64,000 bases of DNA, from NCBI RefSeq assembly GCF_002007105.1, contig NZ_MVBC01000001.1:372001-436000 (forward strand). Reading direction: 5' to 3'. Both the position numbers and the translations under genes were made by a program. This stretch comes from Hymenobacter sp. CRA2. GTDB taxonomy: Bacteria; Bacteroidota; Bacteroidia; Cytophagales; Hymenobacteraceae. The notes beneath the pieces were generated by a model that did no database searches, had not been told where the DNA came from, and saw only the letters and a list, made by a program, of their open reading frames with translations. Below are positions 1 to 64,000 of the stretch, in pieces (positions within the stretch are counted from its first letter, which is position 1; every line of letters begins with the position of its first letter).

Positions 1-110
1 CATTTGGTACTGCTTATAGAGTATCACGGAAGGCGTTGGGCGCTGCCCGCCTTTCGCGGCGCATTCTTCGGGGTGCATCCCGTTTCCCTTCCGCTGACTT
101 TCCGACTGTT

Positions 111-2582
111 ATGTCCCGCTCGTTACTGTTGCCCGTTGCTTTTCTTCTGACTTCGTCTTTTTCACGGGCCCAAACGGTCTTGCCCACTTCCCGGGCCACT
201 ACCGGCCTCTCAGTTACTGGCCGTATCATCGATCAGGCCACGCAGCAACCGCTGCCCGGCGTGACGCTGCTCTTTCCCGACCTGAAACAAGGCACCGCTA
301 CCGACGCCGACGGCCGCTTCAGCTTTGCTAATCTGCCGCGCGGCCGCTTCCTGGTGCAGGTGCGCTCCATCGGGTATGGCACCGTGGTGCGCACCGTGGA
401 CACGGGCAGCGGCCAGCCGCTGGACTTCGGCCTGACCCCGGCCGTGACCGAGCTGGGCCAGGTAGTGGTGACGGGCGTCTCGGCCTCCACGGAGCTGCGC
501 CGCTCGCCGGTGCCCACCACGGTGGTAGACCGCGAGGAGCTGAATCAGCACGCCTCCACCAATATTATCGACGCCATTGCGCGCACGCCGGGCGTCAACC
601 AGATTACCACCGGCGCGGCCATCAGCAAGCCCGTCATCCGCGGGCTGAGCTCCAACCGTGTCATCACCCTGAACAACGGCGCCAAGCAGGAAGGCCAGCA
701 GTGGGGCGATGAGCACGGCATCGAAATCGACGAGTACAGCATCGACCGGGCCGAAATCATCAAGGGGCCCGGCTCCTTATTATATGGCTCCGATGGTATG
801 GCTGGGGTGGTCAACTTCGTGGCGCCCGACCCGGTGGACAATGGCCGCGTGCTCGGCTCCGTCACGGCCAACTACCAGACCAATAATCACCAGCAAGGCT
901 ACTCGGTGATGAACGCCGGCAACCTGAACGGCTTCAACTGGCTGGTGCGCGGCTCGGGCAAGGTGGCCGGCGACTACCGCAACCGCTACGACGGCCGCGT
1001 GTACAACTCCGGCTTTCGGGAGCTGAACGGCAGCGGCTACGTGGGCCTGAACAAAAGCTGGGGCTACTCGCACCTCACCGTCAGCTCCTTCAACCAGGAA
1101 CTGGGCCTGATTGAGGGCGTGCGCGACTCGGCCACCGGGCAGTTTACCAAGGACTTCGCCGTGGGCGACGACGTGGTGGCCTCGCGCATCGTGACCCGGG
1201 ACGACGTGCGCGGCTACGGCCTCGACGTGCCGCGGCAGCAGATCAACCACCTGCGCATCGGCACCGACAACAACTTCATCCTGGGCTCTTCGCGGCTGAC
1301 CGTGAACGTGGGCTGGCAGCAGAACCTGCGCCGTGAGTTCGGCGACGTGCTCCGCCCCGACGACCCGTCGCTGTACTTTCAGCTGCGCACCCTTGACTAC
1401 GCGGCGCGCTACTTCCTGCCTGAGCTCAGCGGCTGGACGACCACCGTGGGCGTGAGCGGCATGCGGCAGGAAAACCAGAACCTGGGCGAGGAATTTCTGA
1501 TTCCGGCCTACCGCCTGTTCGACGGCGGCGTGTTCGGGGTGACCAAGCGCACCTTCGGCCGGCTGGACGTGAGCGGCGGCCTGCGCTTTGACCAGCGCGG
1601 CATCACGGCCGATGCCCTGTGGCTGGGCGCCGACGAGCAGCCCGTAGCAGCAGGCACGCCGGGCGCGGAGCAGAAATTTGGCGCGTTCAAGAACACCTAC
1701 CGCAACTGGTCGGGGAGCCTGGGCGGGGCCTTCAGCCTCACCGACAACTTAGTGGTGAAGGCCAACGTGTCGCGCGGCTTCCGGGCGCCGAACATTGCCG
1801 AGCTGGGCTCCAACGGCGTGCACGAGGGCACCACCCGCTACGAGGTGGGCGACCCAGCATTGAAGGCCGAAACCAGCTTTCAGTCGGACCTGGGCCTGAG
1901 CCTGAACACGGAGCACGTCACCTTCAGCGTCGATGCCTTCGACAACCGCATCCGGAACTTCATCTTCCCGCGGCGCATCAGCAACGCCGCCGCCGGCGAC
2001 TCCACCCGCACCAACCCCGAAGACGGTGAGGAGTACCGCGTGTTTGTGTACGGGCAGAGCCCAGCCAACCTCTACGGCGGTGAGGTGACAGTGGACCTGC
2101 ACCCGCACCCGCTCGACTGGCTGCACTTCGAAAACTCGTTCTCCATGGTCCGCTCGCGCCGGCTGAATCAGGCCGAAGGTGAAAAGTGGTTGCCCTTCAC
2201 GCCGGCCGACCGGCTGCAATCGGAGCTGCGGGTGAACTTGCGCAAGGTGGCGGGCCTGACGGCCGTGGCCAATGTCTACGCGCGCTTCGGGGTGGAGCAC
2301 AACTTTGCCCAGCGCCGCATCTTCGGCGCCTTCGACACCGAAACGCCCACCTCCGCTTACACGCTGGTGAACCTGGGCGCTGGCACCGACTTCACCACCC
2401 GCAAAGGCCGCACGACGGCTTCGCTGCTGGTATCGGTCAACAACCTTTTCGATGTGGCTTACCAGAACCACCTGAGCCGGCTGAAATACACCGATGTAAA
2501 CTACGTGACCGGCCGCGCGGGCGTATTCAACATGGGCCGCAACGTGAGCGTGAAACTGATGGTACCGCTGAGCTTTAATTAA
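111..2582 (+). CDS. TonB-dependent outer membrane receptor
   Basis: Outer-membrane receptor that imports a ligand using energy from TonB; the ligand cannot be read from sequence. The 823-residue product starts with a signal peptide (MSRSLLLPVAFLLTSSFSRAQ). It is followed by a carboxypeptidase-regulatory-like domain (about residues 35-120, GRIIDQATQQPLPGV), a plug domain (about 120-240, with VVTGV, IIDAIARTPGVN and EIIKGPGSLLYGSDGMAGVVNF) and a long beta-barrel ending NMGRNVSVKLMVPLSF. The frame is open upstream to position 36, but the ATG at 111 gives the signal peptide directly. The regulatory domain plus plug order is typical of Bacteroidota. No SusD partner follows, which argues against a glycan utilisation locus. 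Confidence 0.93.
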   Translation: MSRSLLLPVAFLLTSSFSRAQTVLPTSRATTGLSVTGRIIDQATQQPLPGVTLLFPDLKQGTATDADGRFSFANLPRGRFLVQVRSIGYGTVVRTVDTGSGQPLDFGLTPAVTELGQVVVTGVSASTELRRSPVPTTVVDREELNQHASTNIIDAIARTPGVNQITTGAAISKPVIRGLSSNRVITLNNGAKQEGQQWGDEHGIEIDEYSIDRAEIIKGPGSLLYGSDGMAGVVNFVAPDPVDNGRVLGSVTANYQTNNHQQGYSVMNAGNLNGFNWLVRGSGKVAGDYRNRYDGRVYNSGFRELNGSGYVGLNKSWGYSHLTVSSFNQELGLIEGVRDSATGQFTKDFAVGDDVVASRIVTRDDVRGYGLDVPRQQINHLRIGTDNNFILGSSRLTVNVGWQQNLRREFGDVLRPDDPSLYFQLRTLDYAARYFLPELSGWTTTVGVSGMRQENQNLGEEFLIPAYRLFDGGVFGVTKRTFGRLDVSGGLRFDQRGITADALWLGADEQPVAAGTPGAEQKFGAFKNTYRNWSGSLGGAFSLTDNLVVKANVSRGFRAPNIAELGSNGVHEGTTRYEVGDPALKAETSFQSDLGLSLNTEHVTFSVDAFDNRIRNFIFPRRISNAAAGDSTRTNPEDGEEYRVFVYGQSPANLYGGEVTVDLHPHPLDWLHFENSFSMVRSRRLNQAEGEKWLPFTPADRLQSELRVNLRKVAGLTAVANVYARFGVEHNFAQRRIFGAFDTETPTSAYTLVNLGAGTDFTTRKGRTTASLLVSVNNLFDVAYQNHLSRLKYTDVNYVTGRAGVFNMGRNVSVKLMVPLSFN

Positions 2583-2600
2583 GCGGAGGATACCGGCTCT

Positions 2601-2630
2601 GGCGGGCGGCCGCGCCTGTGGCCGCCCGCC
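2601..2630. terminator. GC-rich hairpin after TonB receptor
   Basis: Perfect 11-bp stem (GGCGGGCGGCC at 2601-2611 with its complement at 2620-2630) in the 64-bp gap before the next gene. There is no T-run, so termination is inferred. Confidence 0.5.
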
Positions 2631-2646
2631 ATATGTATCTTGAGCC

Positions 2647-5256
2647 ATGAATTATCCGCAGTTATTTCTGGTGAGTGCGCGGCGACTTGGCGCAGCTATT
2701 CTACTGCTTGGCATATCAGTGGGCTTGGTTCGGGCTCAGCAACGCGACCCAAGCTTCCGGCCCAGCGAAATATTCACCACCGGGCAGATAAAATCGGCAG
2801 TGCCCGACGGCGTGGGCGGCTTATGGGTGCTCGGCAATTTTGACTACGCCGCCGGCTCACTGGTACCGGGCCTGGCGCACTACGACGCAACGGGGCAGCG
2901 CGACCCGGCTTTTCAACCACCGGCTATTCCGGCGGCTATGCAGCGCCAGCTGCGTGCGTTGCGTGCGCTGCCCAACGGCCGGGTGCTGGTGCTCGGCGAC
3001 GGAACGCTGACCATCGGTGCCGTCATTGGCTTCAATCTGATGGTGCTCGGTCCCACCGGGCAACCGGACCCGTCGTTTGCGCCGCCCGATTACTTCACCG
3101 CCCCCGGCGACCCGCTGGCCGCAACGGCCGCCGTGCAGCCCGATAGCAAGGTGCTGGTGGGCGGCAGATTTGGCCCCTACAACGGCACGGGGCCTGCGGG
3201 CTTGGTGCGCCTGCTGGCCAACGGGCAGATCGACCCCGGCTTCACACCGCCGGGCAACGGCATCAGCAACGTGCGGGCCCTGGCCGTGCAGCCCGATGGC
3301 AAAATACTGGTGGGCGGCAGTCAGCTCAGCTACAACAATACGCTTGCCCCCAGCGGCTTGCTCCGCCTGTTGCCCGATGGCTCGTTGGATACGAGCTTTA
3401 CCCCGCCGGCGGGCCTGCATGTGTGGGAATTGGTGCTGCAGCGCAGCGGGAACGTCCTGATAGGGGCGGCCGCTACCAACCAGGTTGCGGCGGGCCGCGC
3501 GGGCAGTGTGGTGCGCCTGTTACCATCCGGTGCGGCCGACGCCACCTTTGATCCGCTGAGTTACCCCGGCCGCGAGCTTGCGCTCAACGGCAATCAATAC
3601 TGGAACTACTTCGACCAGCACTTTGCCGCCCTGACCGACGGCTCGGTATTGGTTGCGTACGCTCCCTCGCTAACGGGCAATGAATCCTTGGTGCAGCATT
3701 ATACCGCTGCCGGCCAACCCGATACCACCTGGGACGCTGCTCAACCCGCCGCGGGCGGACAAATAAACTCCGTTGCGGCCCTGCCTTCGGGACTGGTGGC
3801 ATTAGGGGGCAACTTTCGCAGCTTAGCCGGTAGGGCCGGATGCTTGGTGGCCTTGCGAGGCCCAGCTGGTCGGCCCGTGGCGGCTTGGCGCTTCGGACTA
3901 GGCCTGACCGGAACGGTACGCGCCTTGGCCCGCCAAACTGATGGCCGCCTGCTCATCGGGGGCAATTTTACGGAGGTCAACGGCTGGTTTAGCCCGCAAG
4001 TAGCCCGGCTATGGCCCTCAGGCGAGGTGGACACGACTTTTCAGGCCCCGGCTGACGGGCTGGGCACCGGCGTGCTGAACACGCTGGCCCTCGACGCCAG
4101 CGGCCGGGTGTTGCTCGGAGGCCGCTTCCAGACGGTGGGCGGCCAGCCTCGTGTTGGGGTAGCCCGCCTAAGCTCCACTGGCCAATTAGACGCCGCCTTT
4201 CTGCCGCCCGCGCTCAGTGGCCTGAGCAGCGCCGCCGAGGTGCAGACTCTGGGGCTACAGCCCGATGGCGAGGTCCTGCTGGGCGGCTCGTTCGCCCTCA
4301 CTGGCCCCAGCACTACGCGCTTTCACCTGATACGCTTGCACGATACCGGTGCCCTCGATGCTGGTTTCACGGCGGCCGTGCCCAGGTCAGGGCAGGTGGG
4401 GGCGCTGCTCCTGCAGCCCACCGGCGAGGTAGTAGTAGGCGGCAACTTCTACAACAACCGTCTGGAGCTGATCCGCCGCCTGCGCGCCGATGGCACCCTG
4501 GACCCAACCTTCCAGACCGTGCTGGCCGACCCGGTAATGGGGGGCATAGTACGTGCGCTGGCGCCTACCGCGGGTGGCGGGCTGGTAGCCGCGGGGTCTT
4601 TCGTGCGCGCCAATAACCTGGTCAGCATCAATGTGGCCCGCTTTAACGCCAATGGAAGCACCGATGGCGGCTTCGTTTCGGGGCTGCCGACGCCGAGCAA
4701 TCCTATCAACCTTGGCCGCGTCAATGCCCTGGCGCTGGAGCCGACGGGGGCTGTGCTGCTCGGTGGCTCGTTGGGCAACCAGGCAGCTACCCAAGCCCCG
4801 TTTATGCAGCGGGTGCTTGCTGCCGGCCCGCTCGATGCCGCTTACTTCGGCGCGGCCACGCCCGGGCCCGACGGCGAGGTGCTGACTTTGCTGCGCCAGC
4901 CCGACGGCGTGGTGCTGGTAGGCGGTAGCTTCCTGTCAGTGGCCGGCATCTTACAACCTGCACTCATTCGGCTGCTGCCTGCTGCTAGTACTACCGCCGC
5001 CCAGTCTGCGGCTACCGTCCGCGCCGGGCTAAGCGTATGGCCCAATCCGGCCGGGGCCGCCGGGCTGCATGTGCGGCTCGACGCCGCCCGCCCGTACCGC
5101 GTACAGCTCGTGGATGCAGTGGGCCGCATCGTCCTGACGCAGCTCGTTTTTCAGGCCGAAACGACGTTGCCCACCACGGCGCTGCCGGCAGGCGTGTACC
5201 TGCTGCGCGCTGAATACGCGACCGGCCAGGCTACCCGCCGCGTAATAATTCAGTAA
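2647..5256 (+). CDS. delta-60 repeat protein with T9SS sorting domain
   Basis: Very large secreted or surface protein of unknown role. A signal peptide (LGAAILLLGISVGLVRAQQ) precedes at least ten degenerate copies of the delta-60 repeat (DUF5122): units such as LVRLLANGQIDPGFTPPG and VRALAVQPDGKILVGG recur every 50-60 residues and form a beta-propeller-like fold. The last 75 residues (LSVWPNPAGAAGLHVRL to ATRRVIIQ) match a type A T9SS C-terminal sorting domain, so the protein is predicted to cross the outer membrane through type IX secretion. Start ATG 2647 follows the hairpin closely. A TATCTTGA box lies 4 bp upstream, which would give an almost leaderless mRNA if it is a promoter. Similar architecture: the gene at 32429. 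Confidence 0.88.
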   Translation: MNYPQLFLVSARRLGAAILLLGISVGLVRAQQRDPSFRPSEIFTTGQIKSAVPDGVGGLWVLGNFDYAAGSLVPGLAHYDATGQRDPAFQPPAIPAAMQRQLRALRALPNGRVLVLGDGTLTIGAVIGFNLMVLGPTGQPDPSFAPPDYFTAPGDPLAATAAVQPDSKVLVGGRFGPYNGTGPAGLVRLLANGQIDPGFTPPGNGISNVRALAVQPDGKILVGGSQLSYNNTLAPSGLLRLLPDGSLDTSFTPPAGLHVWELVLQRSGNVLIGAAATNQVAAGRAGSVVRLLPSGAADATFDPLSYPGRELALNGNQYWNYFDQHFAALTDGSVLVAYAPSLTGNESLVQHYTAAGQPDTTWDAAQPAAGGQINSVAALPSGLVALGGNFRSLAGRAGCLVALRGPAGRPVAAWRFGLGLTGTVRALARQTDGRLLIGGNFTEVNGWFSPQVARLWPSGEVDTTFQAPADGLGTGVLNTLALDASGRVLLGGRFQTVGGQPRVGVARLSSTGQLDAAFLPPALSGLSSAAEVQTLGLQPDGEVLLGGSFALTGPSTTRFHLIRLHDTGALDAGFTAAVPRSGQVGALLLQPTGEVVVGGNFYNNRLELIRRLRADGTLDPTFQTVLADPVMGGIVRALAPTAGGGLVAAGSFVRANNLVSINVARFNANGSTDGGFVSGLPTPSNPINLGRVNALALEPTGAVLLGGSLGNQAATQAPFMQRVLAAGPLDAAYFGAATPGPDGEVLTLLRQPDGVVLVGGSFLSVAGILQPALIRLLPAASTTAAQSAATVRAGLSVWPNPAGAAGLHVRLDAARPYRVQLVDAVGRIVLTQLVFQAETTLPTTALPAGVYLLRAEYATGQATRRVIIQ

Positions 5257-5271
5257 GCTTTTCCTGCTATC

Positions 5272-6210
5272 ATGCCGCACGACCACAATCACTCCCACGC
5301 CGGCCACGACCATAGCCACGGGCACCACGGCCCGGCTGACTTAGAAAACGTCGGCCGCTCCTTCGGCTGGGGCATTGCGCTGAACCTCGTGTTTGTGGCT
5401 GCCGAAGCCGGCGGCGGCTGGTGGGCCAATTCAACGGCGCTGCTTTCTGACGCAGGCCACAACCTCTCCGACGTGCTGAGTCTGGCGTTGGCCTGGGGCG
5501 CGATGCTCATCGGCAAGCGGCCTACTTCGGCGCGCTATACCTACGGCTTCAAGGGCATCAGCATTCAGGCGGCGCTGCTGAACGCGGCCCTGCTCTACCT
5601 GGCGTTGGGCATTATCCTGTGGGAAACCATCAGCCACCTGCGCCACCCCGAGCCCGTGAACGGGCAGCTGGTGATGCTGCTGGCCGGCGCGGGCATAGTG
5701 GTCAACGGCTTCACGGCCTGGCTGTTCAGCCGCGGGCAAAAGGGCGACGTGAACGTGCGCGGCGCCTACCTGCACATGCTCACCGATGCCTTGGTGTCGG
5801 TGGGCGTGGTGGTAGGCGGGGCGCTGGTCTACTTCACTGGCTGGCTATGGCTCGATCCGGCCATCAGCTTCGTCATTCTGGCCATTGTGGGCGTCAGCTC
5901 CTGGGGGCTGTTGCGCCAAACGGTGCAGCTGAGCCTGCAGGCCGTACCCGCCGAAATCGACCCGGCCGCCGTGCGAAGCTTCCTGTTGGCTCAGCCTGGC
6001 GTCACGGACGTACACGACCTGCACATCTGGCCCCTAAGCACCCGCGACACGGCCCTCACCGCCCACCTGGTGCGCCCCAGCGGCACCGACAGCGGCTTCC
6101 TGCACGACTTGCAGCACCAGATTCAGGACGAGTTCAACATCGGCCACATCACCGTGCAGATTGAGCCCCGCGGCTGCACCCACGGCAATTGCGACGCGGA
6201 GCATCCGTAG
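5272..6210 (+). CDS. cation diffusion facilitator (CzcD/ZitB-type) exporter
   Basis: Inner-membrane antiporter that expels Zn2+ or similar divalent cations in exchange for protons. The 312-residue protein has a His-rich N-terminus (HDHNHSHAGHDHSHGHHG), six predicted membrane segments between about residues 30 and 205, and the two HxxxD metal sites of the family (DAGHNLSD near residue 64 and HMLTDALVSVG in the fifth segment). A cytoplasmic ferredoxin-like domain follows (about 215-300, DVHDLHIWPLS). The end CTHGNCDAEH adds potential metal ligands. Length and motifs are normal for the family. It begins 15 bp after the delta-60 gene and could be cotranscribed. Confidence 0.93.
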   Translation: MPHDHNHSHAGHDHSHGHHGPADLENVGRSFGWGIALNLVFVAAEAGGGWWANSTALLSDAGHNLSDVLSLALAWGAMLIGKRPTSARYTYGFKGISIQAALLNAALLYLALGIILWETISHLRHPEPVNGQLVMLLAGAGIVVNGFTAWLFSRGQKGDVNVRGAYLHMLTDALVSVGVVVGGALVYFTGWLWLDPAISFVILAIVGVSSWGLLRQTVQLSLQAVPAEIDPAAVRSFLLAQPGVTDVHDLHIWPLSTRDTALTAHLVRPSGTDSGFLHDLQHQIQDEFNIGHITVQIEPRGCTHGNCDAEHP

Positions 6211-6219
6211 CTTGTGAAT

Positions 6220-6786
6220 ATGAATCTCTATTTCCTCGGTTGCTTACTCTGCAGCTCGTGTCTTTTCGGCAGTTGTTCTACCCAGAATTCTGCATACGAA
6301 ACCTCGCGCTTGCAAACCTTTGATTTGGGCATGGCTACTGTACAACTACCTGTTACTTGGCGGCTTTTGGACACGGCGCAAGCTCATGTATCACCGCACA
6401 AGGGACGTGAGTATATTTTACGAAACCCCCATTCGCGTCGTGCTGACTACCACGATATGCTTGTCGTGAATTTTATTCCTCTAAAAGGACAAGGCGCTTT
6501 GACTAAGATGGGCCCTGCTTACGCTGTCTATTTGCGGGAAACATTCAATGATTTTCAGCTAAACAGCATCAAAGACACAATTGTCAAAGGTCAGCCTATT
6601 CAATTGATGCAGTGTTCTTTCAAGCTGAAAGAGGGGAAAACAGAGCTGATTAGCACTATTGCCTTCACTGAGCATCGCACGCAACTGGTGACGGTGATTG
6701 GCACCGCTGTACGCGGGCCGCAAACGCAGAATCTTAAAAACCAGTCCATATTCAGGCAGGCCATTTCTTCTTTCACCTGGAAATAA
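6220..6786 (+). CDS. hypothetical lipoprotein, AT-richer than neighbours
   Basis: Not recognised. The N-terminus (MNLYFLGCLLCSSCLFGSC) is a short lipoprotein-type signal ending in a lipobox-like LFGSC, so the protein is probably anchored in an envelope membrane. The body is one soluble domain of about 165 residues with alternating strands (MATVQLPVTWRLL, LVTVIGTAV) and a C-terminal FRQAISSFTW. The general look recalls PsbP/DUF1795-type folds, but this is only an impression. An in-frame GTG at 6214 is an alternative start. The gene follows the CDF exporter by a few bases. Its codons use A/T at third positions far more than surrounding genes, suggesting later acquisition. Confidence 0.7.
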   Translation: MNLYFLGCLLCSSCLFGSCSTQNSAYETSRLQTFDLGMATVQLPVTWRLLDTAQAHVSPHKGREYILRNPHSRRADYHDMLVVNFIPLKGQGALTKMGPAYAVYLRETFNDFQLNSIKDTIVKGQPIQLMQCSFKLKEGKTELISTIAFTEHRTQLVTVIGTAVRGPQTQNLKNQSIFRQAISSFTWK

Positions 6787-6865
6787 CCTTGCCCTGTAGT
6801 TGGCTGCGTTCCGATAGCACCGGTGGGTAAATCTTCGTAATCTGCGTTTCGACTACGCTTTTTAC

Positions 6866-8143
6866 ATGGCCCAGACCTCTCCCCCACCCGTTTCCACCCC
6901 ACCCAAAACCGCCGGCCTGCTCAGCGCCGTGGTTGTGGTAGCTGCCCTCGGCTACTTCGTCGATATCTACGACCTGATCCTGTTCAGCATCGTGCGCGTC
7001 GAAAGCCTCAAGTCGTTAGGCATTACGGCACCGGCTGAGCTGACCAGCCAGGGCACCCACCTGATTTCCATGCAGATGGGCGGCATGCTGCTCGGCGGCA
7101 TCCTCTGGGGCATCCTTGGGGATAAGCGTGGGCGCCTCTCGGTGCTCTTCGGCTCCATCCTCATGTACTCGCTGGCCAACATTGCCAACGGTTTCGTGCA
7201 GAGCATCGAGCAGTACGCCTGGCTGCGGCTGATTGCCGGCATCGGGCTGGCCGGGGAGCTGGGTGCGGGCATCACGCTGGTATCCGAGACGTTGCCCAAG
7301 GAAAAGCGTGGCTACGGCACCATGATAGTGGCCACCGTGGGCGTGTCGGGCGCCATGCTGGCCTACTGGGTGGGCGCTGAGTTGGGCTGGCGCAACGCCT
7401 ACTTCGTGGGCGGTGCACTGGGGCTGGCGCTGCTGCTGCTGCGCGTGGGCGTGTTCGAGTCGGGCATGTTTGAGCAAGCCAAGCACCAGGATGTCTCGCG
7501 CGGCAACTTCTTCGCCCTGTTCACCAACGGTCCGCGGCTGCTGAAGTACCTCAAGTGCTTGCTCATTGGCGTGCCGCTGTGGTTCGTGGTAGGCATCCTG
7601 ATTACGTTGGCGCCCGAGTTTGGCCGCGCGCTGGGCGTGCAGGGCGAGGTATCGGCCGGGCTGGCCGTGTTCTGGTGTTACTTCGGGCTGGTGTTCGGCG
7701 ACTTTGCCAGCGGCGCCCTGAGTCAGCTGCTGCGCAGCCGCAAGCGCGCCCTGCAACTATTCCTGCTGCTGTGCGGCATCGTTATGGCGGCGTACCTGTA
7801 CCTGCTGCACGGCGCATCCACCACGGCCTTTTACCGCCTGTGCTTCGTGATGGGCATTTCAGTGGGCTTCTGGGCCTTGTTTGTGACGGTGGCGGCCGAG
7901 CAGTTCGGCACCAACCTGCGGGCCACCGTGGCTACCACGGCGCCCAATTTTGCCCGCGGCTCGGTGGTAGCACTCGTGCCCATTTTCAACGGCTTGGCGG
8001 CCAGCCTCGGCACCGGCTCCACGCCCAATCTGATTGGCAGCGGAGCTATTGTGGGCGCGGTGTCGCTGCTGCTGGCCTTCTGGGCCGTGAGTACGCTGCC
8101 CGAAACGCACGGCAAAGACCTGGACTACGTGGAAGTCAGCTAA
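6866..8143 (+). CDS. MFS transporter
   Basis: Twelve-segment major facilitator superfamily permease, 425 residues, probably taking up a small organic solute with protons. The first segment contains an acidic pair (VDIYDLILF) as in the metabolite:H+ symporter and sugar-porter groups. The loop between segments 2 and 3 has the MFS signature in the form GILGDKRGRLSVLFGS, and segment 5 carries GLAGELGAGITLVSE. The end (LPETHGKDLDYVE) is the usual PET/PETxG tail of sugar- and acid-porter-like MFS proteins. The substrate cannot be told from sequence. The gene has its own terminator and starts 79 bp after the preceding lipoprotein. Confidence 0.9.
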   Translation: MAQTSPPPVSTPPKTAGLLSAVVVVAALGYFVDIYDLILFSIVRVESLKSLGITAPAELTSQGTHLISMQMGGMLLGGILWGILGDKRGRLSVLFGSILMYSLANIANGFVQSIEQYAWLRLIAGIGLAGELGAGITLVSETLPKEKRGYGTMIVATVGVSGAMLAYWVGAELGWRNAYFVGGALGLALLLLRVGVFESGMFEQAKHQDVSRGNFFALFTNGPRLLKYLKCLLIGVPLWFVVGILITLAPEFGRALGVQGEVSAGLAVFWCYFGLVFGDFASGALSQLLRSRKRALQLFLLLCGIVMAAYLYLLHGASTTAFYRLCFVMGISVGFWALFVTVAAEQFGTNLRATVATTAPNFARGSVVALVPIFNGLAASLGTGSTPNLIGSGAIVGAVSLLLAFWAVSTLPETHGKDLDYVEVS

Positions 8144-8167
8144 CCTTTTGGCGCTTTCTGCGTCTTT

Positions 8168-8193
8168 CCACCCCGGCCCCACGGTCGGGGTGG
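8168..8193 (+). terminator. terminator after MFS transporter
   Basis: Eight-bp perfect stem CCACCCCG / CGGGGTGG followed by TTTATTT, 25 bp after the MFS stop codon. Confidence 0.7.
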
Positions 8194-8307
8194 TTTATTT
8201 ACCGGGCGGCTGTCCCTCAAGAGCAGCTCCGGCAAAGCTTCCGTAATATGCGGAACTGACGATGTGCACGGTGCGTATTCACCGGTAACCACCTACTTCC
8301 TCTGACA

Positions 8308-8583
8308 ATGAAAGCCTTACCATACCTCGGCCTGCTCGGCGCACTGCTGCTGACCAGCCCGGCCCGCGCCCAGGTGCCGCCGCCCACATCGGATAACCGC
8401 CCCGGCACCGCGCAGGCCCCTTCGCAGCCCAATCAGCCCACGGCCATGCCCCAGATAAGCGCCCCTACGCAGAAGCCTATGCAGGCCAACAAGGAGCGGG
8501 AAAAAGCACAGGAAAACCTGGCTAAAGAGCGGGAAAAAGCCGCCCGCGACGAACAAAAAGCCCGGCAACGCGGTCAAAACTAA
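8308..8583 (+). CDS. small secreted hypothetical protein
   Basis: A 91-residue protein with a clear Sec signal peptide (MKALPYLGLLGALLLTSPARAQ), a Pro/Gln/Thr-rich disordered stretch (residues 23-55) and a highly charged tail built of Lys/Glu/Arg (NKEREKAQENLAKEREKAA), probably one helix. No enzymatic motif is seen. Such short charged periplasmic proteins are frequent in Hymenobacter-like genomes, without assigned roles. It precedes the DUF6526 gene by about 45 bp. Confidence 0.7.
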   Translation: MKALPYLGLLGALLLTSPARAQVPPPTSDNRPGTAQAPSQPNQPTAMPQISAPTQKPMQANKEREKAQENLAKEREKAARDEQKARQRGQN

Positions 8584-8627
8584 CTGCCTCTGCTCCTACT
8601 TTTACGCTCCCCTTCTTCCCCTTGCGC

Positions 8628-9071
8628 ATGGCCGCAGCTCAATTCACCCGCCGCTATTATTGGCTGCACCACTTCGTCGTCACGCCGCTGAGCCTGGTGC
8701 TGGCGATATACACTGGCCGCCGCTATGCCGCCGTGGCCGGCACCGATTCCGACGATTCCCGGATCTGGTTTTGCTTGGTTGCCCTGGCCGTGCTGCTCCT
8801 GCTGACCGTGGTGATGCTGCGCCAGCACTACGCCCTGAAGCTGCAGGACCGCTTGGCCCGACTGGAAGTACGCCAGCGCTACTTCGAGCTGACCGGGCAA
8901 CGCTTTCAGCCGTTGGAGGCCCGGCTCACCCTCGGCCAGGTTCTGTCGCTGCGCTTCGCTGGCGACGCTGAGCTGCCCGCCCTGGCCACGGCCGCCGCAA
9001 CCGAGCAGCTGAAACCGGCTGCCATCCGGGAGCGGATTCAAGATTTTCAAGCCGACCCCATGCGGGTCTGA
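8628..9071 (+). CDS. DUF6526 family membrane protein
   Basis: A 147-residue protein with two membrane segments (WLHHFVVTPLSLVLAIYTG near residues 11-30 and WFCLVALAVLLLLTVVML near 45-62). They are followed by a cytoplasmic helical region with the family hallmark ALKLQDRLARLEVRQRYFELTG. DUF6526 proteins are found mainly in Bacteroidota and their role is unknown. The ATG at 8628 is preferred over a TTG two codons upstream. Confidence 0.85.
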   Translation: MAAAQFTRRYYWLHHFVVTPLSLVLAIYTGRRYAAVAGTDSDDSRIWFCLVALAVLLLLTVVMLRQHYALKLQDRLARLEVRQRYFELTGQRFQPLEARLTLGQVLSLRFAGDAELPALATAAATEQLKPAAIRERIQDFQADPMRV

Positions 9072-9170
9072 TTTTTTCGACGCGTGACTGAGCTAGGCCA
9101 AAGATGAACGCATGACCGTTCTTTCATCGGCCTATTGACTCAGCTACTCGTCTACTCTTTTCCCTTTCTC

Positions 9171-9473
9171 ATGATTCTTTACAACGTAACCAGCAGCGTC
9201 GACCCGGAAGTAGCCGAAGAATGGGTGAGCTACATGCGCGACGAGCACATGCCCGACGTGATGGCCACCGGCTACTTCGTGAAAAGCCAGCTGCTGCGCC
9301 TGCTCAACGAAGAAAACGACGGCTACACCTACGCCGCTCAGTACTACTGCATCAACACCGACCAGCTCGATGAGTACCAGCGCATGGCCGCTCCCGGCCT
9401 GAGCGCCAACCTTGAAACGCGGTTTCCGGGCCAGTACGTATCGTTCCGCACGGTGCTGGAGGTACTGGACTAA
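9171..9473 (+). CDS. DUF4286 family protein
   Basis: A 100-residue soluble protein with the DUF4286 start MILYNVTSSVDPEVAEEWVSYM and an end with the typical FPGQYVSFRTVLEVL. The fold is a ferredoxin-like alpha/beta dimer of the ABM monooxygenase type, but no catalytic function is known. The frame is open further upstream; the ATG at 9171 fits the family N-terminus exactly. Confidence 0.88.
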   Translation: MILYNVTSSVDPEVAEEWVSYMRDEHMPDVMATGYFVKSQLLRLLNEENDGYTYAAQYYCINTDQLDEYQRMAAPGLSANLETRFPGQYVSFRTVLEVLD

Positions 9474-9508
9474 GCCAGCCCGGAGCGGCCGCTCCTGGTA
9501 TTGGAAAT

Positions 9509-9574
9509 AACAAAGCTGCAGCGCAGCGGTACGGCTCTAGGGAGAGACCGATGCCGTTGCGCTGCAGCTTTGTT
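9509..9574. terminator. bidirectional terminator between convergent genes
   Basis: Perfect 17-bp inverted repeat (9509-9525 with 9558-9574, beginning AACAAAGCTGCAGC) between the + gene ending at 9473 and the - gene ending at 9649. A-rich and T-rich flanks suit termination in both directions. Confidence 0.75.
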
Positions 9575-9648
9575 GTTCTTCGCGTATCCGTAAGCAACAG
9601 GCCATGGACCGCACTGCTCCTCTCCAGAGCCGTCGCAGCAGCGTTCCG

Positions 9649-10152
9649 TTAGCCTCGGACGGCCGCTTCTACCTGCGGGTCGCAGCTGTAGGCGCGCAAC
9701 TGCTCGGCGGTCAGGTTGCCGTTGTACCACTCCGGGTCGAGGTTGGCGCCGATGCGCTTGTAGAAGCCGATGGCTGGCTCGTTCCACTCCAGCACCTGCC
9801 ACTTCAGGCGGTGCGCGCCGGTGCGCCGGGCTTCGGCCACCACTGCGTCAAACAGCTTGCGCCCGATGCCGGTGCCGCGGGCGGCTTCGGTCACCACCAG
9901 GTCTTCGAGGTAAAGCATGCGGCCCTTCCAGGTGGAATAGGCCGTGTAAAACAGCGCAATACCCAGAACGCCCTGTTCCTCGGTTTCGGCCACGAAGAAG
10001 CTGAAGATGGGCGCGGGCCCGAACCCGTCGCGGCGCATGTCGTCGAGCGTATTGGTGACTTCCTCGGGGGCGCGCTCGTACACGGCCAGCTCCACGATGA
10101 GCTCGTGGACACGGGACAAATCGGCTTCGGTGCCGCGGCGGATGGTAAGCAT
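9649..10152 (-). CDS. GNAT family N-acetyltransferase
   Basis: Transfers an acetyl group from acetyl-CoA to an amine on a small molecule or protein. The 167-residue protein is a single GNAT domain: N-terminal MLTIRRGTEADLSRVHELI, the beta4 strand GRMLYLEDLVVTEAARGTGIGRKL with the acetyl-CoA pyrophosphate-binding pattern RGTGIG, and the C-terminal WNEPAIGFYKRIGA. It most resembles the spermidine/diamine N-acetyltransferase-like group (YLEDLVV, AIGFYKRIGA), but the substrate is not certain. Confidence 0.92.
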   Translation of the reverse strand: MLTIRRGTEADLSRVHELIVELAVYERAPEEVTNTLDDMRRDGFGPAPIFSFFVAETEEQGVLGIALFYTAYSTWKGRMLYLEDLVVTEAARGTGIGRKLFDAVVAEARRTGAHRLKWQVLEWNEPAIGFYKRIGANLDPEWYNGNLTAEQLRAYSCDPQVEAAVRG

Positions 10153-10231
10153 GGGCTGAATTAACGATTAATAATGAGTACTGGACAGCGGGCGGCGCGG
10201 CTACCCGCGCTTCACGGGCCTAACCGTAGCC

Positions 10232-10273
10232 ACAAAAAACAATGAGCAACAACCCGCTGGGGCCATTGCTCAT
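10232..10273 (-). terminator. terminator of small lipoprotein gene
   Basis: Reading the minus strand, a stem ATGAGCAA/TTGCTCAT (10242-10249 with 10266-10273) is followed by a T6 run (the A-run at 10234-10239 on the plus strand). Confidence 0.65.
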
Positions 10274-10300
10274 CATTGGTATTGACCAAGGTCAACCGGC

Positions 10301-10531
10301 TTACATCACCGGCTGCATCTTCTTGATGACTTTGGTGGCGTTGACGGCGCTCAGCTCCTGATCGGCTTGCTGCTGGGCCACGGCGGCCGAGTCTTTGCCG
10401 GCGGCGGCCGGAGGCAGCGTGGGCAGCGGGGCCGAGGTCATGTCGTCTTTCTTCTCGTAGTCAGGGTTGCTGCAGGCCGAAACCGACAGCATAGCGCCGG
10501 CCACGAGGCCGAGCATCAGCATTTTTTTCAT
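10301..10531 (-). CDS. small hypothetical lipoprotein
   Basis: A 76-residue lipoprotein: MKKMLMLGLVAGAMLSVSAC is a textbook signal with lipobox SVSAC, followed by a charged and Pro/Ala-rich tail (SNPDYEKKDDMTSAPLP) and a short helix. No domain is recognised. The ATG at 10531 begins the signal peptide; the frame is open upstream, but that extension has no coding character. It carries its own terminator. Confidence 0.75.
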   Translation of the reverse strand: MKKMLMLGLVAGAMLSVSACSNPDYEKKDDMTSAPLPTLPPAAAGKDSAAVAQQQADQELSAVNATKVIKKMQPVM

Positions 10532-10679
10532 ATCTGGAGCGGAAAAGGTCAAGGCAGGCGAATTTCGCGGCGCAAGATACAACCACGGCGTTAACTGATT
10601 ACGCTGCTTCCCTCGTTTTGTGACGCGAGCCAGCCGTACGCGCGGCGCCAGTTCTCCGCGGCCACGGTGGATTGGCGGC

Positions 10680-12890
<2,211 letters not shown>

Positions 12891-13002
12891 AGTACGGAGG
12901 GAATGAGGTAGTGAGTCGGTGCAAAATACACGGCGGCGGGCAGTAGTAAGAACAGGCAAGCCGCCGTGGTGCGCACCCTGGCCCAAATCCTGCGCGCCGT
13001 TC

Positions 13003-13689
13003 TTACCGCACCGTGGCCGTGGTCACCTTCCCAATCTTGGGGATGATCTGAATGAGGAAGCGCTTGTTGTCGCCCTCGCGGCGGCCGGCGTAGCGCCCGG
13101 TACCGAAGAAGCCGCTACCGCCGATGATCAGCTCCACGGTGCGGTCCTGCCCGAAGCGCAGGCCGTTCTGCTGCCAGAAGTTCGAGAGGTTCAGGGCCCG
13201 GCGGTAGCTGAGCTGGTAGGTACTCTGCTCCTCGCGCTGGTTGCGCGGGTCGCCCTGCGGGTAGCGGGCTGCCATGCCTTCCACGATGACGAGGTAGCGC
13301 ACCGGCAGATCGGTGCGGATGGCGCGCAGGCGCTCCTGCAGCAGGCGGCCGGCGCGCAGCAGGGCGGGCTTGTACTGCTCCTGGATTTCGTCGCGGCCAG
13401 CCTTGAACTGCACGTCCACGCGCAGCTCGTACCGCTCGTTTTGCGGGTCGTAGCGGAAATAGTCACCCTCCAAACGCCGCAAGGACTCGCGGATGCGCTG
13501 AATCTGCTCCAGCTCCTGGGCTTTCACCTTCAGCTCGCCCAGCAGCCGGCGCTGACTGGCTTCCCGGTCGCGGAACAGCTTGAAGCTGTAGACAAACAAG
13601 ACCAGCATGACCACAAATAGGGAGGTCATCAGGTCCACGTAGCTGGGCCAGAAGAAGTCGGAGCGTTGTTGGTCGTCGGAACCGGGCAT
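13003..13689 (-). CDS. MotB/ZorB-like stator subunit with OmpA-type domain
   Basis: Predicted peptidoglycan-anchoring partner of the MotA-like channel encoded immediately upstream. The 228-residue protein has one membrane segment (residues 17-36, YVDLMTSLFVVMLVLFVYSF) containing Asp19. This sits exactly where MotB, TolR and ZorB carry the proton-binding aspartate. A short coiled coil (about 37-75) and a C-terminal OmpA-like domain follow (about 85-225: YELRVDVQFKAGRDEI, VRYLVIVEGMAARYP, YQLSYRRALNLSNFWQQNG). The domain is divergent from canonical OmpA_C. It is the last gene of the cluster; in Zorya defence loci ZorA and ZorB stand in the same order. Confidence 0.85.
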   Translation of the reverse strand: MPGSDDQQRSDFFWPSYVDLMTSLFVVMLVLFVYSFKLFRDREASQRRLLGELKVKAQELEQIQRIRESLRRLEGDYFRYDPQNERYELRVDVQFKAGRDEIQEQYKPALLRAGRLLQERLRAIRTDLPVRYLVIVEGMAARYPQGDPRNQREEQSTYQLSYRRALNLSNFWQQNGLRFGQDRTVELIIGGSGFFGTGRYAGRREGDNKRFLIQIIPKIGKVTTATVR

Positions 13690-13710
13690 CGGGTGTAATC
13701 AAAAAACGGC

Positions 13711-13824
13711 TGTCATCCTTCATCTGGCGTACGGCGCTAGCCGAAGGACCTTCTCACGTCCGATAGTGAACCTAACGCTGATCGTTCACGCGTGGCAAAG
13801 TCCTTCGCGTTGCTCAGGATGACA
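13711..13824. repeat. REP-like inverted repeat between stator genes
   Basis: The 164-bp spacer between the two stator genes contains nested inverted repeats: TGTCATCCT (13711-13719) with AGGATGACA (13816-13824), and CGAAGGAC (13742-13749) with GTCCTTCG (13800-13807). The TGTCATCCTGAGC/CGAAGGAC theme recurs in altered form at 32160-32290, as expected for a dispersed intergenic repeat. Confidence 0.65.
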
Positions 13825-13853
13825 TAGTAAACAACTGACACGGGAAACAACCT

Positions 13854-15317
13854 CTACTCCTCGCGCACCCCGCCGAAGAGCTTGTCCATCCCGCGCTGCC
13901 AGCGGTTTTTGGCCGTGGCTCTGCGCAGAATCTGGTTCATCACCGACAGTTGCTCCAGCAGCTTGGTATCCACTTGCGTATCGGAGTCGATTTTGCGCAG
14001 CAATTCGCGCTGGGTGGCCGTTACGTCGCGGGCCAGTACTTCCTGGTTGACTTTCACGTCCTTGAGCGGGTCGAGCTGGCGCATGATGCGCTCGAAGGCA
14101 TTGTCCTGGTTGATGCGGTCGAAGTACTCGCCCCACTTCTCGTAGGCGCGCTGGGCGTCGCGTTCGTGGTGCTCCAGGCGGCGGCGCATCAGTTCGGTGA
14201 GGTGCTGGGAGGCTTGGTCGAAGTACTGCTCGGAGCGGGCCGCGAGGTTGCCCATCTCCACCTGGTGGCGCTGGAAGAAGTCGAGCTGCTGCTGAATGAG
14301 GTTATCGTGCTGGCCGATGTACTGGCCCAGGTTGTTGATGCCGCGCTCGAAGCCGGTGAGACGGTCGAGGATGCCACCTACTACCCTGCCCGACTCGGCG
14401 CCCTTGTCGAGCATCTGGTTGAGCTGCTGCTGGTAGGCGGTGAACTGCCCGAACAGCTCGGCCGACTCGCGCACCTTGTCGAACACGGCCAGATTGGCCT
14501 GCGCCATCTTGTCGAAGCCAACTTCCTCCAGCTTCACCAGGAAGTCGCGCTGCACCCGAATATTCTCAGTGATGGTGTTCAGGATGGGCTCAAACAGCGT
14601 CACCTTGCCCACAAAGTCCTGGTTGAACGCGTCGAGCACGCCCTTCAGGGTACTCAGGCTGGCCGACATGTCGTTGTGCAGAATGGGCAGCAGCCGGGCC
14701 TGCAGGAAGGTGAAGTATTGGTTCTGCCGCTGGTCGCGCTGCTGGCGGGCGTTACGCAGCAGGTTATTGCCGATGAGGGTGAGCAGCAGGCCCATAAACG
14801 AGCCCGTCATGGCAATGAGCACGCCGGTGAGGAAGGGCGTGAGCGAGGTGTCATCCGTTACGCCGCGGCGGGCTATGCTGACCAGACCCAGAATTACGCC
14901 CAAGAAGGTACCGAGCAAGCCCAGATACAGCGGCGTAGCCACGTTGGCCTGCACGGCATTGTCGGGCCCTTGGCCCTGGCGGGTGGCAATATCCTTGAGG
15001 ATGTTGAAATCGGCCGCGGCGCCCTTGTTGTGGCGCAGGTAGGCGTTGGTGTCCTGCACGATTTCGCGGAAGTCGGTCGAGGTATCATCCGCACGGATGA
15101 TGTCCACGGCGTAAGCATCGGCCGGGGCGTCGGCGGCGTAGTCGGGCAGGTCCACGGTGCCGTCGGGCGTGACGAGGCGGCGCTCCACGCGCAGCGTGTC
15201 CTTGGGCGGGTAGAGCTCAGCCAGCCGGGCTACCTGGGTGCGCGTCCGCAGAAACGTGAGAATCTGCAGGCCCACGATGATGGCCACCACGGCGACTTCA
15301 AGGATTATTTCAAGCAT
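13854..15317 (-). CDS. MotA/ZorA-like ion channel with long cytoplasmic tail
   Basis: Predicted inner-membrane stator subunit. The 487-residue protein has an N-terminal anchor (about residues 3-22) and a cytoplasmic loop. Two membrane helices carry the MotA/TolQ/ExbB look: about 126-147, PLYLGLLGTFLGVILGLVSI, and about 161-188, LTGVLIAMTGSFMGLLLTLI. The remaining 300 residues are helical and coiled-coil (RRLEHHERDAQRAYEKW, ATQRELLRKIDSDTQ), far longer than in MotA or TolQ. A long intracellular tail is the hallmark of ZorA in Zorya systems. Its partner follows on the same strand after a REP-containing spacer. No ZorC, ZorD or ZorE homologue is in the window. Confidence 0.85.
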   Translation of the reverse strand: MLEIILEVAVVAIIVGLQILTFLRTRTQVARLAELYPPKDTLRVERRLVTPDGTVDLPDYAADAPADAYAVDIIRADDTSTDFREIVQDTNAYLRHNKGAAADFNILKDIATRQGQGPDNAVQANVATPLYLGLLGTFLGVILGLVSIARRGVTDDTSLTPFLTGVLIAMTGSFMGLLLTLIGNNLLRNARQQRDQRQNQYFTFLQARLLPILHNDMSASLSTLKGVLDAFNQDFVGKVTLFEPILNTITENIRVQRDFLVKLEEVGFDKMAQANLAVFDKVRESAELFGQFTAYQQQLNQMLDKGAESGRVVGGILDRLTGFERGINNLGQYIGQHDNLIQQQLDFFQRHQVEMGNLAARSEQYFDQASQHLTELMRRRLEHHERDAQRAYEKWGEYFDRINQDNAFERIMRQLDPLKDVKVNQEVLARDVTATQRELLRKIDSDTQVDTKLLEQLSVMNQILRRATAKNRWQRGMDKLFGGVREE

Positions 15318-15686
15318 GAAGCGAAGCTAAGAACAACGAAACTAAGGCGAAGCACAACCGGCTGGCGCCCGCACTTCTTCTTCAACACCCTTACCCGATT
15401 TTCGCCCGAAAGCCAAAGCCCAGCCTCAATCGACCAAAGCCCGGTCACGATTACCCAAAGCTCGGCCCCGATTGTCTAAAGCCTGGTCACAATCGCCCAA
15501 AGCCCGGCTCCGATTGTCCAAAGTCCAGACGCAGCCATTCATAGCCCGGCCACAACCGTCCGGAGCCTGGTCCCAGGCGTCCAAAGCCCGGCCGCAATCG
15601 TTCGGAGCCCGTTTCAGCCCGCGAGCCGGCTCGCGGCCCCTCTGTCGCGCTCAGGCGACCAGCCGCCGCTGAGCCATCCGACCGGC
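15318..15686. repeat. 369-bp spacer with degenerate 21-bp tandem array
   Basis: Between two genes of the central cluster lie ten contiguous 21-bp units (15413-15622). The consensus is close to CCAAAGCCCGGYCNCGATTGT, with variants such as CTAAAGCCTGGTCACAATCG and CCGGAGCCTGGTCCCAGGCG. There are no unique spacers, so it is not a CRISPR array. The period is a multiple of three, but stop codons interrupt the plus frames I read. The flanks (15318-15412 and 15623-15686) show nothing recognisable. Confidence 0.8.
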
Positions 15687-17174
15687 TTACTCAAACCGAA
15701 TAGCCGCCTTCTGCTCGATCTGCCACGCGCCGCCCACTTTGCGCAGCTGCCCCGGCTCGTCGGTGATGATGCGCGCGGCCGGCCCCGTCGGCGGCTGGTA
15801 GCGGCAAGCCTCGCGCAGGGAGTACTGCGCGCTTTGGATAGCATAGGCGTGCACCGCCTGGTCGGGATTGATGCGGAACGAGGCCACATCCGGCCGCTGC
15901 GGGTCGGGCGTGATTTCGTAGATGCTGTCGTGCTGGGCCACGGTGTGCAGGTCGTAGTCGGAGAAGCCCCCGTTGACGGGCACCTTCACGTAGAACTTGC
16001 CCAAGGGCACCGGCTCGGGCTGCGGCGGCGCTGCCGGTTCGGGAGCTGGCAGCTGCACCGGCGCAATGAGGCTGTCGAAGTCTTCCCGCGGCGAAGGTGT
16101 GGGCGGAGCAGCCACCGGTGCCGGACCAGCAAACGGCGGCACCTCCTCTAGCCGCTGCACTGGCGCGGGTGCCACGAGTGGCGCGGGCGTTGGGGCCAGC
16201 GGCGGAACTGGTGTCGGCGTGGCGGGCGGACTTTTGCGCAGGTTGACCGGCGGCGCGGCAGGAGCTACTGTCGGCATGGCAGGCTCGGGAGCCGCGGTGG
16301 GCCGGCCGTGCGGCTGCACATCGGCCAGGCGCTGCTGCACCAGCCGCTCCACCAGCTCTTCCACCTGCTTACGCTGGCTGAAGGTCAGGTCAGCGGGAGC
16401 TTCCTGCCCACCGCCAAAGCCCTTCATCGAGTCCAGCTCGGTGCGGTGACGGCGGTTGCTGGAGCGCAGCTCGCTGATGTGGTTGCGCAGCACCCGCCGC
16501 TCCAGCCACCAGAGCACCAGGCTCAGCAAGGACAGGATCAGGGCAATGGGGCCGAACAGCTTAGTCATGGGGCTTTCACCGGCCGATGACTGCGAAGATG
16601 CGGCGGCTGGCGCTTCGGCCTGGCCGGTGTCGGCGGCGGAGAGGCTTTCAGGCGTCTCGGTAGCCGTGGAATCGAAAGTAGCACCACCGGCGGAAGAAGC
16701 GTCTACCTGCCCGATGTCGCCGGGCACCGGGGTGCCTTGCTCCACGTAGGCCGTCAGGGCGGCCTGCAGGCGGTTTAGCTGCTCCATGCGGGCGGGGTCT
16801 TTGCGCCGCTGCGGCGAGCCGCCGAGCCGGGTAATAATCTCCTTGGCCAGCCGCTGCAGCCGCGACTGATCCGAGCCCAGGCCTTTGTACATCACGCCTT
16901 TGCCTTCCAGCGGCTGATACACCAGCGAGTACACCCGCTGGCTGTCGGGCCGGATGCTGCTTTCAAAGTCCTTGAGCGTGCCGTCGCAGCGCAGGGTATT
17001 GTTCAGGTTGGAGCGGCCGTTGTCGTTGTACACGAAGCGGGCCGTGGCGCACCAGATCTGTACCTTTTTCTCTTCCAGCGTAGCCTGGCCGGGCACGGTC
17101 TGAGCTTGGGTGGCAGCGGAAGCTGTTAGTAGCAGGCCCGTCAGCAGGGCGGTGAGGCGGCGGGGAATCCTCAT
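15687..17174 (-). CDS. membrane-anchored Pro-rich protein of the tubulin/actin cluster
   Basis: Not recognised as a named family. Visible parts of the 495 residues: signal peptide (1-24); a periplasmic domain with paired Cys (about 30-145: VQIWCATARFVYND, LRCDGTLKDFESS); an acidic Ala/Ser linker; one membrane helix (about 202-225, LFGPIALILSLLSLVLWWLE); a short coiled coil (about 226-285); a Pro/Ala-rich spacer (about 290-395); and a small cytoplasmic beta domain (about 396-495, FYVKVPVNGGFSDYDLHTV). The layout suits an adaptor spanning the inner membrane and connecting envelope to cytoplasmic partners. It stands upstream of the stator genes and downstream of the actin-like gene, so it is inferred to be part of the same system. 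Confidence 0.75.
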   Translation of the reverse strand: MRIPRRLTALLTGLLLTASAATQAQTVPGQATLEEKKVQIWCATARFVYNDNGRSNLNNTLRCDGTLKDFESSIRPDSQRVYSLVYQPLEGKGVMYKGLGSDQSRLQRLAKEIITRLGGSPQRRKDPARMEQLNRLQAALTAYVEQGTPVPGDIGQVDASSAGGATFDSTATETPESLSAADTGQAEAPAAASSQSSAGESPMTKLFGPIALILSLLSLVLWWLERRVLRNHISELRSSNRRHRTELDSMKGFGGGQEAPADLTFSQRKQVEELVERLVQQRLADVQPHGRPTAAPEPAMPTVAPAAPPVNLRKSPPATPTPVPPLAPTPAPLVAPAPVQRLEEVPPFAGPAPVAAPPTPSPREDFDSLIAPVQLPAPEPAAPPQPEPVPLGKFYVKVPVNGGFSDYDLHTVAQHDSIYEITPDPQRPDVASFRINPDQAVHAYAIQSAQYSLREACRYQPPTGPAARIITDEPGQLRKVGGAWQIEQKAAIRFE

Positions 17175-17222
17175 GAAGTCAAAGTTTGGAGAAGGCGTTT
17201 AGGTGTGTCATACCCGATAAGT

Positions 17223-17831
17223 TTATTCAAAATCAAGTTTCGCTAAAGAGTAGGTGCGATTCTGAACCTGCTTATCCTGGGTCTGGAAGCAAATAGCAAC
17301 TCGCTCAGGTGACACAATGCTTGCATCACAGCGCCACCACATAGATGATATGCTTCGCATGTATTGATTGATCGGGAAGGGCGAGAGTTGCTCCAGATTG
17401 TAGCGTCTGAGCAGGTGGCCTTGACCATCGTAGACAACCATTACATCAACACCGTAGCCCATTGAAGACCAATTGTCGAACGTTACCACGTAGCGGCCGT
17501 CGTTCGATACCAATGCAGTTACCGGGGCTATTCGGTTGATCAGGCTTTCCTGCCACAGCAGTTGCGGACCGTTCGCAGTGCGCCGATACAGCATGGCATG
17601 ACACGGTACAACGGTTGTGTCCCGCGAGCTGAACCGCTTTTGGCGGTTCGGCTTTGCCTTGCGCCATTGGTAATACTTGTCAGGAACAAGTAATGGGACA
17701 ACTCGAACAAAATGGCTGCTATCCGCACTGTAATAGTCGTGCGTAGTCGGGGGCGCCCACGAATCGGCCAGCAGCAGCGTAGGCTGAACGAGCGTAAGCA
17801 ACCACAAAAAAGCGCCGGTCTTGAACTTCAT
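17223..17831 (-). CDS. secreted hypothetical protein lodged in the cluster
   Basis: A 202-residue protein with a signal peptide (MKFKTGAFLWLLTLVQPTLLLADS). The body contains a single propeller-like strand pair (VTALVSNDGRYVVTFDNW, VDVMVVYDGQGHLLRRYNL) and an unusually Trp-rich stretch (SISSMWWRCDAS). Family not recognised. Its base composition is visibly lower in GC than the genes on either side. It is separated from the actin-like gene by a spacer with a strong hairpin and looks like a later lodger rather than a core component. Confidence 0.75.
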   Translation of the reverse strand: MKFKTGAFLWLLTLVQPTLLLADSWAPPTTHDYYSADSSHFVRVVPLLVPDKYYQWRKAKPNRQKRFSSRDTTVVPCHAMLYRRTANGPQLLWQESLINRIAPVTALVSNDGRYVVTFDNWSSMGYGVDVMVVYDGQGHLLRRYNLEQLSPFPINQYMRSISSMWWRCDASIVSPERVAICFQTQDKQVQNRTYSLAKLDFE

Positions 17832-17898
17832 TCTGCTTTAGGTTGCTGCTTTCGTTCTGGCGGTGCGGACGCCCGTCAACCACCCCGGCTTTGGCTGG

Positions 17899-17940
17899 CG
17901 TCAAAGCGTCCCCTCCTCATCTGAGGAGGGGAGCTTGACG
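17899..17940. repeat. hairpin (REP-like) upstream of lodger gene
   Basis: Nested palindrome: CGTCAA/TTGACG outside and a perfect 10-bp stem CCCCTCCTCA/TGAGGAGGGG (17910-17919 with 17922-17931). It sits just after the actin-like gene on the minus strand and could act as a terminator or an mRNA-stabilising stem-loop. Confidence 0.6.
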
Positions 17941-17945
17941 TTCTG

Positions 17946-20900
17946 TTAGCCTTGCAGCAAATCCCGCCCGAGGTTGAACAACGACTGCTTCAGCGGCAGG
18001 AAAAACAGCGTTTCAGGCAGGGTTTCCTCCGAGCCGAGGGTGCGCTCCAGCTGGTGCAGGCCCAGGTTCAGGCTGTCCTCCACCTCGCGCTGCATGAACT
18101 CCAGCACGCGGGCCCGGTCGATGTCCACGCCGACTTCGCGCATGAGCGGGGCCACGTCATCGTTGACGAGCACCAGCTCCAGGAACTTGCGCATGTTGTC
18201 GAGCACGGCCGTGCGCATGTCGGCGTCCACGCCGCGCGGCTTCAGGCGCAGCGCCCCGATTTCCGGCCCGGCTTCGGCCCCCAGCAGGCGCACGTTCTGG
18301 ATGCTGTCCACGTCCGGCGCCGACTGGCTTTCCTCGAACAGCACGCCGCCGTTGGTGGTGGCTTCCTTGGGGTTATCGGCCAGGATGACGCGGAAATTCT
18401 GCGGCGGCTCCACGCCCGTCACGGCCTTGAGCACGGCCTTGGAAATCCGCTCGATGGCGCCCATGCTGCTGCCCCCGGCCAGCAGGCGCAGGTACAGGCT
18501 GCCCTTGCCCGAGAAGCAAAGGTAGCGCGGCAGCTTCAGGCCCAGATGCTGGGTGAGCTGCCCCACGTGGTAGATGATGCTGGTGTAGTGCAGGTAAAAC
18601 AGCACCCGCAGCTGCCGGCCCTTGCCCAGCGCCAGGCTCTGCGAGAAGCGCAGGGCGTCGTCGTAGAGGAAAAGCAGGGAAGTCACGTCGGCCGAGCCGA
18701 AGTCGTTGTTTTTCAGCGCGGCCCGCAGGTAGCCCTTGAACTCCTGGTTTTGCTCCGAGTCAGGCAGGCTTTCCACGTGGCCCACGCCGAGGCGCAGCAG
18801 GCCGTTCTGCTTGGGTGCACCCTGCACGCGGGCGTACCCGTCGCCCCACAGGTCGTTGCCGGCGAAGCGGAACGAGGAGCTGTAGGCTGGGCGCGAGTCG
18901 GCAAACACGAGCAGGTCGGTGGTACCGCCACCGATGTCGATGTTGACCACGTTTTCATCCCGGCTCGGCACCACTTGGTTCGTGGCCGTGAGGTAGTAGT
19001 ACGGCGCCACCGATTCGGTGAGGGTGAGGGTGTCGCGGCGGGTGCGGAACACCTGCTGGAAGGCCTGGTCCCACTTGTCCTTGAACTGGTTGCGCAGGAA
19101 GGCATCGAAGCTCAGCGGGGCAAACCACACCACGCGGGTGTCCTCCATGATGCCGCCGTTCAGGGCTGCTTTGTGCTTGAGCAGCAGCATCACCTCGCGG
19201 AAGAAGGCCTCAATGCGCGTCACGCCGCTCGGGTCCAGCTCGGCCGACCACTTCAGGTTGGTCACGAAGCGGTTCTGGGGCAGCTCGGCGGTGTTTTCGG
19301 TGTTGATGCTGAAGCCGATGTTGATGTTGCCCAGCACCCGTGCCGGCTCGTTGGGGAAGGTGCTCGTCTCGCACACCGCCGTGCGCACCGGGAAGGCGTA
19401 GGCCGCGCCGCCGTCGCCCACGAAGGAGGGCACGAACTCGCGGTTCTGCAGCTCGGCAATCTGCGCCCACAGCTGCTGCGCGCCCTGCCGGTAGCGCTGG
19501 TAGGGCGAGAGGCCCAGGTCGGGCAGCGGCGCGTGCAGCCAAATGACCTGCTGGTCCAGCTCGCCAATGCTGAGCGGGCGCGGGTGGCTGCTCGGGCCGT
19601 CGGAGTAGGCAATGTGGGTGTTGGTGGTGCCGAAGTCAACGGCGAAAGTGAAGCGGCGGGTGCCGCGGTCCAGCTCCTTCCAGCGCGGCACCATCAGCCC
19701 GCGGGCCGGCGGCAGGCCGGGACCGGCCGGGCACACCAGCTCGGCCACGTCGAAGTGCGTGCCGGTGACTTCGTAGTAGGTGCTGCCGGCGGTGCTGATG
19801 CTCTTGCGCGTGCGCTCGTAGCGGGTGGCGCGGCGGGCGGCGCCCTGGTCCGTTATCCGCTCCCCGCCCACGAAGAACTCCACCGCGTACTGCTTCTGCA
19901 GCTGCGCCGGGCCGTTGTCGGCGTCCACCAGCATCACCTTGTACAGGTCGTTGTACTCAGGCTGCTGGCGGAATTTGTAGAACGGGAACACGCCCAGCCC
20001 CACGTTGGCCCGCACGATGCGACCCTTCTCGGGAATCTCGCGCCCCAGCTCGTCCTTGGGGTTCTGCGGGTTGGTGTAGTAGCTGCGCTCCAGGGTGATG
20101 AAGCGCCCCTGCTGCACCGGCACCTTCAGCGACACGCGCACGTGGTTCAGGTCGATGGTGAAGTGCAGCAGCTCGGCCAAGTCGTGCTCGGTGAAGTACT
20201 CGAAGAAGGCCGGCTGCAGCGGCAGCAGGTACGGAAAGCGCGCCCGGCCCTGCGAATCGGCCCCGTACTGGAAGGTCACGCGGCCGGTGTGGTAGCGCTC
20301 CGAGTTCAGCTCGTAGGGCAGCTCCACCAAGGAGTCGGCCAGCAAATCACCCACCGTCAGGTACGGGTACTTGAAGCCTTTGCCGGGCAGTACGCGGCTG
20401 CTCATGGGCTGCTCGTCGACGTAGGGCACGGCGGTGCGGTCGTCCCAGGGCTGGCCGTTCAGGTAGTTCACGCCGCCCATAGCCAGGTTGGGGCGCAGCA
20501 CCAGCGGCTTCACCACGCCGGGTGCCAGGTCGCGGGTGGGCTGGATGAACAGGTCCGACGACACCACGGCCGTCTGGTCGGCGCGGCCGGGCAGCGGGAT
20601 GTTGCGCACGTAGGCCGGGTTGCCCTGGGCGTCGGTGAGGCCGGGGTAGCGGGTGGCAAACTGCTGGGCGTTCCGGTCGCCCGTCAGCTGCATCTGGCTG
20701 ATGCGGTTGCGGTCGAGCGTACCGAACACGCGGTGGGCAAAGTTGCGGTCCTGCAGGCGCGGGAAGGTCAAAAACAGCTCATACACGAAGTCCTGAAACT
20801 GCGGGTCGCGCTGCTCCAGGGCCACGTACTGCTGATCAAAGTAGCGGCCACCGGCGCGGGGGCGCTCCATGTCGAGCACCGGCACGGCGGGCGCGGTGAA

Positions 20901-21413
20901 GAGCATGGTCAGCGGCGAGGTGCCGCCCAGCAGGCGCGGCCCGCCCGGCAGCCCCGGCGACTCGTAGAAAATCAGGTACAGGTCGGGCGTTTCGCGGAAC
21001 CGCTCGTCCTGCCAGAACAGGCGCAGGGTTTCGCCCAGCAGGCGGGTGTTGGGGTCCTGCTGCATGCGGCCCAGCTCGGCCTCGGCGTTCCAGCGGCGCA
21101 ACGTGATGCGGCGGCCGGCCTGGGAGTAGAGGTGGTAGTTGTAGAGCAGCTCCAGCAAGTCCCAGTAGTGCGACACCAGCTCGTGGTAGACCGAATTGGG
21201 GTTGCGCGAGCCTTCCCGGGCCACGAAGTCAAACGCGGTTTCAAAGAGGTGCATCCGCGCGAAGGGCGTCGGGATGGACACCGCCAGGTTGCGCGTACGG
21301 CCGCCCGTGGGGTCGGTGATGGTATTGATTTCGGTGCTCGTGAGCGGACCGGTCTGTTGCCAGCCCTGGATTTGCTGCGAGCCGCTGTTGTGCAGGCGAA
21401 GGACTTTGGGCAT
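17946..21413 (-). CDS. giant protein with Hsp70/actin-fold ATPase domain
   Basis: An 1155-residue cytoplasmic protein. The C-terminal half is an actin/Hsp70/sugar-kinase fold ATPase. Phosphate-1 loop FAVDFGTTNTHIAYSDG has Asp593, phosphate-2 loop NIDIGGGTTDLLVF has Asp826, and an adenosine-like motif CFSGKGSLYLRLLAGG lies near residue 961. The first 580 residues are a large beta-rich region (LAELLHFTIDLNHVRVSLKV, KFRQQPEYNDLYKVMLVD) that I do not recognise. Residues after about 1000 contain a helical tail. No signal peptide or membrane helix is seen. It may be related to SrfB-type Hsp70-like proteins, but this was not tested. It lies between the tubulin-like and stator genes; a shared complex is inferred. 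Confidence 0.85.
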   Translation of the reverse strand: MPKVLRLHNSGSQQIQGWQQTGPLTSTEINTITDPTGGRTRNLAVSIPTPFARMHLFETAFDFVAREGSRNPNSVYHELVSHYWDLLELLYNYHLYSQAGRRITLRRWNAEAELGRMQQDPNTRLLGETLRLFWQDERFRETPDLYLIFYESPGLPGGPRLLGGTSPLTMLFTAPAVPVLDMERPRAGGRYFDQQYVALEQRDPQFQDFVYELFLTFPRLQDRNFAHRVFGTLDRNRISQMQLTGDRNAQQFATRYPGLTDAQGNPAYVRNIPLPGRADQTAVVSSDLFIQPTRDLAPGVVKPLVLRPNLAMGGVNYLNGQPWDDRTAVPYVDEQPMSSRVLPGKGFKYPYLTVGDLLADSLVELPYELNSERYHTGRVTFQYGADSQGRARFPYLLPLQPAFFEYFTEHDLAELLHFTIDLNHVRVSLKVPVQQGRFITLERSYYTNPQNPKDELGREIPEKGRIVRANVGLGVFPFYKFRQQPEYNDLYKVMLVDADNGPAQLQKQYAVEFFVGGERITDQGAARRATRYERTRKSISTAGSTYYEVTGTHFDVAELVCPAGPGLPPARGLMVPRWKELDRGTRRFTFAVDFGTTNTHIAYSDGPSSHPRPLSIGELDQQVIWLHAPLPDLGLSPYQRYRQGAQQLWAQIAELQNREFVPSFVGDGGAAYAFPVRTAVCETSTFPNEPARVLGNINIGFSINTENTAELPQNRFVTNLKWSAELDPSGVTRIEAFFREVMLLLKHKAALNGGIMEDTRVVWFAPLSFDAFLRNQFKDKWDQAFQQVFRTRRDTLTLTESVAPYYYLTATNQVVPSRDENVVNIDIGGGTTDLLVFADSRPAYSSSFRFAGNDLWGDGYARVQGAPKQNGLLRLGVGHVESLPDSEQNQEFKGYLRAALKNNDFGSADVTSLLFLYDDALRFSQSLALGKGRQLRVLFYLHYTSIIYHVGQLTQHLGLKLPRYLCFSGKGSLYLRLLAGGSSMGAIERISKAVLKAVTGVEPPQNFRVILADNPKEATTNGGVLFEESQSAPDVDSIQNVRLLGAEAGPEIGALRLKPRGVDADMRTAVLDNMRKFLELVLVNDDVAPLMREVGVDIDRARVLEFMQREVEDSLNLGLHQLERTLGSEETLPETLFFLPLKQSLFNLGRDLLQG

Positions 21414-21415
21414 AT

Positions 21416-21604
21416 GCGCCTCACCCCCCGGCCCCCTCTCCGAAAAGGAGAGGGAGTGTGTTCGGGAGGGATTTTGTTTTAGAGGTTACTGTTTGTTTTC
21501 AAGTGCAGTGCGCTGACGTCTCCCCGCAGCCTATCAGAACAAAATCATTGCTGACTTCAGGCTCCCCCTCTCCTTTTCGGAGAGGGGGCCGGGGGGTGAG
21601 GCGC
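21416..21604. repeat. long inverted repeat separating actin-like and tubulin-like genes
   Basis: Two 26-bp arms are perfectly complementary (21416-21441, beginning GCGCCTCACCCCCCGG, and 21579-21604). Each arm contributes to a local hairpin, CCCTCTCC/GGAGAGGG, around a GAAAA or TTTTC loop. A third related copy lies at about 32210-32240. This is a REP/BIME-type dispersed repeat. Confidence 0.8.
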
Positions 21605-23046
21605 TACACCACCTTCACCTTGTCCCGGAAGGCCTCATCCGTGACGTCATACATCAGCGTAATGAGCTTGCGGAAGTTGTCGGCGTCCTGCACCTTCTTT
21701 TCGCGGGTGTTCAGCGCGTCGAGCAGGTAGTTGCGGCTAATGCCTTTGCTGAAGAAGCCCGTTTCCACCGGCTTGCCCTGAATCATCAGGTTGAAGTCGT
21801 CGGTGGTGAGGTTGAAGGGACGGAACGAGCGGCGGTTCTGGCTCAGCTCAGTCAACCAGGCGTCCACGCCGAAGTCGGGGCTGTGCAGGAACTGCTCGAG
21901 CTGACGGAAGATGGGCTCGTTTTTCTGCGCGTACTGCAGGTTGAGGTTCTTCGCGTAGGGCGCCTCGTCGGAGCCCATGTGCTGCTTGTGGTAGCGCGAG
22001 AAGTACAGCAGCTGCGTCAGATTTTGGGCCACCTGCTCCTTGGTTTCGGTGGGCAGGTGCTGGAACTGCACGTCGGGCGTATCCGTCTCCAGGCCGAATT
22101 CGTGGAACAACGGGCCGTTGTTCGAGCGGATGTCGCCGGCCGAGTAGCTCATGAAGTCCACGATGCTCAGCGCGGCCAGCAGCTCGATGATGTGGGCCTT
22201 GTTGCGCTGCCCGGTGCCGCCCGGCTGGTTGTCGTAGGGTGTGTCGGGCGTGTCGGCCAGGTAATACAGGGCGTCGAGGCCCGGCAGGTGGTTTTCGTAG
22301 TAGCCGAGCGCGGCCTTGGTCTTCGTGAGGAAGTTGTTCGAGTCGATGACCTGGTTGTCCTCGCTCTGCAGGGCGAAGTAGGGCATCACCGTCACGGCCC
22401 CGGTCAGCGCGTCGCGCAGGTAGCGGGAGTTGCTCAGGCGGGTGTTCGGGTCCTTGAGGTTCTTGAGCAGCAGCGGGAAGCCCGAGGCGCCGGTGCCGCC
22501 GAAGATGCTGCTGATGAAGAATACCCGGTCGTCCTGCTGGAAGTTGTCGGCGAAAAAACGCATTTCCGGCGACTCCACGATGCGGTTCAAGACCACCGAG
22601 CCCACGTTGGGCGAGCCGCGGAAACCGATGGTCAGCGGGCTTTCCAGGTTGTCCTGGGTGAACAAGGCTTCCACCAGCGCCTTCGATTCCACCGGCAGGT
22701 TGTTGTAGCCCAGGTAGTCGCGGAAGCTACGGTTGATGCCGCCGAAATCGAACACGAAAGTGTCCTTCACCGAGCCGTTCACGTCCTGGCTGATGGAGGA
22801 GAGCGTGCTGATATCGGTCTTGAAGAAGCCCTCTTCGCGCGGCCCGAGGCGCTTGTGAATCTGCTGATAGGTTTGCAGCAGCTGCACGGTGCGGTTCATG
22901 TCCGCGTTCTGCGCGTCCGGGTCGATGATGATAGGCACCACCTGCTGGCAGTTGGGCAGATCCACGCCCGCGGCCAGCAGCATCGTCAGGGAGCGGACCA
23001 CCCGGGAGCCGGTGCCGCCGATGCCGAAAAGAAAGAGTTTAGCCAT
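21604..23046 (-). CDS. tubulin/FtsZ-like GTPase (Tubulin_2-type)
   Basis: A 480-residue soluble protein of the tubulin-like superfamily, expected to bind GTP and possibly form filaments. The start MAKLFLFGIGGTGSRVVRSL has the glycine loop of the Rossmann N-terminus (G8-I-G-G-T-G13). The tubulin signature appears as FISSIFGGTGASGFPLLL (G183-G-T-G-A-S188), where FtsZ has GGGTGTG. Downstream TKTKAALGYYENHLPGLDALYYL and the C-terminal half have no clear FtsZ similarity. ATG 23046 is chosen because the Rossmann strand starts there; the upstream extension is spacer. It is the key element of the cluster. Confidence 0.85.
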   Translation of the reverse strand: MAKLFLFGIGGTGSRVVRSLTMLLAAGVDLPNCQQVVPIIIDPDAQNADMNRTVQLLQTYQQIHKRLGPREEGFFKTDISTLSSISQDVNGSVKDTFVFDFGGINRSFRDYLGYNNLPVESKALVEALFTQDNLESPLTIGFRGSPNVGSVVLNRIVESPEMRFFADNFQQDDRVFFISSIFGGTGASGFPLLLKNLKDPNTRLSNSRYLRDALTGAVTVMPYFALQSEDNQVIDSNNFLTKTKAALGYYENHLPGLDALYYLADTPDTPYDNQPGGTGQRNKAHIIELLAALSIVDFMSYSAGDIRSNNGPLFHEFGLETDTPDVQFQHLPTETKEQVAQNLTQLLYFSRYHKQHMGSDEAPYAKNLNLQYAQKNEPIFRQLEQFLHSPDFGVDAWLTELSQNRRSFRPFNLTTDDFNLMIQGKPVETGFFSKGISRNYLLDALNTREKKVQDADNFRKLITLMYDVTDEAFRDKVKVV

Positions 23047-23138
23047 GTCAGGGAGAAGTGAGAAGCGAGAAGTGAGAAGTGAGAGTCGTTCACAACCGAA
23101 CCGACTTTGTCTCACCTCTCATGTCTCCATACTCAGGT

Positions 23139-23531
23139 CTAAAACGGAGTGGTGCTGGCGTTGACCGACAGCTTGCGGAACACCAGGGAGAAGAGGAAGA
23201 AGAACAGCGCCGCGTAGATGGCGTTGAGCAGCGCGAGCCAATACATATAGGAGTGCTCCACCACGTTCTGCCCCTTCACCTGCGCTATAACGATGATGAA
23301 GGCGATGATGACATTCACCAACAGCATAATCGACCAGTGGCTGGGGCGGCTGAAGGTGGCCACACGCATCCAGCGGTTGATGACTAGGTAGAAGAGCACC
23401 AGCAGCGCCAGCGTGATGCCGATGTTCAGCAGGCCGATATTGGGGAAGATGACCTCGCGGTACACCGGAACTTCGGAGGAGGGCTGCGGCGAGCCGATGA
23501 CTTCGTATAGGGCGCGAAAAAAGCCTTTCAT
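23139..23531 (-). CDS. three-helix membrane protein of the cluster
   Basis: A 130-residue protein with three strongly hydrophobic segments: about residues 32-53 (LLNIGITLALLVLFYLVINRW), about 62-85 (SIMLLVNVIIAFIIVIAQV) and about 92-120 (MYWLALLNAIYAALFFFLFSLVF). A short N-terminal soluble part precedes them. No family is recognised. It sits between the vWA-like lipoprotein and the tubulin-like gene and may anchor the cytoplasmic partner at the membrane (inference). Confidence 0.75.
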   Translation of the reverse strand: MKGFFRALYEVIGSPQPSSEVPVYREVIFPNIGLLNIGITLALLVLFYLVINRWMRVATFSRPSHWSIMLLVNVIIAFIIVIAQVKGQNVVEHSYMYWLALLNAIYAALFFFLFSLVFRKLSVNASTTPF

Positions 23532-23552
23532 TTTATGGAGGTGAGACTATGT

Positions 23553-23635
23553 GACATGAGAAGTGAGAAGCAGATGTTAAGCATGAGTAAGTACAGAGAA
23601 ACCTGATGGGGCTTGGTTGTCTCACTTCTCATGTC
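23553..23635. repeat. inverted repeat in spacer, shared with neighbouring spacer
   Basis: GACATGAGAAGTGAGA (23553-23568) is perfectly complementary to TCTCACTTCTCATGTC (23620-23635). The next spacer of the cluster (23047-23138) contains runs of the same GAGAAGTGAGA words and CTCACCTCTCATGTCTCC at 23110-23127. Confidence 0.75.
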
Positions 23636-23650
23636 TCTATACTCACATCT

Positions 23651-25012
23651 TCAGTCGGGTTGTACGGAAAGTGGCACGCGCAGCACATCGGCAGCATTCG
23701 TGCCAGCTTGGCGGCCCGCCAGCAGCTTCTGCAGGCCGTCGAGCTGCCGGCTGAGGGCAAAGGTTTGAGAACCAGGCCGGCTGTCGTCGGTGGTGGTCCA
23801 TTTTTCTACCCAGGTGGGGCGCGCCGCGGGCAAGGCCAGCGTCAGGTCCTGCTTGCTGCGGGGCTTGCCGGTCACGCGCACCGTTACGAAGTGCGTGTAG
23901 GCGGCTTCGGGGCCGCCGCTGCGCTTGGCTGCCTCAGTGGCGGCTTCCACTTTCACCACTTTGGCTTCGGTGGTATTGCCGCGCAGGGCCAGGTTCTTCT
24001 GCAGGTACGCCGGGGCCTGAAACAGCTCCGGCAGCTGCGCCAGGTCGAGGCCAACGACAAACTCAGCCGGCTCCTGCGCCGAAGCTTCCTCAATGGCGAC
24101 GGCGTGGCCACCCGCCCCAGCCTGCTTGCCCGCATCGGCCACAAACCAACTGCCTTTGCGCTGGAAGCGGCTGAGCACGGAATTAGGCACTTCCAGGGCC
24201 GGCAATCCAAAGTGAGCTTGCTCGCCCTGCAGGCCTTTCATCAGCGTGGCGTCGAAGCGGCCGACCAGCTCGGCCGGGCCCAGCACCCACATGTAATACG
24301 GAATGGGCTCGGCGCAGCAGTTCGGCACCTTACCCACGCGACCTTTCATGGCCGGGTAGTACGTACCCTTGAAGTCGGAGGTGAAGCCGTACACCGACAC
24401 GGCCAGGTCCTGGCGGCTGTGGGCCAGCGCATCGGCAATATCGGTGTTGATGTAGGGCACGTCGCCGGCGCGCTCGGGCGAGTAGATGAAGTCGGAGATG
24501 ATGACGCTGACCGTGCCCTCGCCGAGGTAGCGGTTGGCGACTGTATCGAGGATGGCCGGAATGCTGGTGCTTTTGGCCGGCTGGCTGATGCCGCGGCGCA
24601 CCGTTTCGCTCAGAGCCTTGTAGGAGTCGGTCAGGGGGCGGTCGGCAATGCGGAAGTAGCCGCGTTGCGCCACGCGCTGGTCGCGCTCCAGGCCCGAGAG
24701 CCACTCCGACACTTGCTGCTGAAACTGCGTGGTGCGGGCATCGGCGCCGCTGGCGGGCATGAAGCCCTGCATGGAACCGGATACCTCCAGAAATACATTG
24801 ACCCGGGGGAAGCGGGCTTCTCCGGTGCTGGGCGTAGCGGGTTTAGCAGCTGCCTTCGACGGCGCCGGTTGGGCCGGCGACTGGGTGGCCGGGGCTTCGG
24901 GAGAACTAGGTTTGTCGGACTGGCCCGCGTCTATATCGGAGCGGGAATAGCAGCCGGCCAGCAGCAGGGCAGCGGCAGGCAGCGTGTGGCGGACGAAGAA
25001 AGAAATGCGCAT
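23651..25012 (-). CDS. vWA-like domain lipoprotein
   Basis: First gene of the cluster in transcription order. The 453-residue lipoprotein begins MRISFFVRHTLPAAALLLAGC (lipid-modified Cys21), followed by a Pro/Ala-rich linker. A von Willebrand A-like domain follows, with RVNVFLEVSGSMQGF at residues 70-84 and a later TVSVIISDFIYSPERAG. The metal-ion site normally reads DxSxS; here it is E76-V-S-G-S80, so metal binding may be altered. The domain continues to about residue 220, and a C-terminal 200-residue region is of unknown fold. The lipid anchor places it on the periplasmic or outer face. ATG 25012 is preferred because it opens the lipoprotein signal. Confidence 0.82.
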   Translation of the reverse strand: MRISFFVRHTLPAAALLLAGCYSRSDIDAGQSDKPSSPEAPATQSPAQPAPSKAAAKPATPSTGEARFPRVNVFLEVSGSMQGFMPASGADARTTQFQQQVSEWLSGLERDQRVAQRGYFRIADRPLTDSYKALSETVRRGISQPAKSTSIPAILDTVANRYLGEGTVSVIISDFIYSPERAGDVPYINTDIADALAHSRQDLAVSVYGFTSDFKGTYYPAMKGRVGKVPNCCAEPIPYYMWVLGPAELVGRFDATLMKGLQGEQAHFGLPALEVPNSVLSRFQRKGSWFVADAGKQAGAGGHAVAIEEASAQEPAEFVVGLDLAQLPELFQAPAYLQKNLALRGNTTEAKVVKVEAATEAAKRSGGPEAAYTHFVTVRVTGKPRSKQDLTLALPAARPTWVEKWTTTDDSRPGSQTFALSRQLDGLQKLLAGRQAGTNAADVLRVPLSVQPD

Positions 25013-25277
25013 CGGTCCGAACATACGCACCGCCACGCGGCGGCGCAATGCAGCGTACTGGTAAGGGGCTTGTGGGGTTGCCGAATGGAACGCTCAAATC
25101 ACAGGAAAATTTTATTTCGTTGGTGAACCCCTACTGACAGAAGGCCGTTTTACTGGTCTCTACCGCGTCTTGCTTTAAGCATTTGCTTCAAAAAGTCATA
25201 AAACACCCTTTTATCTGGCAATCCGCTGTTCTGCGGCCTGCGTAAAGCAGCAGGAACGGACCCCGCCAGCCTTCGAC

Positions 25278-25742
25278 ATGATTTATACCGTCAGTGATTT
25301 TGTGTGCGTGCAGTACGACTGGGACCGTGGCCTGCTGCGGCACCGGTGGAATGGGGTAGAGCGGTTTGCGGGCCTGAGCTTGTTTCAGAGCGTGCACGAG
25401 TCGCTGCTGGACCTGGCTCTGGAGCACTGCGCCACGAGCTGGCTGGTGGAGCTGAGCGCGGCCCCGCTCACGGTGGAAGACCAGCTGTGGCTGGAACAAA
25501 CGTGGATTCCGTCCCTGACCCGCTCGGCGGTGCGGCGCCTGGCCGTAGTAGCCGACGACGCCTACAACCTCATGGCTCTGGAAGGCCTGTTGCCCGTCGG
25601 GCAGGCGGGCCTGCAGCGCATGCTGCAGTTCTTTGCCGACCCTACCACGGCCCTGGAGTGGCTCACCGGCTCCGATGCCGCCGCCGGGGAGCTGCAGCAC
25701 GAGTGGGAAGTCAACGTCGAGCCGGGTATGCTGACGCCATAA
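25278..25742 (+). CDS. hypothetical small protein, STAS/SpoIIAA-like look
   Basis: A 154-residue soluble protein transcribed away from the central cluster. Alternating strands and helices (VCVQYDWDRGLLRHRW, SWLVELSAAPLTVEDQLWLEQTWIP, VRRLAVVADDAYNLMALEGLL) give an impression of the STAS-like fold that is common in Bacteroidota single-domain proteins. No active-site motif is visible. There is no signal peptide. A strong bidirectional terminator follows. Confidence 0.8.
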   Translation: MIYTVSDFVCVQYDWDRGLLRHRWNGVERFAGLSLFQSVHESLLDLALEHCATSWLVELSAAPLTVEDQLWLEQTWIPSLTRSAVRRLAVVADDAYNLMALEGLLPVGQAGLQRMLQFFADPTTALEWLTGSDAAAGELQHEWEVNVEPGMLTP

Positions 25743-25784
25743 CTCCAGCTGCCGCAATTTCTACCGTCCCAAAGCGGTATAGAA

Positions 25785-25840
25785 AACACAGCCCCGCCCG
25801 AAGTGCCTGTAACTACAGGTTCTTCGGGCGGGGCTGTGTT
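25785..25840. terminator. bidirectional terminator
   Basis: Perfect 19-bp inverted repeat (25785-25803 with 25822-25840, starting AACACAGCCCCGCCCG). The loop itself pairs CCTGT/ACAGG. It lies between convergent genes ending at 25742 and 25924. Confidence 0.8.
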
Positions 25841-25923
25841 TAGCTTGGTGCTGCGAGCAAAATGCTGGGCTTAAGCCTTCCGGCGGGTGCTTCGCTTTGC
25901 TCGCCCTGCCAGCGGGGCAGCCG

Positions 25924-26937
25924 TTAGCTACCCGTCACGGTGTAGTCGATTTCGGTGTTGTCGCCGATGTTCAGACTGTGGTTCAGCCCGCGGAACGAGG
26001 CATCGGAGCCCACGATGCAGTCGTGCATCACGGCGGAGCGCAGCTCGGAGTACGAGCCGATGATGCTGTTGCGCAGGATGCTGTCCTGAATGATGGTCCG
26101 CTCGCCGATGGCCACGTTCGGGCCGATGATGCTGTTGGCAATGTGGCAGTCGCGCGCGATGCTCACCGGCGGAATGATGACCGTGTTCGGGAAACTGTAT
26201 TCCTCCGTGGGCTCCAGGTTCTCGGGGCGGTTCAGCAGGCGGGCGTTGGCCTCGAGCAGGGTGTCCTTGCGGCCGCAGTCAAACCAGCTGTCCACCACCC
26301 AAGTGGTCATTTCGGCGCCCTGCTCAATCATCACCATCAGCGCGTCGGTGAGGTAGAACTCGTGCTGGGTGCGGCGGTCTTCCTCGATGATGCGCTCCAG
26401 CGCCGAGGCCAGCCAGGCGGGGTTGTCGATGCGGTACAGGCCCACGAGGGCGTAGTTCGACTTGGGGATGCGCGGCTTCTCCACGGCCTTGGTCACGCGG
26501 CCGCCGGCCCCGGTTTCTACCACCCCAAAGGCCGAAGGCGTCTTCACTTCCTTCACGGCCAGCACCGTGCCCGGCTGGTTGATGATCTGGCGCAGATCCA
26601 TATCGACGATGGTGTCGCCGAGCTGGATCAGGACGGGCTCCTGCTCGTGCTGAAACTTGTCGCGGGCCAGCCAGAGCGCGTGCCCGATGCCCTCGCGCGG
26701 CTCCTGCACCACAAACTCGGTGCGCAGCTTTGGGTAGCAGCGCCGCACGTACCGCTCGATTTTCTCGCCGAGGTAGCCGACGATGAACACAAAATCCTGA
26801 ATACCCGCCGCCACGAGGCGGTCGATGATGTGGCCCAGGATGGGCGTGCCCGCCACCGGCACCAGCGACTTGGGCTGGGTGTGGGTGTGCGGCCGCAGGC
26901 GCGACCCGATACCCGCGACGGGGATGATGGCTTTCAT
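25924..26937 (-). CDS. sugar-nucleotide pyrophosphorylase-like nucleotidyltransferase
   Basis: Activates a sugar 1-phosphate with an NTP to give an NDP-sugar. The 337-residue protein begins MKAIIPVAGIGSRLRPHTHTQ with PKSL following, the GxGxRxxP...K signature of the NTP_transferase family. It continues with LVQLGDTIVDMDL-type metal site (VLIQLGDTIVDMDL). It ends in a left-handed beta-helix (about residues 245-330, IGPNVAIGERTIIQDS, NSIIGSYSELRSAVMHDCIVG). Overall it resembles glucose-1-phosphate thymidylyl/uridylyltransferases and archaeal-type bifunctional GlmU-like enzymes; the exact sugar is unknown. ATG 26937 opens the family motif. It diverges from the LemA operon. Confidence 0.92.
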   Translation of the reverse strand: MKAIIPVAGIGSRLRPHTHTQPKSLVPVAGTPILGHIIDRLVAAGIQDFVFIVGYLGEKIERYVRRCYPKLRTEFVVQEPREGIGHALWLARDKFQHEQEPVLIQLGDTIVDMDLRQIINQPGTVLAVKEVKTPSAFGVVETGAGGRVTKAVEKPRIPKSNYALVGLYRIDNPAWLASALERIIEEDRRTQHEFYLTDALMVMIEQGAEMTTWVVDSWFDCGRKDTLLEANARLLNRPENLEPTEEYSFPNTVIIPPVSIARDCHIANSIIGPNVAIGERTIIQDSILRNSIIGSYSELRSAVMHDCIVGSDASFRGLNHSLNIGDNTEIDYTVTGS

Positions 26938-27041
26938 GGACGGTGGATGAGGGGGATGAGTAGATGAGGGGGCAGAGCCGCTGAGCAGATGAGGCCACGG
27001 GCTGCTCATCTATTCGGCCGCTGCCGGCCTCATCGTAGGAC

Positions 27042-27121
27042 CTGCGCTGCAAAATACGGATTCACGGCCGGAGCCGGCACTATATAACCGCGCTGCGATG
27101 AATCCGTACTTTGCAGCGCAG
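27042..27121. promoter_or_regulatory. inverted-repeat divergent promoter region
   Basis: Arms 27042-27064 and 27099-27121 are complementary at 22 of 23 positions. Each reads outward as TGAATCCGTAYTTTGCAGCG, with a TAYTTTG box resembling the Bacteroidota -7 element. One faces the nucleotidyltransferase (start 26937) and the other the LemA operon (start 27201). Promoter function is inferred. Confidence 0.45.
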
Positions 27122-27200
27122 CTTCGGCTCTGTATAACCGCCGACGCGGCCTTTGTTCTACGTCTCACCCCTTCTCTCCTCATCCCCTACTTACACCTCC

Positions 27201-27782
27201 ATGAAACGTTTCCTTCTCTACTTCGCGGGCTTGGTTATTCTGCTCTCGCAGTCCTCGTGCGGCTACAATAGCATGGTCGAGCTGGACCAGAAAGTCAAAA
27301 GCCAGTGGGCCAACGTGCAGAACAGCTACCAGCGCCGCTCCGACCTGATTCCGAACCTGGTAAACACCGTAAAGGGCGCCGCCAACTTCGAGAAATCGAC
27401 GCTGACGCAGGTGGTGGAAGCCCGCGCCAAGGCTACCAGCGTGCAGCTGTCGGCCGACCAGCTCACGCCCGAAAACATCAAGAAATTCCAGGAAGCCCAG
27501 AGCCAGGTATCGGCCGGACTGGGCCGCCTGCTGGCCGTGTCGGAAAACTACCCCGACCTGAAAGCCAACGCCAACTTCCAGGAGCTGCAGGCCCAGATCG
27601 AGGGCACTGAAAACCGCATCAACGTGGAGCGCAAGAACTTCAACGACGCTACCAACGAGTATAATACCTACATCCGCTCCTTCCCCAACAACCTGTTTGC
27701 CGGCATGTTCGGCTTCCAGCAGAAGCCCTACTTCGAAGCCGACGCCAACGCCCAGAAAGCTCCCACAGTCAACTTTGAGTAA
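27201..27782 (+). CDS. lemA: LemA family protein
   Basis: A 193-residue membrane-attached LemA protein. The N-terminus (MKRFLLYFAGLVILLSQSSCGY) is a lipoprotein-type signal. The helical bundle carries the family sequence WANVQNSYQRRSDLIPNLVN followed by VKGAANFEKSTLTQVVEARA and the end RSFPNNLFAGMFGF. Function is unclear in all bacteria, although LemA is repeatedly found next to TPM-domain proteins, as here. First gene of a three-gene operon. ATG 27201 is chosen over an upstream in-frame codon because it opens the signal. Confidence 0.95.
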   Translation: MKRFLLYFAGLVILLSQSSCGYNSMVELDQKVKSQWANVQNSYQRRSDLIPNLVNTVKGAANFEKSTLTQVVEARAKATSVQLSADQLTPENIKKFQEAQSQVSAGLGRLLAVSENYPDLKANANFQELQAQIEGTENRINVERKNFNDATNEYNTYIRSFPNNLFAGMFGFQQKPYFEADANAQKAPTVNFE

Positions 27783-27871
27783 CCTCGATGAGGAAGAATG
27801 AAGGAGGAAGAATTGGTCGTTCCGGCCTGCTTCCTTCTTCCCTCTTGTTTCCTCATTCTTCAGTCAAGTCT

Positions 27872-28327
27872 ATGATTTCCCCCCTCACGCCCCAGCAGGA
27901 AGCCGCCCTCGTCGAAGCCATCCGGCAGGCCGAACTGGCTACCTCGGGCGAAATACGGGTGCACCTGGAGGAAGAATGCCCCACGCCGGAGCCCATGGAC
28001 CGGGCCGCGCAGGTGTTCAGCCAGCTGGGCATGCACAAGACGGCGCAGCGCAACGGCGTGCTGTTCTACGTGGCCTGGGCCACGCGGCAGTTTGCCGTCA
28101 TCGGCGACGCGGGCATCAACTCGGCCGTGCCCGACGACTTCTGGGAGCGGACCAAGGAGCTGGTGCTCGACTCGTTTCGGCGCCAGCAGTACGTGCAGGG
28201 TCTGCAGCAGGGCATTCAGCTGGCCGGCGAACAGCTGCGCCGCTACTTCCCCTATAACGCCGCCACCGACCAGAACGAGCTGGACGACTCCATTTCCTAC
28301 GGCGCCCCCAAGCCGCCGCGCCCATGA
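27872..28327 (+). CDS. TPM domain protein (soluble)
   Basis: A 151-residue protein with a TPM_phosphatase-type domain (LTPQQEAALVEAIRQAELATSGEIRVHLEE, NGVLFYVAWATRQFAVIGDAGIN, DDFWERTKELVLDSFRRQQYVQGLQQGI). No signal peptide or membrane helix is visible, unlike the next gene. Its stop overlaps the start of the next gene in an ATGA arrangement (28324-28327), evidence of translational coupling. The family was named from a plant thylakoid phosphatase, but phosphatase activity in bacteria is not assured. Confidence 0.9.
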   Translation: MISPLTPQQEAALVEAIRQAELATSGEIRVHLEEECPTPEPMDRAAQVFSQLGMHKTAQRNGVLFYVAWATRQFAVIGDAGINSAVPDDFWERTKELVLDSFRRQQYVQGLQQGIQLAGEQLRRYFPYNAATDQNELDDSISYGAPKPPRP

Positions 28328-29148
28328 ACCAGCCCTTTCTCCCCCTCCGCCTGGCGCCGCTCACGCTGCTGCTGGCCCTGTGCCTGCTGCTAATGCGTGC
28401 CGGAGCGGCCCAGGATATTCCGCCACGTCCCTCGCCGCCCCGCCTCGTCAACGACTTGGCGGGTCTGCTCACACCCGCGCAGGAGCAGGCGCTGGAGCAG
28501 AAGCTCGTGGCTTACAACGACAGCACTTCCTCGCAGCTGGCCATTGTGACGGTGCCCACCATCGGCAACGATGAAATTGCCAACTACGCCCAGCAGCTGT
28601 TCGAAAGCTGGGGCATCGGGCAGAAAGAGAAGAACAACGGCCTGCTGATCCTCGTGGCTCAGCAGGAGCACAAAGTGAACATCCACACCGGCTACGGGCT
28701 GGAAGGCGCTATTCCAGATGCCTTGGCCAAGCGCATCATCACCAACGTCATTGTGCCGGCATTCAAGGCCGAGCAGTACTACGAGGGCCTCGACGGCGCC
28801 GTGGACCGGCTCTTTGCCCTGGCGGCCGGCGAGTACAAAGCCGATGCGCGTCCTTCGGCGGACTACGCCCAGGACGGTGGCGGCAGCAGCTGGACGTTCT
28901 GGGTTGTCATCGGCTTGCTGGTGCTCTTCCTCATCCTGCGCAGCCGCGGCGGCGGGGGCGGCCGAGGCGGCCGCCGTAGCGGTGGCTTCGGGGGCGGCTT
29001 CTTCCCCATTTTCCTGCCCGGTGGCGGCTTTGGCGGGGGCGGAGGCTTCGGCGGTGGAGGCGGCTGGGGTGGTGGCGGCGGAGGAGGCGGCTTCGGCGGC
29101 TTCGGGGGCGGCTCCTCCGGCGGCGGCGGTGCTTCTGGCAACTGGTAA
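28324..29148 (+). CDS. TPM domain protein with Gly-rich tail (YgcG-like)
   Basis: A 274-residue membrane protein: signal peptide (LTLLLALCLLLMRAGAAQ), periplasmic TPM domain (about residues 35-175; LVNDLAGLLTPAQEQALEQKLV, NNGLLILVAQQEHKVNIHTGYGLEGAIPD), one membrane helix (about 195-212, WTFWVVIGLLVLFLIL) and a tail composed almost only of Gly with Phe, Ser, Trp. This is the usual YgcG layout. It is coupled to the preceding TPM gene and completes the LemA-TPM-TPM operon. Confidence 0.92.
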   Translation: MNQPFLPLRLAPLTLLLALCLLLMRAGAAQDIPPRPSPPRLVNDLAGLLTPAQEQALEQKLVAYNDSTSSQLAIVTVPTIGNDEIANYAQQLFESWGIGQKEKNNGLLILVAQQEHKVNIHTGYGLEGAIPDALAKRIITNVIVPAFKAEQYYEGLDGAVDRLFALAAGEYKADARPSADYAQDGGGSSWTFWVVIGLLVLFLILRSRGGGGGRGGRRSGGFGGGFFPIFLPGGGFGGGGGFGGGGGWGGGGGGGGFGGFGGGSSGGGGASGNW

Positions 29149-29216
29149 GAGTGAAATGGTGAGTTTACCGTCCACGCGGTACCATTTGCACCGACATCTG
29201 CCACACCCAAATCAAG

Positions 29217-29266
29217 AATGCGCAAACGGCCCCGGTACCATTGGTTACCGGGGCCGTTTGCGCATT
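29217..29266. terminator. bidirectional terminator
   Basis: Perfect 21-bp stem (29217-29237 with 29246-29266, starting AATGCGCAAACGGCC) between the convergent LemA operon and the DUF1684 gene. Confidence 0.8.
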
Positions 29267-29299
29267 TCGGGCAGCTGAAACGCCACCTCACCATTTCAC

Positions 29300-29938
29300 C
29301 TAATGGTCGCTGCGTACGCCTGCTTTGATGGGCACGGGCAGGCGGTTCTCGGCGGGTGGCACCGGGCAGGAGTAGTTGCCGCCATAGGCACAGTACGGGT
29401 TGTAGGCGCGGTTGAAGTCCAGCCAGATGGTGTTGCCGCGGGGTGCACGCAGGTCGAGGTAGCGGCCGCCACCGTAGCTACCGTGGCCGTTGGTGGGGTC
29501 GGTAAAGGGCAGAAACAGGTAATCCTCGAAGCCCGGCTTCTGCTTCAGCTCCAGGCTTTCGTACACATTCAGGGCCAGCTCCTGCCCCTGCAGGCGGAAG
29601 TGCAGCGTGCCAAACTTGCGGTAGAGCGGCTGGCGCAGGGTACTGGTTTTCATCAGAAACGGCGCCGAAATGGAGTCGCGCACCAAGTGGGCTTCCACGT
29701 AGTAGCCGTAGTCGACGGGGAAATACGGTAGCCCCGTGAACGTGCGCTGCGCCTCCGCCGACAGCGGCGACCGAGCCGGGTCGCGGTACTCAGCGTCCAG
29801 TTCGCGCTGAAAAGCGGCAATGGCCTCGTGGTGTTCCGCGGCTGTGAGTCGGGCAGCCGGCGTTTGGGCTACTGCGGCCGCAGCCGAGGCCAGGCTGCAT
29901 ACCGTGCCCAGCGCCAGCCGGCAGATGATGGTTTTCAT
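29300..29938 (-). CDS. DUF1684 family secreted protein
   Basis: A 212-residue exported protein with signal peptide (MKTIICRLALGTVCSLASAAAAVAQ). It carries the DUF1684 core: FQRELDAEYRDPARSPLSAE, YFPVDYGYYVEAHLVRD, FTDPTNGHGSYGGGRYLDL, IWLDFNRAYNPYCAYGGNYSCPVPP. The last element (NxxYxPYCAY...CPxPP) is the strongest family signature. The family is widespread and enzymatically uncharacterised. ATG 29938 is preferred to a TTG two codons upstream. Confidence 0.92.
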   Translation of the reverse strand: MKTIICRLALGTVCSLASAAAAVAQTPAARLTAAEHHEAIAAFQRELDAEYRDPARSPLSAEAQRTFTGLPYFPVDYGYYVEAHLVRDSISAPFLMKTSTLRQPLYRKFGTLHFRLQGQELALNVYESLELKQKPGFEDYLFLPFTDPTNGHGSYGGGRYLDLRAPRGNTIWLDFNRAYNPYCAYGGNYSCPVPPAENRLPVPIKAGVRSDH

Positions 29939-29956
29939 ACCCAAAAATAGCTGCCT

Positions 29957-30583
29957 TTACTCCTGCCCGGAAGCAGGGTCATCCGGCGCTACCTGTTTGT
30001 AGAAGGGCAGCTCGTAGAAGGGCCGCAGCAACCGGATGACATCGAGGGCATCGGCTACGGCCTGGTGAGCCACGGTCTGGTCCTCAAACTTCGCCCGCGC
30101 CTTGCAAATGACCATGGTGGGCAGGCGCGAGTCCTTGCGCCAGTTCAGGTAAAATGCCGCCGGGTCGAGCATGGCCGGCTCGGCCCGCACCAGCGCGCCC
30201 CAACCGGGTAGCTGCCGCAGAAAGAGCAAGTCGAAGGAAGCTATGTTTTTGCCGGCCATCGTCACGGTTACGCAGCCTTTTTTATCCGGCTTGAAGCCCT
30301 GCGCCAGCAGCCACTCCCGCAGCTGCGGCAACAGTTCCGCGGCGGTGCACACGTCGGGCTGGTCGGCGGGCGCATCGGCCAGCTCCTGCAGCAGGCCCGC
30401 GTTCAGCGCCAGCGCCCCGGCCGTGCCGATGTACTCGCTGTGCCGCACCGCCCGCCGGAAGGTCGGCAGTTCGGCCAGCGGCCGCGGATGCTTGGTATCC
30501 TCCACTACGGCCGCCAGCTCGATAATCTGGTGGCGTTCGGGCTGATTGCCGGTCATTTCGAGGTCGAGGGAAACGTAGCGCAT
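29957..30583 (-). CDS. DEDDh-type 3'-5' exonuclease
   Basis: A 208-residue single-domain exonuclease of the RNase T/DnaQ superfamily. The first metal ligands are in YVSLDLEMTGNQPERHQIIELAAV (DxE), the middle Asp is probably in KNIASFDLLFLRQL, and the last motif VAHQAVADALDVIRLL has HxxxxD. All four acidic residues and the catalytic His are visible. The substrate is not known; members trim RNA ends or DNA 3' ends. It lies 18 bp upstream of the DUF1684 gene on the same strand and may be cotranscribed. Confidence 0.9.
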   Translation of the reverse strand: MRYVSLDLEMTGNQPERHQIIELAAVVEDTKHPRPLAELPTFRRAVRHSEYIGTAGALALNAGLLQELADAPADQPDVCTAAELLPQLREWLLAQGFKPDKKGCVTVTMAGKNIASFDLLFLRQLPGWGALVRAEPAMLDPAAFYLNWRKDSRLPTMVICKARAKFEDQTVAHQAVADALDVIRLLRPFYELPFYKQVAPDDPASGQE

Positions 30584-30652
30584 AGGCTGTGCTTACGAAT
30601 GGGAAGCCTGGGTGTTAGTTGTGCTCAGGCCGATTAAGAGCCTGTTGGGGAA

Positions 30653-31417
30653 TTACTGTAGCCGGTTGAGGCAGAGACTGACATTGGCCCAGAGCATCCA
30701 GGCGGCGTGGCTTTCGGGTGTGTACTCGTAGTCCATGACGAGACGCCGGAAGAAGTTAAGCCATGCAAACGTACGCTCAACGACCCAACGGGGCCCCATT
30801 GGCACAACCCCCTGAGCAGTAGGGGACCGGCCAGACACCTCCTCATGGCGGAGCCCCCGCGCCCGTAAGCCTTCGGCGAAGTGGCCGCGGTAAGCGCTAT
30901 CCGTGACCATAGGGGTCAGGCGCGGCCCCCAATGCCGGCGCTCCAGGAGTAACGGGGCGGCTCCACGGCTGTCGTGCTGGTTGGCCGCGCGGCTGCGGCC
31001 AGCCCAGACCCGCCCGTCATCGACCAGCAACTGCCGCCTACGCCCGTTGATGCACTTGCCGCCGTCCGTGCCCCGGTGCTCGGCAATGCGCGGGGCGAGC
31101 TGGACGCTTTGGCTGTCCAGGCACAGCACATCGGGCGTAGTCGCCTGCCCGTGCGCTTGGCGGTCCGCCTGGTTCAGTGCTTGGTTCAAGCGCTGCAGCG
31201 TGCCGTCTTGCTGCCAGCGCCGGAAGTAGTAATACACGGCTGTCCATTTCGGAAACGCCGCCGGCAGGCACCGCCATTGGCAACCCGTGCAGCATATGTA
31301 GCGCAACGCTTCCACCACGCGCCGCAGGCACAGGCGCCGTTGGCGTTGCACCGGCAGCAGCCAGGCTATACCTTGCCACTGCGAGTCAGTAAGGGGTTGA
31401 TAGCCGCCAACCATCAT
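30653..31417 (-). CDS. IS5-family transposase
   Basis: A 254-residue DDE transposase in one frame. The N-terminal DUF4096-type domain (YQPLTDSQWQGIAWLLP, RRVVEALRYICCTGCQWRCLP) is followed by the catalytic triad Asp101 (VLCLDSQSVQ), Asp173 (MVTDSAYRG) and Glu214 (RWVVERTFAWLNFFRRL). It is complete, so the element may be active. The stop codon lies within the left inverted repeat, as in compact IS ends. Confidence 0.93.
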   Translation of the reverse strand: MMVGGYQPLTDSQWQGIAWLLPVQRQRRLCLRRVVEALRYICCTGCQWRCLPAAFPKWTAVYYYFRRWQQDGTLQRLNQALNQADRQAHGQATTPDVLCLDSQSVQLAPRIAEHRGTDGGKCINGRRRQLLVDDGRVWAGRSRAANQHDSRGAAPLLLERRHWGPRLTPMVTDSAYRGHFAEGLRARGLRHEEVSGRSPTAQGVVPMGPRWVVERTFAWLNFFRRLVMDYEYTPESHAAWMLWANVSLCLNRLQ

Positions 31418-31497
31418 GCGGGATGGAGCCCAGGAACTCAGTCCGCAACTTCCTGGCTCGTTGCTATTTACTTCTCCGCTAGGGCTGGTTCGTCGCT

Positions 31498-31923
31498 ATG
31501 AAATATTTCCTCGCAGCTTTGCTGCTGCTGAATGTGGGGTGCCAGCAAACGCCGCCAGATACCCCTACATGTTCCTCTTCGTTCTCCCTACTCGATACCA
31601 ATGCCATCGGCGAAAACCAGTACGAGCATTTCGTGGTGCTGAACGGGTACGAAGACGCCTGCTTTTCGCGCGTGGCATTCACAAAACTGGCGCGTGCCTA
31701 TGCGGATACGGTTCGCCGCAACACGCCCGTGCTGTACGTGACCTTCTTGCGGCCCGCTAGCCGAGAGTTCTACGACAGCCACGAACCGGATATTGCCGGC
31801 TTGCTCGCTTACCAGATCGTGAAGTGCCGCATGGATGGGCGGCGGGTAGACCAGATATCGATTGGTGCCTATGGGAAGGAGAAGACGTTTAGTGCAGAGA
31901 ACAACACCTTAATCGAGCAATAG
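31498..31923 (+). CDS. lipoprotein gene carried inside the IS element
   Basis: A 141-residue lipoprotein (MKYFLAALLLLNVGCQQ, lipobox LNVGC). The mature part has about 120 residues of unknown fold (YEHFVVLNGYEDACFSRVAF, TPVLYVTFLRPASREFYDSH, VDQISIGAYGKEKTF). No resistance, toxin or immunity family is recognised. It is divergent from the transposase, 80 bp apart, and ends 30 bp before the right inverted repeat. Either it is a passenger gene moved by the element or it was captured by end rearrangement. Confidence 0.72.
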   Translation: MKYFLAALLLLNVGCQQTPPDTPTCSSSFSLLDTNAIGENQYEHFVVLNGYEDACFSRVAFTKLARAYADTVRRNTPVLYVTFLRPASREFYDSHEPDIAGLLAYQIVKCRMDGRRVDQISIGAYGKEKTFSAENNTLIEQ

Positions 31924-31972
31924 CGAACTATTCAGCAGCAGCTTAACCTGCCAAATCCCCAACAGGCTCTAA

Positions 31973-32428
31973 GCATAGTAACCTGTTTTACCAAGACGAC
32001 TGCGAAGCAAAATAGTAGCAAAGTTTACTTACTGGATTCAAGCTTGGTGGCTGCTTCAGCGCACCAATTTAGGGCCTCCTGCCGCACCCGTGAGCATGCC
32101 GCTCCGGCAATGATTTCGGGACAGCAGCTATTGGAGTTGTGCCTGAAAAACCGAGAACGGTCATACTGAGCCCTGTCGAAACATCTCTAGCGCTTCGTTG
32201 CGCCTCCCCCGGCCCTCTCTCCGAAAAAGGAGAGGGGGAGCCAGGCAGAGCGGTAGAAATGCTTCGGCTGGGCTCAGCGTGATGTTCCGGAGGAACCAAG
32301 CCACATTTTAGACACCACCCGAATGCAGTGCTGCCCGAAGGCAGCACTGCATTCGGGTGGAGGAGCAGCGGCAGACTTGTCTAAGACTGCCATAACCTGT
32401 AATCTTGGTCCGTCTTACCCACCAATCT
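31973..32428. other. intergenic region with REP-like repeats and long hairpin
   Basis: No gene is supported in this 456-bp gap. It holds CTGAGCCCTGTCGAAACATCTC-like and GCTTCGGCTGGGCTCAGC-like sequences (about 32165-32280), another copy of the CCCTCTCC-GAAAAA-GGAGAGGG hairpin (about 32210-32240), the 46-bp palindrome described separately, and a TAATCTTG box (32400-32407) 21 bp before the next start codon. Confidence 0.7.
32315..32360. repeat. perfect 21-bp stem palindrome
   Basis: Arms 32315-32335 (CCACCCGAATGCAGTGCTGCC) and 32340-32360 are perfectly complementary around a CGAA loop. No T-run follows on either strand, so a simple terminator is not the best reading. Arms are quoted only in part in the sequence context; the stem begins CCACCCGAATGC. 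Confidence 0.8.
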
Positions 32429-35188
32429 ATGCCAAATATCTACCTCGCTTCAGCCCGTACGTGGCTTATTTTTATTGCCTTGCTGCTTGGCAGACTGCAT
32501 TTCACCCGGGCGCAGCAACTACAGGAAAGCCTCTGGACCACGGACGGCGAGGTAACGGCGCTGGAGCATACCGGCTCTACGCTCTACGTTGGCGGCCAAT
32601 TCCACTACGTAGGCCCCCGCACGGGTGGCGCTGCGCCGGTAGAGGCTACCACGGGCGCACTACAAGCGGGTTTTCCCGTTATCAATGGCCCGGTGTACAC
32701 CAGCATCCCCGATGGCAACGGCGGGTGGTACCTCGGCGGCGCGTTTGACCAGGTGGGCACCTATACGCGCAACAGCCTCGTCCACGTTCTCTCCGACTTT
32801 ACCGTCGACCCGGCCTTCAACCCCACGGGTGGCTATACGGGCATCGGCACCTACAGCATTTCCGTCAAGAGCTTGGCGCGCGTGGGTTCCACACTTTACG
32901 TAGCAGGAGGCTTTCAGTACCTCGGGCGCAATTTCCGCCAGAATCTGGGTGCCGTAGACCTGACCACGAATACCGTCACGAGCTGGACGAACAGCACCAA
33001 CTACGTCGTCAACGCCATTGCGGCGGGTGCCAACGCGCTTTACCTCTGCGGCGACTTTACGACGGTGCAAAACACGGCGCGGCCGCACGCGGCGGCCGTC
33101 AGCCTGACCACCGGCGCCCTGCTCCCGTGGAACCCCACCATCACCTATAGCCAAGGGTCCTCACGGTTTTACACGGCAGCAGTGCTGGGCTCGGTGGTAT
33201 ACCTGGGCGGCCAAGAGCTGGGCTCGGGCAGCAACTGGGACACCGGTCTGCTGGCCCTCGATGCTGCTACAGCCCAACCCGTTGCGCAGTGGCGGGCCGC
33301 GCTGCCCGGCCCCACCCGCGCCTTGCTGATCGACAACAACCGCCTGTATGCCGGCGGCCAATTTGCCAGCAATACCACTGGCATTCAAATTCTGGAGCCG
33401 GCCACGGGTGCCGCTGTGGCGACGCCCATTGCCATGGAGGGCGCCGTGTACGCGCTGGCGCTGCGCAACGGCATTCTCTACGCGGGGGGTACGTTTGAAG
33501 AATGCGGGGGAATGCCCCACCGCCGCCTGGCCGCCTTCGACGCGGCTACGGGTGCGCTACAAACCTGGGCGGCCCACACGAACAGTACCGTTCAGACCCT
33601 GACCGTCGGCAACAACACGCTTTACGTCGGCGGCACGCTCAGCTCTGTCGGGGGGCTACCGCGCTCCTACGCGGCCGCCTTCAACGCTGCCACCGGCCAG
33701 CCCACGGCCTGGAACCCGGCTCCCAATGGGCCCGTGCAGGCACTACGCCGGTACGGCCGCAATATGTTCCTGGGGGGCAAATTCTCGCGGCTGGGCGCCT
33801 CTGTGCGCAGCAACCTAGCGCAAGTCGACACCCTGACGGGCCAGCCCACGGCGTGGCAGGTCAGCGCCGAGCCGGCTTCGGAAGGTGTGCGGGCGCTGGT
33901 TGTGGATGCCGACAGCATCTTGCACGTGGGTGGCACGTTCACGTCGCTGGCTCAGCAGCCGCGCTGGGGCTACGGCGCCGTGCACGCGCGTACGGGCCAG
34001 CTGCGGCCGCTGCTGCCCGCCGGTCAGCTTACTTACCGCGTATATGGCCTGGCGCTGTCGGGCGATACGCTCTACGCCGCCGGCGACAACACCAACACCT
34101 CTGGCTTGTACGAAGTCGTGCTGAGCTCGGGCAGCAGCCGCAACCTGCTGTCCACGGCTTACTTCGTCAATGGCTTTGCCGAGATGAACGCCGTGGCCGT
34201 GGTGGGCAACCGGGTGTACGCGGGCGGCTACGGCGCTTACTACCCCACGGGCAACTTTCCAGGCCAACCCTGCGTGGTGGCCTTCGACCGACGCACCGCG
34301 GCCCTGATCAACTGGGACCCTGGCCTGCGCAACTGGGGCTCGGCCAACCCTTATGCCAGCCCCCGTGCAAACGCTATAGCCACGGAAGGCAACAAGGTGT
34401 ACATCGGCGGGCAGTACATGGGACCCACTACCTCCTCGGTTCCCAGCTCCTCGCCGGGCACCAACACCTACGCCTACTCCCTGCTGGCCGTCGACTCGCT
34501 CGTGGCGGGATACTGCGCCCCCTGGAAGGCCTACTTCACCAGCTGGCACGACTACCAATCGTCGCTGGACATGGAGGTGAAGGCCTTGCTGGTTAAGGAC
34601 GGCAAAGTCTACGTCGGCGGCTCGTTCCGCAACATCAACGGGCAAGCCCGCTACGGGCTGGCCTGCCTGAGCGCCGCAGCCAGCGCGGCCAACGCCATCA
34701 ATTTCACGGCGCCGCCTGCTCTTGTAGCCGGCGCACCCTACACCCTGCAAGCCAGCGCTTTGGCCGGGCTACCGGTGCGCTTTCGGGTGGTAAGGGGCAC
34801 GGCCACGCTGGCCGGAAACCGCCTCACCGTACCCGCCGCAGGCACGGTAGAGGTAGAAGCCTATCAATACGGCAGCGCCGCCTACGACGCGGCCCCCAGC
34901 GTGCGGCGCACCATCACCGTTACGGCTTCGCCTACGGCTGCTACTACCCCGGGCACGGTCCTGCGTCTGCACCCCAATCCGGCCACGGACTACGTGTCGG
35001 TGCCCGTGAATGTGGCCGGCCCGGTAGAGGTGCGTCTGTACAACTTGCAAGGGCAATTGGTGTTGGTGCATACGGCGGCCACCCGTCAGGCCATAACGCT
35101 GGACCTGACCAGCTTGCCGGCCGGCGTGTACCTGACGGAAGTCACTGGCCCTAATTACCGCGCCACCAGCCGTTTACTGAAGCAATAA
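32429..35188 (+). CDS. propeller-repeat protein with T9SS sorting domain
   Basis: A 919-residue secreted protein related in plan to the delta-60 protein at 2647. Signal peptide (TWLIFIALLLGRLHFTRAQQ); then 12 or more propeller-like repeats centred on LYVGG (GSTLYVGGQFHYVG, NRLYAGGQFASN, NTLYVGGTLSSVGG, GKVYVGGSFRNING). A Bacteroidetes-type Ig-like segment follows (about residues 765-840, INFTAPPALVAGAPYTLQA), and a type A T9SS C-terminal domain (about 845-919: LRLHPNPATDYVSV to YRATSRLLKQ). Role unknown; such proteins are exported across the outer membrane and either released or attached to the surface. ATG 32429 opens the signal peptide. Confidence 0.9.
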   Translation: MPNIYLASARTWLIFIALLLGRLHFTRAQQLQESLWTTDGEVTALEHTGSTLYVGGQFHYVGPRTGGAAPVEATTGALQAGFPVINGPVYTSIPDGNGGWYLGGAFDQVGTYTRNSLVHVLSDFTVDPAFNPTGGYTGIGTYSISVKSLARVGSTLYVAGGFQYLGRNFRQNLGAVDLTTNTVTSWTNSTNYVVNAIAAGANALYLCGDFTTVQNTARPHAAAVSLTTGALLPWNPTITYSQGSSRFYTAAVLGSVVYLGGQELGSGSNWDTGLLALDAATAQPVAQWRAALPGPTRALLIDNNRLYAGGQFASNTTGIQILEPATGAAVATPIAMEGAVYALALRNGILYAGGTFEECGGMPHRRLAAFDAATGALQTWAAHTNSTVQTLTVGNNTLYVGGTLSSVGGLPRSYAAAFNAATGQPTAWNPAPNGPVQALRRYGRNMFLGGKFSRLGASVRSNLAQVDTLTGQPTAWQVSAEPASEGVRALVVDADSILHVGGTFTSLAQQPRWGYGAVHARTGQLRPLLPAGQLTYRVYGLALSGDTLYAAGDNTNTSGLYEVVLSSGSSRNLLSTAYFVNGFAEMNAVAVVGNRVYAGGYGAYYPTGNFPGQPCVVAFDRRTAALINWDPGLRNWGSANPYASPRANAIATEGNKVYIGGQYMGPTTSSVPSSSPGTNTYAYSLLAVDSLVAGYCAPWKAYFTSWHDYQSSLDMEVKALLVKDGKVYVGGSFRNINGQARYGLACLSAAASAANAINFTAPPALVAGAPYTLQASALAGLPVRFRVVRGTATLAGNRLTVPAAGTVEVEAYQYGSAAYDAAPSVRRTITVTASPTAATTPGTVLRLHPNPATDYVSVPVNVAGPVEVRLYNLQGQLVLVHTAATRQAITLDLTSLPAGVYLTEVTGPNYRATSRLLKQ

Positions 35189-35543
35189 CGGCAGGCCGCG
35201 GCGGCACGGCCCACGGGGCAATCAGCACGTAGGCAGCCGCCTGCTGCTGGTTACTACGTGCCCGGCACTTGCTCGCTGAATAGTTAAGGACGCCTTTACC
35301 GGCTGCCCTGGGTTGGTCAGGTGCAGTGCGGGCCGCTGCTTCGCCCCGTGCTATCCGGAGAATGAACCCAACCATCCCAAAAAGGAGTACACCTTTTTCG
35401 TACGCGGTAGAGGCCCTGAATCTTCCCGGGTGTATGCGCCTCTATTCGTACCTGATTAGCTGTTTCCTACCGTGGCCGGCCGGTGCATCTTCGCCTCGGC
35501 CGATGGTGCATCCCGGGCTGCCGTCCCGTACTTTCGCCTTCCT
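35189..35543. other. 355-bp gap before polA
   Basis: No gene or RNA is supported. The last bases contain a TACTTTCG box (35529-35536) only 8 bp before the polA start codon, which, if used as a -7 element, would give an almost leaderless transcript. Nothing else recognisable is seen. Confidence 0.5.
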
Positions 35544-38429
35544 ATGACCGACGACGCTGCTGCTCCCAAAAAACTCTTCCTGCTCGACGCCTTCGCGCTG
35601 ATTTACCGCTCGCACTTCGCGTTCAGCAAAAACCCGCGCATCAACTCCAAGGGCCTCAATACCGGCGCCATCCTGGGCTTCACCAACACGCTGGTGGAAG
35701 TGCTGCAGAAGGAAAAGCCCACCCACATCGGCGTGGCTTTCGACGCGGCCAAGAAAACCTTCCGCCACGAGCAGTACGCCGATTACAAAGCTCACCGCCA
35801 GGCCATGCCCGAGGACATTGGCGTGGCCATTCCCTACATCAAGCAGATCATCACGGCCTTCCGCATCCCCATTCTCAAGGTGGATGGCTTTGAGGCCGAC
35901 GACGTCATCGGCACCCTGGCCCAGCAGGCCGAGAAGCAGGGCTTCGAGGTGTACATGATGACACCCGATAAGGACTACTGCCAGCTCGTAACCGAGAACA
36001 TCAAGCAGTACCGTCCCGCTTTCATGGGCAACGCAGCCGAGGTCATCGACGTGGAGCGCGTGCGGGAAAAGTTCGGCGTGGAGCGCGTGGAGCAAGTTAT
36101 CGACATCCTCGGGCTGATGGGCGACGCCTCCGACAACATCCCGGGCATTCCGGGCATCGGCGAGAAGACGGCCAAGACGCTCATCGAGAAGTTTGGCTCG
36201 GTGGAAAACCTGATTGCCAATACCGACCAACTCAAGGGCAAGCAGCGCGAAAACGTGGAGCAGTACGCCCAGCAGGGCCTCATGTCCAAGGAGCTGGCCA
36301 CCATCCACACCTCCGTACCCATCGACTTCCGGCCCGACGAACTGTCGCTGGAAAAGCCCGACGGCCACACGCTCAAGACCTTGTTTGAGGAGCTGGAATT
36401 CCGCCAGCTGGCGGCCCGCATCCTCGAAGACGCCGGCCGCCCCGGCGCGGCCCCGGGCGCCGGCGGCACCCGCGGTGCCCGCCGCCCCAAAGTGGCCAGC
36501 GGCGGCCCCGGTCTGTTCGACTCGGCCGACGACGCCGTGAAACGCTCGGCCGAAGGCGCCGACGCCGACGAAATCGAGCTGGACGAGCCGGAGTTTGTGG
36601 GCTCGCGCCGCACCCTCGGCGACGTGCCCCACCAGTACCACCTCGTCGACTCGCCCGGCGCCCGCAAGAGCCTGGTGCAGTTCCTGCTCAAGCAGAAGGA
36701 AGTCAGCTTCGACACCGAAACCACCGGCCTCGACACCATGACGGCCCGGCTGGTGGGCCTCTCCTTCTGCTGGCACGTGGGCGAAGCCTACTACGTGCCC
36801 GTGCCTTGGGGCCCCGACGACATGGAGGCCGCCCAGGCCATCGTCGATGAGTTCCGGCCCTTCTTCGACGCGGAAAACGTGACCAAGATCGGGCAGAACA
36901 TCAAGTACGACCTGAGCATCCTCAAGCACTACGGCGTGACGGTGCGCGGGCCGCTATTCGACACCATGCTGGCCCACTACCTGCTGGAGCCCGACATGCG
37001 CCACAACATGGACGTGCTGGCCGAAACCTACCTGCACTACTCCCCCATCAGCATTCTGGAGCTGATCGGGCCCAAGGGCAAAAACCAGAAGACGATGGGC
37101 GACATTCCGCCCGCCGAGGTGAAGGACTACGCCTGCGAAGACGCCGACGTGACCCTGCAGCTCAAGCACGTGTTTGAGCCGCGCCTCGAAGAGCAAGGCC
37201 TGCTCCCGCTGCTCAACGACGTGGAAAACCCCTTGGTACCGGTGCTGGCCGACATCGAGTACGAAGGCGTGCGCATCGATGCCTCGGCCTTGTCGGAGTA
37301 CTCCGGCACCTTGCAGGGCTACATCACGGAGGTAGAGGAGCAGATTTTCAAGATCAGCGGGGAGCCGTTCAACATCGGCTCGCCCAAGCAGCTCGGCGAA
37401 GTGCTTTTCGATAAGCTGCAGCTCGGCGGCAAGCCCAAAAAGACCAAAACCGGGCAGTACGCCACCGGCGAGGAAATCCTGAGCGTGCTGGCCGCCGAGC
37501 ACCCCATTGCCGCCCTGGTGCTGGAGCAGCGCCAGCTCACCAAGCTCAAGAGCACCTACGTGGATGCCCTGCCGCAGCTGGTATGCGAAACGGACGGCCG
37601 CATCCACACCAGCTTCAACCAAGCCGTGACGGCCACCGGGCGCCTCTCCAGCACCAACCCCAACCTGCAGAACATTCCGATTCGCACGGAGAAGGGCCGG
37701 GAAATCCGCCGGGCCTTCGTGCCGCGCGACGCTGACCACCTGCTCGTGGCGGCCGATTACTCGCAGATCGAGCTGCGCATCATGGCTTCCTTCTCGCAGG
37801 ACCCGACGATGATTGAGTCGTTCCGCCAGGGCATCGACATTCACCAGAGTACGGCCAGCAAAATCTTCAACGTGCCGCTGGCGCAAGTAGATGGGGATAT
37901 GCGCCGCAAGGCCAAAACGGCCAACTTCGGCATCATCTACGGCATTTCGGCCTTCGGACTGGCCCAGCGCCTGAGCATCGGCCGCAAGGAAGCCACCGAC
38001 CTGATCGACGCCTACTTCCAGGAATTCCCGGCCGTGAAGCAGTACATGGACGAGAGCATCCGCCGGGCCCGCGACCTGGAATACGCCGAGACGCTACTGG
38101 GCCGCCGCCGCTACCTGCGCGACATCAACTCGCGCAACGCCACGCTGCGCGGCTACACCGAGCGCAACGCCATCAACGCTCCCATCCAGGGCACTGCGGC
38201 CGACATCATCAAGGTGGCCATGATTCACATCCACGACTGGCTGCAGCAGGAAAAGCTGGCCACGCGCATGATTCTGCAGGTGCACGACGAATTGGTGTTC
38301 GACGCGCCCAAGGAGGAAGTGGAGTTCATTCAGCCCCACATCAAGCGCCTGATGGCCGACGCGCTGCCCATGCAGGTGCCGCTGGAAGTGGAAATCGGGA
38401 CGGGCACCAACTGGCTGGAGGCGCACTAA
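35544..38429 (+). CDS. polA: DNA polymerase I
   Basis: Removes RNA primers and fills gaps during replication and repair. The 961-residue protein has all three domains. The 5' nuclease (about 1-300) has KKLFLLDAFALIYRSHFAF, VDGFEADDVIG and LMGDASDNIPGIPGIGEKTA. A Gly/Ala-rich linker (about 305-350) follows. The 3'-5' exonuclease has intact metal residues (FDTETTGLD with Asp390 and Glu392, YDLSILKHYGV, YACEDADVT), so proofreading is probably active. The polymerase has motif A with Asp738 (ADYSQIELRIMASF), motif B (RRKAKTANFGIIYG) and motif C with Asp915 (VHDELVFD). ATG 35544 is chosen since the family begins there. Confidence 0.97.
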   Translation: MTDDAAAPKKLFLLDAFALIYRSHFAFSKNPRINSKGLNTGAILGFTNTLVEVLQKEKPTHIGVAFDAAKKTFRHEQYADYKAHRQAMPEDIGVAIPYIKQIITAFRIPILKVDGFEADDVIGTLAQQAEKQGFEVYMMTPDKDYCQLVTENIKQYRPAFMGNAAEVIDVERVREKFGVERVEQVIDILGLMGDASDNIPGIPGIGEKTAKTLIEKFGSVENLIANTDQLKGKQRENVEQYAQQGLMSKELATIHTSVPIDFRPDELSLEKPDGHTLKTLFEELEFRQLAARILEDAGRPGAAPGAGGTRGARRPKVASGGPGLFDSADDAVKRSAEGADADEIELDEPEFVGSRRTLGDVPHQYHLVDSPGARKSLVQFLLKQKEVSFDTETTGLDTMTARLVGLSFCWHVGEAYYVPVPWGPDDMEAAQAIVDEFRPFFDAENVTKIGQNIKYDLSILKHYGVTVRGPLFDTMLAHYLLEPDMRHNMDVLAETYLHYSPISILELIGPKGKNQKTMGDIPPAEVKDYACEDADVTLQLKHVFEPRLEEQGLLPLLNDVENPLVPVLADIEYEGVRIDASALSEYSGTLQGYITEVEEQIFKISGEPFNIGSPKQLGEVLFDKLQLGGKPKKTKTGQYATGEEILSVLAAEHPIAALVLEQRQLTKLKSTYVDALPQLVCETDGRIHTSFNQAVTATGRLSSTNPNLQNIPIRTEKGREIRRAFVPRDADHLLVAADYSQIELRIMASFSQDPTMIESFRQGIDIHQSTASKIFNVPLAQVDGDMRRKAKTANFGIIYGISAFGLAQRLSIGRKEATDLIDAYFQEFPAVKQYMDESIRRARDLEYAETLLGRRRYLRDINSRNATLRGYTERNAINAPIQGTAADIIKVAMIHIHDWLQQEKLATRMILQVHDELVFDAPKEEVEFIQPHIKRLMADALPMQVPLEVEIGTGTNWLEAH

Positions 38430-38450
38430 GTGCTTAGCTACCTAAAAGCA

Positions 38451-38486
38451 AAAAAGAGCGGCTCGTTGGCACGGGCCGCTCTTTTT
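38451..38486. terminator. bidirectional terminator after polA
   Basis: Stem AAAAAGAGCGGC (38451-38462) with GCCGCTCTTTTT (38475-38486), serving polA on the plus strand and the lipocalin-like gene on the minus strand. Confidence 0.85.
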
Positions 38487-38502
38487 ATTGATCAGTGCTG
38501 GA

Positions 38503-38949
38503 TCAGATAGCCGTGTAGGTTCGGCGGACAACAAGCTTCACGCCGTTCGTGGTAGCAGTGGCCGACAGCACGAATTGGGCGTCGTTCAGCTCTTCAATTT
38601 CCCACGAGCCACCGTCGTAGCCCAGTATCATGTAGGTCAGGTACTGCCCAGCTACCGACCAGACGCCCTCCAGACCTTGCGCGGCCGTGGGGGTGCACCG
38701 CACAGTTCCCTCGTCCATACTCATAACGCTGCTGGCCTGAAATTTCAGGGTGTTGTCCTTTTTGCAGGCGGCGTAAGCGTTGAAGGTGCTTACGGGAGCG
38801 GCCGTGCCTAGCTGCTCGGTCTCGTCCGTCAGCGTCCAGGTTTGGCCCATCAGCAATTGCGAGTCGGTCTTGGGCTTGGGGTTGTTTTTGCCGCACGAAA
38901 CCAGCAGGCCGGCAACCGCCAAGGTAGAGAGTAGTATTACTTGTTTCAT
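38503..38949 (-). CDS. lipocalin-like lipoprotein (paralogue 1)
   Basis: A 148-residue lipoprotein: MKQVILLSTLAVAGLLVSCGK with lipobox LLVSC, then a small beta-barrel-like domain of the lipocalin_4/5 type (SQLLMGQTWTLTDETE, CKKDNTLKFQASSVMSMDEG, GVWSVAGQYLTYMIL, WEIEELNDAQFVLSAT). The pair CxKDx...F and EIxELNDxxxVL is shared with the genes at 39099 and 40826. Ligand unknown. Confidence 0.85.
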   Translation of the reverse strand: MKQVILLSTLAVAGLLVSCGKNNPKPKTDSQLLMGQTWTLTDETEQLGTAAPVSTFNAYAACKKDNTLKFQASSVMSMDEGTVRCTPTAAQGLEGVWSVAGQYLTYMILGYDGGSWEIEELNDAQFVLSATATTNGVKLVVRRTYTAI

Positions 38950-39098
38950 GAGAAAGAAAGTTATGCAATAGTGGCCAGCCCCGATAGGCACCTTATTTGA
39001 CCATGGCACTTGGTATCGTGCCAGAACACAATTCGACTCGCCAAAGCTACAAGACGGTATTGGATACCCACTTCACTCCTCAGTGTTTTTCAAGGGCA

Positions 39099-39575
39099 TT
39101 ACTGCCCGGAGTAAGTCATGCGGTAGGCTTCGTTTACGGTAGTGCCATTCGGCAGATTATACTGGGAGTCGTAGGTGAGCACCATACGGGTGTCCGTCAG
39201 CTCGGCAATGGTGTATTCGTAGGCTACATCGTTGGTCAGGCCAAACAGAAGTTTGGACTCGTCGGCCGTGGTGAACCGCCAGTCGCCGCTGTACTCCTGC
39301 GGCTCGCCGGCCCGGCAGTTGTTGGTACCGGTATAGTATATCAGGCTTTTATCGGCCACGAAGCGGTACGAATCATCCTTGAGGCAGCTCTGGATACTGG
39401 CGTAGTCGTCGTATCTGCTACTGCCACCGTTGACGGTGTGTGAATACGCTGTAAGGCGCCAGTTTTTGCTGGTCAATAGCTCGGTGCGGGTGGGTTGTGG
39501 GTCCGTTTTCTTATCACAGGCACCGAGGCCGACCAAAGCCATGATGAGGCCGGCTGCCATAAAAACTCTGTTCAT
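39099..39575 (-). CDS. lipocalin-like lipoprotein (paralogue 2)
   Basis: A 158-residue lipoprotein (MNRVFMAAGLIMALVGLGACDK, lipobox GLGAC) with the same core as its neighbours: TELLTSKNWRLTAYS, SCLKDDSYRFVADKSLIYY, YSGDWRFTTADESKLLFGL, YTIAELTDTRMVLTYDSQ. It ends with a strand YRMTYSG. Predicted outer-membrane or inner-membrane lipid anchor; ligand unknown. Confidence 0.85.
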   Translation of the reverse strand: MNRVFMAAGLIMALVGLGACDKKTDPQPTRTELLTSKNWRLTAYSHTVNGGSSRYDDYASIQSCLKDDSYRFVADKSLIYYTGTNNCRAGEPQEYSGDWRFTTADESKLLFGLTNDVAYEYTIAELTDTRMVLTYDSQYNLPNGTTVNEAYRMTYSGQ

Positions 39576-39784
39576 ACGGGTAGAGGTAAAAGAGAAGGAG
39601 GAAATGATGTCGCGGCAGATACCCAGACTCCGAATGGTTCTTCCTATGCCATCTGGTCTGCGGTACGGGCATGACCACCCGTCGGCTCGTTGCGTTGCAT
39701 CTGATGTTAGATTGAGGGCACTTCGCCTGAACCCGAGCTCCTACCCACCTGTTAACAAGACTGCGCCGCGCTTACGCCTGCTTT

Positions 39785-40762
39785 ATGACTTCATCTGCTT
39801 TCGACGCCGTGGTTATCGGCGCCGGTCCCGTGGGCCTGGCCTGCGCCATCGAAATTCAACGCCGCGGCCTCTCGGTCATGGTCATCGATAAGGGGGCCCT
39901 GGTCAACTCCATTATCGGGTACCCCACCAACATGGAGTTTTTCTCCACGCCCGAGCTGCTCGAAATCGGCGGGCACCCGTTCGTAACGGCCAACTACAAG
40001 CCCCACCGCGAAGAAGGCCTGGACTACTACCAGCGCGTGGCCCGCGCCGAAGGCCTTGCCCTGCGCCTGTACGAGCGCGTGACCGGCCTAGTCGGGGAGC
40101 CCGGCGCCTACCGCGTGCTGACCGAAAAAGGCGAAATCACGACGCGCTACGTGGTGGTAGCCACCGGTTTCTACGACGTGCCCGTGCTGCTGAACGTGCC
40201 CGGCGAAGACCTGCCTCACGTGAGCCACTACTACAAGGAGCCCTACGCGCACGCCGGCCAACGCGTCGTGGTCGTCGGGGCCAAGAATTCCGCCGCCAAA
40301 GCCGCCCTCGCCCTTACGCGCTCCGGCGCCCAGGCCACGCTCGTGGTGCGCGGCGCCGACGTCAGCCCCTCCGTGAAGTACTGGATTCGACCCGACTTGC
40401 TGAACCGCATTGCCGAAGGCCGCATTGCGGCGCATTTTCAGACCACCGTGCAGGCCATCCGCCTCGGCGAAGTAGACTTGCTCACGCCCGAAGGCCCGCT
40501 CACCGTGCCCGCCGACTACGTGTACGCCCTCACCGGCTACCGCCCCGACTACCGCTTTTTGCAGGCCTTGGGCATCAGCACCGAGCCCGATACGGCCTGC
40601 ACCCCCACCTACCACCCCGATACCTTCGAAACCAACCGCCCCGGCGTGTACCTGGCCGGCACGGTGTGCGGCGGGCTGAACACCAGCCGCTGGTTTATCG
40701 AAAACGGCCGCCACCACGCCCGCATCATCGCCGAGCACCTGGCGGCGGTACCGGCCCAATAA
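39785..40762 (+). CDS. ypdA: YpdA family bacillithiol disulfide reductase
   Basis: NADPH-dependent flavoprotein that reduces oxidised bacillithiol disulfide. The 325-residue protein has the FAD dinucleotide fold at the N-terminus (DAVVIGAGPVGLACAIEIQRRGL) and the YpdA-specific NSIIGYPTNMEFFSTPELLEIGG in place of a CxxC redox site. The NADPH fold is GQRVVVVGAKNSAAKAALAL, and the C-terminal FAD contact is PGVYLAGTVCGGLNTSRWFIENG. It stands alone between lipocalin-like genes on the other strand. Bacillithiol is known in Bacteroidota, so this assignment fits the host. Confidence 0.93.
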   Translation: MTSSAFDAVVIGAGPVGLACAIEIQRRGLSVMVIDKGALVNSIIGYPTNMEFFSTPELLEIGGHPFVTANYKPHREEGLDYYQRVARAEGLALRLYERVTGLVGEPGAYRVLTEKGEITTRYVVVATGFYDVPVLLNVPGEDLPHVSHYYKEPYAHAGQRVVVVGAKNSAAKAALALTRSGAQATLVVRGADVSPSVKYWIRPDLLNRIAEGRIAAHFQTTVQAIRLGEVDLLTPEGPLTVPADYVYALTGYRPDYRFLQALGISTEPDTACTPTYHPDTFETNRPGVYLAGTVCGGLNTSRWFIENGRHHARIIAEHLAAVPAQ

Positions 40763-40763
40763 A

Positions 40764-40804
40764 CTACGGCCGCCGGCGCACGCAAAGCGCACCGGCGGCC
40801 GTAG
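40764..40804. terminator. bidirectional terminator
   Basis: Thirteen-bp perfect stem CTACGGCCGCCGG (40764-40776) with its complement at 40792-40804, between convergent ypdA and the third lipocalin-like gene. Confidence 0.75.
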
Positions 40805-40825
40805 CCGACTGCGACCGCAGCAACG

Positions 40826-41317
40826 CTAGTGCTTGCTGAAGACGAAGGTGAACGTGTAATCCACGTTGTTGTAGGTCTGCACCCCACTCAGCTTCATTGT
40901 GTTGTCGTTCATCTCCACGATGTTGTAGCTGCTGTTGGGCTGTCCTTGCAGGGTGGTGCTCAGGATGGTTTCGGTGCTGTTGAACGACCACGTGCCGGTG
41001 TAGCTCTGCGGGTGGGTCGGGTCACACTTGCTCGCGCCCTCGCTCAGGGTATAGGCGCTGGGCTTTTCAAAGCGCAGCAGGTCATCCTTGTCGCAGTCGT
41101 CCATGGTGGCAAACACATCGGTGACAAGGGTACCGTCTTGCCGCCGGAGGGCCGGGCTGACTGTTTCGGCCGTCATGATCCAGTCCTTGCCGGTCAGCAT
41201 ATCGGTCTTGGTTTTCGGCGACGGGTCACCGCCTTTGTCCTTATCCTTCTTATCGCAGGCCGAAAGAACGGTGGCGGCCGCCAGGGCCAGGTACAGGGGG
41301 AAGCGCAGGGTTTTCAT
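40826..41317 (-). CDS. lipocalin-like lipoprotein (paralogue 3)
   Basis: A 163-residue lipoprotein (MKTLRFPLYLALAAATVLSACDK, lipobox LSAC) followed by a Lys/Asp-rich linker (KKDKDKGGDPSPKTK). The same domain as its neighbours follows: TDMLTGKDWIMTAETV, DCDKDDLLRFEKPSAYTLSEGA, YTGTWSFNSTETIL, YNIVEMNDNTMKLSGVQTY. ATG 41317 opens the signal peptide. The three copies probably arose by local duplication. Confidence 0.85.
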   Translation of the reverse strand: MKTLRFPLYLALAAATVLSACDKKDKDKGGDPSPKTKTDMLTGKDWIMTAETVSPALRRQDGTLVTDVFATMDDCDKDDLLRFEKPSAYTLSEGASKCDPTHPQSYTGTWSFNSTETILSTTLQGQPNSSYNIVEMNDNTMKLSGVQTYNNVDYTFTFVFSKH

Positions 41318-41499
41318 AGCGGTAGGCTGGGTTTGAGTGGCGTTTGATTGTGATGCAAACCTAGCCGCCCCAACTACCTTATTCATAATTTTTACCAGAC
41401 ACGATTGGGTTATATCAATCAACACATAACTCCCTCGGTAAGAAATTATCAGCGCGAGGCATCACATCTACATGCTAGCCGCACCGGGTAAAAGCACAA

Positions 41500-41537
41500 A
41501 AAAAGCCGCCCCTGCTCGTTGGCAGGGGCGGCTTTTT
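41500..41537. terminator. strong terminator
   Basis: Sixteen-bp perfect stem AAAAAGCCGCCCCTGC (41500-41515) with its complement at 41522-41537, ending in T5. It follows the SGNH hydrolase gene on the minus strand. Confidence 0.85.
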
Positions 41538-41554
41538 AGCTGATCTAAAACGTA

Positions 41555-42973
41555 TTACTGCGGGAAGATTACGCCGCGGTAGTCGTTCGGATTGACGAAC
41601 GGAATAGATGCTCCGTAGGTCGAGTTGATGGTCCGAACCATTTCGTTGGCAATAATTGCATAGCCACGCGGCGTGGGGTGCACCCCATCAAGGGAGAAGA
41701 GGTTGCCCGACAGGAAGCTGGCCGAATTGGTCGTGGCGTTGATACCGAAGCCATTGGCAGCGATGCTGGCAAAGAAGGCGTTGGCGTCAAATACGGCTAG
41801 GCCTTTTGCGGCAGCTTTGTTTCGGAGCGCCGTGTTGAACCCGTTCGTGGCATTGGATACCGTCGTCTGCTCGGTGGCATCCAGTACAAAAGTACTGGGA
41901 ATAGGGTTGCCAGCGGATAAGCCAAACAGCTGGGTAGTATCTACTTGCGCAGCCAGCAAAAACAGAGACAGGCCAGCAGCAGGTTGGCCGGTTTGCCGGT
42001 ACAGGTCGCGCCATACCCGACCGGTACGCTGACCAATCAGCCCTGCATAAGGCGAGAAAGTGAGCGTAAACAGCACACTGCCTCCACTGGCGTCCCGGAT
42101 ATTAGCCACCGGCACGGTCAAGCGCGTTACCGGAGCAGGCGGGGCAATGAGTCCTGTAGTGACCACTACTGCAGGAATGCTATTGCCTGCCAGCGTAGCT
42201 TTCAGGGTCGGACCTACCGTGGTAAAGAACGGCACATTGGTTACGTCCGGAATCAGGCCTACAATCCCTTTGGCTCCGTTTGCCGTCAAATCATCCAGAA
42301 TGGCGTTGGCCTTGGCAGTAAAGTCGTTGAGGGGCGTAACGGAGCTGGAGCTTCCGCCGGCGGTGGCATAGCCCAGCACGTCGTTGTTGCCCAGCCAGAA
42401 CGAGAAAAACGTGGGGTTCGAAGCCGCTACACGCTGACGGTACGTTTGCGTGGGCGTAGCGTCCGGGGTAATGCGCTCAAACAAGGGGTTGCCCTGCACG
42501 CTGCCGTAGCCCGGCGTTTCGATGTCGGACATGCGAATGCCCGGCACGCCGAGGTTGTTGATCGGGTCGGTATACTTGGTGTACAGCGGCCGAGCAGCCG
42601 TGCTGCCGGCGCGCAGGGCCAGGTTCGTGGTTACAGGAGCGGTGATAGGCGTCCCCTGCGGCGTGAAGCCTGCAAGGCGGAGGTAGCCGGTGCCGTTGGC
42701 CTGTGTCTCGGTAAACAGCGGTTGGTTGAATTCTCCCCCCCCCACTAGTTTGAACTGCTGCGCCAGGATGCTCGGGTAGGAACTCAACTGCCCTTCGCGG
42801 TACAAGCCGTTGTCGCCGTAGCCCGCCGTCAGGGAGTTGCCGACCGCGATGTAGCGCGAGAAATCGGCTGAGCCCCGGTCTGCCTTGGGCGCATCGAGCT
42901 CCGGCTGGCAGCTGCCCAGCGCCAAGCCCAGCAAAGCCAGCGCCGGCGCACCTTTTTTCAGAAAAGTATACAT
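41555..42973 (-). CDS. SGNH/GDSL hydrolase lipoprotein
   Basis: Predicted esterase on the cell envelope. The 472-residue lipoprotein (MYTFLKKGAPALALLGLALGSCQ) carries block I as YIAVGNSLTAGYGDNG (GNS instead of GDS, Ser retained), block II near NNLGVPGIRMSD, block III as FSFWLGNNDVLG, and block V DGVHPTPRGYAIIANE with the catalytic Asp-His. All catalytic blocks are present. It lies directly downstream of the FadL-type porin (26-bp gap), a pair seen repeatedly in Bacteroidota. This suggests hydrolysis of a lipid or ester that the porin imports. Confidence 0.92.
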   Translation of the reverse strand: MYTFLKKGAPALALLGLALGSCQPELDAPKADRGSADFSRYIAVGNSLTAGYGDNGLYREGQLSSYPSILAQQFKLVGGGEFNQPLFTETQANGTGYLRLAGFTPQGTPITAPVTTNLALRAGSTAARPLYTKYTDPINNLGVPGIRMSDIETPGYGSVQGNPLFERITPDATPTQTYRQRVAASNPTFFSFWLGNNDVLGYATAGGSSSSVTPLNDFTAKANAILDDLTANGAKGIVGLIPDVTNVPFFTTVGPTLKATLAGNSIPAVVVTTGLIAPPAPVTRLTVPVANIRDASGGSVLFTLTFSPYAGLIGQRTGRVWRDLYRQTGQPAAGLSLFLLAAQVDTTQLFGLSAGNPIPSTFVLDATEQTTVSNATNGFNTALRNKAAAKGLAVFDANAFFASIAANGFGINATTNSASFLSGNLFSLDGVHPTPRGYAIIANEMVRTINSTYGASIPFVNPNDYRGVIFPQ

Positions 42974-42998
42974 GATCAGAAGAGTGCGAAGCGAGGAA

Positions 42999-44249
42999 TT
43001 AGAAGGTATAGTTCAGCCCGATGCCGGGGATGACGATGTTGGTTTTGTAGGTCCCGGCAATGCGGTCGTTGGCCGTGCCGTTGTTCACCAATTCTTCGTA
43101 GGTCTGCGTGCGCTTCTTAACGGTGAGGAATTGGGCCGAAACGTCGACGCCAAAATGCTCACCAATCTTGTAGCTCACCCCGGCCGTAGCGCCGTAGCGG
43201 TCATTGTCCGGCGTCTCGGGAGTCAGGAAGCCGTCTTTCACCGGCGACTGGTCGTAGCTACCGCCGGCACGTACGGTCAGGGCATCAGTCACCTTGTACT
43301 GGCCGCCGAGGCGGAAGGTCAGTGCGTCCTGGTACTCGCGGCGCGAAGAGCTTACCGTCGAGCCGTTGATGGGCGCGTTGAAGTTGAAGGTCAGGTTCTG
43401 GTAGCGGCTCCAGGTAGCGAAGTTCACGTCCAGGCCGAGGGTCAGCTTTTCCGTGGGCATGAGACCAATACCAATGGTCGTGGTGGCGGGCAGCGGCAGC
43501 GTCACGTCAAACTTGGTGGCCTGAAAGCGGCTCTGCAGCGATGGAGTGACGCCCGTGATGGTTGCGTCGCCGCCTTTCACGGTGGCGTCTACCTTGGAGC
43601 GGTGGCTGATGCCAAAGCTCAGCTTGTCGCTGGGCTTAAAGAAGATACCGGCATTCCAGCCGTATTTCACGTCGGTGGTGCCATCTAGCTCGATGTGGCC
43701 ACCGGCCGGGTCCTGAATGTCGCGCTGCAGGTTGACGGCCCCGTACGCCAGAGCGACCAAGCCGCCACCGATGCTCAGGTTGTCGGTAATGGCGTAGCTC
43801 ACCGTGGGCTGCACGAAAACGGATGTCAGGTCGATGCTGGTCAGCGACGTACGGCCTTCCCATCCGTCGGCGTAGTCGAGCTTCGAGCCGAAGGGCGTGT
43901 ATACCGCAATACCCGCCTTCCACTTGCCCTCGGCCGGCCCAAAGCCTGCGTACAGGTTAAACGGGGTGGTGGTGGTATTGTCGAGTTGGCGCTCTGCGCC
44001 GCCGTACTGCGAACGGAATGCCTGGCGAGCCATCGTGGCATTCACGCCGATCTGCACGCCTCGCTCGCGCACCATAGCCAGCGCACCGGGGTTGTAGAAC
44101 ATGGAAGCTTGGTCCAGCGCCAGGCCCGTGCCTACGCCACCCATGCCGTTGTTCTTCTGCCCAGCCAGCGTGACCTGGAAACCGCCGGCCTGTGCGGCCG
44201 TGGCGCCCAGCAGAGCACCCCCGGCGAGAAGTAGATGTTTTAGGTTCAT
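42999..44249 (-). CDS. OmpP1/FadL family outer membrane porin
   Basis: A 416-residue outer-membrane beta-barrel that probably takes up hydrophobic compounds. Signal peptide (MNLKHLLLAGGALLGATAAQA) followed by the FadL N-terminal hatch: GGFQVTLAGQKNNGMGGVGTG and SMFYNPGALAMVRERGVQIGVN. It carries the family motif FGISHRSKVDATVKGG and the final strand VIPGIGLNYTF. ATG 44249 is chosen for the signal peptide; the upstream extension is non-coding. First gene of the porin-hydrolase operon. Confidence 0.93.
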   Translation of the reverse strand: MNLKHLLLAGGALLGATAAQAGGFQVTLAGQKNNGMGGVGTGLALDQASMFYNPGALAMVRERGVQIGVNATMARQAFRSQYGGAERQLDNTTTTPFNLYAGFGPAEGKWKAGIAVYTPFGSKLDYADGWEGRTSLTSIDLTSVFVQPTVSYAITDNLSIGGGLVALAYGAVNLQRDIQDPAGGHIELDGTTDVKYGWNAGIFFKPSDKLSFGISHRSKVDATVKGGDATITGVTPSLQSRFQATKFDVTLPLPATTTIGIGLMPTEKLTLGLDVNFATWSRYQNLTFNFNAPINGSTVSSSRREYQDALTFRLGGQYKVTDALTVRAGGSYDQSPVKDGFLTPETPDNDRYGATAGVSYKIGEHFGVDVSAQFLTVKKRTQTYEELVNNGTANDRIAGTYKTNIVIPGIGLNYTF

Positions 44250-44423
44250 ACCCGAGAAAAAAAGGGAAAAGGGGTTGTGTGAGCTAAATGTAGGGGGGAA
44301 ACCACGAACTAACAATGCGGCATGCCGAGTATTTTGCTCGTGGGAGTGAGTAATTACTACTTGGCGCAAATAACGTGGAACAAGCTGACAGATTGCGCGC
44401 AGAAACTGATGCCGAAAAGCCGT

Positions 44424-45263
44424 TCACCGGCGAATGTCGGGGTTTCCGATGGATTCCGCGGCCAGCACCCGCCGCGTGCGCATATCCAGCCGCTGGCCGG
44501 CTACCAGCAGGTGCACGCGCAGGTTTTCGCCCGCCACTGGCTCGCCCCGTCCGATGCGCCCGAGGTTATCGTTGCGCAACTGCCGGCCGTCGACCACCAT
44601 CACCACCCCGTCGCCGAATACCTCGGCCTCGCGCCCGGCCCGGATGACGACGCCCGTTTCCTGCCCCAGCCCCAAGCCTAGGGAAGCCGGGTGCTGAAAC
44701 ACGGCGTGGGCCAGCCGATTGAAGCGGCCGCGCTCGGCAAAGTGCTGGTCGATGATGACGCGCGGCAGCAGGCTCAAGCCGGGCGCCGTGTGCATGCCGC
44801 CCTTGGTGAGCGAACGGGCCCCGTAGCCGGCCACAATCATGCAGCTTGACACCATGGACGCCCCGGCCGAGGTGCCCGCCACGATGAAGTGCGGATCCTG
44901 GTAAAAGCGTCGGCGCAGCACCTCCAGGGCAGGCGTGTTCAGCCAGTGCTCGGTGATGCGCTCCTGGTCGCCGCCGGTGAAGATTACGGCATCGGCTTCT
45001 TCGAGCCGGCGCAGGGTGGCGGGCAGGTGGCCGGGAAACCGCTCGTCGACGCGCAGATGGTGGCCCTGCAGGTCACCAAATTCGGCCACGGCGGCCACGT
45101 AGGCTTGCCCGGTTTTCACCGGGTGCTTGGGCGCGGCCGTGGTCACGATTTCCACGCGGGCGCCGGCGGGCAGCGTTTCGCCCAGCAACGAGAGCAGCGG
45201 GTCGTCGTCGCCGCCGCCGAGAAGCATGGCGGTTCCTTTGGGCAACGTACGGGCTGAAGGCAT
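44424..45263 (-). CDS. cyanophycinase (peptidase S51)
   Basis: Hydrolyses the storage polymer cyanophycin or a related isoaspartyl peptide. The 279-residue protein has GTAMLLGGGDDDPLLSLLGE, AVIFTGGDQERITEHW, the serine nucleophile motif VAGTSAGASMVSSCMI (Ser near residue 130), and GLSLLPRVIIDQHFAERGRFNRL with the family His and Arg residues. No signal peptide is seen, so it is intracellular. No cyanophycin synthetase is in this window, so its natural substrate is open. ATG 45263 is preferred to a TTG two codons upstream. Confidence 0.92.
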   Translation of the reverse strand: MPSARTLPKGTAMLLGGGDDDPLLSLLGETLPAGARVEIVTTAAPKHPVKTGQAYVAAVAEFGDLQGHHLRVDERFPGHLPATLRRLEEADAVIFTGGDQERITEHWLNTPALEVLRRRFYQDPHFIVAGTSAGASMVSSCMIVAGYGARSLTKGGMHTAPGLSLLPRVIIDQHFAERGRFNRLAHAVFQHPASLGLGLGQETGVVIRAGREAEVFGDGVVMVVDGRQLRNDNLGRIGRGEPVAGENLRVHLLVAGQRLDMRTRRVLAAESIGNPDIRR

Positions 45264-45695
45264 AGGCAACAGGCGTTAGCGCCAGGGAGCAGAAAGGCCC
45301 CGCGACGGCCAAAACTACGTGTACTCGCCCAATAAGGCTATGGTTGAGCCGGGCCTTGTGGCACGCGCGGCCCGCAGCCCGCACCACCGCTGCGAAGGGT
45401 GGGCCGGGTGAGCAAAGCCCGATGGCAGGCGGCGCAGCACAAAGATGGGCCCTATTCCTGGCCGCGCTGGGACGCATAAGCGGACACGAAGCCCGCCGGC
45501 CGCGACAGCACCAACCGGCTTGCAAACAAGCACTTACTGCTTACTTACAGCTCAACAACAGCGGAACCGCTCAGAGGGAAATTTTCTGGGGAAAATGATG
45601 GTTTCAGGGTCGGAAATTTTCGGCGCTTCGGGTACTTTTGCGCGCCGTTTCACCAAACTCCGTTTTGCCTAGCGAAACACCTTCTTGCCGCAGTT
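45264..45695. other. 432-bp gap upstream of mgtE
   Basis: No gene is supported; weak reading frames here lack coding character. It contains a small palindrome ATTTTC-TGGG-GAAAAT (45581-45596) and the mgtE promoter-like box given separately. I looked for a magnesium riboswitch and recognised none. Confidence 0.5.
45633..45640 (+). promoter_or_regulatory. -7 promoter box of mgtE
   Basis: TACTTTTG matches the Bacteroidota consensus TAnnTTTG exactly, 55 bp upstream of the mgtE start codon. A clear -33 TTTG box is not visible. Confidence 0.5.
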
Positions 45696-47087
<1,392 letters not shown>

Positions 47088-47209
47088 GGAATGACTAAAG
47101 CATACTGACCTGTTTTGGGCAGGCTATACAAAAAAGGCTTTCTCTGTAAGGGAAGGGTCTTTTTTCTTTTGTGGTGGTCTGTTGGTTGAGCAATCAGTCA
47201 GTTGACTAT

Positions 47210-47614
47210 TTAGCCATCGAAGCGGCGGTTGGCTTTCTTCTCGCTGTTCTTCTTTTTGCTTTCGAGGCGTTTGCGCACGGCCCCGGCGCTGGGCTTGGTG
47301 GCCCGACGGGCTTTGGGTCGGTGCAGGGCTTTGGTTAGCACCTCGTAGAATTTCTGCAGGGCCAGCTCCTTGTTACGGCTTTGGCTGCGGTCTTCCTGCG
47401 AGGTCACAATCAGGTCGCCCTCGGTGGTGAGGCGCGAGGCCAGCTTTTCCTGCAGCCGCTGCTTCTGCTCGTCGGTGAGCAGGGCCGAATCCGCTACGCG
47501 AAAGCGCACCTCCACCTTGCTCTCCACTTTGTTCACGTTCTGCCCGCCCGGTCCGCTGCTGCGCGCGGTCTGAAACTGAAGTTCGGGCAGAAAAGCATTG
47601 AGGGGCGGAAGCAT
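47210..47614 (-). CDS. arfB: alternative ribosome-rescue hydrolase ArfB (YaeJ)
   Basis: Releases nascent chains from ribosomes stalled without a stop codon. The 134-residue protein carries the GGQ catalytic motif at residues 23-25 (SGPGGQNVNKVESKVEVRF) and a basic C-terminal tail (RPKARRATKPSAGAVRKRLESKKK) that would enter the empty mRNA channel. The size is too short for a canonical release factor, since domains 1 and 2 are missing, and matches ArfB. Confidence 0.96.
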   Translation of the reverse strand: MLPPLNAFLPELQFQTARSSGPGGQNVNKVESKVEVRFRVADSALLTDEQKQRLQEKLASRLTTEGDLIVTSQEDRSQSRNKELALQKFYEVLTKALHRPKARRATKPSAGAVRKRLESKKKNSEKKANRRFDG

Positions 47615-47637
47615 GAGCGAAGGATCAGGTAAGTGAA

Positions 47638-48075
47638 TCAGCGGGCAAGCAGGTGCTGCGCCAACACCCAGCCCAGAAGCCCGCAGCGAGCAGTCCAGGC
47701 CAGGGTACGAAGCCAGTTGGTGCGCACCAGCCCGTATACGGTAGCGTAGGCAGCACCGTCAGAGGCCAGCCGGTTGTGCAGCGGCACCGACACAAAGAAC
47801 GTCACGGCCCAGATAACCAGCACCAGCCCCAGCGCCCACCACGCGGCGGCCGACGGCGCCACCCAGGCCCACCAGCCGGCCAGCAGCAACTCCAGCACCA
47901 TCGGCGCCATCACCACCCAGCTGATGCGGGCAGTATGCGCCCGGTGATAAGCCCCGAATTCGGCCGCGGGCACCAGCGCGAAACCGGGGTAATGCACGAG
48001 CTGCACCGTCCAGATAACCCCGGTGAGGTAAGCGCTGAGCGCAAAATTGAGCAGTAGCAGCAGCGGAGCGGGCAT
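47638..48075 (-). CDS. four-helix membrane protein, unknown
   Basis: A 145-residue inner-membrane protein with four hydrophobic segments (LLLLLNFALSAYLTGVIW; WVVMAPMVLELLLAGWWAW; AAWWALGLVLVIWAVTFFV; LAWTARCGLLGWVLAQHLL). Conserved-looking residues sit in VQLVHYPGF and YHRAHTARISW. The general pattern recalls small DUF1772-like proteins, not confirmed. It ends 24 bp before arfB is reached on the same strand. Confidence 0.82.
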   Translation of the reverse strand: MPAPLLLLLNFALSAYLTGVIWTVQLVHYPGFALVPAAEFGAYHRAHTARISWVVMAPMVLELLLAGWWAWVAPSAAAWWALGLVLVIWAVTFFVSVPLHNRLASDGAAYATVYGLVRTNWLRTLAWTARCGLLGWVLAQHLLAR

Positions 48076-48235
48076 AACGACGGCTATACGAGAGCGGAAC
48101 TACGGCAGTAAACGGCCGCCGCTGGGCAGCTGCGGCTGGCCCGCTTGCTGAAGAATATTGGCGGTGACGGGCAACGGCCGGCAAGTGATATACATCTGCT
48201 ATATTGAATACTACAACCCACAAACGTTCAATGCC

Positions 48236-48970
48236 ATGAAAGCTCGTTTCCTCCCCCACCTTGCCCTGCCGCTGGTTCTGCTAGCCACCCTCCCCGCTTT
48301 CCGCCCGGCCGGGATGCCCACCAAGGCCGTAGCCGCCGATGGGCGCGAGGTGCGGCAAGTAGCAGCTTTCAGCAAACTGACCCTGGCTACCTCGGCCGAG
48401 GTAATCCTGGTGCAGGGCAGCACCCAGAAAGTGGAGGTGAGTGGAAGCGCCGAGGACCTGAAAGAGCTGACAACCACGGTGGAAAACGGCCGCCTGACCG
48501 TAGGCACGGTGCAAAAGAACTGGAACAACTGGCGCGGCTTTAAGGGCTCGGTAAAGGTGTACGTGACCATGCCCAGCATTGAGGCGCTGGCCGTGAGCGG
48601 CTCGGGCCAGCTGCACGCCGACCAGATGCTGCGCGGCGGCAGCGTGCAAGTGGCGGTGAGTGGTTCCGGGCAGCTGCGGGCCCCGCTTACGGCCGAAAGC
48701 ATCGAGGCCAACGTCTCCGGCTCGGGCAGCCTGAAGCTCAGCGGTAGCACCACCAGCCTGAACGCGGGCATCAGCGGCTCGGGCCGCATCGAGGCCGGCG
48801 AGCTGGCGGCCAAAACCTGCGAGGCCCGGCTCAGCGGCTCGGGCAACTGCCGCGTGAACGTGGCCCAGACCCTCGACGCGCGCATCAGCGGCTCGGGCAA
48901 CGTGTACTACGCCGGTTCGCCGCGCGTGACCTCGCACGTGGCCGGCAGCGGCCGCGTCAGCAAGAGCTAG
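48236..48970 (+). CDS. DUF2807 (head GIN) domain protein
   Basis: A 244-residue secreted protein with signal peptide (MKARFLPHLALPLVLLATLPAF) and a DUF2807 auto-transporter-adhesin head-type domain. After the strand VRQVAAFSKLTLATSAEVILVQG the sequence is built from about eight beta-helix turns with the word SGSG (VSGSGQLHADQ, ANVSGSGSLKLSG, GISGSGRIEAGELAAKTCEA, RISGSGNVYYAG). Such proteins are frequent in Bacteroidota with unknown function. A strong hairpin terminator follows. Confidence 0.92.
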   Translation: MKARFLPHLALPLVLLATLPAFRPAGMPTKAVAADGREVRQVAAFSKLTLATSAEVILVQGSTQKVEVSGSAEDLKELTTTVENGRLTVGTVQKNWNNWRGFKGSVKVYVTMPSIEALAVSGSGQLHADQMLRGGSVQVAVSGSGQLRAPLTAESIEANVSGSGSLKLSGSTTSLNAGISGSGRIEAGELAAKTCEARLSGSGNCRVNVAQTLDARISGSGNVYYAGSPRVTSHVAGSGRVSKS

Positions 48971-48993
48971 GCGCCTGCGCTTTCTCATTGTAT

Positions 48994-49027
48994 CAGCCCC
49001 GCACCGGTCTCTGCCGGTGCGGGGCTG
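48994..49027. terminator. terminator hairpin after DUF2807 gene
   Basis: Fourteen-bp perfect stem CAGCCCCGCACCGG (48994-49007) with its complement at 49014-49027. Confidence 0.75.
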
Positions 49028-49132
49028 CGTGTTTAAGAGGAATGGAACCAGGCTACGTGTACCGCCTAAGGCTAACGCTGAACAGCTAGTCAGTCAGGCA
49101 TTCATCGCCACGACGCCCTGCTGACCGACAGC

Positions 49133-49717
49133 TTAGGAACCGAAGATGCTGTCCAGCAGCCGCGGTTTGCGGCTGTTGTCGGTTTTGGTTTTCGACTTCT
49201 TTTTGCTGCGTTCCTTGTCCTTGTCGCCGCCGAAGAGGCCGCCCATGAAGGGCTTTTCTTTTTCCTTGATCAGCACGTAGCGCAAGGATACCGCCGTGGG
49301 GAAGCGGAACCAGTCGTCGTTGTTGAACTCCACGCTGGGCTTGAAGTCGGCCGCCACGACGAGGCGCGTGATGGGCAGTTTCCACTCCAACCCCACCAGC
49401 CCGTCGAAGCCGCCGACGGTGCCGTAGTCCTTGTGGCCGCCCACGTGGCCGCCGAGGCCGAAGTAGTAGTTCAGGCTGGGCCCGAGCAGGCCGAAGTGCC
49501 GCTCGGCCAGCACCGTGCCTGTCACTTCGCGCGAGCGGATGATGGCAATGCCCTCCAGGGTGGTTTTCTCAAAAATGCGCTGCTGGACCGTGACGCCGTA
49601 GTTGTCGCTGCCCAGCCGCACCCCAAGGGCTGTGCGGTATTTCTGCGCGGCGGCAGGCAAGGAACACAACAGAACCAGGGCCAGCAAAGGCCACAGATGC
49701 AGACGAAGGCTACTCAT
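49133..49717 (-). CDS. outer membrane beta-barrel-like protein
   Basis: A 194-residue exported protein. The signal peptide (LRLHLWPLLALVLLCSLPAAAQ) is followed by an eight-stranded-looking domain (YRTALGVRLGSDNYGVTVQQRI, TTLEGIAIIRSREVTGTVLAE, LGPSLNYYFGLGGHVGG, FDGLVGLEWKLPITRLVVAADF). The C-terminal tail is very Lys-rich (KDKERSKKKSKTKTDNSRK) and not part of the barrel. Function unknown. ATG 49717 opens the signal; a codon seven residues upstream is possible. Confidence 0.8.
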   Translation of the reverse strand: MSSLRLHLWPLLALVLLCSLPAAAQKYRTALGVRLGSDNYGVTVQQRIFEKTTLEGIAIIRSREVTGTVLAERHFGLLGPSLNYYFGLGGHVGGHKDYGTVGGFDGLVGLEWKLPITRLVVAADFKPSVEFNNDDWFRFPTAVSLRYVLIKEKEKPFMGGLFGGDKDKERSKKKSKTKTDNSRKPRLLDSIFGS

Positions 49718-49836
49718 GCAAACGGGAAAAGGAGGCACACCCCAAACGAAGCAGCCGCGGTCAAAGTACGCGTCGAGCCGCCGAATGGTGACGGCTCATC
49801 CGGCTTTGGCCCTCCCATCGTGACCTTCCGCAGCCT

Positions 49837-51951
49837 CTACTCCACTACCAGGAAGGGCACCGAACCCTGCTGAGTGCCCGCCGTCCAGCGCAGCAGATAC
49901 CAACCGGCGCGCAACGTGGGCAGTGGAATACTCAGCGTATTAATGCCGGCCTGCGGCACCGTTATCTGCTGCCCGCCGTAGTAGCGCCCGATGGCGTCGA
50001 ACACGCGCACGACCATATTACCCTGCGTAGGAGCGTCGAACTCCACTTGCACCAGGTTGTCGCGCACAGGGTTCGGGAACAAGGAAAAAACGGCGCCGGC
50101 CTGCGCCCGCGCTGCAATAGGCGCCGTAACCAGGTCCCTGTTCTGCGCCGCGGTGCTCAAGCTGTGGCGCACGCGCAAGCGGTAATACACCAACCCCACC
50201 GGGGGCTGCGGATCCTGGTAAGAATAACCCGAGCCCGTGGAATTTTGGCTGGGTAGCTGGCCTAAAGTGGTCCAGGTTACCTGGTCAGTGCTGCGCTCCA
50301 CCCCAAAGCCGGCCAGGTTGCATTCGCTGATAGTGTTCCAACTGATTACCACGTTACCGCTGCCTCCGCGGGCCACGGCGGCGGCATCGAGCGGAGCCGG
50401 CTGCAACGGGGCCGGGCCACAGGTACCGGGCTGCACGCTGCGTTCCAGCACCAAGTGCCCGCCCTGAATGTCGCGGCCGCTGTCCAGCGTCCGGTTGACC
50501 TGCGCCCGCCCGATGGCGTAGTGCATCACGGCCAGCCCCGGTGCAATGACGTGGGAGAGTTGCTGCGCGTGGCCCAACTCGTGCAGCACCACGGTTTCGA
50601 AGTCAAACTGCGTCGCGGAGGGCAGCCCCGGCCCGAATTGCCAGTTCACGCCGTCGTCGAACTGCATGTCGATTTCCTTGGCCCAGAAGCGAACGGTACC
50701 ATCGGCGGCGCGGCAGCCCACGTAGTAGCTGGTGGTGCGCCCCAGCACGTTCACGGGCAGCTCGCCCGCCTGGTCGAATTCCAGGGCGTTGACGTCGTCG
50801 GAGGCAATGCCGCGGGCGGTGCGGGTGCTGCCCAACCGCCAGTTCATAAAGGTCTGGCAGCGCCAGCTGTTCAGGGCCCGTCCAAACGCAGCCAACGCCG
50901 CCGCGTTCTGGGCAATGCCGGGGTCGGGCCGGAAGGTGTAGCCACCGCGGCCGTCTTGGTTGATGTGCACGGGCTGGTACACCTGCCCGGAGTTGGTCTC
51001 CTGCACGTTGGTAACGGCAAAGAGCACCGCAATGCTTTGCAGGCTGGTAGCAATCAGCTGGTCGGCCGTGGTCACGCGCACGTTGCCAGTGCCGGCCGGG
51101 TGGCCGTCGGCGGTGTACGAGGGCACCCGCACCTGCACGCGGGTGTCGCTCCAGCTCACGATGTCGCTGCCCAGGGCGGTAGTGAAAGTGCTGCCGCCGT
51201 CATCGGCGTTGCGAAAGGCTACGCTGCCCGGCGCGGCCCCAAACCCGGAGCCCGAGATGGTCAGCACCGTGTTGGTGCCGGCCGTTACCTGCGTCGGCGC
51301 CAGGCTGCTAATGAGGGGAGCATTGCCACGCGCAGCCGTGCCCTGTTGCCGCGCCACGGCGCTGAGCAAGCGGGAGTTCGGTGCCAGTTCCTGCAGCGCC
51401 TGCCCCGTGAGCCCGGCCTGAGCCTGGTAAAACGTGTTGTCGAGGCGCGGGTACTGGCGGAAAGGCTCGGCGGCAGTGCCCACGCTCAAGTCGTAGCGCA
51501 CGAAGCCCTGCTCGCTGGCGTAGGGCGTCCAGCCGACTTGGCCCAGGTCCTGGAAAGCCGACGGCATCAGAAAGAACAAGCCCTGCGCCCCGGGCGCCAG
51601 CGTAAGGGTATTGGTCAGCGTTTGCCGCTCCTCACCCACTGTGCCGCCCTCGGTGATGACCGTCAGCTGCTGCCCGGCGCGCCACTGGCCCTTCAGCAGC
51701 TTGTAAACTTGCACCGTGCTGGCGGTGTAGATGCGCCGGTGCGCCGCGTCCCAGAAGCCCTGCTGGCTGAGCACCTCGCCCTCCACCACCAGCGCGGCGG
51801 CGCGGGCGCGCACGACGGGGTCGAGTGGCAGCAGCAGGCAGTGGGCTTGGTCGGCGGCTACGGGTGCCTGGGCCCGCGCCTGCGGCAGCGCAGCGCCCAA
51901 CAATAACATAGCGGACCAGCGGCGCAGCGCGAGTGTAACAAACGAGGGCAT
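49837..51951 (-). CDS. metzincin-like metalloprotease with IPT and T9SS domains
   Basis: A 704-residue secreted protein. Signal peptide (LALRRWSAMLLLGAALPQARAQ), an N-terminal beta region, an IPT/TIG domain (about 210-305: LISSLAPTQVTAGTNTVLTISG and on), then a zinc protease domain. In the latter, VVLHELGHAQQLSH gives His457, Glu458, His461 and His467 in metzincin spacing, followed by a Met-turn candidate LAVMHYAIGR. The Gly of the canonical HExxHxxGxxH is replaced by Gln. A fibronectin-like domain (about 540-625) and a type A T9SS sorting domain (FSLFPNPVRDNLVQV to VPFLVVE) end it. ATG 51951 is preferred; another ATG at 51981 is possible. Confidence 0.88.
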   Translation of the reverse strand: MPSFVTLALRRWSAMLLLGAALPQARAQAPVAADQAHCLLLPLDPVVRARAAALVVEGEVLSQQGFWDAAHRRIYTASTVQVYKLLKGQWRAGQQLTVITEGGTVGEERQTLTNTLTLAPGAQGLFFLMPSAFQDLGQVGWTPYASEQGFVRYDLSVGTAAEPFRQYPRLDNTFYQAQAGLTGQALQELAPNSRLLSAVARQQGTAARGNAPLISSLAPTQVTAGTNTVLTISGSGFGAAPGSVAFRNADDGGSTFTTALGSDIVSWSDTRVQVRVPSYTADGHPAGTGNVRVTTADQLIATSLQSIAVLFAVTNVQETNSGQVYQPVHINQDGRGGYTFRPDPGIAQNAAALAAFGRALNSWRCQTFMNWRLGSTRTARGIASDDVNALEFDQAGELPVNVLGRTTSYYVGCRAADGTVRFWAKEIDMQFDDGVNWQFGPGLPSATQFDFETVVLHELGHAQQLSHVIAPGLAVMHYAIGRAQVNRTLDSGRDIQGGHLVLERSVQPGTCGPAPLQPAPLDAAAVARGGSGNVVISWNTISECNLAGFGVERSTDQVTWTTLGQLPSQNSTGSGYSYQDPQPPVGLVYYRLRVRHSLSTAAQNRDLVTAPIAARAQAGAVFSLFPNPVRDNLVQVEFDAPTQGNMVVRVFDAIGRYYGGQQITVPQAGINTLSIPLPTLRAGWYLLRWTAGTQQGSVPFLVVE

Positions 51952-52033
51952 AAGCGGCAGGGCAAAACGGACTAGCAACATACGCGTTTTGCTGCCCGGG
52001 CGGCTGGGCTATTATTGCTGCCGGTTCAGCGGC

Positions 52034-52945
52034 TCAGAAGAGCTTGCCCTGCACCGGCTGCACCACCAGTTGCGGGGCGGGCAGCTCGCGGCTGGTGAGC
52101 TTGCTGAGCCGCTGCAGAAAGTACTGAGCCCAGGTGGGCGCGTCGTTCACATCGCGCTGATGGACAAAGAAGTATACCTCGCGCAAGCCTTCATTCAGCC
52201 AAGCCGCCAGCCGCTCGGCCCAGGCATCGGCACGCAGGTAATCGGAGCGATGCAGGGCGTGGCCGTTGAAGCGGATAAAGGCCACGGGCGTGGTCAGGCG
52301 CTGGTGCAGCACGTCGCGGCGGCCGGCCACGTCGCTGATAACCCAGGTTTTGCCGAGGGCTTCGAGCAGAGCACCGGTTTCGGCCAGCAGCACCGGGTCG
52401 TGGTACCAAGCGGGGTGGCGCAGCTCCACGGCCAAGGGCAGGTGGGCTGGCCAGTCGAGCAGGTAGCGCTCCAGGCGCGTCAGTTGCGGCGGAGCGAAGT
52501 TGGGGCCCATCTGCAGGAAAGCCATACCAAGCTGCTCGCCCAAGTTTTCGAGGGCGCGGCAGAAGCTGTTGGTCAGGTCATCGGCGTTGTACAGCTCCCG
52601 GTCGTGGCTGATGCTCTGCGGCACTTTAGGGCAGAAACGGAAGTGCGCGGGCACGGCCGCCCGCCAGCGCCGCACCATCTCCGCATCGGGAATGCGATAG
52701 TGCGTCACATTGACTTCCAGGGAGTTGAACTGCCGTCCGTAGTAATTCAGCTGCTGGTCTTCGCGCAGGCCCAGCGGGTACCATGAGCCCAGCCAGGCTT
52801 TGTTGATCCAGGTGGGGCAGCCCACCCAGATACCGGCGGGCGCCGGGGCCGGACCGGAGCGGACTAGCAGGGTGGTAGTGTCGGGGTGGTCGGGCGGCAG
52901 CGTGAAGCTGATGCCGCGCACGTCCGGAAGTCGGCCGAAGTCCAT
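52034..52945 (-). CDS. DUF72 family TIM-barrel protein
   Basis: A 303-residue soluble protein of the YecE/DUF72 family: IWVGCPTWINKAWLGSWYP, QLNYYGRQFNSLEVNVTHYRIP, HFRFCPKVPQSISHD, LGMAFLQMGPNFAPPQL, LPLAVELRHPAWY, and AFIRFNGHAL. The fold is a TIM barrel with conserved Glu and Arg/His at the barrel end. Biochemical function is unknown. The first 35 residues form an extra N-terminal stretch without similarity; the ATG at 52945 is the only one available upstream of the core. Confidence 0.93.
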   Translation of the reverse strand: MDFGRLPDVRGISFTLPPDHPDTTTLLVRSGPAPAPAGIWVGCPTWINKAWLGSWYPLGLREDQQLNYYGRQFNSLEVNVTHYRIPDAEMVRRWRAAVPAHFRFCPKVPQSISHDRELYNADDLTNSFCRALENLGEQLGMAFLQMGPNFAPPQLTRLERYLLDWPAHLPLAVELRHPAWYHDPVLLAETGALLEALGKTWVISDVAGRRDVLHQRLTTPVAFIRFNGHALHRSDYLRADAWAERLAAWLNEGLREVYFFVHQRDVNDAPTWAQYFLQRLSKLTSRELPAPQLVVQPVQGKLF

Positions 52946-53292
52946 AGGGCAAACCTACGCAAACCCCGCCGGGGCGGCTGCTAGTCCCATACGCAAAATT
53001 TTCAACCTGCGCAACCAGCATTTGGACAAAAGGCGGAGCACCGGCCGAGCTTTTTTTCGACGGCGGATAATCTTATTTCCGTGGTTTAGCGCTTTTTCTC
53101 TATTTAGAATCCAAAATCACCATAAAGTAAACACAATAGGTGATTTCGGAGCCCACTCACACTAAGGCCTAATGCAAATTTTCCAGACAAAGCACAATTT
53201 TCAGAATTTTCCCTAGCTTACAGCCCGACTGTATTTGGATTGTATTTCGGAGAGGCCAATAGTTTTGGCTTGTTCACCATAGCAGAGACTGA
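52946..53292. other. 347-bp gap, AT-rich upstream of rlpA
   Basis: No gene is supported. The stretch 53040-53290 is noticeably AT-rich and probably holds the promoters of rlpA and perhaps of DUF72. It contains GTATTTGGATTGTATTTCG (53229-53247), in which a -33 and a -7-like element could overlap; I cannot assign them firmly. Confidence 0.5.
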
Positions 53293-54045
53293 ATGAAGTT
53301 TAACCAACGACAGAACCTCTCGGGCTTGCTGATGACGTGGCTGACGGCCCTGCTGCTGGTCGCCACTTCGTTGTCCTCCTTCGCCGACGATACGCCCAAC
53401 GCCACCGCTGCCAAAAGCACTGTCATGCGCGGCCGCGCCTCCTGGTACGGCCGGGAGCACCAGGGCCACCGCACCAGCAACGGCTCCCGCTTCGACCGCA
53501 ACAAATACACCTGCGCGCACAAGACCCTGCCCTTCGGCACCAAGCTGCGCGTTTCCAACCCCGAAACCGGCAAAGCCGTGGTGGTGCAGGTCACCGACCG
53601 CGGCCCGTACCGCCACCAGCGCATCCTGGACCTGGCCGAAGTGGCCGCCCGTCCGCTGGACATCGTGCGCATGGGCGCCGTCGGGGTAGTGGCCGAAGTA
53701 GTATCCGACGACACGCCCCTGGGTCCCGTCGCGGGCACGGTACAAGTACCGGAACCCGAACCCACCGATATTGCCGTAACCGACACCACGCCCGAGCCCG
53801 AAGCCACCTACGTGGTGCAGGCCGGCACCTTTGGCGAGCTGCGCAACGCCGAGGCTCTGGCCGCGCAGATCAAAGCCCTGGATGCCCAGCTGGCCGTGGC
53901 CGTACGCCAGGACAACGTCAATGGCCGTGCGCTGAACCGCGTGATTGTGGGCCAGCGCCTGCCGCGCGCCGAAGCCGACGACGTATGGCAGCGCCTGCAG
54001 AACCGGGGCATCAACGGCCTGGTGCGTCAGGCCGAAAACCTGTAG
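53293..54045 (+). CDS. rlpA: RlpA-like septal lytic transglycosylase with SPOR domain
   Basis: Predicted lytic transglycosylase that trims denuded peptidoglycan at division sites. The 250-residue protein has a signal peptide (LLMTWLTALLLVATSLSSFA). A double-psi beta-barrel follows (about residues 48-140: GRASWYGREHQGHRTSNGSRF, HKTLPFGTKLRVSN, VVQVTDRGPYRHQRILDL with the conserved Asp-Arg). After an acidic Pro/Thr-rich linker comes a C-terminal SPOR domain (about 173-250: TYVVQAGTFGELRNAEALAAQI). A terminator follows. Confidence 0.95.
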   Translation: MKFNQRQNLSGLLMTWLTALLLVATSLSSFADDTPNATAAKSTVMRGRASWYGREHQGHRTSNGSRFDRNKYTCAHKTLPFGTKLRVSNPETGKAVVVQVTDRGPYRHQRILDLAEVAARPLDIVRMGAVGVVAEVVSDDTPLGPVAGTVQVPEPEPTDIAVTDTTPEPEATYVVQAGTFGELRNAEALAAQIKALDAQLAVAVRQDNVNGRALNRVIVGQRLPRAEADDVWQRLQNRGINGLVRQAENL

Positions 54046-54069
54046 CCTAAGCTCCCAACGAACTTTCTG

Positions 54070-54104
54070 AGCCGCTTCGGGTACCCATCCGGAGCGGCTT
54101 TTTT
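54070..54104 (+). terminator. terminator after rlpA
   Basis: Stem AGCCGCTTCGG with CCGGAGCGGCT (one mismatch) around GTACCCAT, then T6, 25 bp after the rlpA stop. Confidence 0.85.
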
Positions 54105-54302
54105 GTGCGCTGAATGGCCGCGGCACAATACCGATGAGCGGTGCGCAGTTGCTTTGCTGCGCAGTCACTCCTTTCCGATGACTCACCCCTGGTCTGCGGC
54201 TCCGGGCCGGTTGCAACCTTTGCTACGGCCAGCTTCTCTTACTCAGTGACGGGGGCACCCGCCGCTTACCTGGCCGGGCACCTATTTTTACCGTCCTCCC
54301 CT

Positions 54303-54935
54303 ATGAAAAAACTCTTTCTCTTACTGACCGCTACGGCCCTTGCCCTACCGGCGCTGGCCCAGACGGAGCGCGGCACGACGATGATTGGCCTGTCGACGGG
54401 CAACCTTAACTACAGCCACGAGAGCAAGGGCAATAACTACTTTTCCGCCGCGCTTTACCCGTCGGTGGGCCGGTTCGTGGTCGACAACCTGGCGCTGGGC
54501 GCCACCCTTAACCTGGGGTACGACCGCACCAGCTCGCAGTACAGACTCTCGTCCGCTACGCAGCGGGAAGTAGAGTACGGCATTGCCCCGTTTGCGCGTT
54601 ACTACTTTATCGGGCAGGGCAAGCACCGGCTGTTTGCCGAGGCTGGGGTCGACTTCTCCCGCCGCCAAATGCGCTACAACACGTCTTCGCCGGGCCAGCC
54701 GGATTACGGCCAGAAAGGTAGCCAGAACAGTATCGGCTGGCACGGCGCCCTCGGCTACAACTATTTCCTGACGCCCAACGCTGCCCTGGAAGCCTCGGTG
54801 GGGTACTACCGCGGCCGCAGCGAGTACAACGCCGGTGGGCCCTACCCCTATTACTGGGAGCAGCGCAGCGACAACGCCCTCAAAGTGCGCGTCGGCTTCA
54901 CCGTTTTCTTGCCTTCGGGTACCACGGCTCAATAA
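54303..54935 (+). CDS. outer membrane beta-barrel protein (tandem copy 1)
   Basis: A 210-residue outer-membrane protein: signal peptide (MKKLFLLLTATALALPALAQ), TERGTTMIGLSTGNLNYSH, then alternating amphipathic strands with aromatic ends (VDNLALGATLNLGYDR, IAPFARYYFIGQGKHRLFAEAG, HGALGYNYFLTPNAALEASVGYY). The final strand VRVGFTVFLPSG ends the barrel. It belongs to the general OmpW/porin-like small-barrel group. It is similar throughout to the next gene, with TERGxxxIGxSxGxLNYxxxxK and YNYFLxPxAALEVxxGY in common. A TATTTTTA box lies 12 bp upstream of ATG 54303. Confidence 0.88.
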   Translation: MKKLFLLLTATALALPALAQTERGTTMIGLSTGNLNYSHESKGNNYFSAALYPSVGRFVVDNLALGATLNLGYDRTSSQYRLSSATQREVEYGIAPFARYYFIGQGKHRLFAEAGVDFSRRQMRYNTSSPGQPDYGQKGSQNSIGWHGALGYNYFLTPNAALEASVGYYRGRSEYNAGGPYPYYWEQRSDNALKVRVGFTVFLPSGTTAQ

Positions 54936-55004
54936 TTCATTCCCGGGGTGTAAGGTCCGGGTACGGCCGACCCTCCCCCGCTATTCTAAGTGCGACGCTG
55001 CTGC

Positions 55005-55625
55005 ATGAAACGTTATCTTCTCTCTTTGCTGGCCATCGGCCTGACGGTGCCCGCCCTGGCGCAAACCGAACGCGGGGCCAAGCTCATCGGCATTTCTGTA
55101 GGCGACCTGAACTACCAGCGCCAAGACGCCAAAAATACCTCGCTCGCGGCCGCAGCATACCCCTCGGTGGGCTGGTTTGTGGCTGATAACTTCGTTCTGG
55201 GCACGGGCGTAGAGCTGTTCTACAACCGCGAGCGTAGCGAGCGGATCGGCACCATGTTTCCGACGAGCTTCCGGAGCCGCACGTTTGGCGCTGGCATTTC
55301 GCCGTTTGTGCGCTACTACTTCCTCGGGCAGAACAAGCACCGCGTATTTGCCCATGCGGGGGCGTCCACTACCTGGTATTCCTACCGCGACGTGACAAGC
55401 AGCAACGGCCAAGAAGGCACCCCTTACACCACCCACGACAACGTGGGCAGCTACAACGTGGGCCTGGGTTACAACTACTTCCTAGCCCCGACGGCGGCGC
55501 TGGAGGTAACGGCCGGCTACCGGCGCTCCGGCGAAGCAGGCCCGGTGTACCGGCCCAAGGGCAGCCTCGACGTGCGCCTAGGCCTGAGCGTGTTTCTGCC
55601 CTCAGGCAAAGCTGCCGCTCAATAA
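55005..55625 (+). CDS. outer membrane beta-barrel protein (tandem copy 2)
   Basis: A 206-residue paralogue of the preceding gene: signal peptide (MKRYLLSLLAIGLTVPALAQ), TERGAKLIGISVGDLNYQRQD, VADNFVLGTGVELFYNRE, ISPFVRYYFLGQNKHRVFAHAG, VGLGYNYFLAPTAALEVTAGY, final strand VRLGLSVFLPSG. Both show eight-strand barrel patterns. The tandem order and shared ends indicate local duplication with divergence. A GC-rich terminator follows. Confidence 0.88.
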   Translation: MKRYLLSLLAIGLTVPALAQTERGAKLIGISVGDLNYQRQDAKNTSLAAAAYPSVGWFVADNFVLGTGVELFYNRERSERIGTMFPTSFRSRTFGAGISPFVRYYFLGQNKHRVFAHAGASTTWYSYRDVTSSNGQEGTPYTTHDNVGSYNVGLGYNYFLAPTAALEVTAGYRRSGEAGPVYRPKGSLDVRLGLSVFLPSGKAAAQ

Positions 55626-55648
55626 CGCCGCTGCCCCGAGCAGCCCTT

Positions 55649-55692
55649 ACGCGCCGCGCCCGCCGTCCCCGGTTTGCGCGGCGCGTTTTTTT
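55649..55692 (+). terminator. terminator after tandem barrel genes
   Basis: Ten-bp stem ACGCGCCGCG (55649-55658) with CGCGGCGCGT (55677-55686), followed by a T7 run. Confidence 0.85.
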
Positions 55693-55728
55693 GTCGGATG
55701 TTGAGCCCCTATTTCCTCGCCTTCCGCT

Positions 55729-58173
55729 ATGCTGCGTTACCTCCGGGCCGTGTTGGCCCTCCTGATTACCAGCGCCCTGGTGTGGTTGCTCAACACCAAC
55801 CACGGCGAAATCCCGGCCTTCGGCAAGTTTTTGAGTCCCTTCGAAGGCTTCTGGCGCAACGGCGAAGCGCCCGATGACTTGGCCAGCGAGCAGACGCTGA
55901 AGCTCCCCGGCCTGCAGCAAGCCGTGACGGTGCGCTTCGACGACCACCGCGTGCCGCACATCTTCGCCCAGAACGACCACGACCTGTACTTTGCGCAGGG
56001 CTACTTCACGGCCCGCGACCGACTCTGGCAGATGGAGTTTCAGACCCACGTGGCGGCCGGGCGCATCTCCGAAATCGTGGGGGCGCGGGCCCTGGAGTAC
56101 GACCGGTTTCAGCGCCGCATGGGTTTGCCGCACGGGGCCGAGAAGTCCTTGGCCGTGATGATGAGCGAACCGACCACGCGCACGGTGCTGGAGGCCTACA
56201 CGGCCGGCGTCAACGCCTACATCGGTGCGCTGAGCCCGCGCGACTACCCACTGGAGTACAAGCTGCTGAACTACGCTCCCGAGCCGTGGAAGCCGCTGAA
56301 ATGCGCCCTGCTGCTGCAGCTGATGGCCTGGGACCTGAGCGGCCGCTCCGACGATTTGCGCCTATCGAACGCCCTGGGCAAGTACGGCCCGGCCGTGATG
56401 CGCGACCTGTTTCCGGATTACCCCACCCGTGAAGACCCCATTGTGCCCGTCGGGACGAAGCTGGACTACACGCCGCTGGCGGTGCCGCCCGTGCCGGCGG
56501 CATTTGCGGCGGGCGCCTCGGATAAGGTACCCCAGAACGAACCCGACGCCGATCTGGGCTCCAACAACTTTGCGTTGGGTGGCAGCCGCACGGCTTCGGG
56601 CCTGCCCATCCTGGCCAACGACCCGCACCTGCAGCTGAACCTGCCCAGCATCTGGTATCAGCTGCAGCTGGTAGCGCCGGGTGTGAACGTGTACGGCGTC
56701 ACCATCCCCGGTGCGCCCACCATCATCATTGGCTTCAACCAAAGCGTGGCCTGGGGCGTGACCAACGTGGGCGGCGACGTGCTCGACTGGTACCAGCTGA
56801 AATTCAAGGACAACACCAAGCGCGAATATTGGCACGCCGGCCAGTGGAAGCCGGTGCGCCGGGTGGTGGAGCGCATCAAAGTGCGCGGGCTGCCCGACCG
56901 CCTTGATACGGTACTCTACACCCACCACGGCCCCATCGTGTACGACCACGACGAAAAGCCCTTCAACGCCCAGACGCCCGTGCGGCACGCCATGCGCTGG
57001 ACGGCCCACGAGGGCGGCAACGAGGTGCTGACCTTCTACCGCCTCAACCGGGCGCAGAATTACCAAGACTACGCCGCGGCTCTGAGCACTTACGCCGCGC
57101 CGGCCCAGAACTTCATCTTCGCCTCCAACCAGAACGACGTGGCCATCTGGCCCAACGGCAAGTTTCCGCTGAAGTGGCCGGACCAGGGCAAGTTCATTCT
57201 GGACGGTTCCAACCCCGCACACGACTGGCAGGGCTGGATTCCGCAGACGCAGAACCCGCACGTGAAGAACCCCGAGCGCGGCTTCGTGTCGTCGGCCAAC
57301 CAGTTTCCGGCCGGGCCCGACTACCCCTACTACCTCGGCTGGAACTTCGCCAGCTACGAGCGGGGCCACCGCATCAATACCCGCCTCGGGCAGATGCAGC
57401 GCGCCACGCCCGACTCCCTGCGCCGGCTGCAGACCGACAACCTGAACCTGAACGCCCAGCTCATGCTGCCACGCCTGCTGGCCCTGGTGCAGCCCGCGCA
57501 GCTCACGCCCGCCCAGCGCCAAGCCTACGACGAGCTGCGCCGCTGGAACTACTTCTACGACGCGCACGTGGCGGCCCCAAGCATCTTTGATCTGTGGTAC
57601 AACCAACTGGTGGAGCGGCTCTGGGAAGACGACTTCAACTCGAAAGTCACCCAGCTGGAAATGCGCTACCCACCCCGCGACCGGACCAACAACCTGATTC
57701 TCAAAGAGGACACCTCGCGCTGGATCGATGACCGCCGCACGCCGCAGCGCGAGACGCTACCGCAGCTGGCCCTGCAGGCTTTTCAGTTTGCCACCGACTC
57801 ACTCACGCGCAAATTCGGTCCGCTGGGCTCCAACTGGAATTGGGCCAACCAGAAGAGCACCGACATCATGCACTTGGCCCGCCTGCCCGGCTTCGGGCGC
57901 ATGGACGTGGACTGCGGCGGCGGGGCGGCCATCGTCAACGCTACCACGGAGCGCAACGGGCCGAGCTGGCGCATGGTGGTGGCCCTGGGGCCGCAGCCCA
58001 AAGCCTACGGCGTCTTCCCGGGCGGGCAGAGCGGCAACCCCGGCTCGGCCTATTATGACGACCTGCTGGAAACCTGGCGCGTGGGTCAGCTTAACGAGCT
58101 GATTTACCTGACTTCGGCCGCGCAGGCGCACCCACGGGTTCAGGCTACCTGGCAGCTCCACCAAGCGAAGTAA
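55729..58173 (+). CDS. penicillin acylase family N-terminal nucleophile hydrolase
   Basis: Ntn-hydrolase precursor of 814 residues that should self-cleave into alpha and beta chains. The N-terminal membrane-like helix (LRAVLALLITSALVWLLN) suggests envelope location. The alpha chain has VRFDDHRVPHIFAQNDHDLYFAQGYF and RDRLWQMEFQ. The cleavage/nucleophile site is at DLGSNNFALGGSRTASG (Ser278), followed by PILANDPHLQLNLPSIWYQ and GVTIPGAPTIIIGFNQSVAWG. The C-terminus has GQSGNPGSAYYDD, typical of the family. All key elements are present. The amide substrate is unknown; acyl-homoserine lactones, penicillins and lipid amides are known in the family. Confidence 0.95.
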   Translation: MLRYLRAVLALLITSALVWLLNTNHGEIPAFGKFLSPFEGFWRNGEAPDDLASEQTLKLPGLQQAVTVRFDDHRVPHIFAQNDHDLYFAQGYFTARDRLWQMEFQTHVAAGRISEIVGARALEYDRFQRRMGLPHGAEKSLAVMMSEPTTRTVLEAYTAGVNAYIGALSPRDYPLEYKLLNYAPEPWKPLKCALLLQLMAWDLSGRSDDLRLSNALGKYGPAVMRDLFPDYPTREDPIVPVGTKLDYTPLAVPPVPAAFAAGASDKVPQNEPDADLGSNNFALGGSRTASGLPILANDPHLQLNLPSIWYQLQLVAPGVNVYGVTIPGAPTIIIGFNQSVAWGVTNVGGDVLDWYQLKFKDNTKREYWHAGQWKPVRRVVERIKVRGLPDRLDTVLYTHHGPIVYDHDEKPFNAQTPVRHAMRWTAHEGGNEVLTFYRLNRAQNYQDYAAALSTYAAPAQNFIFASNQNDVAIWPNGKFPLKWPDQGKFILDGSNPAHDWQGWIPQTQNPHVKNPERGFVSSANQFPAGPDYPYYLGWNFASYERGHRINTRLGQMQRATPDSLRRLQTDNLNLNAQLMLPRLLALVQPAQLTPAQRQAYDELRRWNYFYDAHVAAPSIFDLWYNQLVERLWEDDFNSKVTQLEMRYPPRDRTNNLILKEDTSRWIDDRRTPQRETLPQLALQAFQFATDSLTRKFGPLGSNWNWANQKSTDIMHLARLPGFGRMDVDCGGGAAIVNATTERNGPSWRMVVALGPQPKAYGVFPGGQSGNPGSAYYDDLLETWRVGQLNELIYLTSAAQAHPRVQATWQLHQAK

Positions 58174-58198
58174 CTTTTTTCTGTTTCTATCTTTTTCA

Positions 58199-58690
58199 AT
58201 GCGTCGTTATCCATCCGCGTGGCTGCTCACTGCCGCCTTGGGCCTGCTGCCTTTCCTTGCCGGCGCCCAAACGAAACCCACTCCGGCTAAAAAAGCGCCG
58301 GCAGCTGTCCAGCTTCGCCCCGCCGATACGCCCGTACCCACGGGCAACGGCCCGCACGACTCTACCCGCGTGTACGACTTTGCGGAGCAGATGCCCCTGC
58401 CGCCCGGTGGATTGGCAGCATTCGAAGCTTACCTGGCCCAGCACCTGCGCTTACCGGCCGAGGTCCAATCCGGTGCCGTCACGGGCAAGGTATTCGTCCG
58501 CTTCGTGGTGATGCCCAGCGGCCGCCTCGCCGACCTGCGCGTAACGCGCAGCTTGTCGCCGGCCGCCGACGCCGAGGCGCTGCGCGTGCTGCGGGATATG
58601 CCGCGCTGGAGCCCGGCCAAGCAGAACGGTGCCGTGGCCAGCGTAGCCTACTCCCTGCCCATCAATTTTGCGCCGGCCAAGACCAAATAG
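58199..58690 (+). CDS. periplasmic TonB C-terminal domain protein
   Basis: A 163-residue protein with an N-terminal signal (LLTAALGLLPFLAGAQ), a Lys/Pro linker and a TonB C-terminal domain (about 75-160: VQSGAVTGKVFVRFVVMPSGRLADLRVTR, LRVLRDMPRWSPAKQNG). No membrane anchor remains if the signal is cleaved, so it may not transduce energy. It shares the FAEQMPLPPGG lead-in with the next gene and with the M56 protein at 61542. Confidence 0.85.
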   Translation: MRRYPSAWLLTAALGLLPFLAGAQTKPTPAKKAPAAVQLRPADTPVPTGNGPHDSTRVYDFAEQMPLPPGGLAAFEAYLAQHLRLPAEVQSGAVTGKVFVRFVVMPSGRLADLRVTRSLSPAADAEALRVLRDMPRWSPAKQNGAVASVAYSLPINFAPAKTK

Positions 58691-58695
58691 CCGCC

Positions 58696-59262
58696 ATGAA
58701 CTCCGCTCCCCAGGCCCCACGTCGCACCGATACGCTGTTTATCTGGCTGTTTGCGGGCGCCATTGCCCTGCTGGCCGGATATAAGCTGCTGTTTCAGGAC
58801 CCTAAGCCGGCTCCGGTAGCGCCCAAGCCCATCGAGCAGCCCGCCGCCCCACCGCCGCCGGCCGAGCCCCCGCAACAGCCTACCGATCTGGCGGGTTTGC
58901 CGCCGGACAACATGCCCAATGCGGCGGCCGAGCAGCCCCTGGACGACAAAGTGTACACCTACGTGGAGCAGATGCCTCAGCCGCCAGGTGGTATGGAAGG
59001 CCTGCTCCAATACTTTACCCGCCACGTGAAATACCCGGCTGCCGCCTTGCGCGAGCAGGTGGAAGGCAAGGTGTTCGTGAACTTCATCGTCCGCCCCGAC
59101 GGGCATATTTCCGATGTACAGGTCACCAAAGGCATCGGCGCGGGCTGCGACGAAGAGGCGCTGCGCGTGGTGAGCCAGATGCCGCCCTGGCAGCCCGGCA
59201 AGCAAAACGGGCGCGTGGTCAGCGTTTCCTACACGGTGCCCATCACTTTTACTGTCCAATAA
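58696..59262 (+). CDS. energy transducer TonB-like protein
   Basis: A 188-residue membrane protein with a true uncleaved anchor (LFIWLFAGAIALLAGYKLLF), a Pro/Ala-rich periplasmic spacer (PKPAPVAPKPIEQPAAPPPP) and a TonB C-terminal domain (LREQVEGKVFVNFIVRPDGHISDVQVTKGI, LRVVSQMPPWQPGKQNGRVV). The VYTYVEQMPQPPGGM stretch before the domain is identical in style to neighbouring paralogues. It begins 5 bp after the previous stop and is cotranscribed with it. Confidence 0.9.
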   Translation: MNSAPQAPRRTDTLFIWLFAGAIALLAGYKLLFQDPKPAPVAPKPIEQPAAPPPPAEPPQQPTDLAGLPPDNMPNAAAEQPLDDKVYTYVEQMPQPPGGMEGLLQYFTRHVKYPAAALREQVEGKVFVNFIVRPDGHISDVQVTKGIGAGCDEEALRVVSQMPPWQPGKQNGRVVSVSYTVPITFTVQ

Positions 59263-59265
59263 GTC

Positions 59266-59640
59266 ATGCGCAGTTCCTGGATGCTTTTCTTCGCCACTCT
59301 CCTGCTGACCGCGCTGGCGCAGCTCTTTTTGCCGTGGTGGAGTGCCGCGGTAATAGCCGGAGCACTGGCCTTTGTGCTGGCCCGCACCGGCGGGCGGGCT
59401 TTTCTGGCCGGTTTCCTGGGGGTCGGGTTACCGTGGCTGCTGCTGGCCGGCTGGCTGCACCTGCGCGCCGATGGCCGCCTGAGCCACCAGGTAGCCGAGC
59501 TGCTGCCGTTGGGCGGCCACGGCTGGCTGTTGGTGCTGGTGACGGCCATCATCGGCGGCCTGGTGGGTGGCCTGGCCGAGCTGACGGGCTACTGGCTGCG
59601 GCAGGCCTTGCTTCCGAACGCCACCCACCAAGCCGCCTGA
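59266..59640 (+). CDS. membrane hypothetical protein
   Basis: A 124-residue protein with about four hydrophobic segments (MLFFATLLLTALAQLFLPWWSAAVIAGALAF, AFLAGFLGVGLPWLLLAGW, WLLVLVTAIIGGLVGGLAELTGYWL). Family not recognised. It begins 3 bp after the TonB-like gene, so it is part of the same operon. A terminator follows. Confidence 0.82.
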   Translation: MRSSWMLFFATLLLTALAQLFLPWWSAAVIAGALAFVLARTGGRAFLAGFLGVGLPWLLLAGWLHLRADGRLSHQVAELLPLGGHGWLLVLVTAIIGGLVGGLAELTGYWLRQALLPNATHQAA

Positions 59641-59645
59641 CAAAC

Positions 59646-59681
59646 GAAGCGCCCCGGCCGAAAACTCGACCGGGGCGCTTC
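59646..59681. terminator. bidirectional terminator
   Basis: Twelve-bp perfect stem GAAGCGCCCCGG (59646-59657) with its complement at 59670-59681, between convergent genes. Confidence 0.8.
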
Positions 59682-59704
59682 ATTTGTCAGCAACGGGCAG
59701 CCGC

Positions 59705-60940
59705 TTACTGATTGTACTGCGAGATGAAGGCAAAGGCCTCCAGCGTGTAGTTGGCCGCCGAGGTAAAGTGGTTGCCGCCCTGAATCGGGTGCAGCTCTAC
59801 CTGCGTGGCTCCGCGAGCCCGCATGGCGTTGTAGGCATCCTGCGAGTTGAAGAACGGCACGTAATCGTCGGCGGTGCCGTGGAACAGCGCGACCGGGGCT
59901 GTGGGCTTCCAGTCGTAGATGTCGTTGGCCAGGAAGGTCTTGATCAGGGCCGAGTCGGAGCCGCTGGTGACGCCCGTGCGCAGGCCGCTGGTAAACAGCT
60001 GGGCCGCCTGGGTCGGCACGTCGCTGAACGGATTGGCCTGCAGCTGACTGGCGTAAGGCTCGTTGAAGTAGAACGACGTGGGGCGGTTCAGCCCATAGAC
60101 GTGGTTGTAGGTATCGAGCACCCACACGTAGCTGCTCAGGAAGCTCAGCGGCTGAGTCGAGGTCAGGATGTAGTTGGCAAAAGCCGACTTGTGGTAGGCC
60201 CCGGCGCCGGGCGCGCTGGCCGTCACCGTAAACTCATTGGTAGCCGCCTTCTCAATCAGGCGATGCAGGGCCATAGTGGCGTAGCCGCCCTCGGAGTAAC
60301 CAAGCAGAAAGTTTTTGCCACTCAGCCCCAGTTGCTGCTGCTGGCAAAACTCGCGGGCCGCCCGCAGCATATCCAACGACGCCGACGCCAGCGACTCGGC
60401 GTGCTCGTAGGGGTGTGGGTGGTTCTTGGCCGCGCCATAACCGATGTAGTCGGGCGCCGACACGATGTAGCCCGTGGAAGCCAGCACCGACACGGCCGAG
60501 TACACCTCGCTGCTGGAGCTGTAGTAGGAAGGCGCGCGGTTTTCGGCGCTGGGGCTGATGGTGCCGTGCTGGTAGCTCAGCAGCGGCAGGCGCTGCCCGG
60601 CCGGTACCTGCGGCACCAGCAGCGCCCCGGAGGCGGTAATGGTTTGCCCGTCGGTGTTTTTGGTGGCGTAGGTGAGCTTGTACACCTTAATGGGGTAGCG
60701 CACCAGTACCGCTGCCAGCGGCACCGTGCTTACGTGCGACGCCAGTGCCTGCTGATTGTACTCGCCGATGAGCGTGCTGCTTAGCAGGCGCGAAGCCTGC
60801 GGCTCAGCGGTAGGCTCGACAGCCGATGCCGCGGGCGTAGCGGCTTCTTTCTGGCAGCCCACGCCGGGCGCCACCAGCAGGATGGTGCTGAGCAGCCACG
60901 TCAGGCGCTTAACAGAGCGCGGAAAATTATGAAATAGCAC
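59705..60940 (-). CDS. alpha/beta hydrolase (lipase-like) lipoprotein
   Basis: Serine hydrolase, probably a lipase or esterase, on the envelope. The 411-residue protein opens with a lipoprotein-type signal (RLTWLLSTILLVAPGVGCQK). The alpha/beta hydrolase domain has the nucleophile elbow LLGYSEGGYATMAL (GxSxG), the acid in LFHGTADDYVPFFN and the His in IQGGNHFTSAANY. It resembles secretory-lipase (LIP) and S9-like acyl hydrolases of the same fold. GTG at 60940 is used as start; it gives a signal of normal length. The gene faces the TonB operon. Confidence 0.88.
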   Translation of the reverse strand: MLFHNFPRSVKRLTWLLSTILLVAPGVGCQKEAATPAASAVEPTAEPQASRLLSSTLIGEYNQQALASHVSTVPLAAVLVRYPIKVYKLTYATKNTDGQTITASGALLVPQVPAGQRLPLLSYQHGTISPSAENRAPSYYSSSSEVYSAVSVLASTGYIVSAPDYIGYGAAKNHPHPYEHAESLASASLDMLRAAREFCQQQQLGLSGKNFLLGYSEGGYATMALHRLIEKAATNEFTVTASAPGAGAYHKSAFANYILTSTQPLSFLSSYVWVLDTYNHVYGLNRPTSFYFNEPYASQLQANPFSDVPTQAAQLFTSGLRTGVTSGSDSALIKTFLANDIYDWKPTAPVALFHGTADDYVPFFNSQDAYNAMRARGATQVELHPIQGGNHFTSAANYTLEAFAFISQYNQ

Positions 60941-61109
60941 AGGGCAGTGGTTTGGTGGATTGGTCTTCCCTCAACACCGGCCAGCGCAAAAAATTTCCAT
61001 CCCAAGCCCTAAAATCCTATAAGACAGCTGCTACCTCTCGTGCCCTGACACGTCGAGGTTTGGCACCGGTTTCGAGAAGCCAAACCCATCTGTAGCTAAA
61101 ATTAAATCT

Positions 61110-61136
61110 TTAGTTGATTAACTAAATAATTAGTTA
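61110..61136 (+). promoter_or_regulatory. candidate BlaI-type operator with three half-sites
   Basis: TTAGTT (61110-61115), AACTAA (61120-61125) and TTAGTTA (61130-61136) form two overlapping inverted repeats in an AT-rich patch 27 bp upstream of the BlaI-like gene. Neighbouring regions are GC-rich, so this stands out. Binding by the adjacent repressor is inferred from position and symmetry. Confidence 0.55.
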
Positions 61137-61162
61137 TACGTTTAGCCGACAAACAATCGACT

Positions 61163-61564
61163 ATGCAACAACTCCCCGAACTTACCCGGGCCGAAGAGCA
61201 GGTGATGCAGGTGCTCTGGCGCCGGGGGCCCTCCTTCGTGAAGGACATGCTTCCGGATATGCCCGCGCCGACGCCGGCTTACAATACCGTGTCGACCATC
61301 GTGCGCATCCTGGAGCAGAAAGGCTACGTGGGCCACGAAGCCTTCGGCCGAACCCACCGCTACCACGCCCTGGTGGGGCAGGATGAGTACCGCCGCTTCT
61401 CACTGCGCAAGCTACTCGGCGGCTACTTCGGCGGCTCGTTCAGCCGCTTGGTGTCCTTTTTCGCCAAGGAAGAAAACCTCGATGCCCAGCAGCTCGACGA
61501 ACTGCTGCGCTACGCCCAGCAAGACCTAGACAAACCTGCCGATGACGACGCCAAACCTGCTTAA
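61163..61564 (+). CDS. BlaI/MecI/CopY family transcriptional repressor
   Basis: A 133-residue winged-helix repressor (LTRAEEQVMQVLWRRGPSFVKDML, TPAYNTVSTIVRILEQKGYVGHEAFGRTHRYHALVG) with a C-terminal dimerisation part (YRRFSLRKLLGGYFGGSFSRLVSFFAKEEN). The family represses its own operon until an M56 sensor protease cleaves it. Here the sensor gene starts inside its last codons (23-bp overlap), as in many BlaI-BlaR1 pairs. Confidence 0.94.
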   Translation: MQQLPELTRAEEQVMQVLWRRGPSFVKDMLPDMPAPTPAYNTVSTIVRILEQKGYVGHEAFGRTHRYHALVGQDEYRRFSLRKLLGGYFGGSFSRLVSFFAKEENLDAQQLDELLRYAQQDLDKPADDDAKPA

Positions 61565-62858
61565 CTGGATGTGGCAGAGCACGCTGTGCCTGGGCGCGTG
61601 CTGGGTGTTCTACTACGTGGTGCTGCGGCGCGAAGCCTGCTTTGGCTACAACCGCGCCTTCCTGCTGCTCACGCCCATGCTGGCCGCGCTGTCGCCTTTG
61701 CTGCCCTGGGCGCAGTGGTGGCCGGTAGCCGCGGCCGTTCGGGTGGTAGGCGTGCCCACGGCAGTACTGCCGGTACTGCACGTGGGCGCCACCGCGCTGC
61801 CCGAATCGGCGGTGCTGAGCTGGGCATGGGTGGCCTACGTGGGCGGCGCCGGTGGCTGCGCGGCCGTGGTGCTCGGCCGGCTGGCCCGGCTGTGGTGGCA
61901 GGCGCGCCAACTGCCCGCTACCGCGCACTCTGGGTACACGCTGCGGCTCACCGGTGGGCAGTTGCCCACCAGTTCCTTCGGCCGCACCATCTTCTGGGAC
62001 GATACCGCCGCCCTGCAGCCCGACGAAGCTGCCCAGGTGTTACAGCACGAGCTGGCCCACGTCCGCCAGGGGCACACCGCCGACCGTCTTTGGCTGCAGC
62101 TCTGGCAGGTAGCGCTGTGGTTTAACCCGCTGCTGTACCTCTACCTGCGGGCCCTGCTCCTCACCCACGAGTATCTGGCCGACGCTGCAGCCCTGCGTCA
62201 CTCGGGCAGCCAAGCCAGCGGGTACGCCCGACTGCTGGCCCGGCGGGCCACGCAGCAGTGGGCGGCGCCTACTCTGGCCCATGCTTTTACCACTTCCCAA
62301 ACCCTTAACCGTATTGCCATGCTACATCACCTCCCGCTTACCCGGGCTTGGCGCAAATGGGCCATTGTGCCCGTAGCCAGCGCCCTATTGGGCCTGGTAG
62401 CCTGCGAGCAGATGAATGCCTTCGGGCCGCCCCCGCCCCCTCCGCCGCCTCCTGCACCCGCTACGCCGCCGCCCCCGCCCGCCCCGATCAAATCAGCCAA
62501 CGACCCGGCCGACCGCGTGTACACCTATGTAGAACGCATGCCTGAGTACCCGGGCGGCATGATGCAGCTCATGCGCGACCTGGGCAGCCGGGTGGTGTAT
62601 CCGGAAGCGGCCAAGGCCGCCGGGCTCCAAGGCAAGGTGTTTATTGGCTTCACGATAATGCCCGATGGCACCCTGCGCGACCTGCGGGTGAATAAGGGCG
62701 TCGAGGCACCGGCAAAACAGCAGGCTCTGGCCAAGCAGATGGATACCGCCGCCTTGCAGGCCGTACAAAGTCTATCCGGTCGCTGGCAGCCGGGCACGCA
62801 GAACGGGCGCCCAGTAGCGGTAGCGTATACGCTGCCTATTTCCTTCGCTACGAAGTAA
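61542..62858 (+). CDS. BlaR1-type M56 metalloprotease fused to TonB C-terminal domain
   Basis: A 438-residue membrane sensor protease. N-terminal membrane segments (NLLNWMWQSTLCLGACWVFYYVV, FLLLTPMLAALSPLL) are followed by the M56 catalytic domain with HELAHVRQGH (His169, Glu170, His173) and LLTHEYLADAAAL as the second metal motif. A further membrane helix (about 265-285), a Pro-rich linker (PPPPPPPPAPATPPPPPAP) and a TonB C-terminal domain (about 325-438: GLQGKVFIGFTIMPDGTLRDLRV, LSGRWQPGTQNGRPVAVAY) follow. BlaR1 itself has a penicillin-binding sensor there; this protein has TonB_C instead. It overlaps the BlaI-like gene by 23 bp. Confidence 0.93.
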   Translation: MTTPNLLNWMWQSTLCLGACWVFYYVVLRREACFGYNRAFLLLTPMLAALSPLLPWAQWWPVAAAVRVVGVPTAVLPVLHVGATALPESAVLSWAWVAYVGGAGGCAAVVLGRLARLWWQARQLPATAHSGYTLRLTGGQLPTSSFGRTIFWDDTAALQPDEAAQVLQHELAHVRQGHTADRLWLQLWQVALWFNPLLYLYLRALLLTHEYLADAAALRHSGSQASGYARLLARRATQQWAAPTLAHAFTTSQTLNRIAMLHHLPLTRAWRKWAIVPVASALLGLVACEQMNAFGPPPPPPPPPAPATPPPPPAPIKSANDPADRVYTYVERMPEYPGGMMQLMRDLGSRVVYPEAAKAAGLQGKVFIGFTIMPDGTLRDLRVNKGVEAPAKQQALAKQMDTAALQAVQSLSGRWQPGTQNGRPVAVAYTLPISFATK

Positions 62859-63173
62859 TTACTCTAAAGCATCTGCCTGTCGACTGAGGTCTACAGGCAG
62901 ATGCTTGTTTTACCCCCTGACCCTATACAATACCCTCTATGACTGCCATTTAGCGGCCCGTTGGCTTGATGCCGGCAGGCCGTTTTGATTTCCGCTCACA
63001 GCGCTGGCGTAGCCGCAGCAGGTATAGCCGGCAGCAGCATTAAAACTCTTTAACAGCCTGTTTTAGAAGCTTATGCCAACAACGCTGGTCTACTCCTCTG
63101 GAAATATTGCACCTCGGCAATCGGGCGAAATGCCCTAACTTTACGGTGTTTACTGCCTTCTCAGCCCTTTCGA
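62859..63173. other. 315-bp gap with terminator and promoter box
   Basis: A 14-bp perfect stem AAGCATCTGCCTGT (62868-62881) with its complement (62894-62907) and then TGTTTT terminates the M56 gene. At 63136-63143 TAACTTTA resembles a -7 box about 30 bp before the next start. No gene is supported between. Confidence 0.7.
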
Positions 63174-64000
63174 GTGACCCGTTTTCCGCTTCTTTCGCGC
63201 GTTGCCGCGCCACTGCTGCCCGCCCTGGGCTTACTTCTTGCCCCTTTGCTGCTGCCCGGCTGCGGCAGCCGCTCCGACAATGAAGCGTCGGGCACCGCCA
63301 CTGCCTCGGCAGACTCCGCCAAGGCCGCCGTCGTGGACACGGTGAAGCTGAAAATGGAAGCCATGCGCCGCGACTCGCTCAAGGCCGACTCCATTGCCAA
63401 GGTCAACGGGCAGCTGCCGGGCGCCCTCCTGCCGGGTCACCGCATCGTAGCCTTTTATGGCAACATCCGCTCGAAGGGCATGGGCATCCTGGGCCGCGAG
63501 CCGAAGGAGCAGATGTTCCGCAAGTTTGCGGGCGTGCTGAAGGAGTGGCAGGCCGCCGACCCGAGCATCCCCGTGCAGGCCGCTCTGCACAACGTAACCA
63601 TCACGGCCCAGGGCACGCCCGGCAAGGACGGCAAGTGGCGCCTGATGAACTCCAAGGCCACCATCGAAGAAGTCATTTCCTGGGCCCGGGAGCATAAGTG
63701 CATCCTGTTCCTGGACGTGCAGCCCGGCCACAGCACCCTGCAAGTGGAGGTGCCCAAGCTGGAGCAGTACCTCAAGCAGCCCGACGTCCACCTCGGCATC
63801 GACCCGGAATTCTCGCTGGCTACCATGCCGGGCGTGCGTCCCAACCAGCGCATCGGCACCCTCGACGCCAAGGACGTGAACTGGACCATCAATTACCTGT
63901 CGCGCCTCGTGAGCGAGAACAAGCTGCCGCCGAAAGTCCTGACGGTGCACCGCTTCACCCGGAAGATGATTACCAACTACAAGAACATCAAGCTGGACCC
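63174..64000 (+). CDS. lipoprotein of unknown function, partial at window end
   Basis: Open frame from GTG 63174 to the last base (275 codons and continuing). Lipoprotein signal (VTRFPLLSRVAAPLLP and on to LLLPGCGS, Cys near residue 31), then a Ser/Ala/Lys linker (SADSAKAAVVDTVKLK, ARRDSLKADSIAKV). A domain with the start HRIVAFYGNIRSKGMGILGRE, LQVEVPKLEQYL, and HLGIDPEFSLATMPGVRPNQRIGT follows. I do not recognise a named family; FYGNxxSxGMGxLG-type lipoproteins occur in several phyla with TIM-barrel-like predictions. No upstream ATG in frame with a signal is seen, which is why GTG is used. The C-terminus is lost at the window edge. Confidence 0.78.
   Translation, partial: MTRFPLLSRVAAPLLPALGLLLAPLLLPGCGSRSDNEASGTATASADSAKAAVVDTVKLKMEAMRRDSLKADSIAKVNGQLPGALLPGHRIVAFYGNIRSKGMGILGREPKEQMFRKFAGVLKEWQAADPSIPVQAALHNVTITAQGTPGKDGKWRLMNSKATIEEVISWAREHKCILFLDVQPGHSTLQVEVPKLEQYLKQPDVHLGIDPEFSLATMPGVRPNQRIGTLDAKDVNWTINYLSRLVSENKLPPKVLTVHRFTRKMITNYKNIKLD

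Follow-up and report, generated by a model that had tools for sequence, protein, structure and literature searches.

A ZorAB-like motor pair encoded with tubulin-like and actin-superfamily proteins in Hymenobacteraceae

Which apparatus might a Zorya-like motor serve when the other Zorya genes are not encoded beside it? The question is raised by two open reading frames at positions 13003–15317, minus strand, of a 64,000-nucleotide stretch of the Hymenobacter sp. CRA2 genome (the window). The host is a soil-type bacterium of the family Hymenobacteraceae. A preliminary description had read the two frames as a motor pair on the ZorA/ZorB plan that lacks ZorC, ZorD and ZorE. Both are present, and the operon contains no match to ZorC/ZorD, ZorE or ZorF/ZorG, so that the reported absence of the other Zorya genes is borne out.

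The motor pair and its relation to ZorAB

The putative channel, motor subunit A (13854..15317, minus strand; 487 aa), matches Pfam MotA_ExbB (E=1.1e-4) and PADLOC ZorA2 (E=2e-6). Read from the sequence, it has three hydrophobic segments at residues ~4–25, 128–150 and 160–184, with a loop of ~105 residues separating TM1 from TM2. In the 299 residues past the last TM segment, Gly and Pro are scarce and hydrophobic periodicity peaks at 3.5 residues, indicating heptads and bearing the mark of a coiled coil. Motor A is thus, as in Zorya, a MotA_ExbB channel with a long cytoplasmic tail, and the MotA/TolQ helices and ~300-residue cytoplasmic coiled coil ascribed to it earlier are both recovered. Thr137, Ser173 and Thr180 are invariant in an alignment of 23 channel homologues and are candidates for a ring facing the Asp of motor B. 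A sequence-only PDB search with motor A returned no relative.

Motor subunit B (13003..13689, minus strand; 228 aa) matches PADLOC ZorB1 (E=4.5e-11). Its single membrane helix carries Asp19, which is kept in 20 of 20 homologues within a mostly invariant motif, FW-x-SY-x-DLMT. The predicted model (pLDDT 74) contains an OmpA/MotB-type domain and has ZorB (8qyd_F) as its second-best PDB match; a sequence-only PDB search gave a weak match to ZorB and nothing else. In ZorB, His186, Thr187, Arg203 and Arg254 (type I numbering) have been implicated in peptidoglycan binding, and several of these matter for defence (PMC11890865). Motor B has GMAA where the peptidoglycan-binding motif GHTD stands in ZorB, with loss of His, Thr and Asp, and keeps the Arg of LSxxRA (R164) and that of N-x-R (R210). 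Cell-wall anchoring of motor B is therefore plausible, not certain. The membrane-embedded Asp, the divergent OmpA-type domain and, with the PADLOC matches and the tail, the overall ZorA/ZorB plan agree with what the preliminary description had proposed.

To place the pair we used as Zorya references three type I pairs (L100, L110 and L120, the last with EH-signature and helicase genes alongside) and one type II pair (L107), a true Zorya II with ZorE2 at E=2.2e-84 and PADLOC ZorA and ZorB matches at E=1.6e-150 and 7.6e-84. In a whole-length tree of motor A, the window clade is sister to Zorya I and II (92/89). Because MotA was misaligned in the whole-length alignment, a core-only tree was also built; here the window clade and Zorya are separated from MotA and ExbB/TolQ (91/87), with Zorya as a separate clade of its own. 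A topology joining the window clade to ExbB/TolQ gave p-AU 0.32 on the core and is thus not formally rejected. In the motor B tree a long branch (100/100) parts the window clade from Zorya and MotB. The window motor clade itself has support of 99/99 and 100/100 in these trees, with Zorya I and II apart. Profile comparison of motor A with ZorA gave probability 96.9 (E=1.6e-10) over 213 columns that include the tail, as compared with probability 3 for MotA and probability 66 over 54 columns for two ExbB/TolQ sequences of the same genome, which encodes these as separate genes. The motor B profile matched ZorB II (E=1.1e-7) and MotB (E=4.9e-9) about equally well.

The curated ZorA/ZorB cut-offs are missed by far (NF041788, 20.5 of 400 bits; NF041792, 15 of 700 bits), and together with the partner genes and the tree position they led us to reject membership of Zorya; tree and profile also make an ExbBD/TolQR identity less likely. 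On the sequence evidence, the pair forms its own clade, nearest to ZorA among the references tested, and is most likely a sister of ZorAB outside Zorya I/II. The kinship proposed in the preliminary description, which had called for a tree of MotA, TolQ and ZorA proteins, stands in so far as the motor lies next to ZorA and nearer to it than to MotA, and is less firm with respect to ExbB/TolQ. The further suggestion of a third use for such motors beside flagella and Zorya does not stand. The 5:2 plan is common to ZorAB, MotAB, T9SS and Ton motors, and 5:2 motors also drive TonB, Tol-Pal and type 9 secretion/gliding (PMC11890865).

The operon and its conservation in Hymenobacteraceae

Motor A and motor B come last in an operon whose order is VWA-like lipoprotein, P7, FtsZl1-type protein, 1155-aa ATPase, P3, motor A, motor B, all on the minus strand. 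The first gene (23651..25048) encodes a putative VWA-like periplasmic lipoprotein with the lipobox LLAGC and a MIDAS-type motif, FLEVSGSM; its true start is probably downstream of the TTG. A search for the MIDAS pattern DxSxS found a conserved ExSGS-type motif, with L-E-x-S..M-x-G invariant in 12 homologues, and Pfam gives no VWA match, so the assignment is by motif only. P7 (23139..23531), a small membrane protein of 130 aa, is kept at the same operon place. It is followed by a 480-aa protein (21604..23046) putatively related to FtsZl1/Tubulin_2 by Pfam and by T1/T4-like motifs. Its matches to Tubulin_2 (E=9.8e-5, 22.2 of 27 bits) and Tubulin (E=7e-4) are both below the curated cut-offs, and 9–10 of 11 homologues match as well (9 of 11 at E≤0.01). 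The T1 motif GIGGTGS and the T4-like FGGTGASG are invariant or nearly so. Comparison of this profile with a small FtsZ profile of relatives gave no significant similarity (probability 1.9); shallow alignments on both sides are the probable reason.

The 1155-aa protein (17946..21413) has a C-terminal ATPase domain of the actin/Hsp70 superfamily. Its phosphate motifs DFGTTN and DIGGGTTD are invariant or nearly so, and the predicted fold of its C-terminal half (pLDDT 61, moderate confidence) matches MreB, ParM and Hsp70 with a best E of 8.8e-7; the actin-superfamily ATPase is thus verified as a predicted fold with its phosphate motifs. A lineage-specific insert of 202 aa (17223..17831, minus strand) follows and is not conserved, with a homologue in a single locus (L002) of the 22 compared. 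P3 (15687..17174), a bitopic protein of 495 aa with homologues at the same place, comprises a signal peptide, a periplasmic part, a TM helix at ~206–225, a Pro-rich linker and a C-terminal domain; shorter P3-like proteins occur in other families. Gaps of 164–369 bp surround the motor genes in the window. Downstream of motor B lies an S9 prolyl oligopeptidase-like lipoprotein (10680..12890, minus strand), a neighbour only. No gene of the operon was found to encode a P-loop GTPase or a protein kinase. A search for the Bacteroidetes promoter consensus upstream, on the operon's own strand, found none and is uninformative. Six proteins had no match in PHROGs, on which ground a prophage or phage origin was rejected.

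Twenty-two other loci of Hymenobacteraceae and their kin (Hymenobacter, Solirubrum, Adhaeribacter, Pontibacter and Rhodocytophaga) show the same seven-gene order within the reach of their flanks, and the motor is present in 122 of 150 Hymenobacteraceae genomes, covering all six genera. Relative to nearest relatives, purifying selection is strongest on the tubulin-like and actin-like genes (dN/dS 0.04–0.07); the motor genes have values of 0.08–0.29 and the neighbouring S9 peptidase about 0.2. Such values and the same-order homologues in 22 other loci argue that the motor genes are not a chance product. In all 15 Hymenobacter-type loci the S9 peptidase stands downstream of motor B, at a distance that mostly does not exceed 510 bp; L018 excepted, it is absent there in other genera. 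Nucleases or other DNA-acting genes were not found within the fetched flanks of the Hymenobacteraceae operons. The operon in this family is functional, old and fixed in place, which sets it apart from defence systems borne on islands.

Relatives elsewhere in the phylum

Outside the family the motor is scarce, being rare across the phylum (6 of 395 genomes) and patchy in another order (18 of 350). The full operon, with small variations at most and genes often overlapping, was present in 16 of the 17 loci fetched from that order; in the remaining one, L167, motor B was not detected. The motor keeps the constant company of a tubulin-like protein, a predicted actin-superfamily ATPase, a VWA-like lipoprotein and, in most loci, a bitopic linker.

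These relatives often lie beside putative nucleases. In nine loci, L055 among them, SNase-like proteins adjoin motor B; they are mostly lipoproteins, and the catalytic residues of the known SNase motif are conserved. Nine loci have stand-alone HSDR_N proteins in their flanks; EEP nucleases directly follow motor B in two; and a trypsin-like lipoprotein occurs in the flanks of two. L162 has no nuclease neighbour. In 16 genomes, 10 of 18 SNase genes genome-wide lie within ~3.5 kb of the operon where we estimate that ~0.1 would be expected, and by our count 9 of 11 short HSDR_N genes are also near it. A concatenated tree places the Hymenobacteraceae operons closest to the HSDR_N/EEP-associated L152, L155 and L156, although SNase, HSDR_N, EEP and trypsin-like genes were all missing from the fetched Hymenobacteraceae flanks.

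A further branch of the same motor clade (93/90) has no tubulin or actin genes and is instead encoded with DarT: L024 (Robertkochia), L025 (Symbiothrix), L069 (a Parabacteroides plasmid record) and L151. Here the motor follows a coiled-coil protein with a C-terminal DarT domain (PF14487; lowest E=4.5e-30), and either a DUF6939/NADAR-DarT1-like gene precedes the motor or, in L024, an ADP-ribosylglycohydrolase gene comes after it. The motor B proteins of this branch have GMAA or GQ(A/S)S at the GHTD site. The island around L024 is defence-like, containing a methyltransferase and an OLD-like ATPase, and L069 has an integrase nearby. Conversely, L051 has the VWA–tubulin–actin core without the motor, and at L053 and L054 tubulin/actin relatives stand beside genes that are TerD-like by sequence inspection. 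The motor without tubulin/actin genes in the DarT loci and the core without the motor in L051 show that motor and modules are exchangeable. The earlier statement that cytoskeletal-type genes replace the rest of the defence system is correct as to the genes, since tubulin-like and actin-like partners are present and ZorC–E, the components with which Zorya attacks DNA, are not; it is overstated in that a defence link persists, sister motors being encoded with DarT and the closest complete operons outside the family often lying beside nucleases.

A proposed machine, its alternatives and known systems

These data are best read as pointing to a family of modular motors that is sister to ZorAB and is coupled here to cytoskeletal-type NTPases. 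We propose a single trans-envelope machine in which a ZorAB-type motor guards the envelope with a defence-like logic, a proposal that, taken whole, we hold to have an even chance of being right. Ion flow past Asp19 would turn or strain five A subunits around two wall-anchored B subunits, and the A tail would hand the torque or a conformational signal to tubulin-like and actin-like NTPases beneath the membrane, a coupling that we infer from gene order. On the periplasmic side, the VWA lipoprotein and bitopic P3 would act as sensors that gate the motor. The trigger may be a local breach or a disturbance of the cell wall, phage or DNA entry included, upon which the motor would reorganise the submembrane NTPase assembly. 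Envelope guarding would be the most likely use; relatives may wire the same motor to DNA-acting enzymes (DarT, SNase, HSDR_N, EEP), and in Hymenobacteraceae, where no such enzyme adjoins, the function would be a conserved chromosomal one. Motor identity, operon coherence, the actin fold, the heptad tail, purifying selection and the DNA-acting partners of sister motors speak for one machine, whereas the sub-cut-off tubulin match with its non-significant FtsZ comparison, the loss of GHTD and a near-core presence at a fixed locus, untypical of defence, speak against it. Near-core presence supports envelope upkeep, and the partner genes of relatives support guarding against invading DNA. A broader reading, which we hold tentatively and rate a little short of an even chance, is a hitherto undescribed sister family of Zorya, made up of motor-powered systems for conflict or for guarding the envelope, in which one ZorAB-like motor combines with interchangeable modules: either VWA, tubulin-like and actin-like proteins, alone or with SNase, HSDR_N or EEP, or a DarT ADP-ribosyltransferase with a NADAR-like or ADP-ribosylglycohydrolase antitoxin. 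The window would then hold the first rotary ion motor working on a tubulin/actin-type assembly.

Several other explanations deserve consideration. The operon may serve housekeeping remodelling of envelope or shape, as a Bacteroidota form of the FtsZl1–VWA–OmpA machinery in which the motor is the energy supply and defence plays no part. Presence in 122 of 150 family genomes and all six genera, the same downstream chromosomal neighbour across Hymenobacter, purifying selection, the lack of an adjoining nuclease in Hymenobacteraceae and the prior description of FtsZl1 operons with VWA and OmpA proteins (PMC2875224) all favour this. We nevertheless think it unlikely, if the strongest contender of this group, since the motor is patchy elsewhere (18 of 350 and 6 of 395), has SNase, HSDR_N and EEP genes in its flanks there much more often than chance would give, and has sisters encoded with DarT. 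A second alternative is a new Zorya subtype, directed in earnest against phage or DNA, that has the tubulin/actin module and locus-specific hydrolases where Zorya has ZorC–G. It draws on the kinship with ZorA/ZorB, the nuclease neighbours of relatives, the DarT–NADAR/ARH sister cassettes (one in a methyltransferase/OLD-like island, one near an integrase) and the TerD-like genes adjoining tubulin/actin relatives. It appears improbable, because neither the window nor any Hymenobacteraceae locus yielded an effector, the operon is near-core, syntenic and outside islands, and the motor falls outside Zorya in all trees and far short of the curated ZorA/ZorB cut-offs.

An energiser resembling ExbBD/TolQR, which would deliver proton-motive force to a partner in the outer membrane and be regulated by the cytoplasmic proteins, would fit the three TM segments, the p-AU value of the ExbB/TolQ placement and the profile likeness to the genome's own pair. 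The long coiled tail, the OmpA-type B subunit, the better profile and tree match to ZorA and the separate ExbB/TolQ-type genes of the genome make this very unlikely. Least credible of all is that motor and tubulin/actin genes are mere neighbours with no joint function. The 164–369 bp gaps in the window, the motor-less core of L051 and the DarT-locus motors without tubulin/actin genes are what this would lead one to expect, but gene order is conserved at 22 loci in the family and its kin, as well as at 16 of the 17 patchy loci found elsewhere, and the genes often overlap.

Should the coupling in the proposed trans-envelope machine prove real, tubulin- and actin-like NTPases would be direct targets of an ion-driven rotary or lever motor, for which we know of no precedent in bacteria, and the FtsZl1 loci, unexplained since 2010, would gain an energy source and a testable mechanism. 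A literature search, mostly of non-subscription journals, found no report linking ZorAB to tubulin, ZorAB to DarT or FtsZl1 to MotA. The wider family shows the Zorya motor to be one branch of a modular set in which motors of one kind are combined with DarT toxins, with nucleases or with cytoskeletal proteins, a modularity that makes the function of the ZorA tail testable by module swapping and Asp19 mutants in a genus that can be cultivated and is not pathogenic. The window motor may represent a new branch of motor-powered cell-guarding machines.

Comparison with known systems delimits this assignment. The likeness to DarT1–NADAR and DarTG lies in the sister motors, whose loci combine DarT with a NADAR-like or ADP-ribosylglycohydrolase gene, whereas the window operon has no DarT; to our knowledge, DarT systems carry no motor. 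ExbBD/TolQR share three TM helices in the channel subunit and a core motif with the window pair, but window B has an OmpA-type domain rather than the ExbD/TolR fold and window A is long-tailed. Flagellar MotAB belong to the same 5:2-type motor family, with an Asp in B and an OmpA domain; in contrast, the window channel has three TM helices where MotA has four, its profile is not significantly similar to that of MotA (probability 3), and no flagellar genes accompany it in the operon. Zorya ZorAB I/II come closer, with a MotA/ExbB-type channel, a long coiled tail, a B subunit that joins a TM Asp to an OmpA-type domain, and profile similarity that spans both channel and tail. They differ from the window motor, a separate sister clade with GHTD replaced, a ~105-residue TM1–TM2 loop and an operon that is near-core in its family and has no ZorC/D, ZorE or ZorF/G.

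The gene neighbourhood is close to a kind already predicted, which qualifies the preliminary description. In 2010 Makarova and Koonin predicted that operons joining FtsZl1 to VWA, GTPase, kinase and OmpA-domain proteins encode machinery for membrane remodelling, with the GTPase and kinase frequent, not universal, FtsZl1 already recorded in a Bacteroides, and no MotA/TolQ-type partner named in the text (PMC2875224). The window operon likewise has an OmpA-type protein (motor B) and membrane proteins, together with a putative FtsZl1-like and a putative VWA-like secreted protein. Unlike those loci, its tubulin-like protein is 480 aa long and has no long coiled coil (FtsZl1 is ~1000 aa with a C-terminal helical domain), GTPase and kinase are absent, and a ZorA-type channel and the 1155-aa actin-superfamily ATPase are added. 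The canonical long FtsZl1 loci of Bacteroidota (L058–L065) gave no match to the window motor. Judged by its predicted proteins, the window operon is a divergent relative of the FtsZl1 loci in which the ZorA-type channel is an added component, and we read its OmpA protein as the B subunit of a motor.

Genes and an inverted repeat flanking motor B

Downstream of motor B, the ZorB-like partner, Hymenobacter genomes keep a syntenic gene for an S9 prolyl oligopeptidase that carries a lipoprotein signal (window 10680-12890), and at other loci this slot holds different exported hydrolases (SNase, EEP or trypsin-like). SNase-like proteins, mostly lipoproteins, adjoin motor B in L055, L157-L160 and L163-L166, loci from other genomes; their genes occur in both orientations, their catalytic residues are conserved, and those at the operon account for 10 of the 18 SNases in these genomes.

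An inverted repeat, long but imperfect (GTCATCCTGAGC ... GGATGAC), lies in the intergenic gap between motor A, the ZorA-like channel, and motor B (window 13690-13853). It is single-copy within the window and has a folding z-score of -1.7.

Further neighbours and a second operon copy

A stand-alone HSDR_N-type protein (~350 aa) adjoins the operon in L152-L155, L159, L160, L163, L164 and L166. In about ten loci the upstream genes include one for a response regulator and one that is histidine-kinase-like with TPRs, suggesting that expression of the operon is regulated there. One Hymenobacteraceae genome (G448) carries, besides the usual copy, a second, divergent, complete operon (L057; C1:416000-435900), followed by genes for a trypsin-like lipoprotein and an additional VWA-type protein.

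The motor and the cytoskeletal-type genes apart

At four loci a ZorAB-like motor is joined in one cassette with DarT (PF14487) and either a NADAR-like DUF6939 protein or an ADP-ribosylglycohydrolase: L024 (8616-13585), in a defence-like island of Robertkochia; L025 (7842-12154), in Symbiothrix; L069 (10514-14636), on a plasmid record of Parabacteroides, close to an integrase; and L151 (9033-13318). A search of the open literature found no paper on such a system.

Conversely, L051 carries a VWA-P7-Tub-Act-P3 operon without the motor (3249-12514), its place being taken by an SH3-domain protein with one transmembrane helix. In L053 (368-8455) and L054 (7172-16172), tubulin-like and ~1200-1300-aa actin-like relatives are followed by TerD-like proteins, again with no motor; the FtsZl1 kind may thereby be linked to Ter stress systems.

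Follow-up and report, generated by a model that had tools for sequence, protein, structure and literature searches.

In bacteria, actin-type and tubulin-type proteins are known as a dedicated pair mainly from cell division (FtsA-FtsZ). We analysed a window of 64,000 nucleotides from Hymenobacter sp. CRA2 in which an actin/Hsp70-type ATPase is encoded beside a tubulin-like partner. The ATPase resembles FtsA in the order and sequence of its phosphate-1, phosphate-2 and adenosine motifs and in this proximity to a tubulin-type gene, but it carries an extra N-terminal half of 583 residues, scores far under the FtsA cut-offs, has its two phosphate aspartates 233 residues apart (about 200 in aligned FtsA), and occurs in a genome that holds a separate FtsA-sized gene.

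Several described systems combine similar parts. The FtsZl1/vWA/OmpA membrane-remodelling system (Makarova and Koonin 2010, PMC2875224) is comparable in its clustered FtsZ-like, vWA and OmpA-type genes and its surrounding membrane proteins. In the excerpted text of that article, however, FtsZl1 is a protein of about 1000 amino acids with a coiled coil and a helical C-terminus, whereas the tubulin-like partner has 465-537 amino acids in the loci read; moreover, an actin-type ATPase is the constant partner here, and Hsp70, MreB and MotA go unmentioned in the same excerpt. The ZorAB motor of Zorya, as portrayed in part of PMC11890865, shares with our locus a MotA/MotB-type pair, a long C-terminal region on the MotA-like subunit and an invariant membrane aspartate, but the motor sequences of the cluster are distant (E 1e-6 to 1e-11), lack ZorC, ZorD and ZorE matches beside them among the proteins scanned, and are partnered by tubulin-like, actin-like and vWA-like genes. 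Tubulin, actin/Hsp70-type and vWA components also share a neighbourhood in the systems of Kaur et al. 2020 (PMC7159879, in excerpt); compared to these, the cluster has no TRAFAC GTPase match in ten scanned window proteins, differs in the architecture of its ATPase, and instead features a bitopic linker together with an ion motor. Finally, the periplasmic vWA force transducers that go with TolQR-type motors, according to the portion of PMC12204202 consulted, likewise place a vWA protein beside a proton-channel motor, but our vWA-like protein has the look of a lipoprotein, with no strong membrane helix, and is accompanied by cytoskeletal-type genes. Judged by sequence, the locus appears to belong to none of FtsA, SrfB, Zorya or FtsZl1, and among openly licensed PubMed Central papers we found no description of the ATPase or of the full cluster.

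The ATPase half

The ATPase is encoded by a genuine open reading frame of 1155 amino acids with an ATG start (17946..21413), which lies on the minus strand, a point on which the initial annotation was silent; a plus-strand shadow frame overlies the same stretch. Asp593 of the phosphate-1 motif AVDFGTT (residues 591-597, 19623..19643, minus strand; Asp593 at 19635-19637, in the context AVDFGTTNT) and Asp826 of the phosphate-2 motif IDIGGGTTD (residues 825-833, 18915..18941, minus strand; Asp826 at 18936-18938, in NIDIGGGTTD) were located exactly where they had been placed before, and an adenosine-like motif SGKGS was present at residues 968-972 (18498..18512, minus strand; FSGKGS at 967-972). 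Residues D593, G595, T596, T599, E800, D826, G828-G830, D833, G969 and G971 were identical in 13/13 aligned relatives, two of them cyanobacterial, and this invariance of the nucleotide site is well above chance.

Profile comparison of residues 584-1155 (17949..19664, minus strand) with 24 FtsA sequences gave a collinear match over 174 columns (hhalign 97.1%, E 6e-11; reversed-profile control 1.6%), and in global mode (97.7%) D593 fell on the phosphate-1 site of FtsA. The corresponding values were 88.6% over 33 columns for MreB and 36.3% over 94 columns for DnaK, where the paired segments VVWFAPLSF/VITVPAYF and ESVAP/NEPTA delimit a common Hsp70-like segment at residues 739-843. The ATPase did not reach the FtsA family cut-offs (PF14450, 19.3 versus 31.8 bits; TIGR01174, 16.2 versus 175.85). 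On the strength of the ordered motifs, the collinearity with FtsA and the negative reversed control, we assign residues 584-1155 to the actin/Hsp70 superfamily, with FtsA as the nearest relative of the predicted fold in profile comparison, and this half probably binds and hydrolyses ATP. The earlier proposal of an ATPase that begins past the middle of the protein (at about residue 584) with its nucleotide-binding residues intact therefore stands, given the FtsA match and the 13/13 invariance. An AlphaFold2 model of the whole protein, built from 16 close sequences (the window protein and 15 relatives), had a pLDDT of 34.5, too low for a usable fold.

The N-terminal half

Residues 1-583 (19665..21413, minus strand) were conserved in 13/13 aligned relatives, with P48, P50, P167, T169, R202, S286, L396, P398, P477 and P576 invariant, and their mean identity of 26%, against 28% in the ATPase half, shows both halves to be similarly well conserved. 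No above-cut-off family match to this region was found in Pfam, NCBIfam or PADLOC, nor any match in the PDB, which bears out the initial view of a first half free of recognised domains. The accompanying suggestion that it might link the ATPase to the membrane was not upheld, since the best 19-residue window of the whole protein scored 1.23 against a helix threshold of 1.6, and helix prediction placed the membrane helices in separate neighbouring proteins. A candidate membrane-binding amphipathic stretch at the C-terminus of the ATPase ranked only 33 among 1138 windows. The structure predicted for the N-terminal half from 19 sequences was weak, with a pLDDT of 56.3, and a Foldseek search with this model returned nothing at E <= 0.001. 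VIA-align covered only residues 470-581 of it, with Z <= 5.7 to immunoglobulin folds, which is under the meaningful level, so that an Ig-like sandwich preceding the ATPase half is only hinted at by the model, and a lack of matches to other folds in this half carries no weight.

The conserved gene cluster

The ATPase gene forms a conserved cluster with genes for a vWA-like lipoprotein, a small membrane protein and an FtsZ/tubulin-like protein, often together with a bitopic linker; in Hymenobacteraceae, MotAB/ZorAB-like ion motor genes come after this core. All members in the window are on the minus strand and are spaced by 16-369 bases rather than tightly packed. The first gene (23651..25048, start codon uncertain) encodes a protein with an E-x-S-x-S motif (VNVFLEVSGSMQGF), a lipobox-like LLLAGC and no strong membrane helix, which looks like a lipoprotein from its sequence; a plus-strand antisense frame at 23606-25126 overlaps it as its shadow. 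A profile of its own detected this protein at 23/24 loci and [DE]-x-S-x-S was present in all 14 aligned members, while the Pfam vWA families gave no match to the cluster proteins. It is followed by the small membrane protein (130 amino acids, three predicted membrane helices; 23139..23531) and the tubulin-like protein (503 amino acids; 21604..23115). Beyond the ATPase lie a 202-amino-acid protein (17223..17831), which is probably outside the core because no relative was found in the 16 loci compared, and the bitopic linker (495 amino acids; 15687..17174), which has a probable signal peptide and a strong membrane helix at residues 206-224. As a separate observation, the initial annotation had missed the larger point that the ATPase sits in such a cluster.

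The motor genes encode a MotA/TolQ/ZorA-like subunit of 487 amino acids with a long C-terminal region (13854..15317) and a MotB/ZorB-like subunit of 228 amino acids (13003..13689) whose membrane Asp19 was invariant (16/16). Outside Hymenobacteraceae, no motor gene was seen nearby at 8/10 loci, four of which were tested by homology (L036 and L082-L084, with L084 stopping at a contig edge) and the others read by eye (L125 and L148-L150). These cores of other lineages with no motor nearby suggest that the motor is an add-on.

Pairing with the tubulin-like partner

The window protein carries FGIGGTGSR and SSIFGGTGASG, and the corresponding GGTGxR and SIFGGTGxxG were invariant in 12/12 tubulin-like proteins. 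These proteins matched Pfam Tubulin and Tubulin_2 at 8.5e-5 to 8e-4, under the curated cut-offs, and comparison with a 23-sequence FtsZ profile lent no support (hhalign 0.87%; reversed 0.78%). Their designation as tubulin-like is accordingly putative and draws on the motifs and the below-cut-off Pfam scores. Among 296 sampled Bacteroidota genomes, eight had the tubulin-like gene, including 6/6 of those positive for the ATPase; in the remaining two of the eight the ATPase was not detected. Likewise, the two of 36 Hymenobacteraceae genomes that lack the ATPase lack the tubulin-like gene too. The two genes were close together at 15/16 loci, at one of which the tubulin-like gene is split; about 235 kb lie between them in genome G039. 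The cluster order including the tubulin-like gene was kept at L082, L083, L084, L125, L126 and L148-L150. Since CRA2 already has its own FtsZ, encoded some 0.5 kb from the actin-like gene of FtsA size, the clustered ATPase and tubulin-like genes constitute a second pair.

Distribution

Full-length ATPase relatives were found in 34/36 Hymenobacteraceae genomes and, beyond this family, in scattered Bacteroidota, IMG/VR contigs and cyanobacterial plasmids. A first search of the 296 Bacteroidota genomes matched 242, six of the matches being long (E < 1e-50), and at E <= 1e-12 the ATPase was present in six genomes. The remaining short matches were dropped because those listed spanned about 40-80 residues around phosphate-2 and lay nearly all in FtsA-like frames of about 420-510 amino acids. 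A phage collection gave no match to the window ATPase, and no relatives of the N-terminal half alone were found in viral contigs. Both halves were joined in every intact relative read, another phylum included; their union is ancient, and describing the protein as fused, as had been done, is misleading. In genome G032 the ATPase falls into two frames, which we considered and set aside as a sign of independent domains; because the tubulin-like gene is also broken there, damage or sequencing error would account for the split.

Discussion

The ATPase looks like part of an undescribed cell-envelope machine and not an odd one-off fusion. We give an even chance to the reading that it serves a membrane-anchored machine of several genes as its ATP-driven, FtsA/Hsp70-like switch, organising the tubulin-like partner at the envelope with coupling here to an ion motor. 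The motifs, the profile match, the gene cluster, the co-occurrence and the conserved motor aspartate are the observations behind it. The N-terminal half would be an old obligatory adaptor making physical contact with the tubulin-like GTPase, the bitopic linker or both. The ATP state would control recruitment and polymerisation of the partner on the inner membrane in the manner of FtsA and FtsZ; relaying this action across the envelope may fall to the linker and the small membrane protein together with the vWA-like lipoprotein in the periplasm, and in Hymenobacteraceae the MotAB/ZorAB-type motor would add or sense force. If true, this would be a second actin/tubulin-type pair, conserved jointly in Bacteroidota and on cyanobacterial plasmids, with an ion-driven motor attached in Hymenobacteraceae, and a new case of a membrane machine made from cytoskeletal parts. 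Its purpose would be envelope upkeep or, on the rival reading, phage defence.

Alternatively, the cluster could be a variant vWA/tubulin/HSP70 conflict system of the kind treated by Kaur et al. 2020, its ATPase acting as a chaperone-type threshold switch and not as a cytoskeletal adaptor. The DnaK-like segment at residues 739-843 would suit such a role, and the published systems, in the part of PMC7159879 at hand, bring together tubulin homologs, HSP70, vWA proteins and TRAFAC GTPases; but TRAFAC GTPase, GrpE and DnaJ were unmatched in ten scanned window proteins, the DnaK match is weak and FtsA fits better, and we consider this variant improbable. SrfB is an actin/Hsp70-type protein, and its PF07520 model (992 positions) is near the ATPase in size. 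Membership in that group, a comparison the initial annotation had proposed, is nevertheless very improbable: one of 14 relatives matched, at E 0.074 and short of the cut-off, while the other 13, the window ATPase included, had no match at an E limit of 10, in a search whose HMMER filters discard most matches above 0.1. A PF07520 search of 58 relatives was uninformative, since the controls were equally matchless.

A Zorya-like defence system, in which the motor or the vWA lipoprotein would sense the envelope disturbance of phage entry and the ATPase and tubulin-like assembly would carry or activate an effector in the cytoplasm, is the main alternative to the envelope switch, possible though rather unlikely. 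PADLOC matched the motor genes of the window (ZorB1, E 4.5e-11; ZorA2, E 2e-6) and of L126 (2e-7 and 6e-5), but the window proteins did not reach the NCBIfam equivalog cut-offs for ZorA and ZorB, and the ATPase and tubulin-like proteins had no noteworthy PADLOC match. Homologues of ZorA and ZorB were thus found and a ZorC/ZorD or ZorE effector was not: all three were unmatched in the ten window proteins and absent from the matches listed for ten related-locus proteins (in one case the best 25 of 32). The scarcity of motor genes outside the family also argues against defence, and carriage by 34/36 Hymenobacteraceae genomes, with flanks kept in close relatives (prolyl oligopeptidase at 4/16 loci, nucleotidyltransferase at 3/16), resembles a core function. 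On the other side, the cassette is patchy in Bacteroidota (6/296) and is carried by cyanobacterial plasmids; on the IMG/VR contigs L126 and L128 it is continued by genes for a DUF4357 protein and for a nuclease of the Endonuclease_NS type (PF01223, 7e-48), L129 has helicase/methylase-type neighbours, and L125 adjoins phage tail genes. One could picture a horizontally mobile, self-contained machine with three engines of force or assembly, the tubulin-like GTPase, the ATPase with its 580-residue adaptor and a ZorAB-type motor, reaching through the envelope to the vWA lipoprotein and nuclease-armed in some hosts. It would be a relative of Zorya defence coupled to a cytoskeleton, which Hymenobacteraceae have domesticated for a core role. 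We hold this picture as quite doubtful. Prevotella and a same-order genome (f11) grouped with each other in the ATPase tree (90/81) and again in the tubulin tree (95/95), as expected under joint transfer.

The C-terminal half of the ATPase resembles FtsA around the nucleotide site

The ATPase (P0002) is an 1155-residue protein encoded on the minus strand of the window (17946-21413). As the initial annotation had claimed, it carries D593 within AVDFGTTNT, D826 within NIDIGGGTTD and an adenosine-like motif (FSGKGS, residues 967-972). No Pfam or NCBIfam family reached its cut-off, and the sole matches in Pfam, NCBIfam and PHROGs were brief and confined to phosphate-2 (FtsA, EutA, MreB and a phage partition family). 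A PADLOC scan and a PDB sequence search with the single protein gave no match, while a profile of 13 relatives gave weak matches to MreB, an actin-family protein, FtsA and Hsp70, in each case around phosphate-2. The named near relatives are from Hymenobacter and Solirubrum.

We compared a profile of the C-half (residues 584-1155, 12 relatives) against 24 FtsA sequences, obtaining a probability of 97.1% with an E-value of 6e-11; the 174 aligned columns start at phosphate-2, take in the adenosine motif and end at PKEATTNGGV. A global alignment set D593 on FtsA phosphate-1 (97.7%). The same profile gave 88.6% vs MreB (33 columns) and 36.3% vs DnaK (94 columns), compared to 1.6%, 0.2% and 0.3% against FtsA, MreB and DnaK for the reversed control. 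The DnaK alignment pairs VVWFAPLSF of the ATPase with VITVPAYF and its ESVAP with NEPTA, thus placing E800 on the glutamate that is catalytic in Hsp70. Judged by sequence, these comparisons indicate that the ATPase is a member of the actin/Hsp70 superfamily; by score, it falls short of FtsA (19.3 bits vs the 31.8 needed).

The N-terminal half is conserved

The N-terminal region of about 580 residues had been described as lacking a recognisable domain, and this held when residues 1-583 were compared alone: their profile did not match FtsA, DnaK or MreB (0.05-0.65%), and PDB profiles returned nothing meaningful (best E 0.59). Across 13 relatives the N-half matched no NCBIfam models other than actin-type ones, and a single PADLOC model in one member (E 0.0033). 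No segment of membrane-helix strength was found in the whole ATPase. Mean pairwise identity among the 13 relatives, cyanobacteria included, was 26.2% for residues 1-583 and 28.0% for 584-1155, and P48, P50, A60, P167, T169, R202, S286, L396, P398, F407, L429, P477 and P576 were invariant (13/13). The similar identities and invariant residues indicate that the N-half is obligatory and as constrained as the C-half, with no appearance of a loose add-on. An AlphaFold2 model of the N-half with low pLDDT (56.3) outlined an alpha/beta part (~50-275) and a beta-rich part (~410-575), and a fold search with it found no trustworthy match.

The ATPase gene lies in a cluster with a probable tubulin-like gene and MotA/MotB-like genes

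In transcription order, the cluster opens with the vWA-like lipoprotein gene (23651-25048), followed by genes for a small membrane protein of three helices (23139-23531), the tubulin-like protein (21604-23115), the ATPase, a 202-aa protein (17223-17831), a bitopic linker (15687-17174), and finally MotA/ZorA-like and MotB/ZorB-like subunits, with intergenic gaps of 16-369 bases. The 202-aa protein, seen only in the window, had no relatives in the 16 loci searched, and its gene may have entered the operon recently. In 16 loci around relatives, the small membrane protein, the tubulin-like gene and the MotA-like gene were each found in 15, the MotB-like gene in 13 (L040 is truncated by the contig end) and the linker in 10 by single-sequence search. 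A vWA-like profile built from 14 sequences detected this gene in 23/24 loci, 11 of its hits lying outside the training set.

At L037 the upstream genes are absent, the tubulin-like gene lying ~235 kb away in the same genome. At L038, both the ATPase gene and its tubulin-like neighbour are broken into two ORFs each, which suggests decay or sequencing error. The core order is kept with no motor genes nearby in L036, L082, L083 and L084 (contig edge), all outside Hymenobacteraceae, by homology search, and in the IMG/VR contig L125 and in L148-L150 by reading of the loci. In the IMG/VR contigs L126/L128, motor genes directly follow the core cassette, and the L126 genes abut or overlap; the small membrane protein in L125, L126 and L148-L150 was assigned from position and appearance. 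Cassettes on cyanobacterial plasmids (L148:10659-14509, L150:10926-12989) close with several membrane/coiled-coil proteins, one of them containing a TM2 domain, where Bacteroidota have the linker.

The tubulin-like proteins share invariant GGTGxR and SIFGGTGxxG (12/12). Pfam Tubulin or Tubulin_2 matched several members, every one below cut-off (E 8.5e-5 to 8e-4), and in G010 PF00091 matched a region immediately upstream of the ATPase (E 9.8e-4), the site of that cluster's tubulin-like gene. A profile comparison against 23 FtsZ sequences did no better than its reversed control. We regard the partner as probably tubulin-like. Elsewhere, the window's genome carries a separate FtsZ gene (C4:145729-146211), and ~0.5 kb from it lies an FtsA-sized actin-like ORF (471 aa); therefore, the ATPase and the tubulin-like protein are its second tubulin-actin pair.

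Distribution and co-occurrence

Protein searches found the ATPase in 36/58 relatives, namely 34/36 Hymenobacteraceae genomes (own genome counted) and 2/22 other Cytophagales genomes. Of 296 evenly sampled Bacteroidota genomes, 6 were positive (E <= 1e-12, one cut by a contig end), all 6 with a tubulin-like gene, which occurred without the ATPase in 2 more (one match weak). Neither gene was found in the Hymenobacteraceae genomes G014 and G034. Two Bacteroidota genomes, G337 (locus L146) and G238 (locus L147), carry a tubulin-like gene with no ATPase detected. Three IMG/VR contigs, representing two kinds (L125 on the one hand, L126 and the near-identical L128 on the other), carry full-length relatives, as do a Prevotella replicon of 1.77 Mb and plasmids from Picosynechococcus. 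The plasmid search with P0002 returned 5 records, of which 3 were examined; a phage collection searched with P0002 gave none.

Upkeep is favoured over defence for the window's cluster

The MotB-like subunit contains FWPSYVDxMT with Asp19 invariant (16/16), and T180 of the MotA-like subunit is invariant (17/17). PMC11890865 reports that ZorB D24 is crucial to Zorya defence and packs against a serine/threonine ring contributed by ZorA. The ZorAB-like motor could mean that the cluster serves defence, as could the nuclease gene behind the L126 motor, the mobile-looking settings of some cassettes, and the ATPase and tubulin-like trees, both of which place Prevotella with a genome of the window's order (f11; other deep branches long and unsure). 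However, the ATPase is near-universal in Hymenobacteraceae (34/36) and the flanking genes are retained in close relatives, and we favour an upkeep role for the window's cluster.

Excerpts of earlier papers describe clusters in which FtsZl1 is joined by vWA and OmpA-type genes (Makarova and Koonin 2010, PMC2875224), GTPase systems combining tubulin, HSP70 and vWA (Kaur et al. 2020, PMC7159879), and vWA force transducers paired with TolQ-type motors (PMC12204202); that of PMC12505986 mentions neither tubulin, FtsZ nor vWA. This ATPase is not described in the excerpts of these four papers.

The motifs, profile match, conservation, gene order and co-occurrence are observed. In our preferred reading, to which we give about even odds, the ATPase would act as an ATP-switched adaptor that recruits the tubulin-like protein to the inner membrane and ties it to envelope proteins, and the ion motor may be a lineage-specific drive or sensor. 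The contacts, polymerisation and purpose in this reading we infer.

Other features of the loci

Behind the motor genes, L126:8965-11406 (also L128) encodes a DUF4357 protein together with a nuclease (Endonuclease_NS) whose N-terminus is hydrophobic, possibly the effector module of a mobile version. Upstream of an L126-type cassette, L129:1803-5417 holds a DUF1848-like gene and a methylase/UvrD-helicase-like fusion (PADLOC RTasDUF1848, 2e-39; C3a187, 1e-31). In L125:815-11439, a complete core cassette adjoins a DNA methyltransferase as well as phage tail genes, the latter recognised by PHROGs tail matches; it may be cargo of a phage or belong to the flanking host DNA. In the window, an ORF at 30653-31417 resembles an IS transposase, as recognised by eye.
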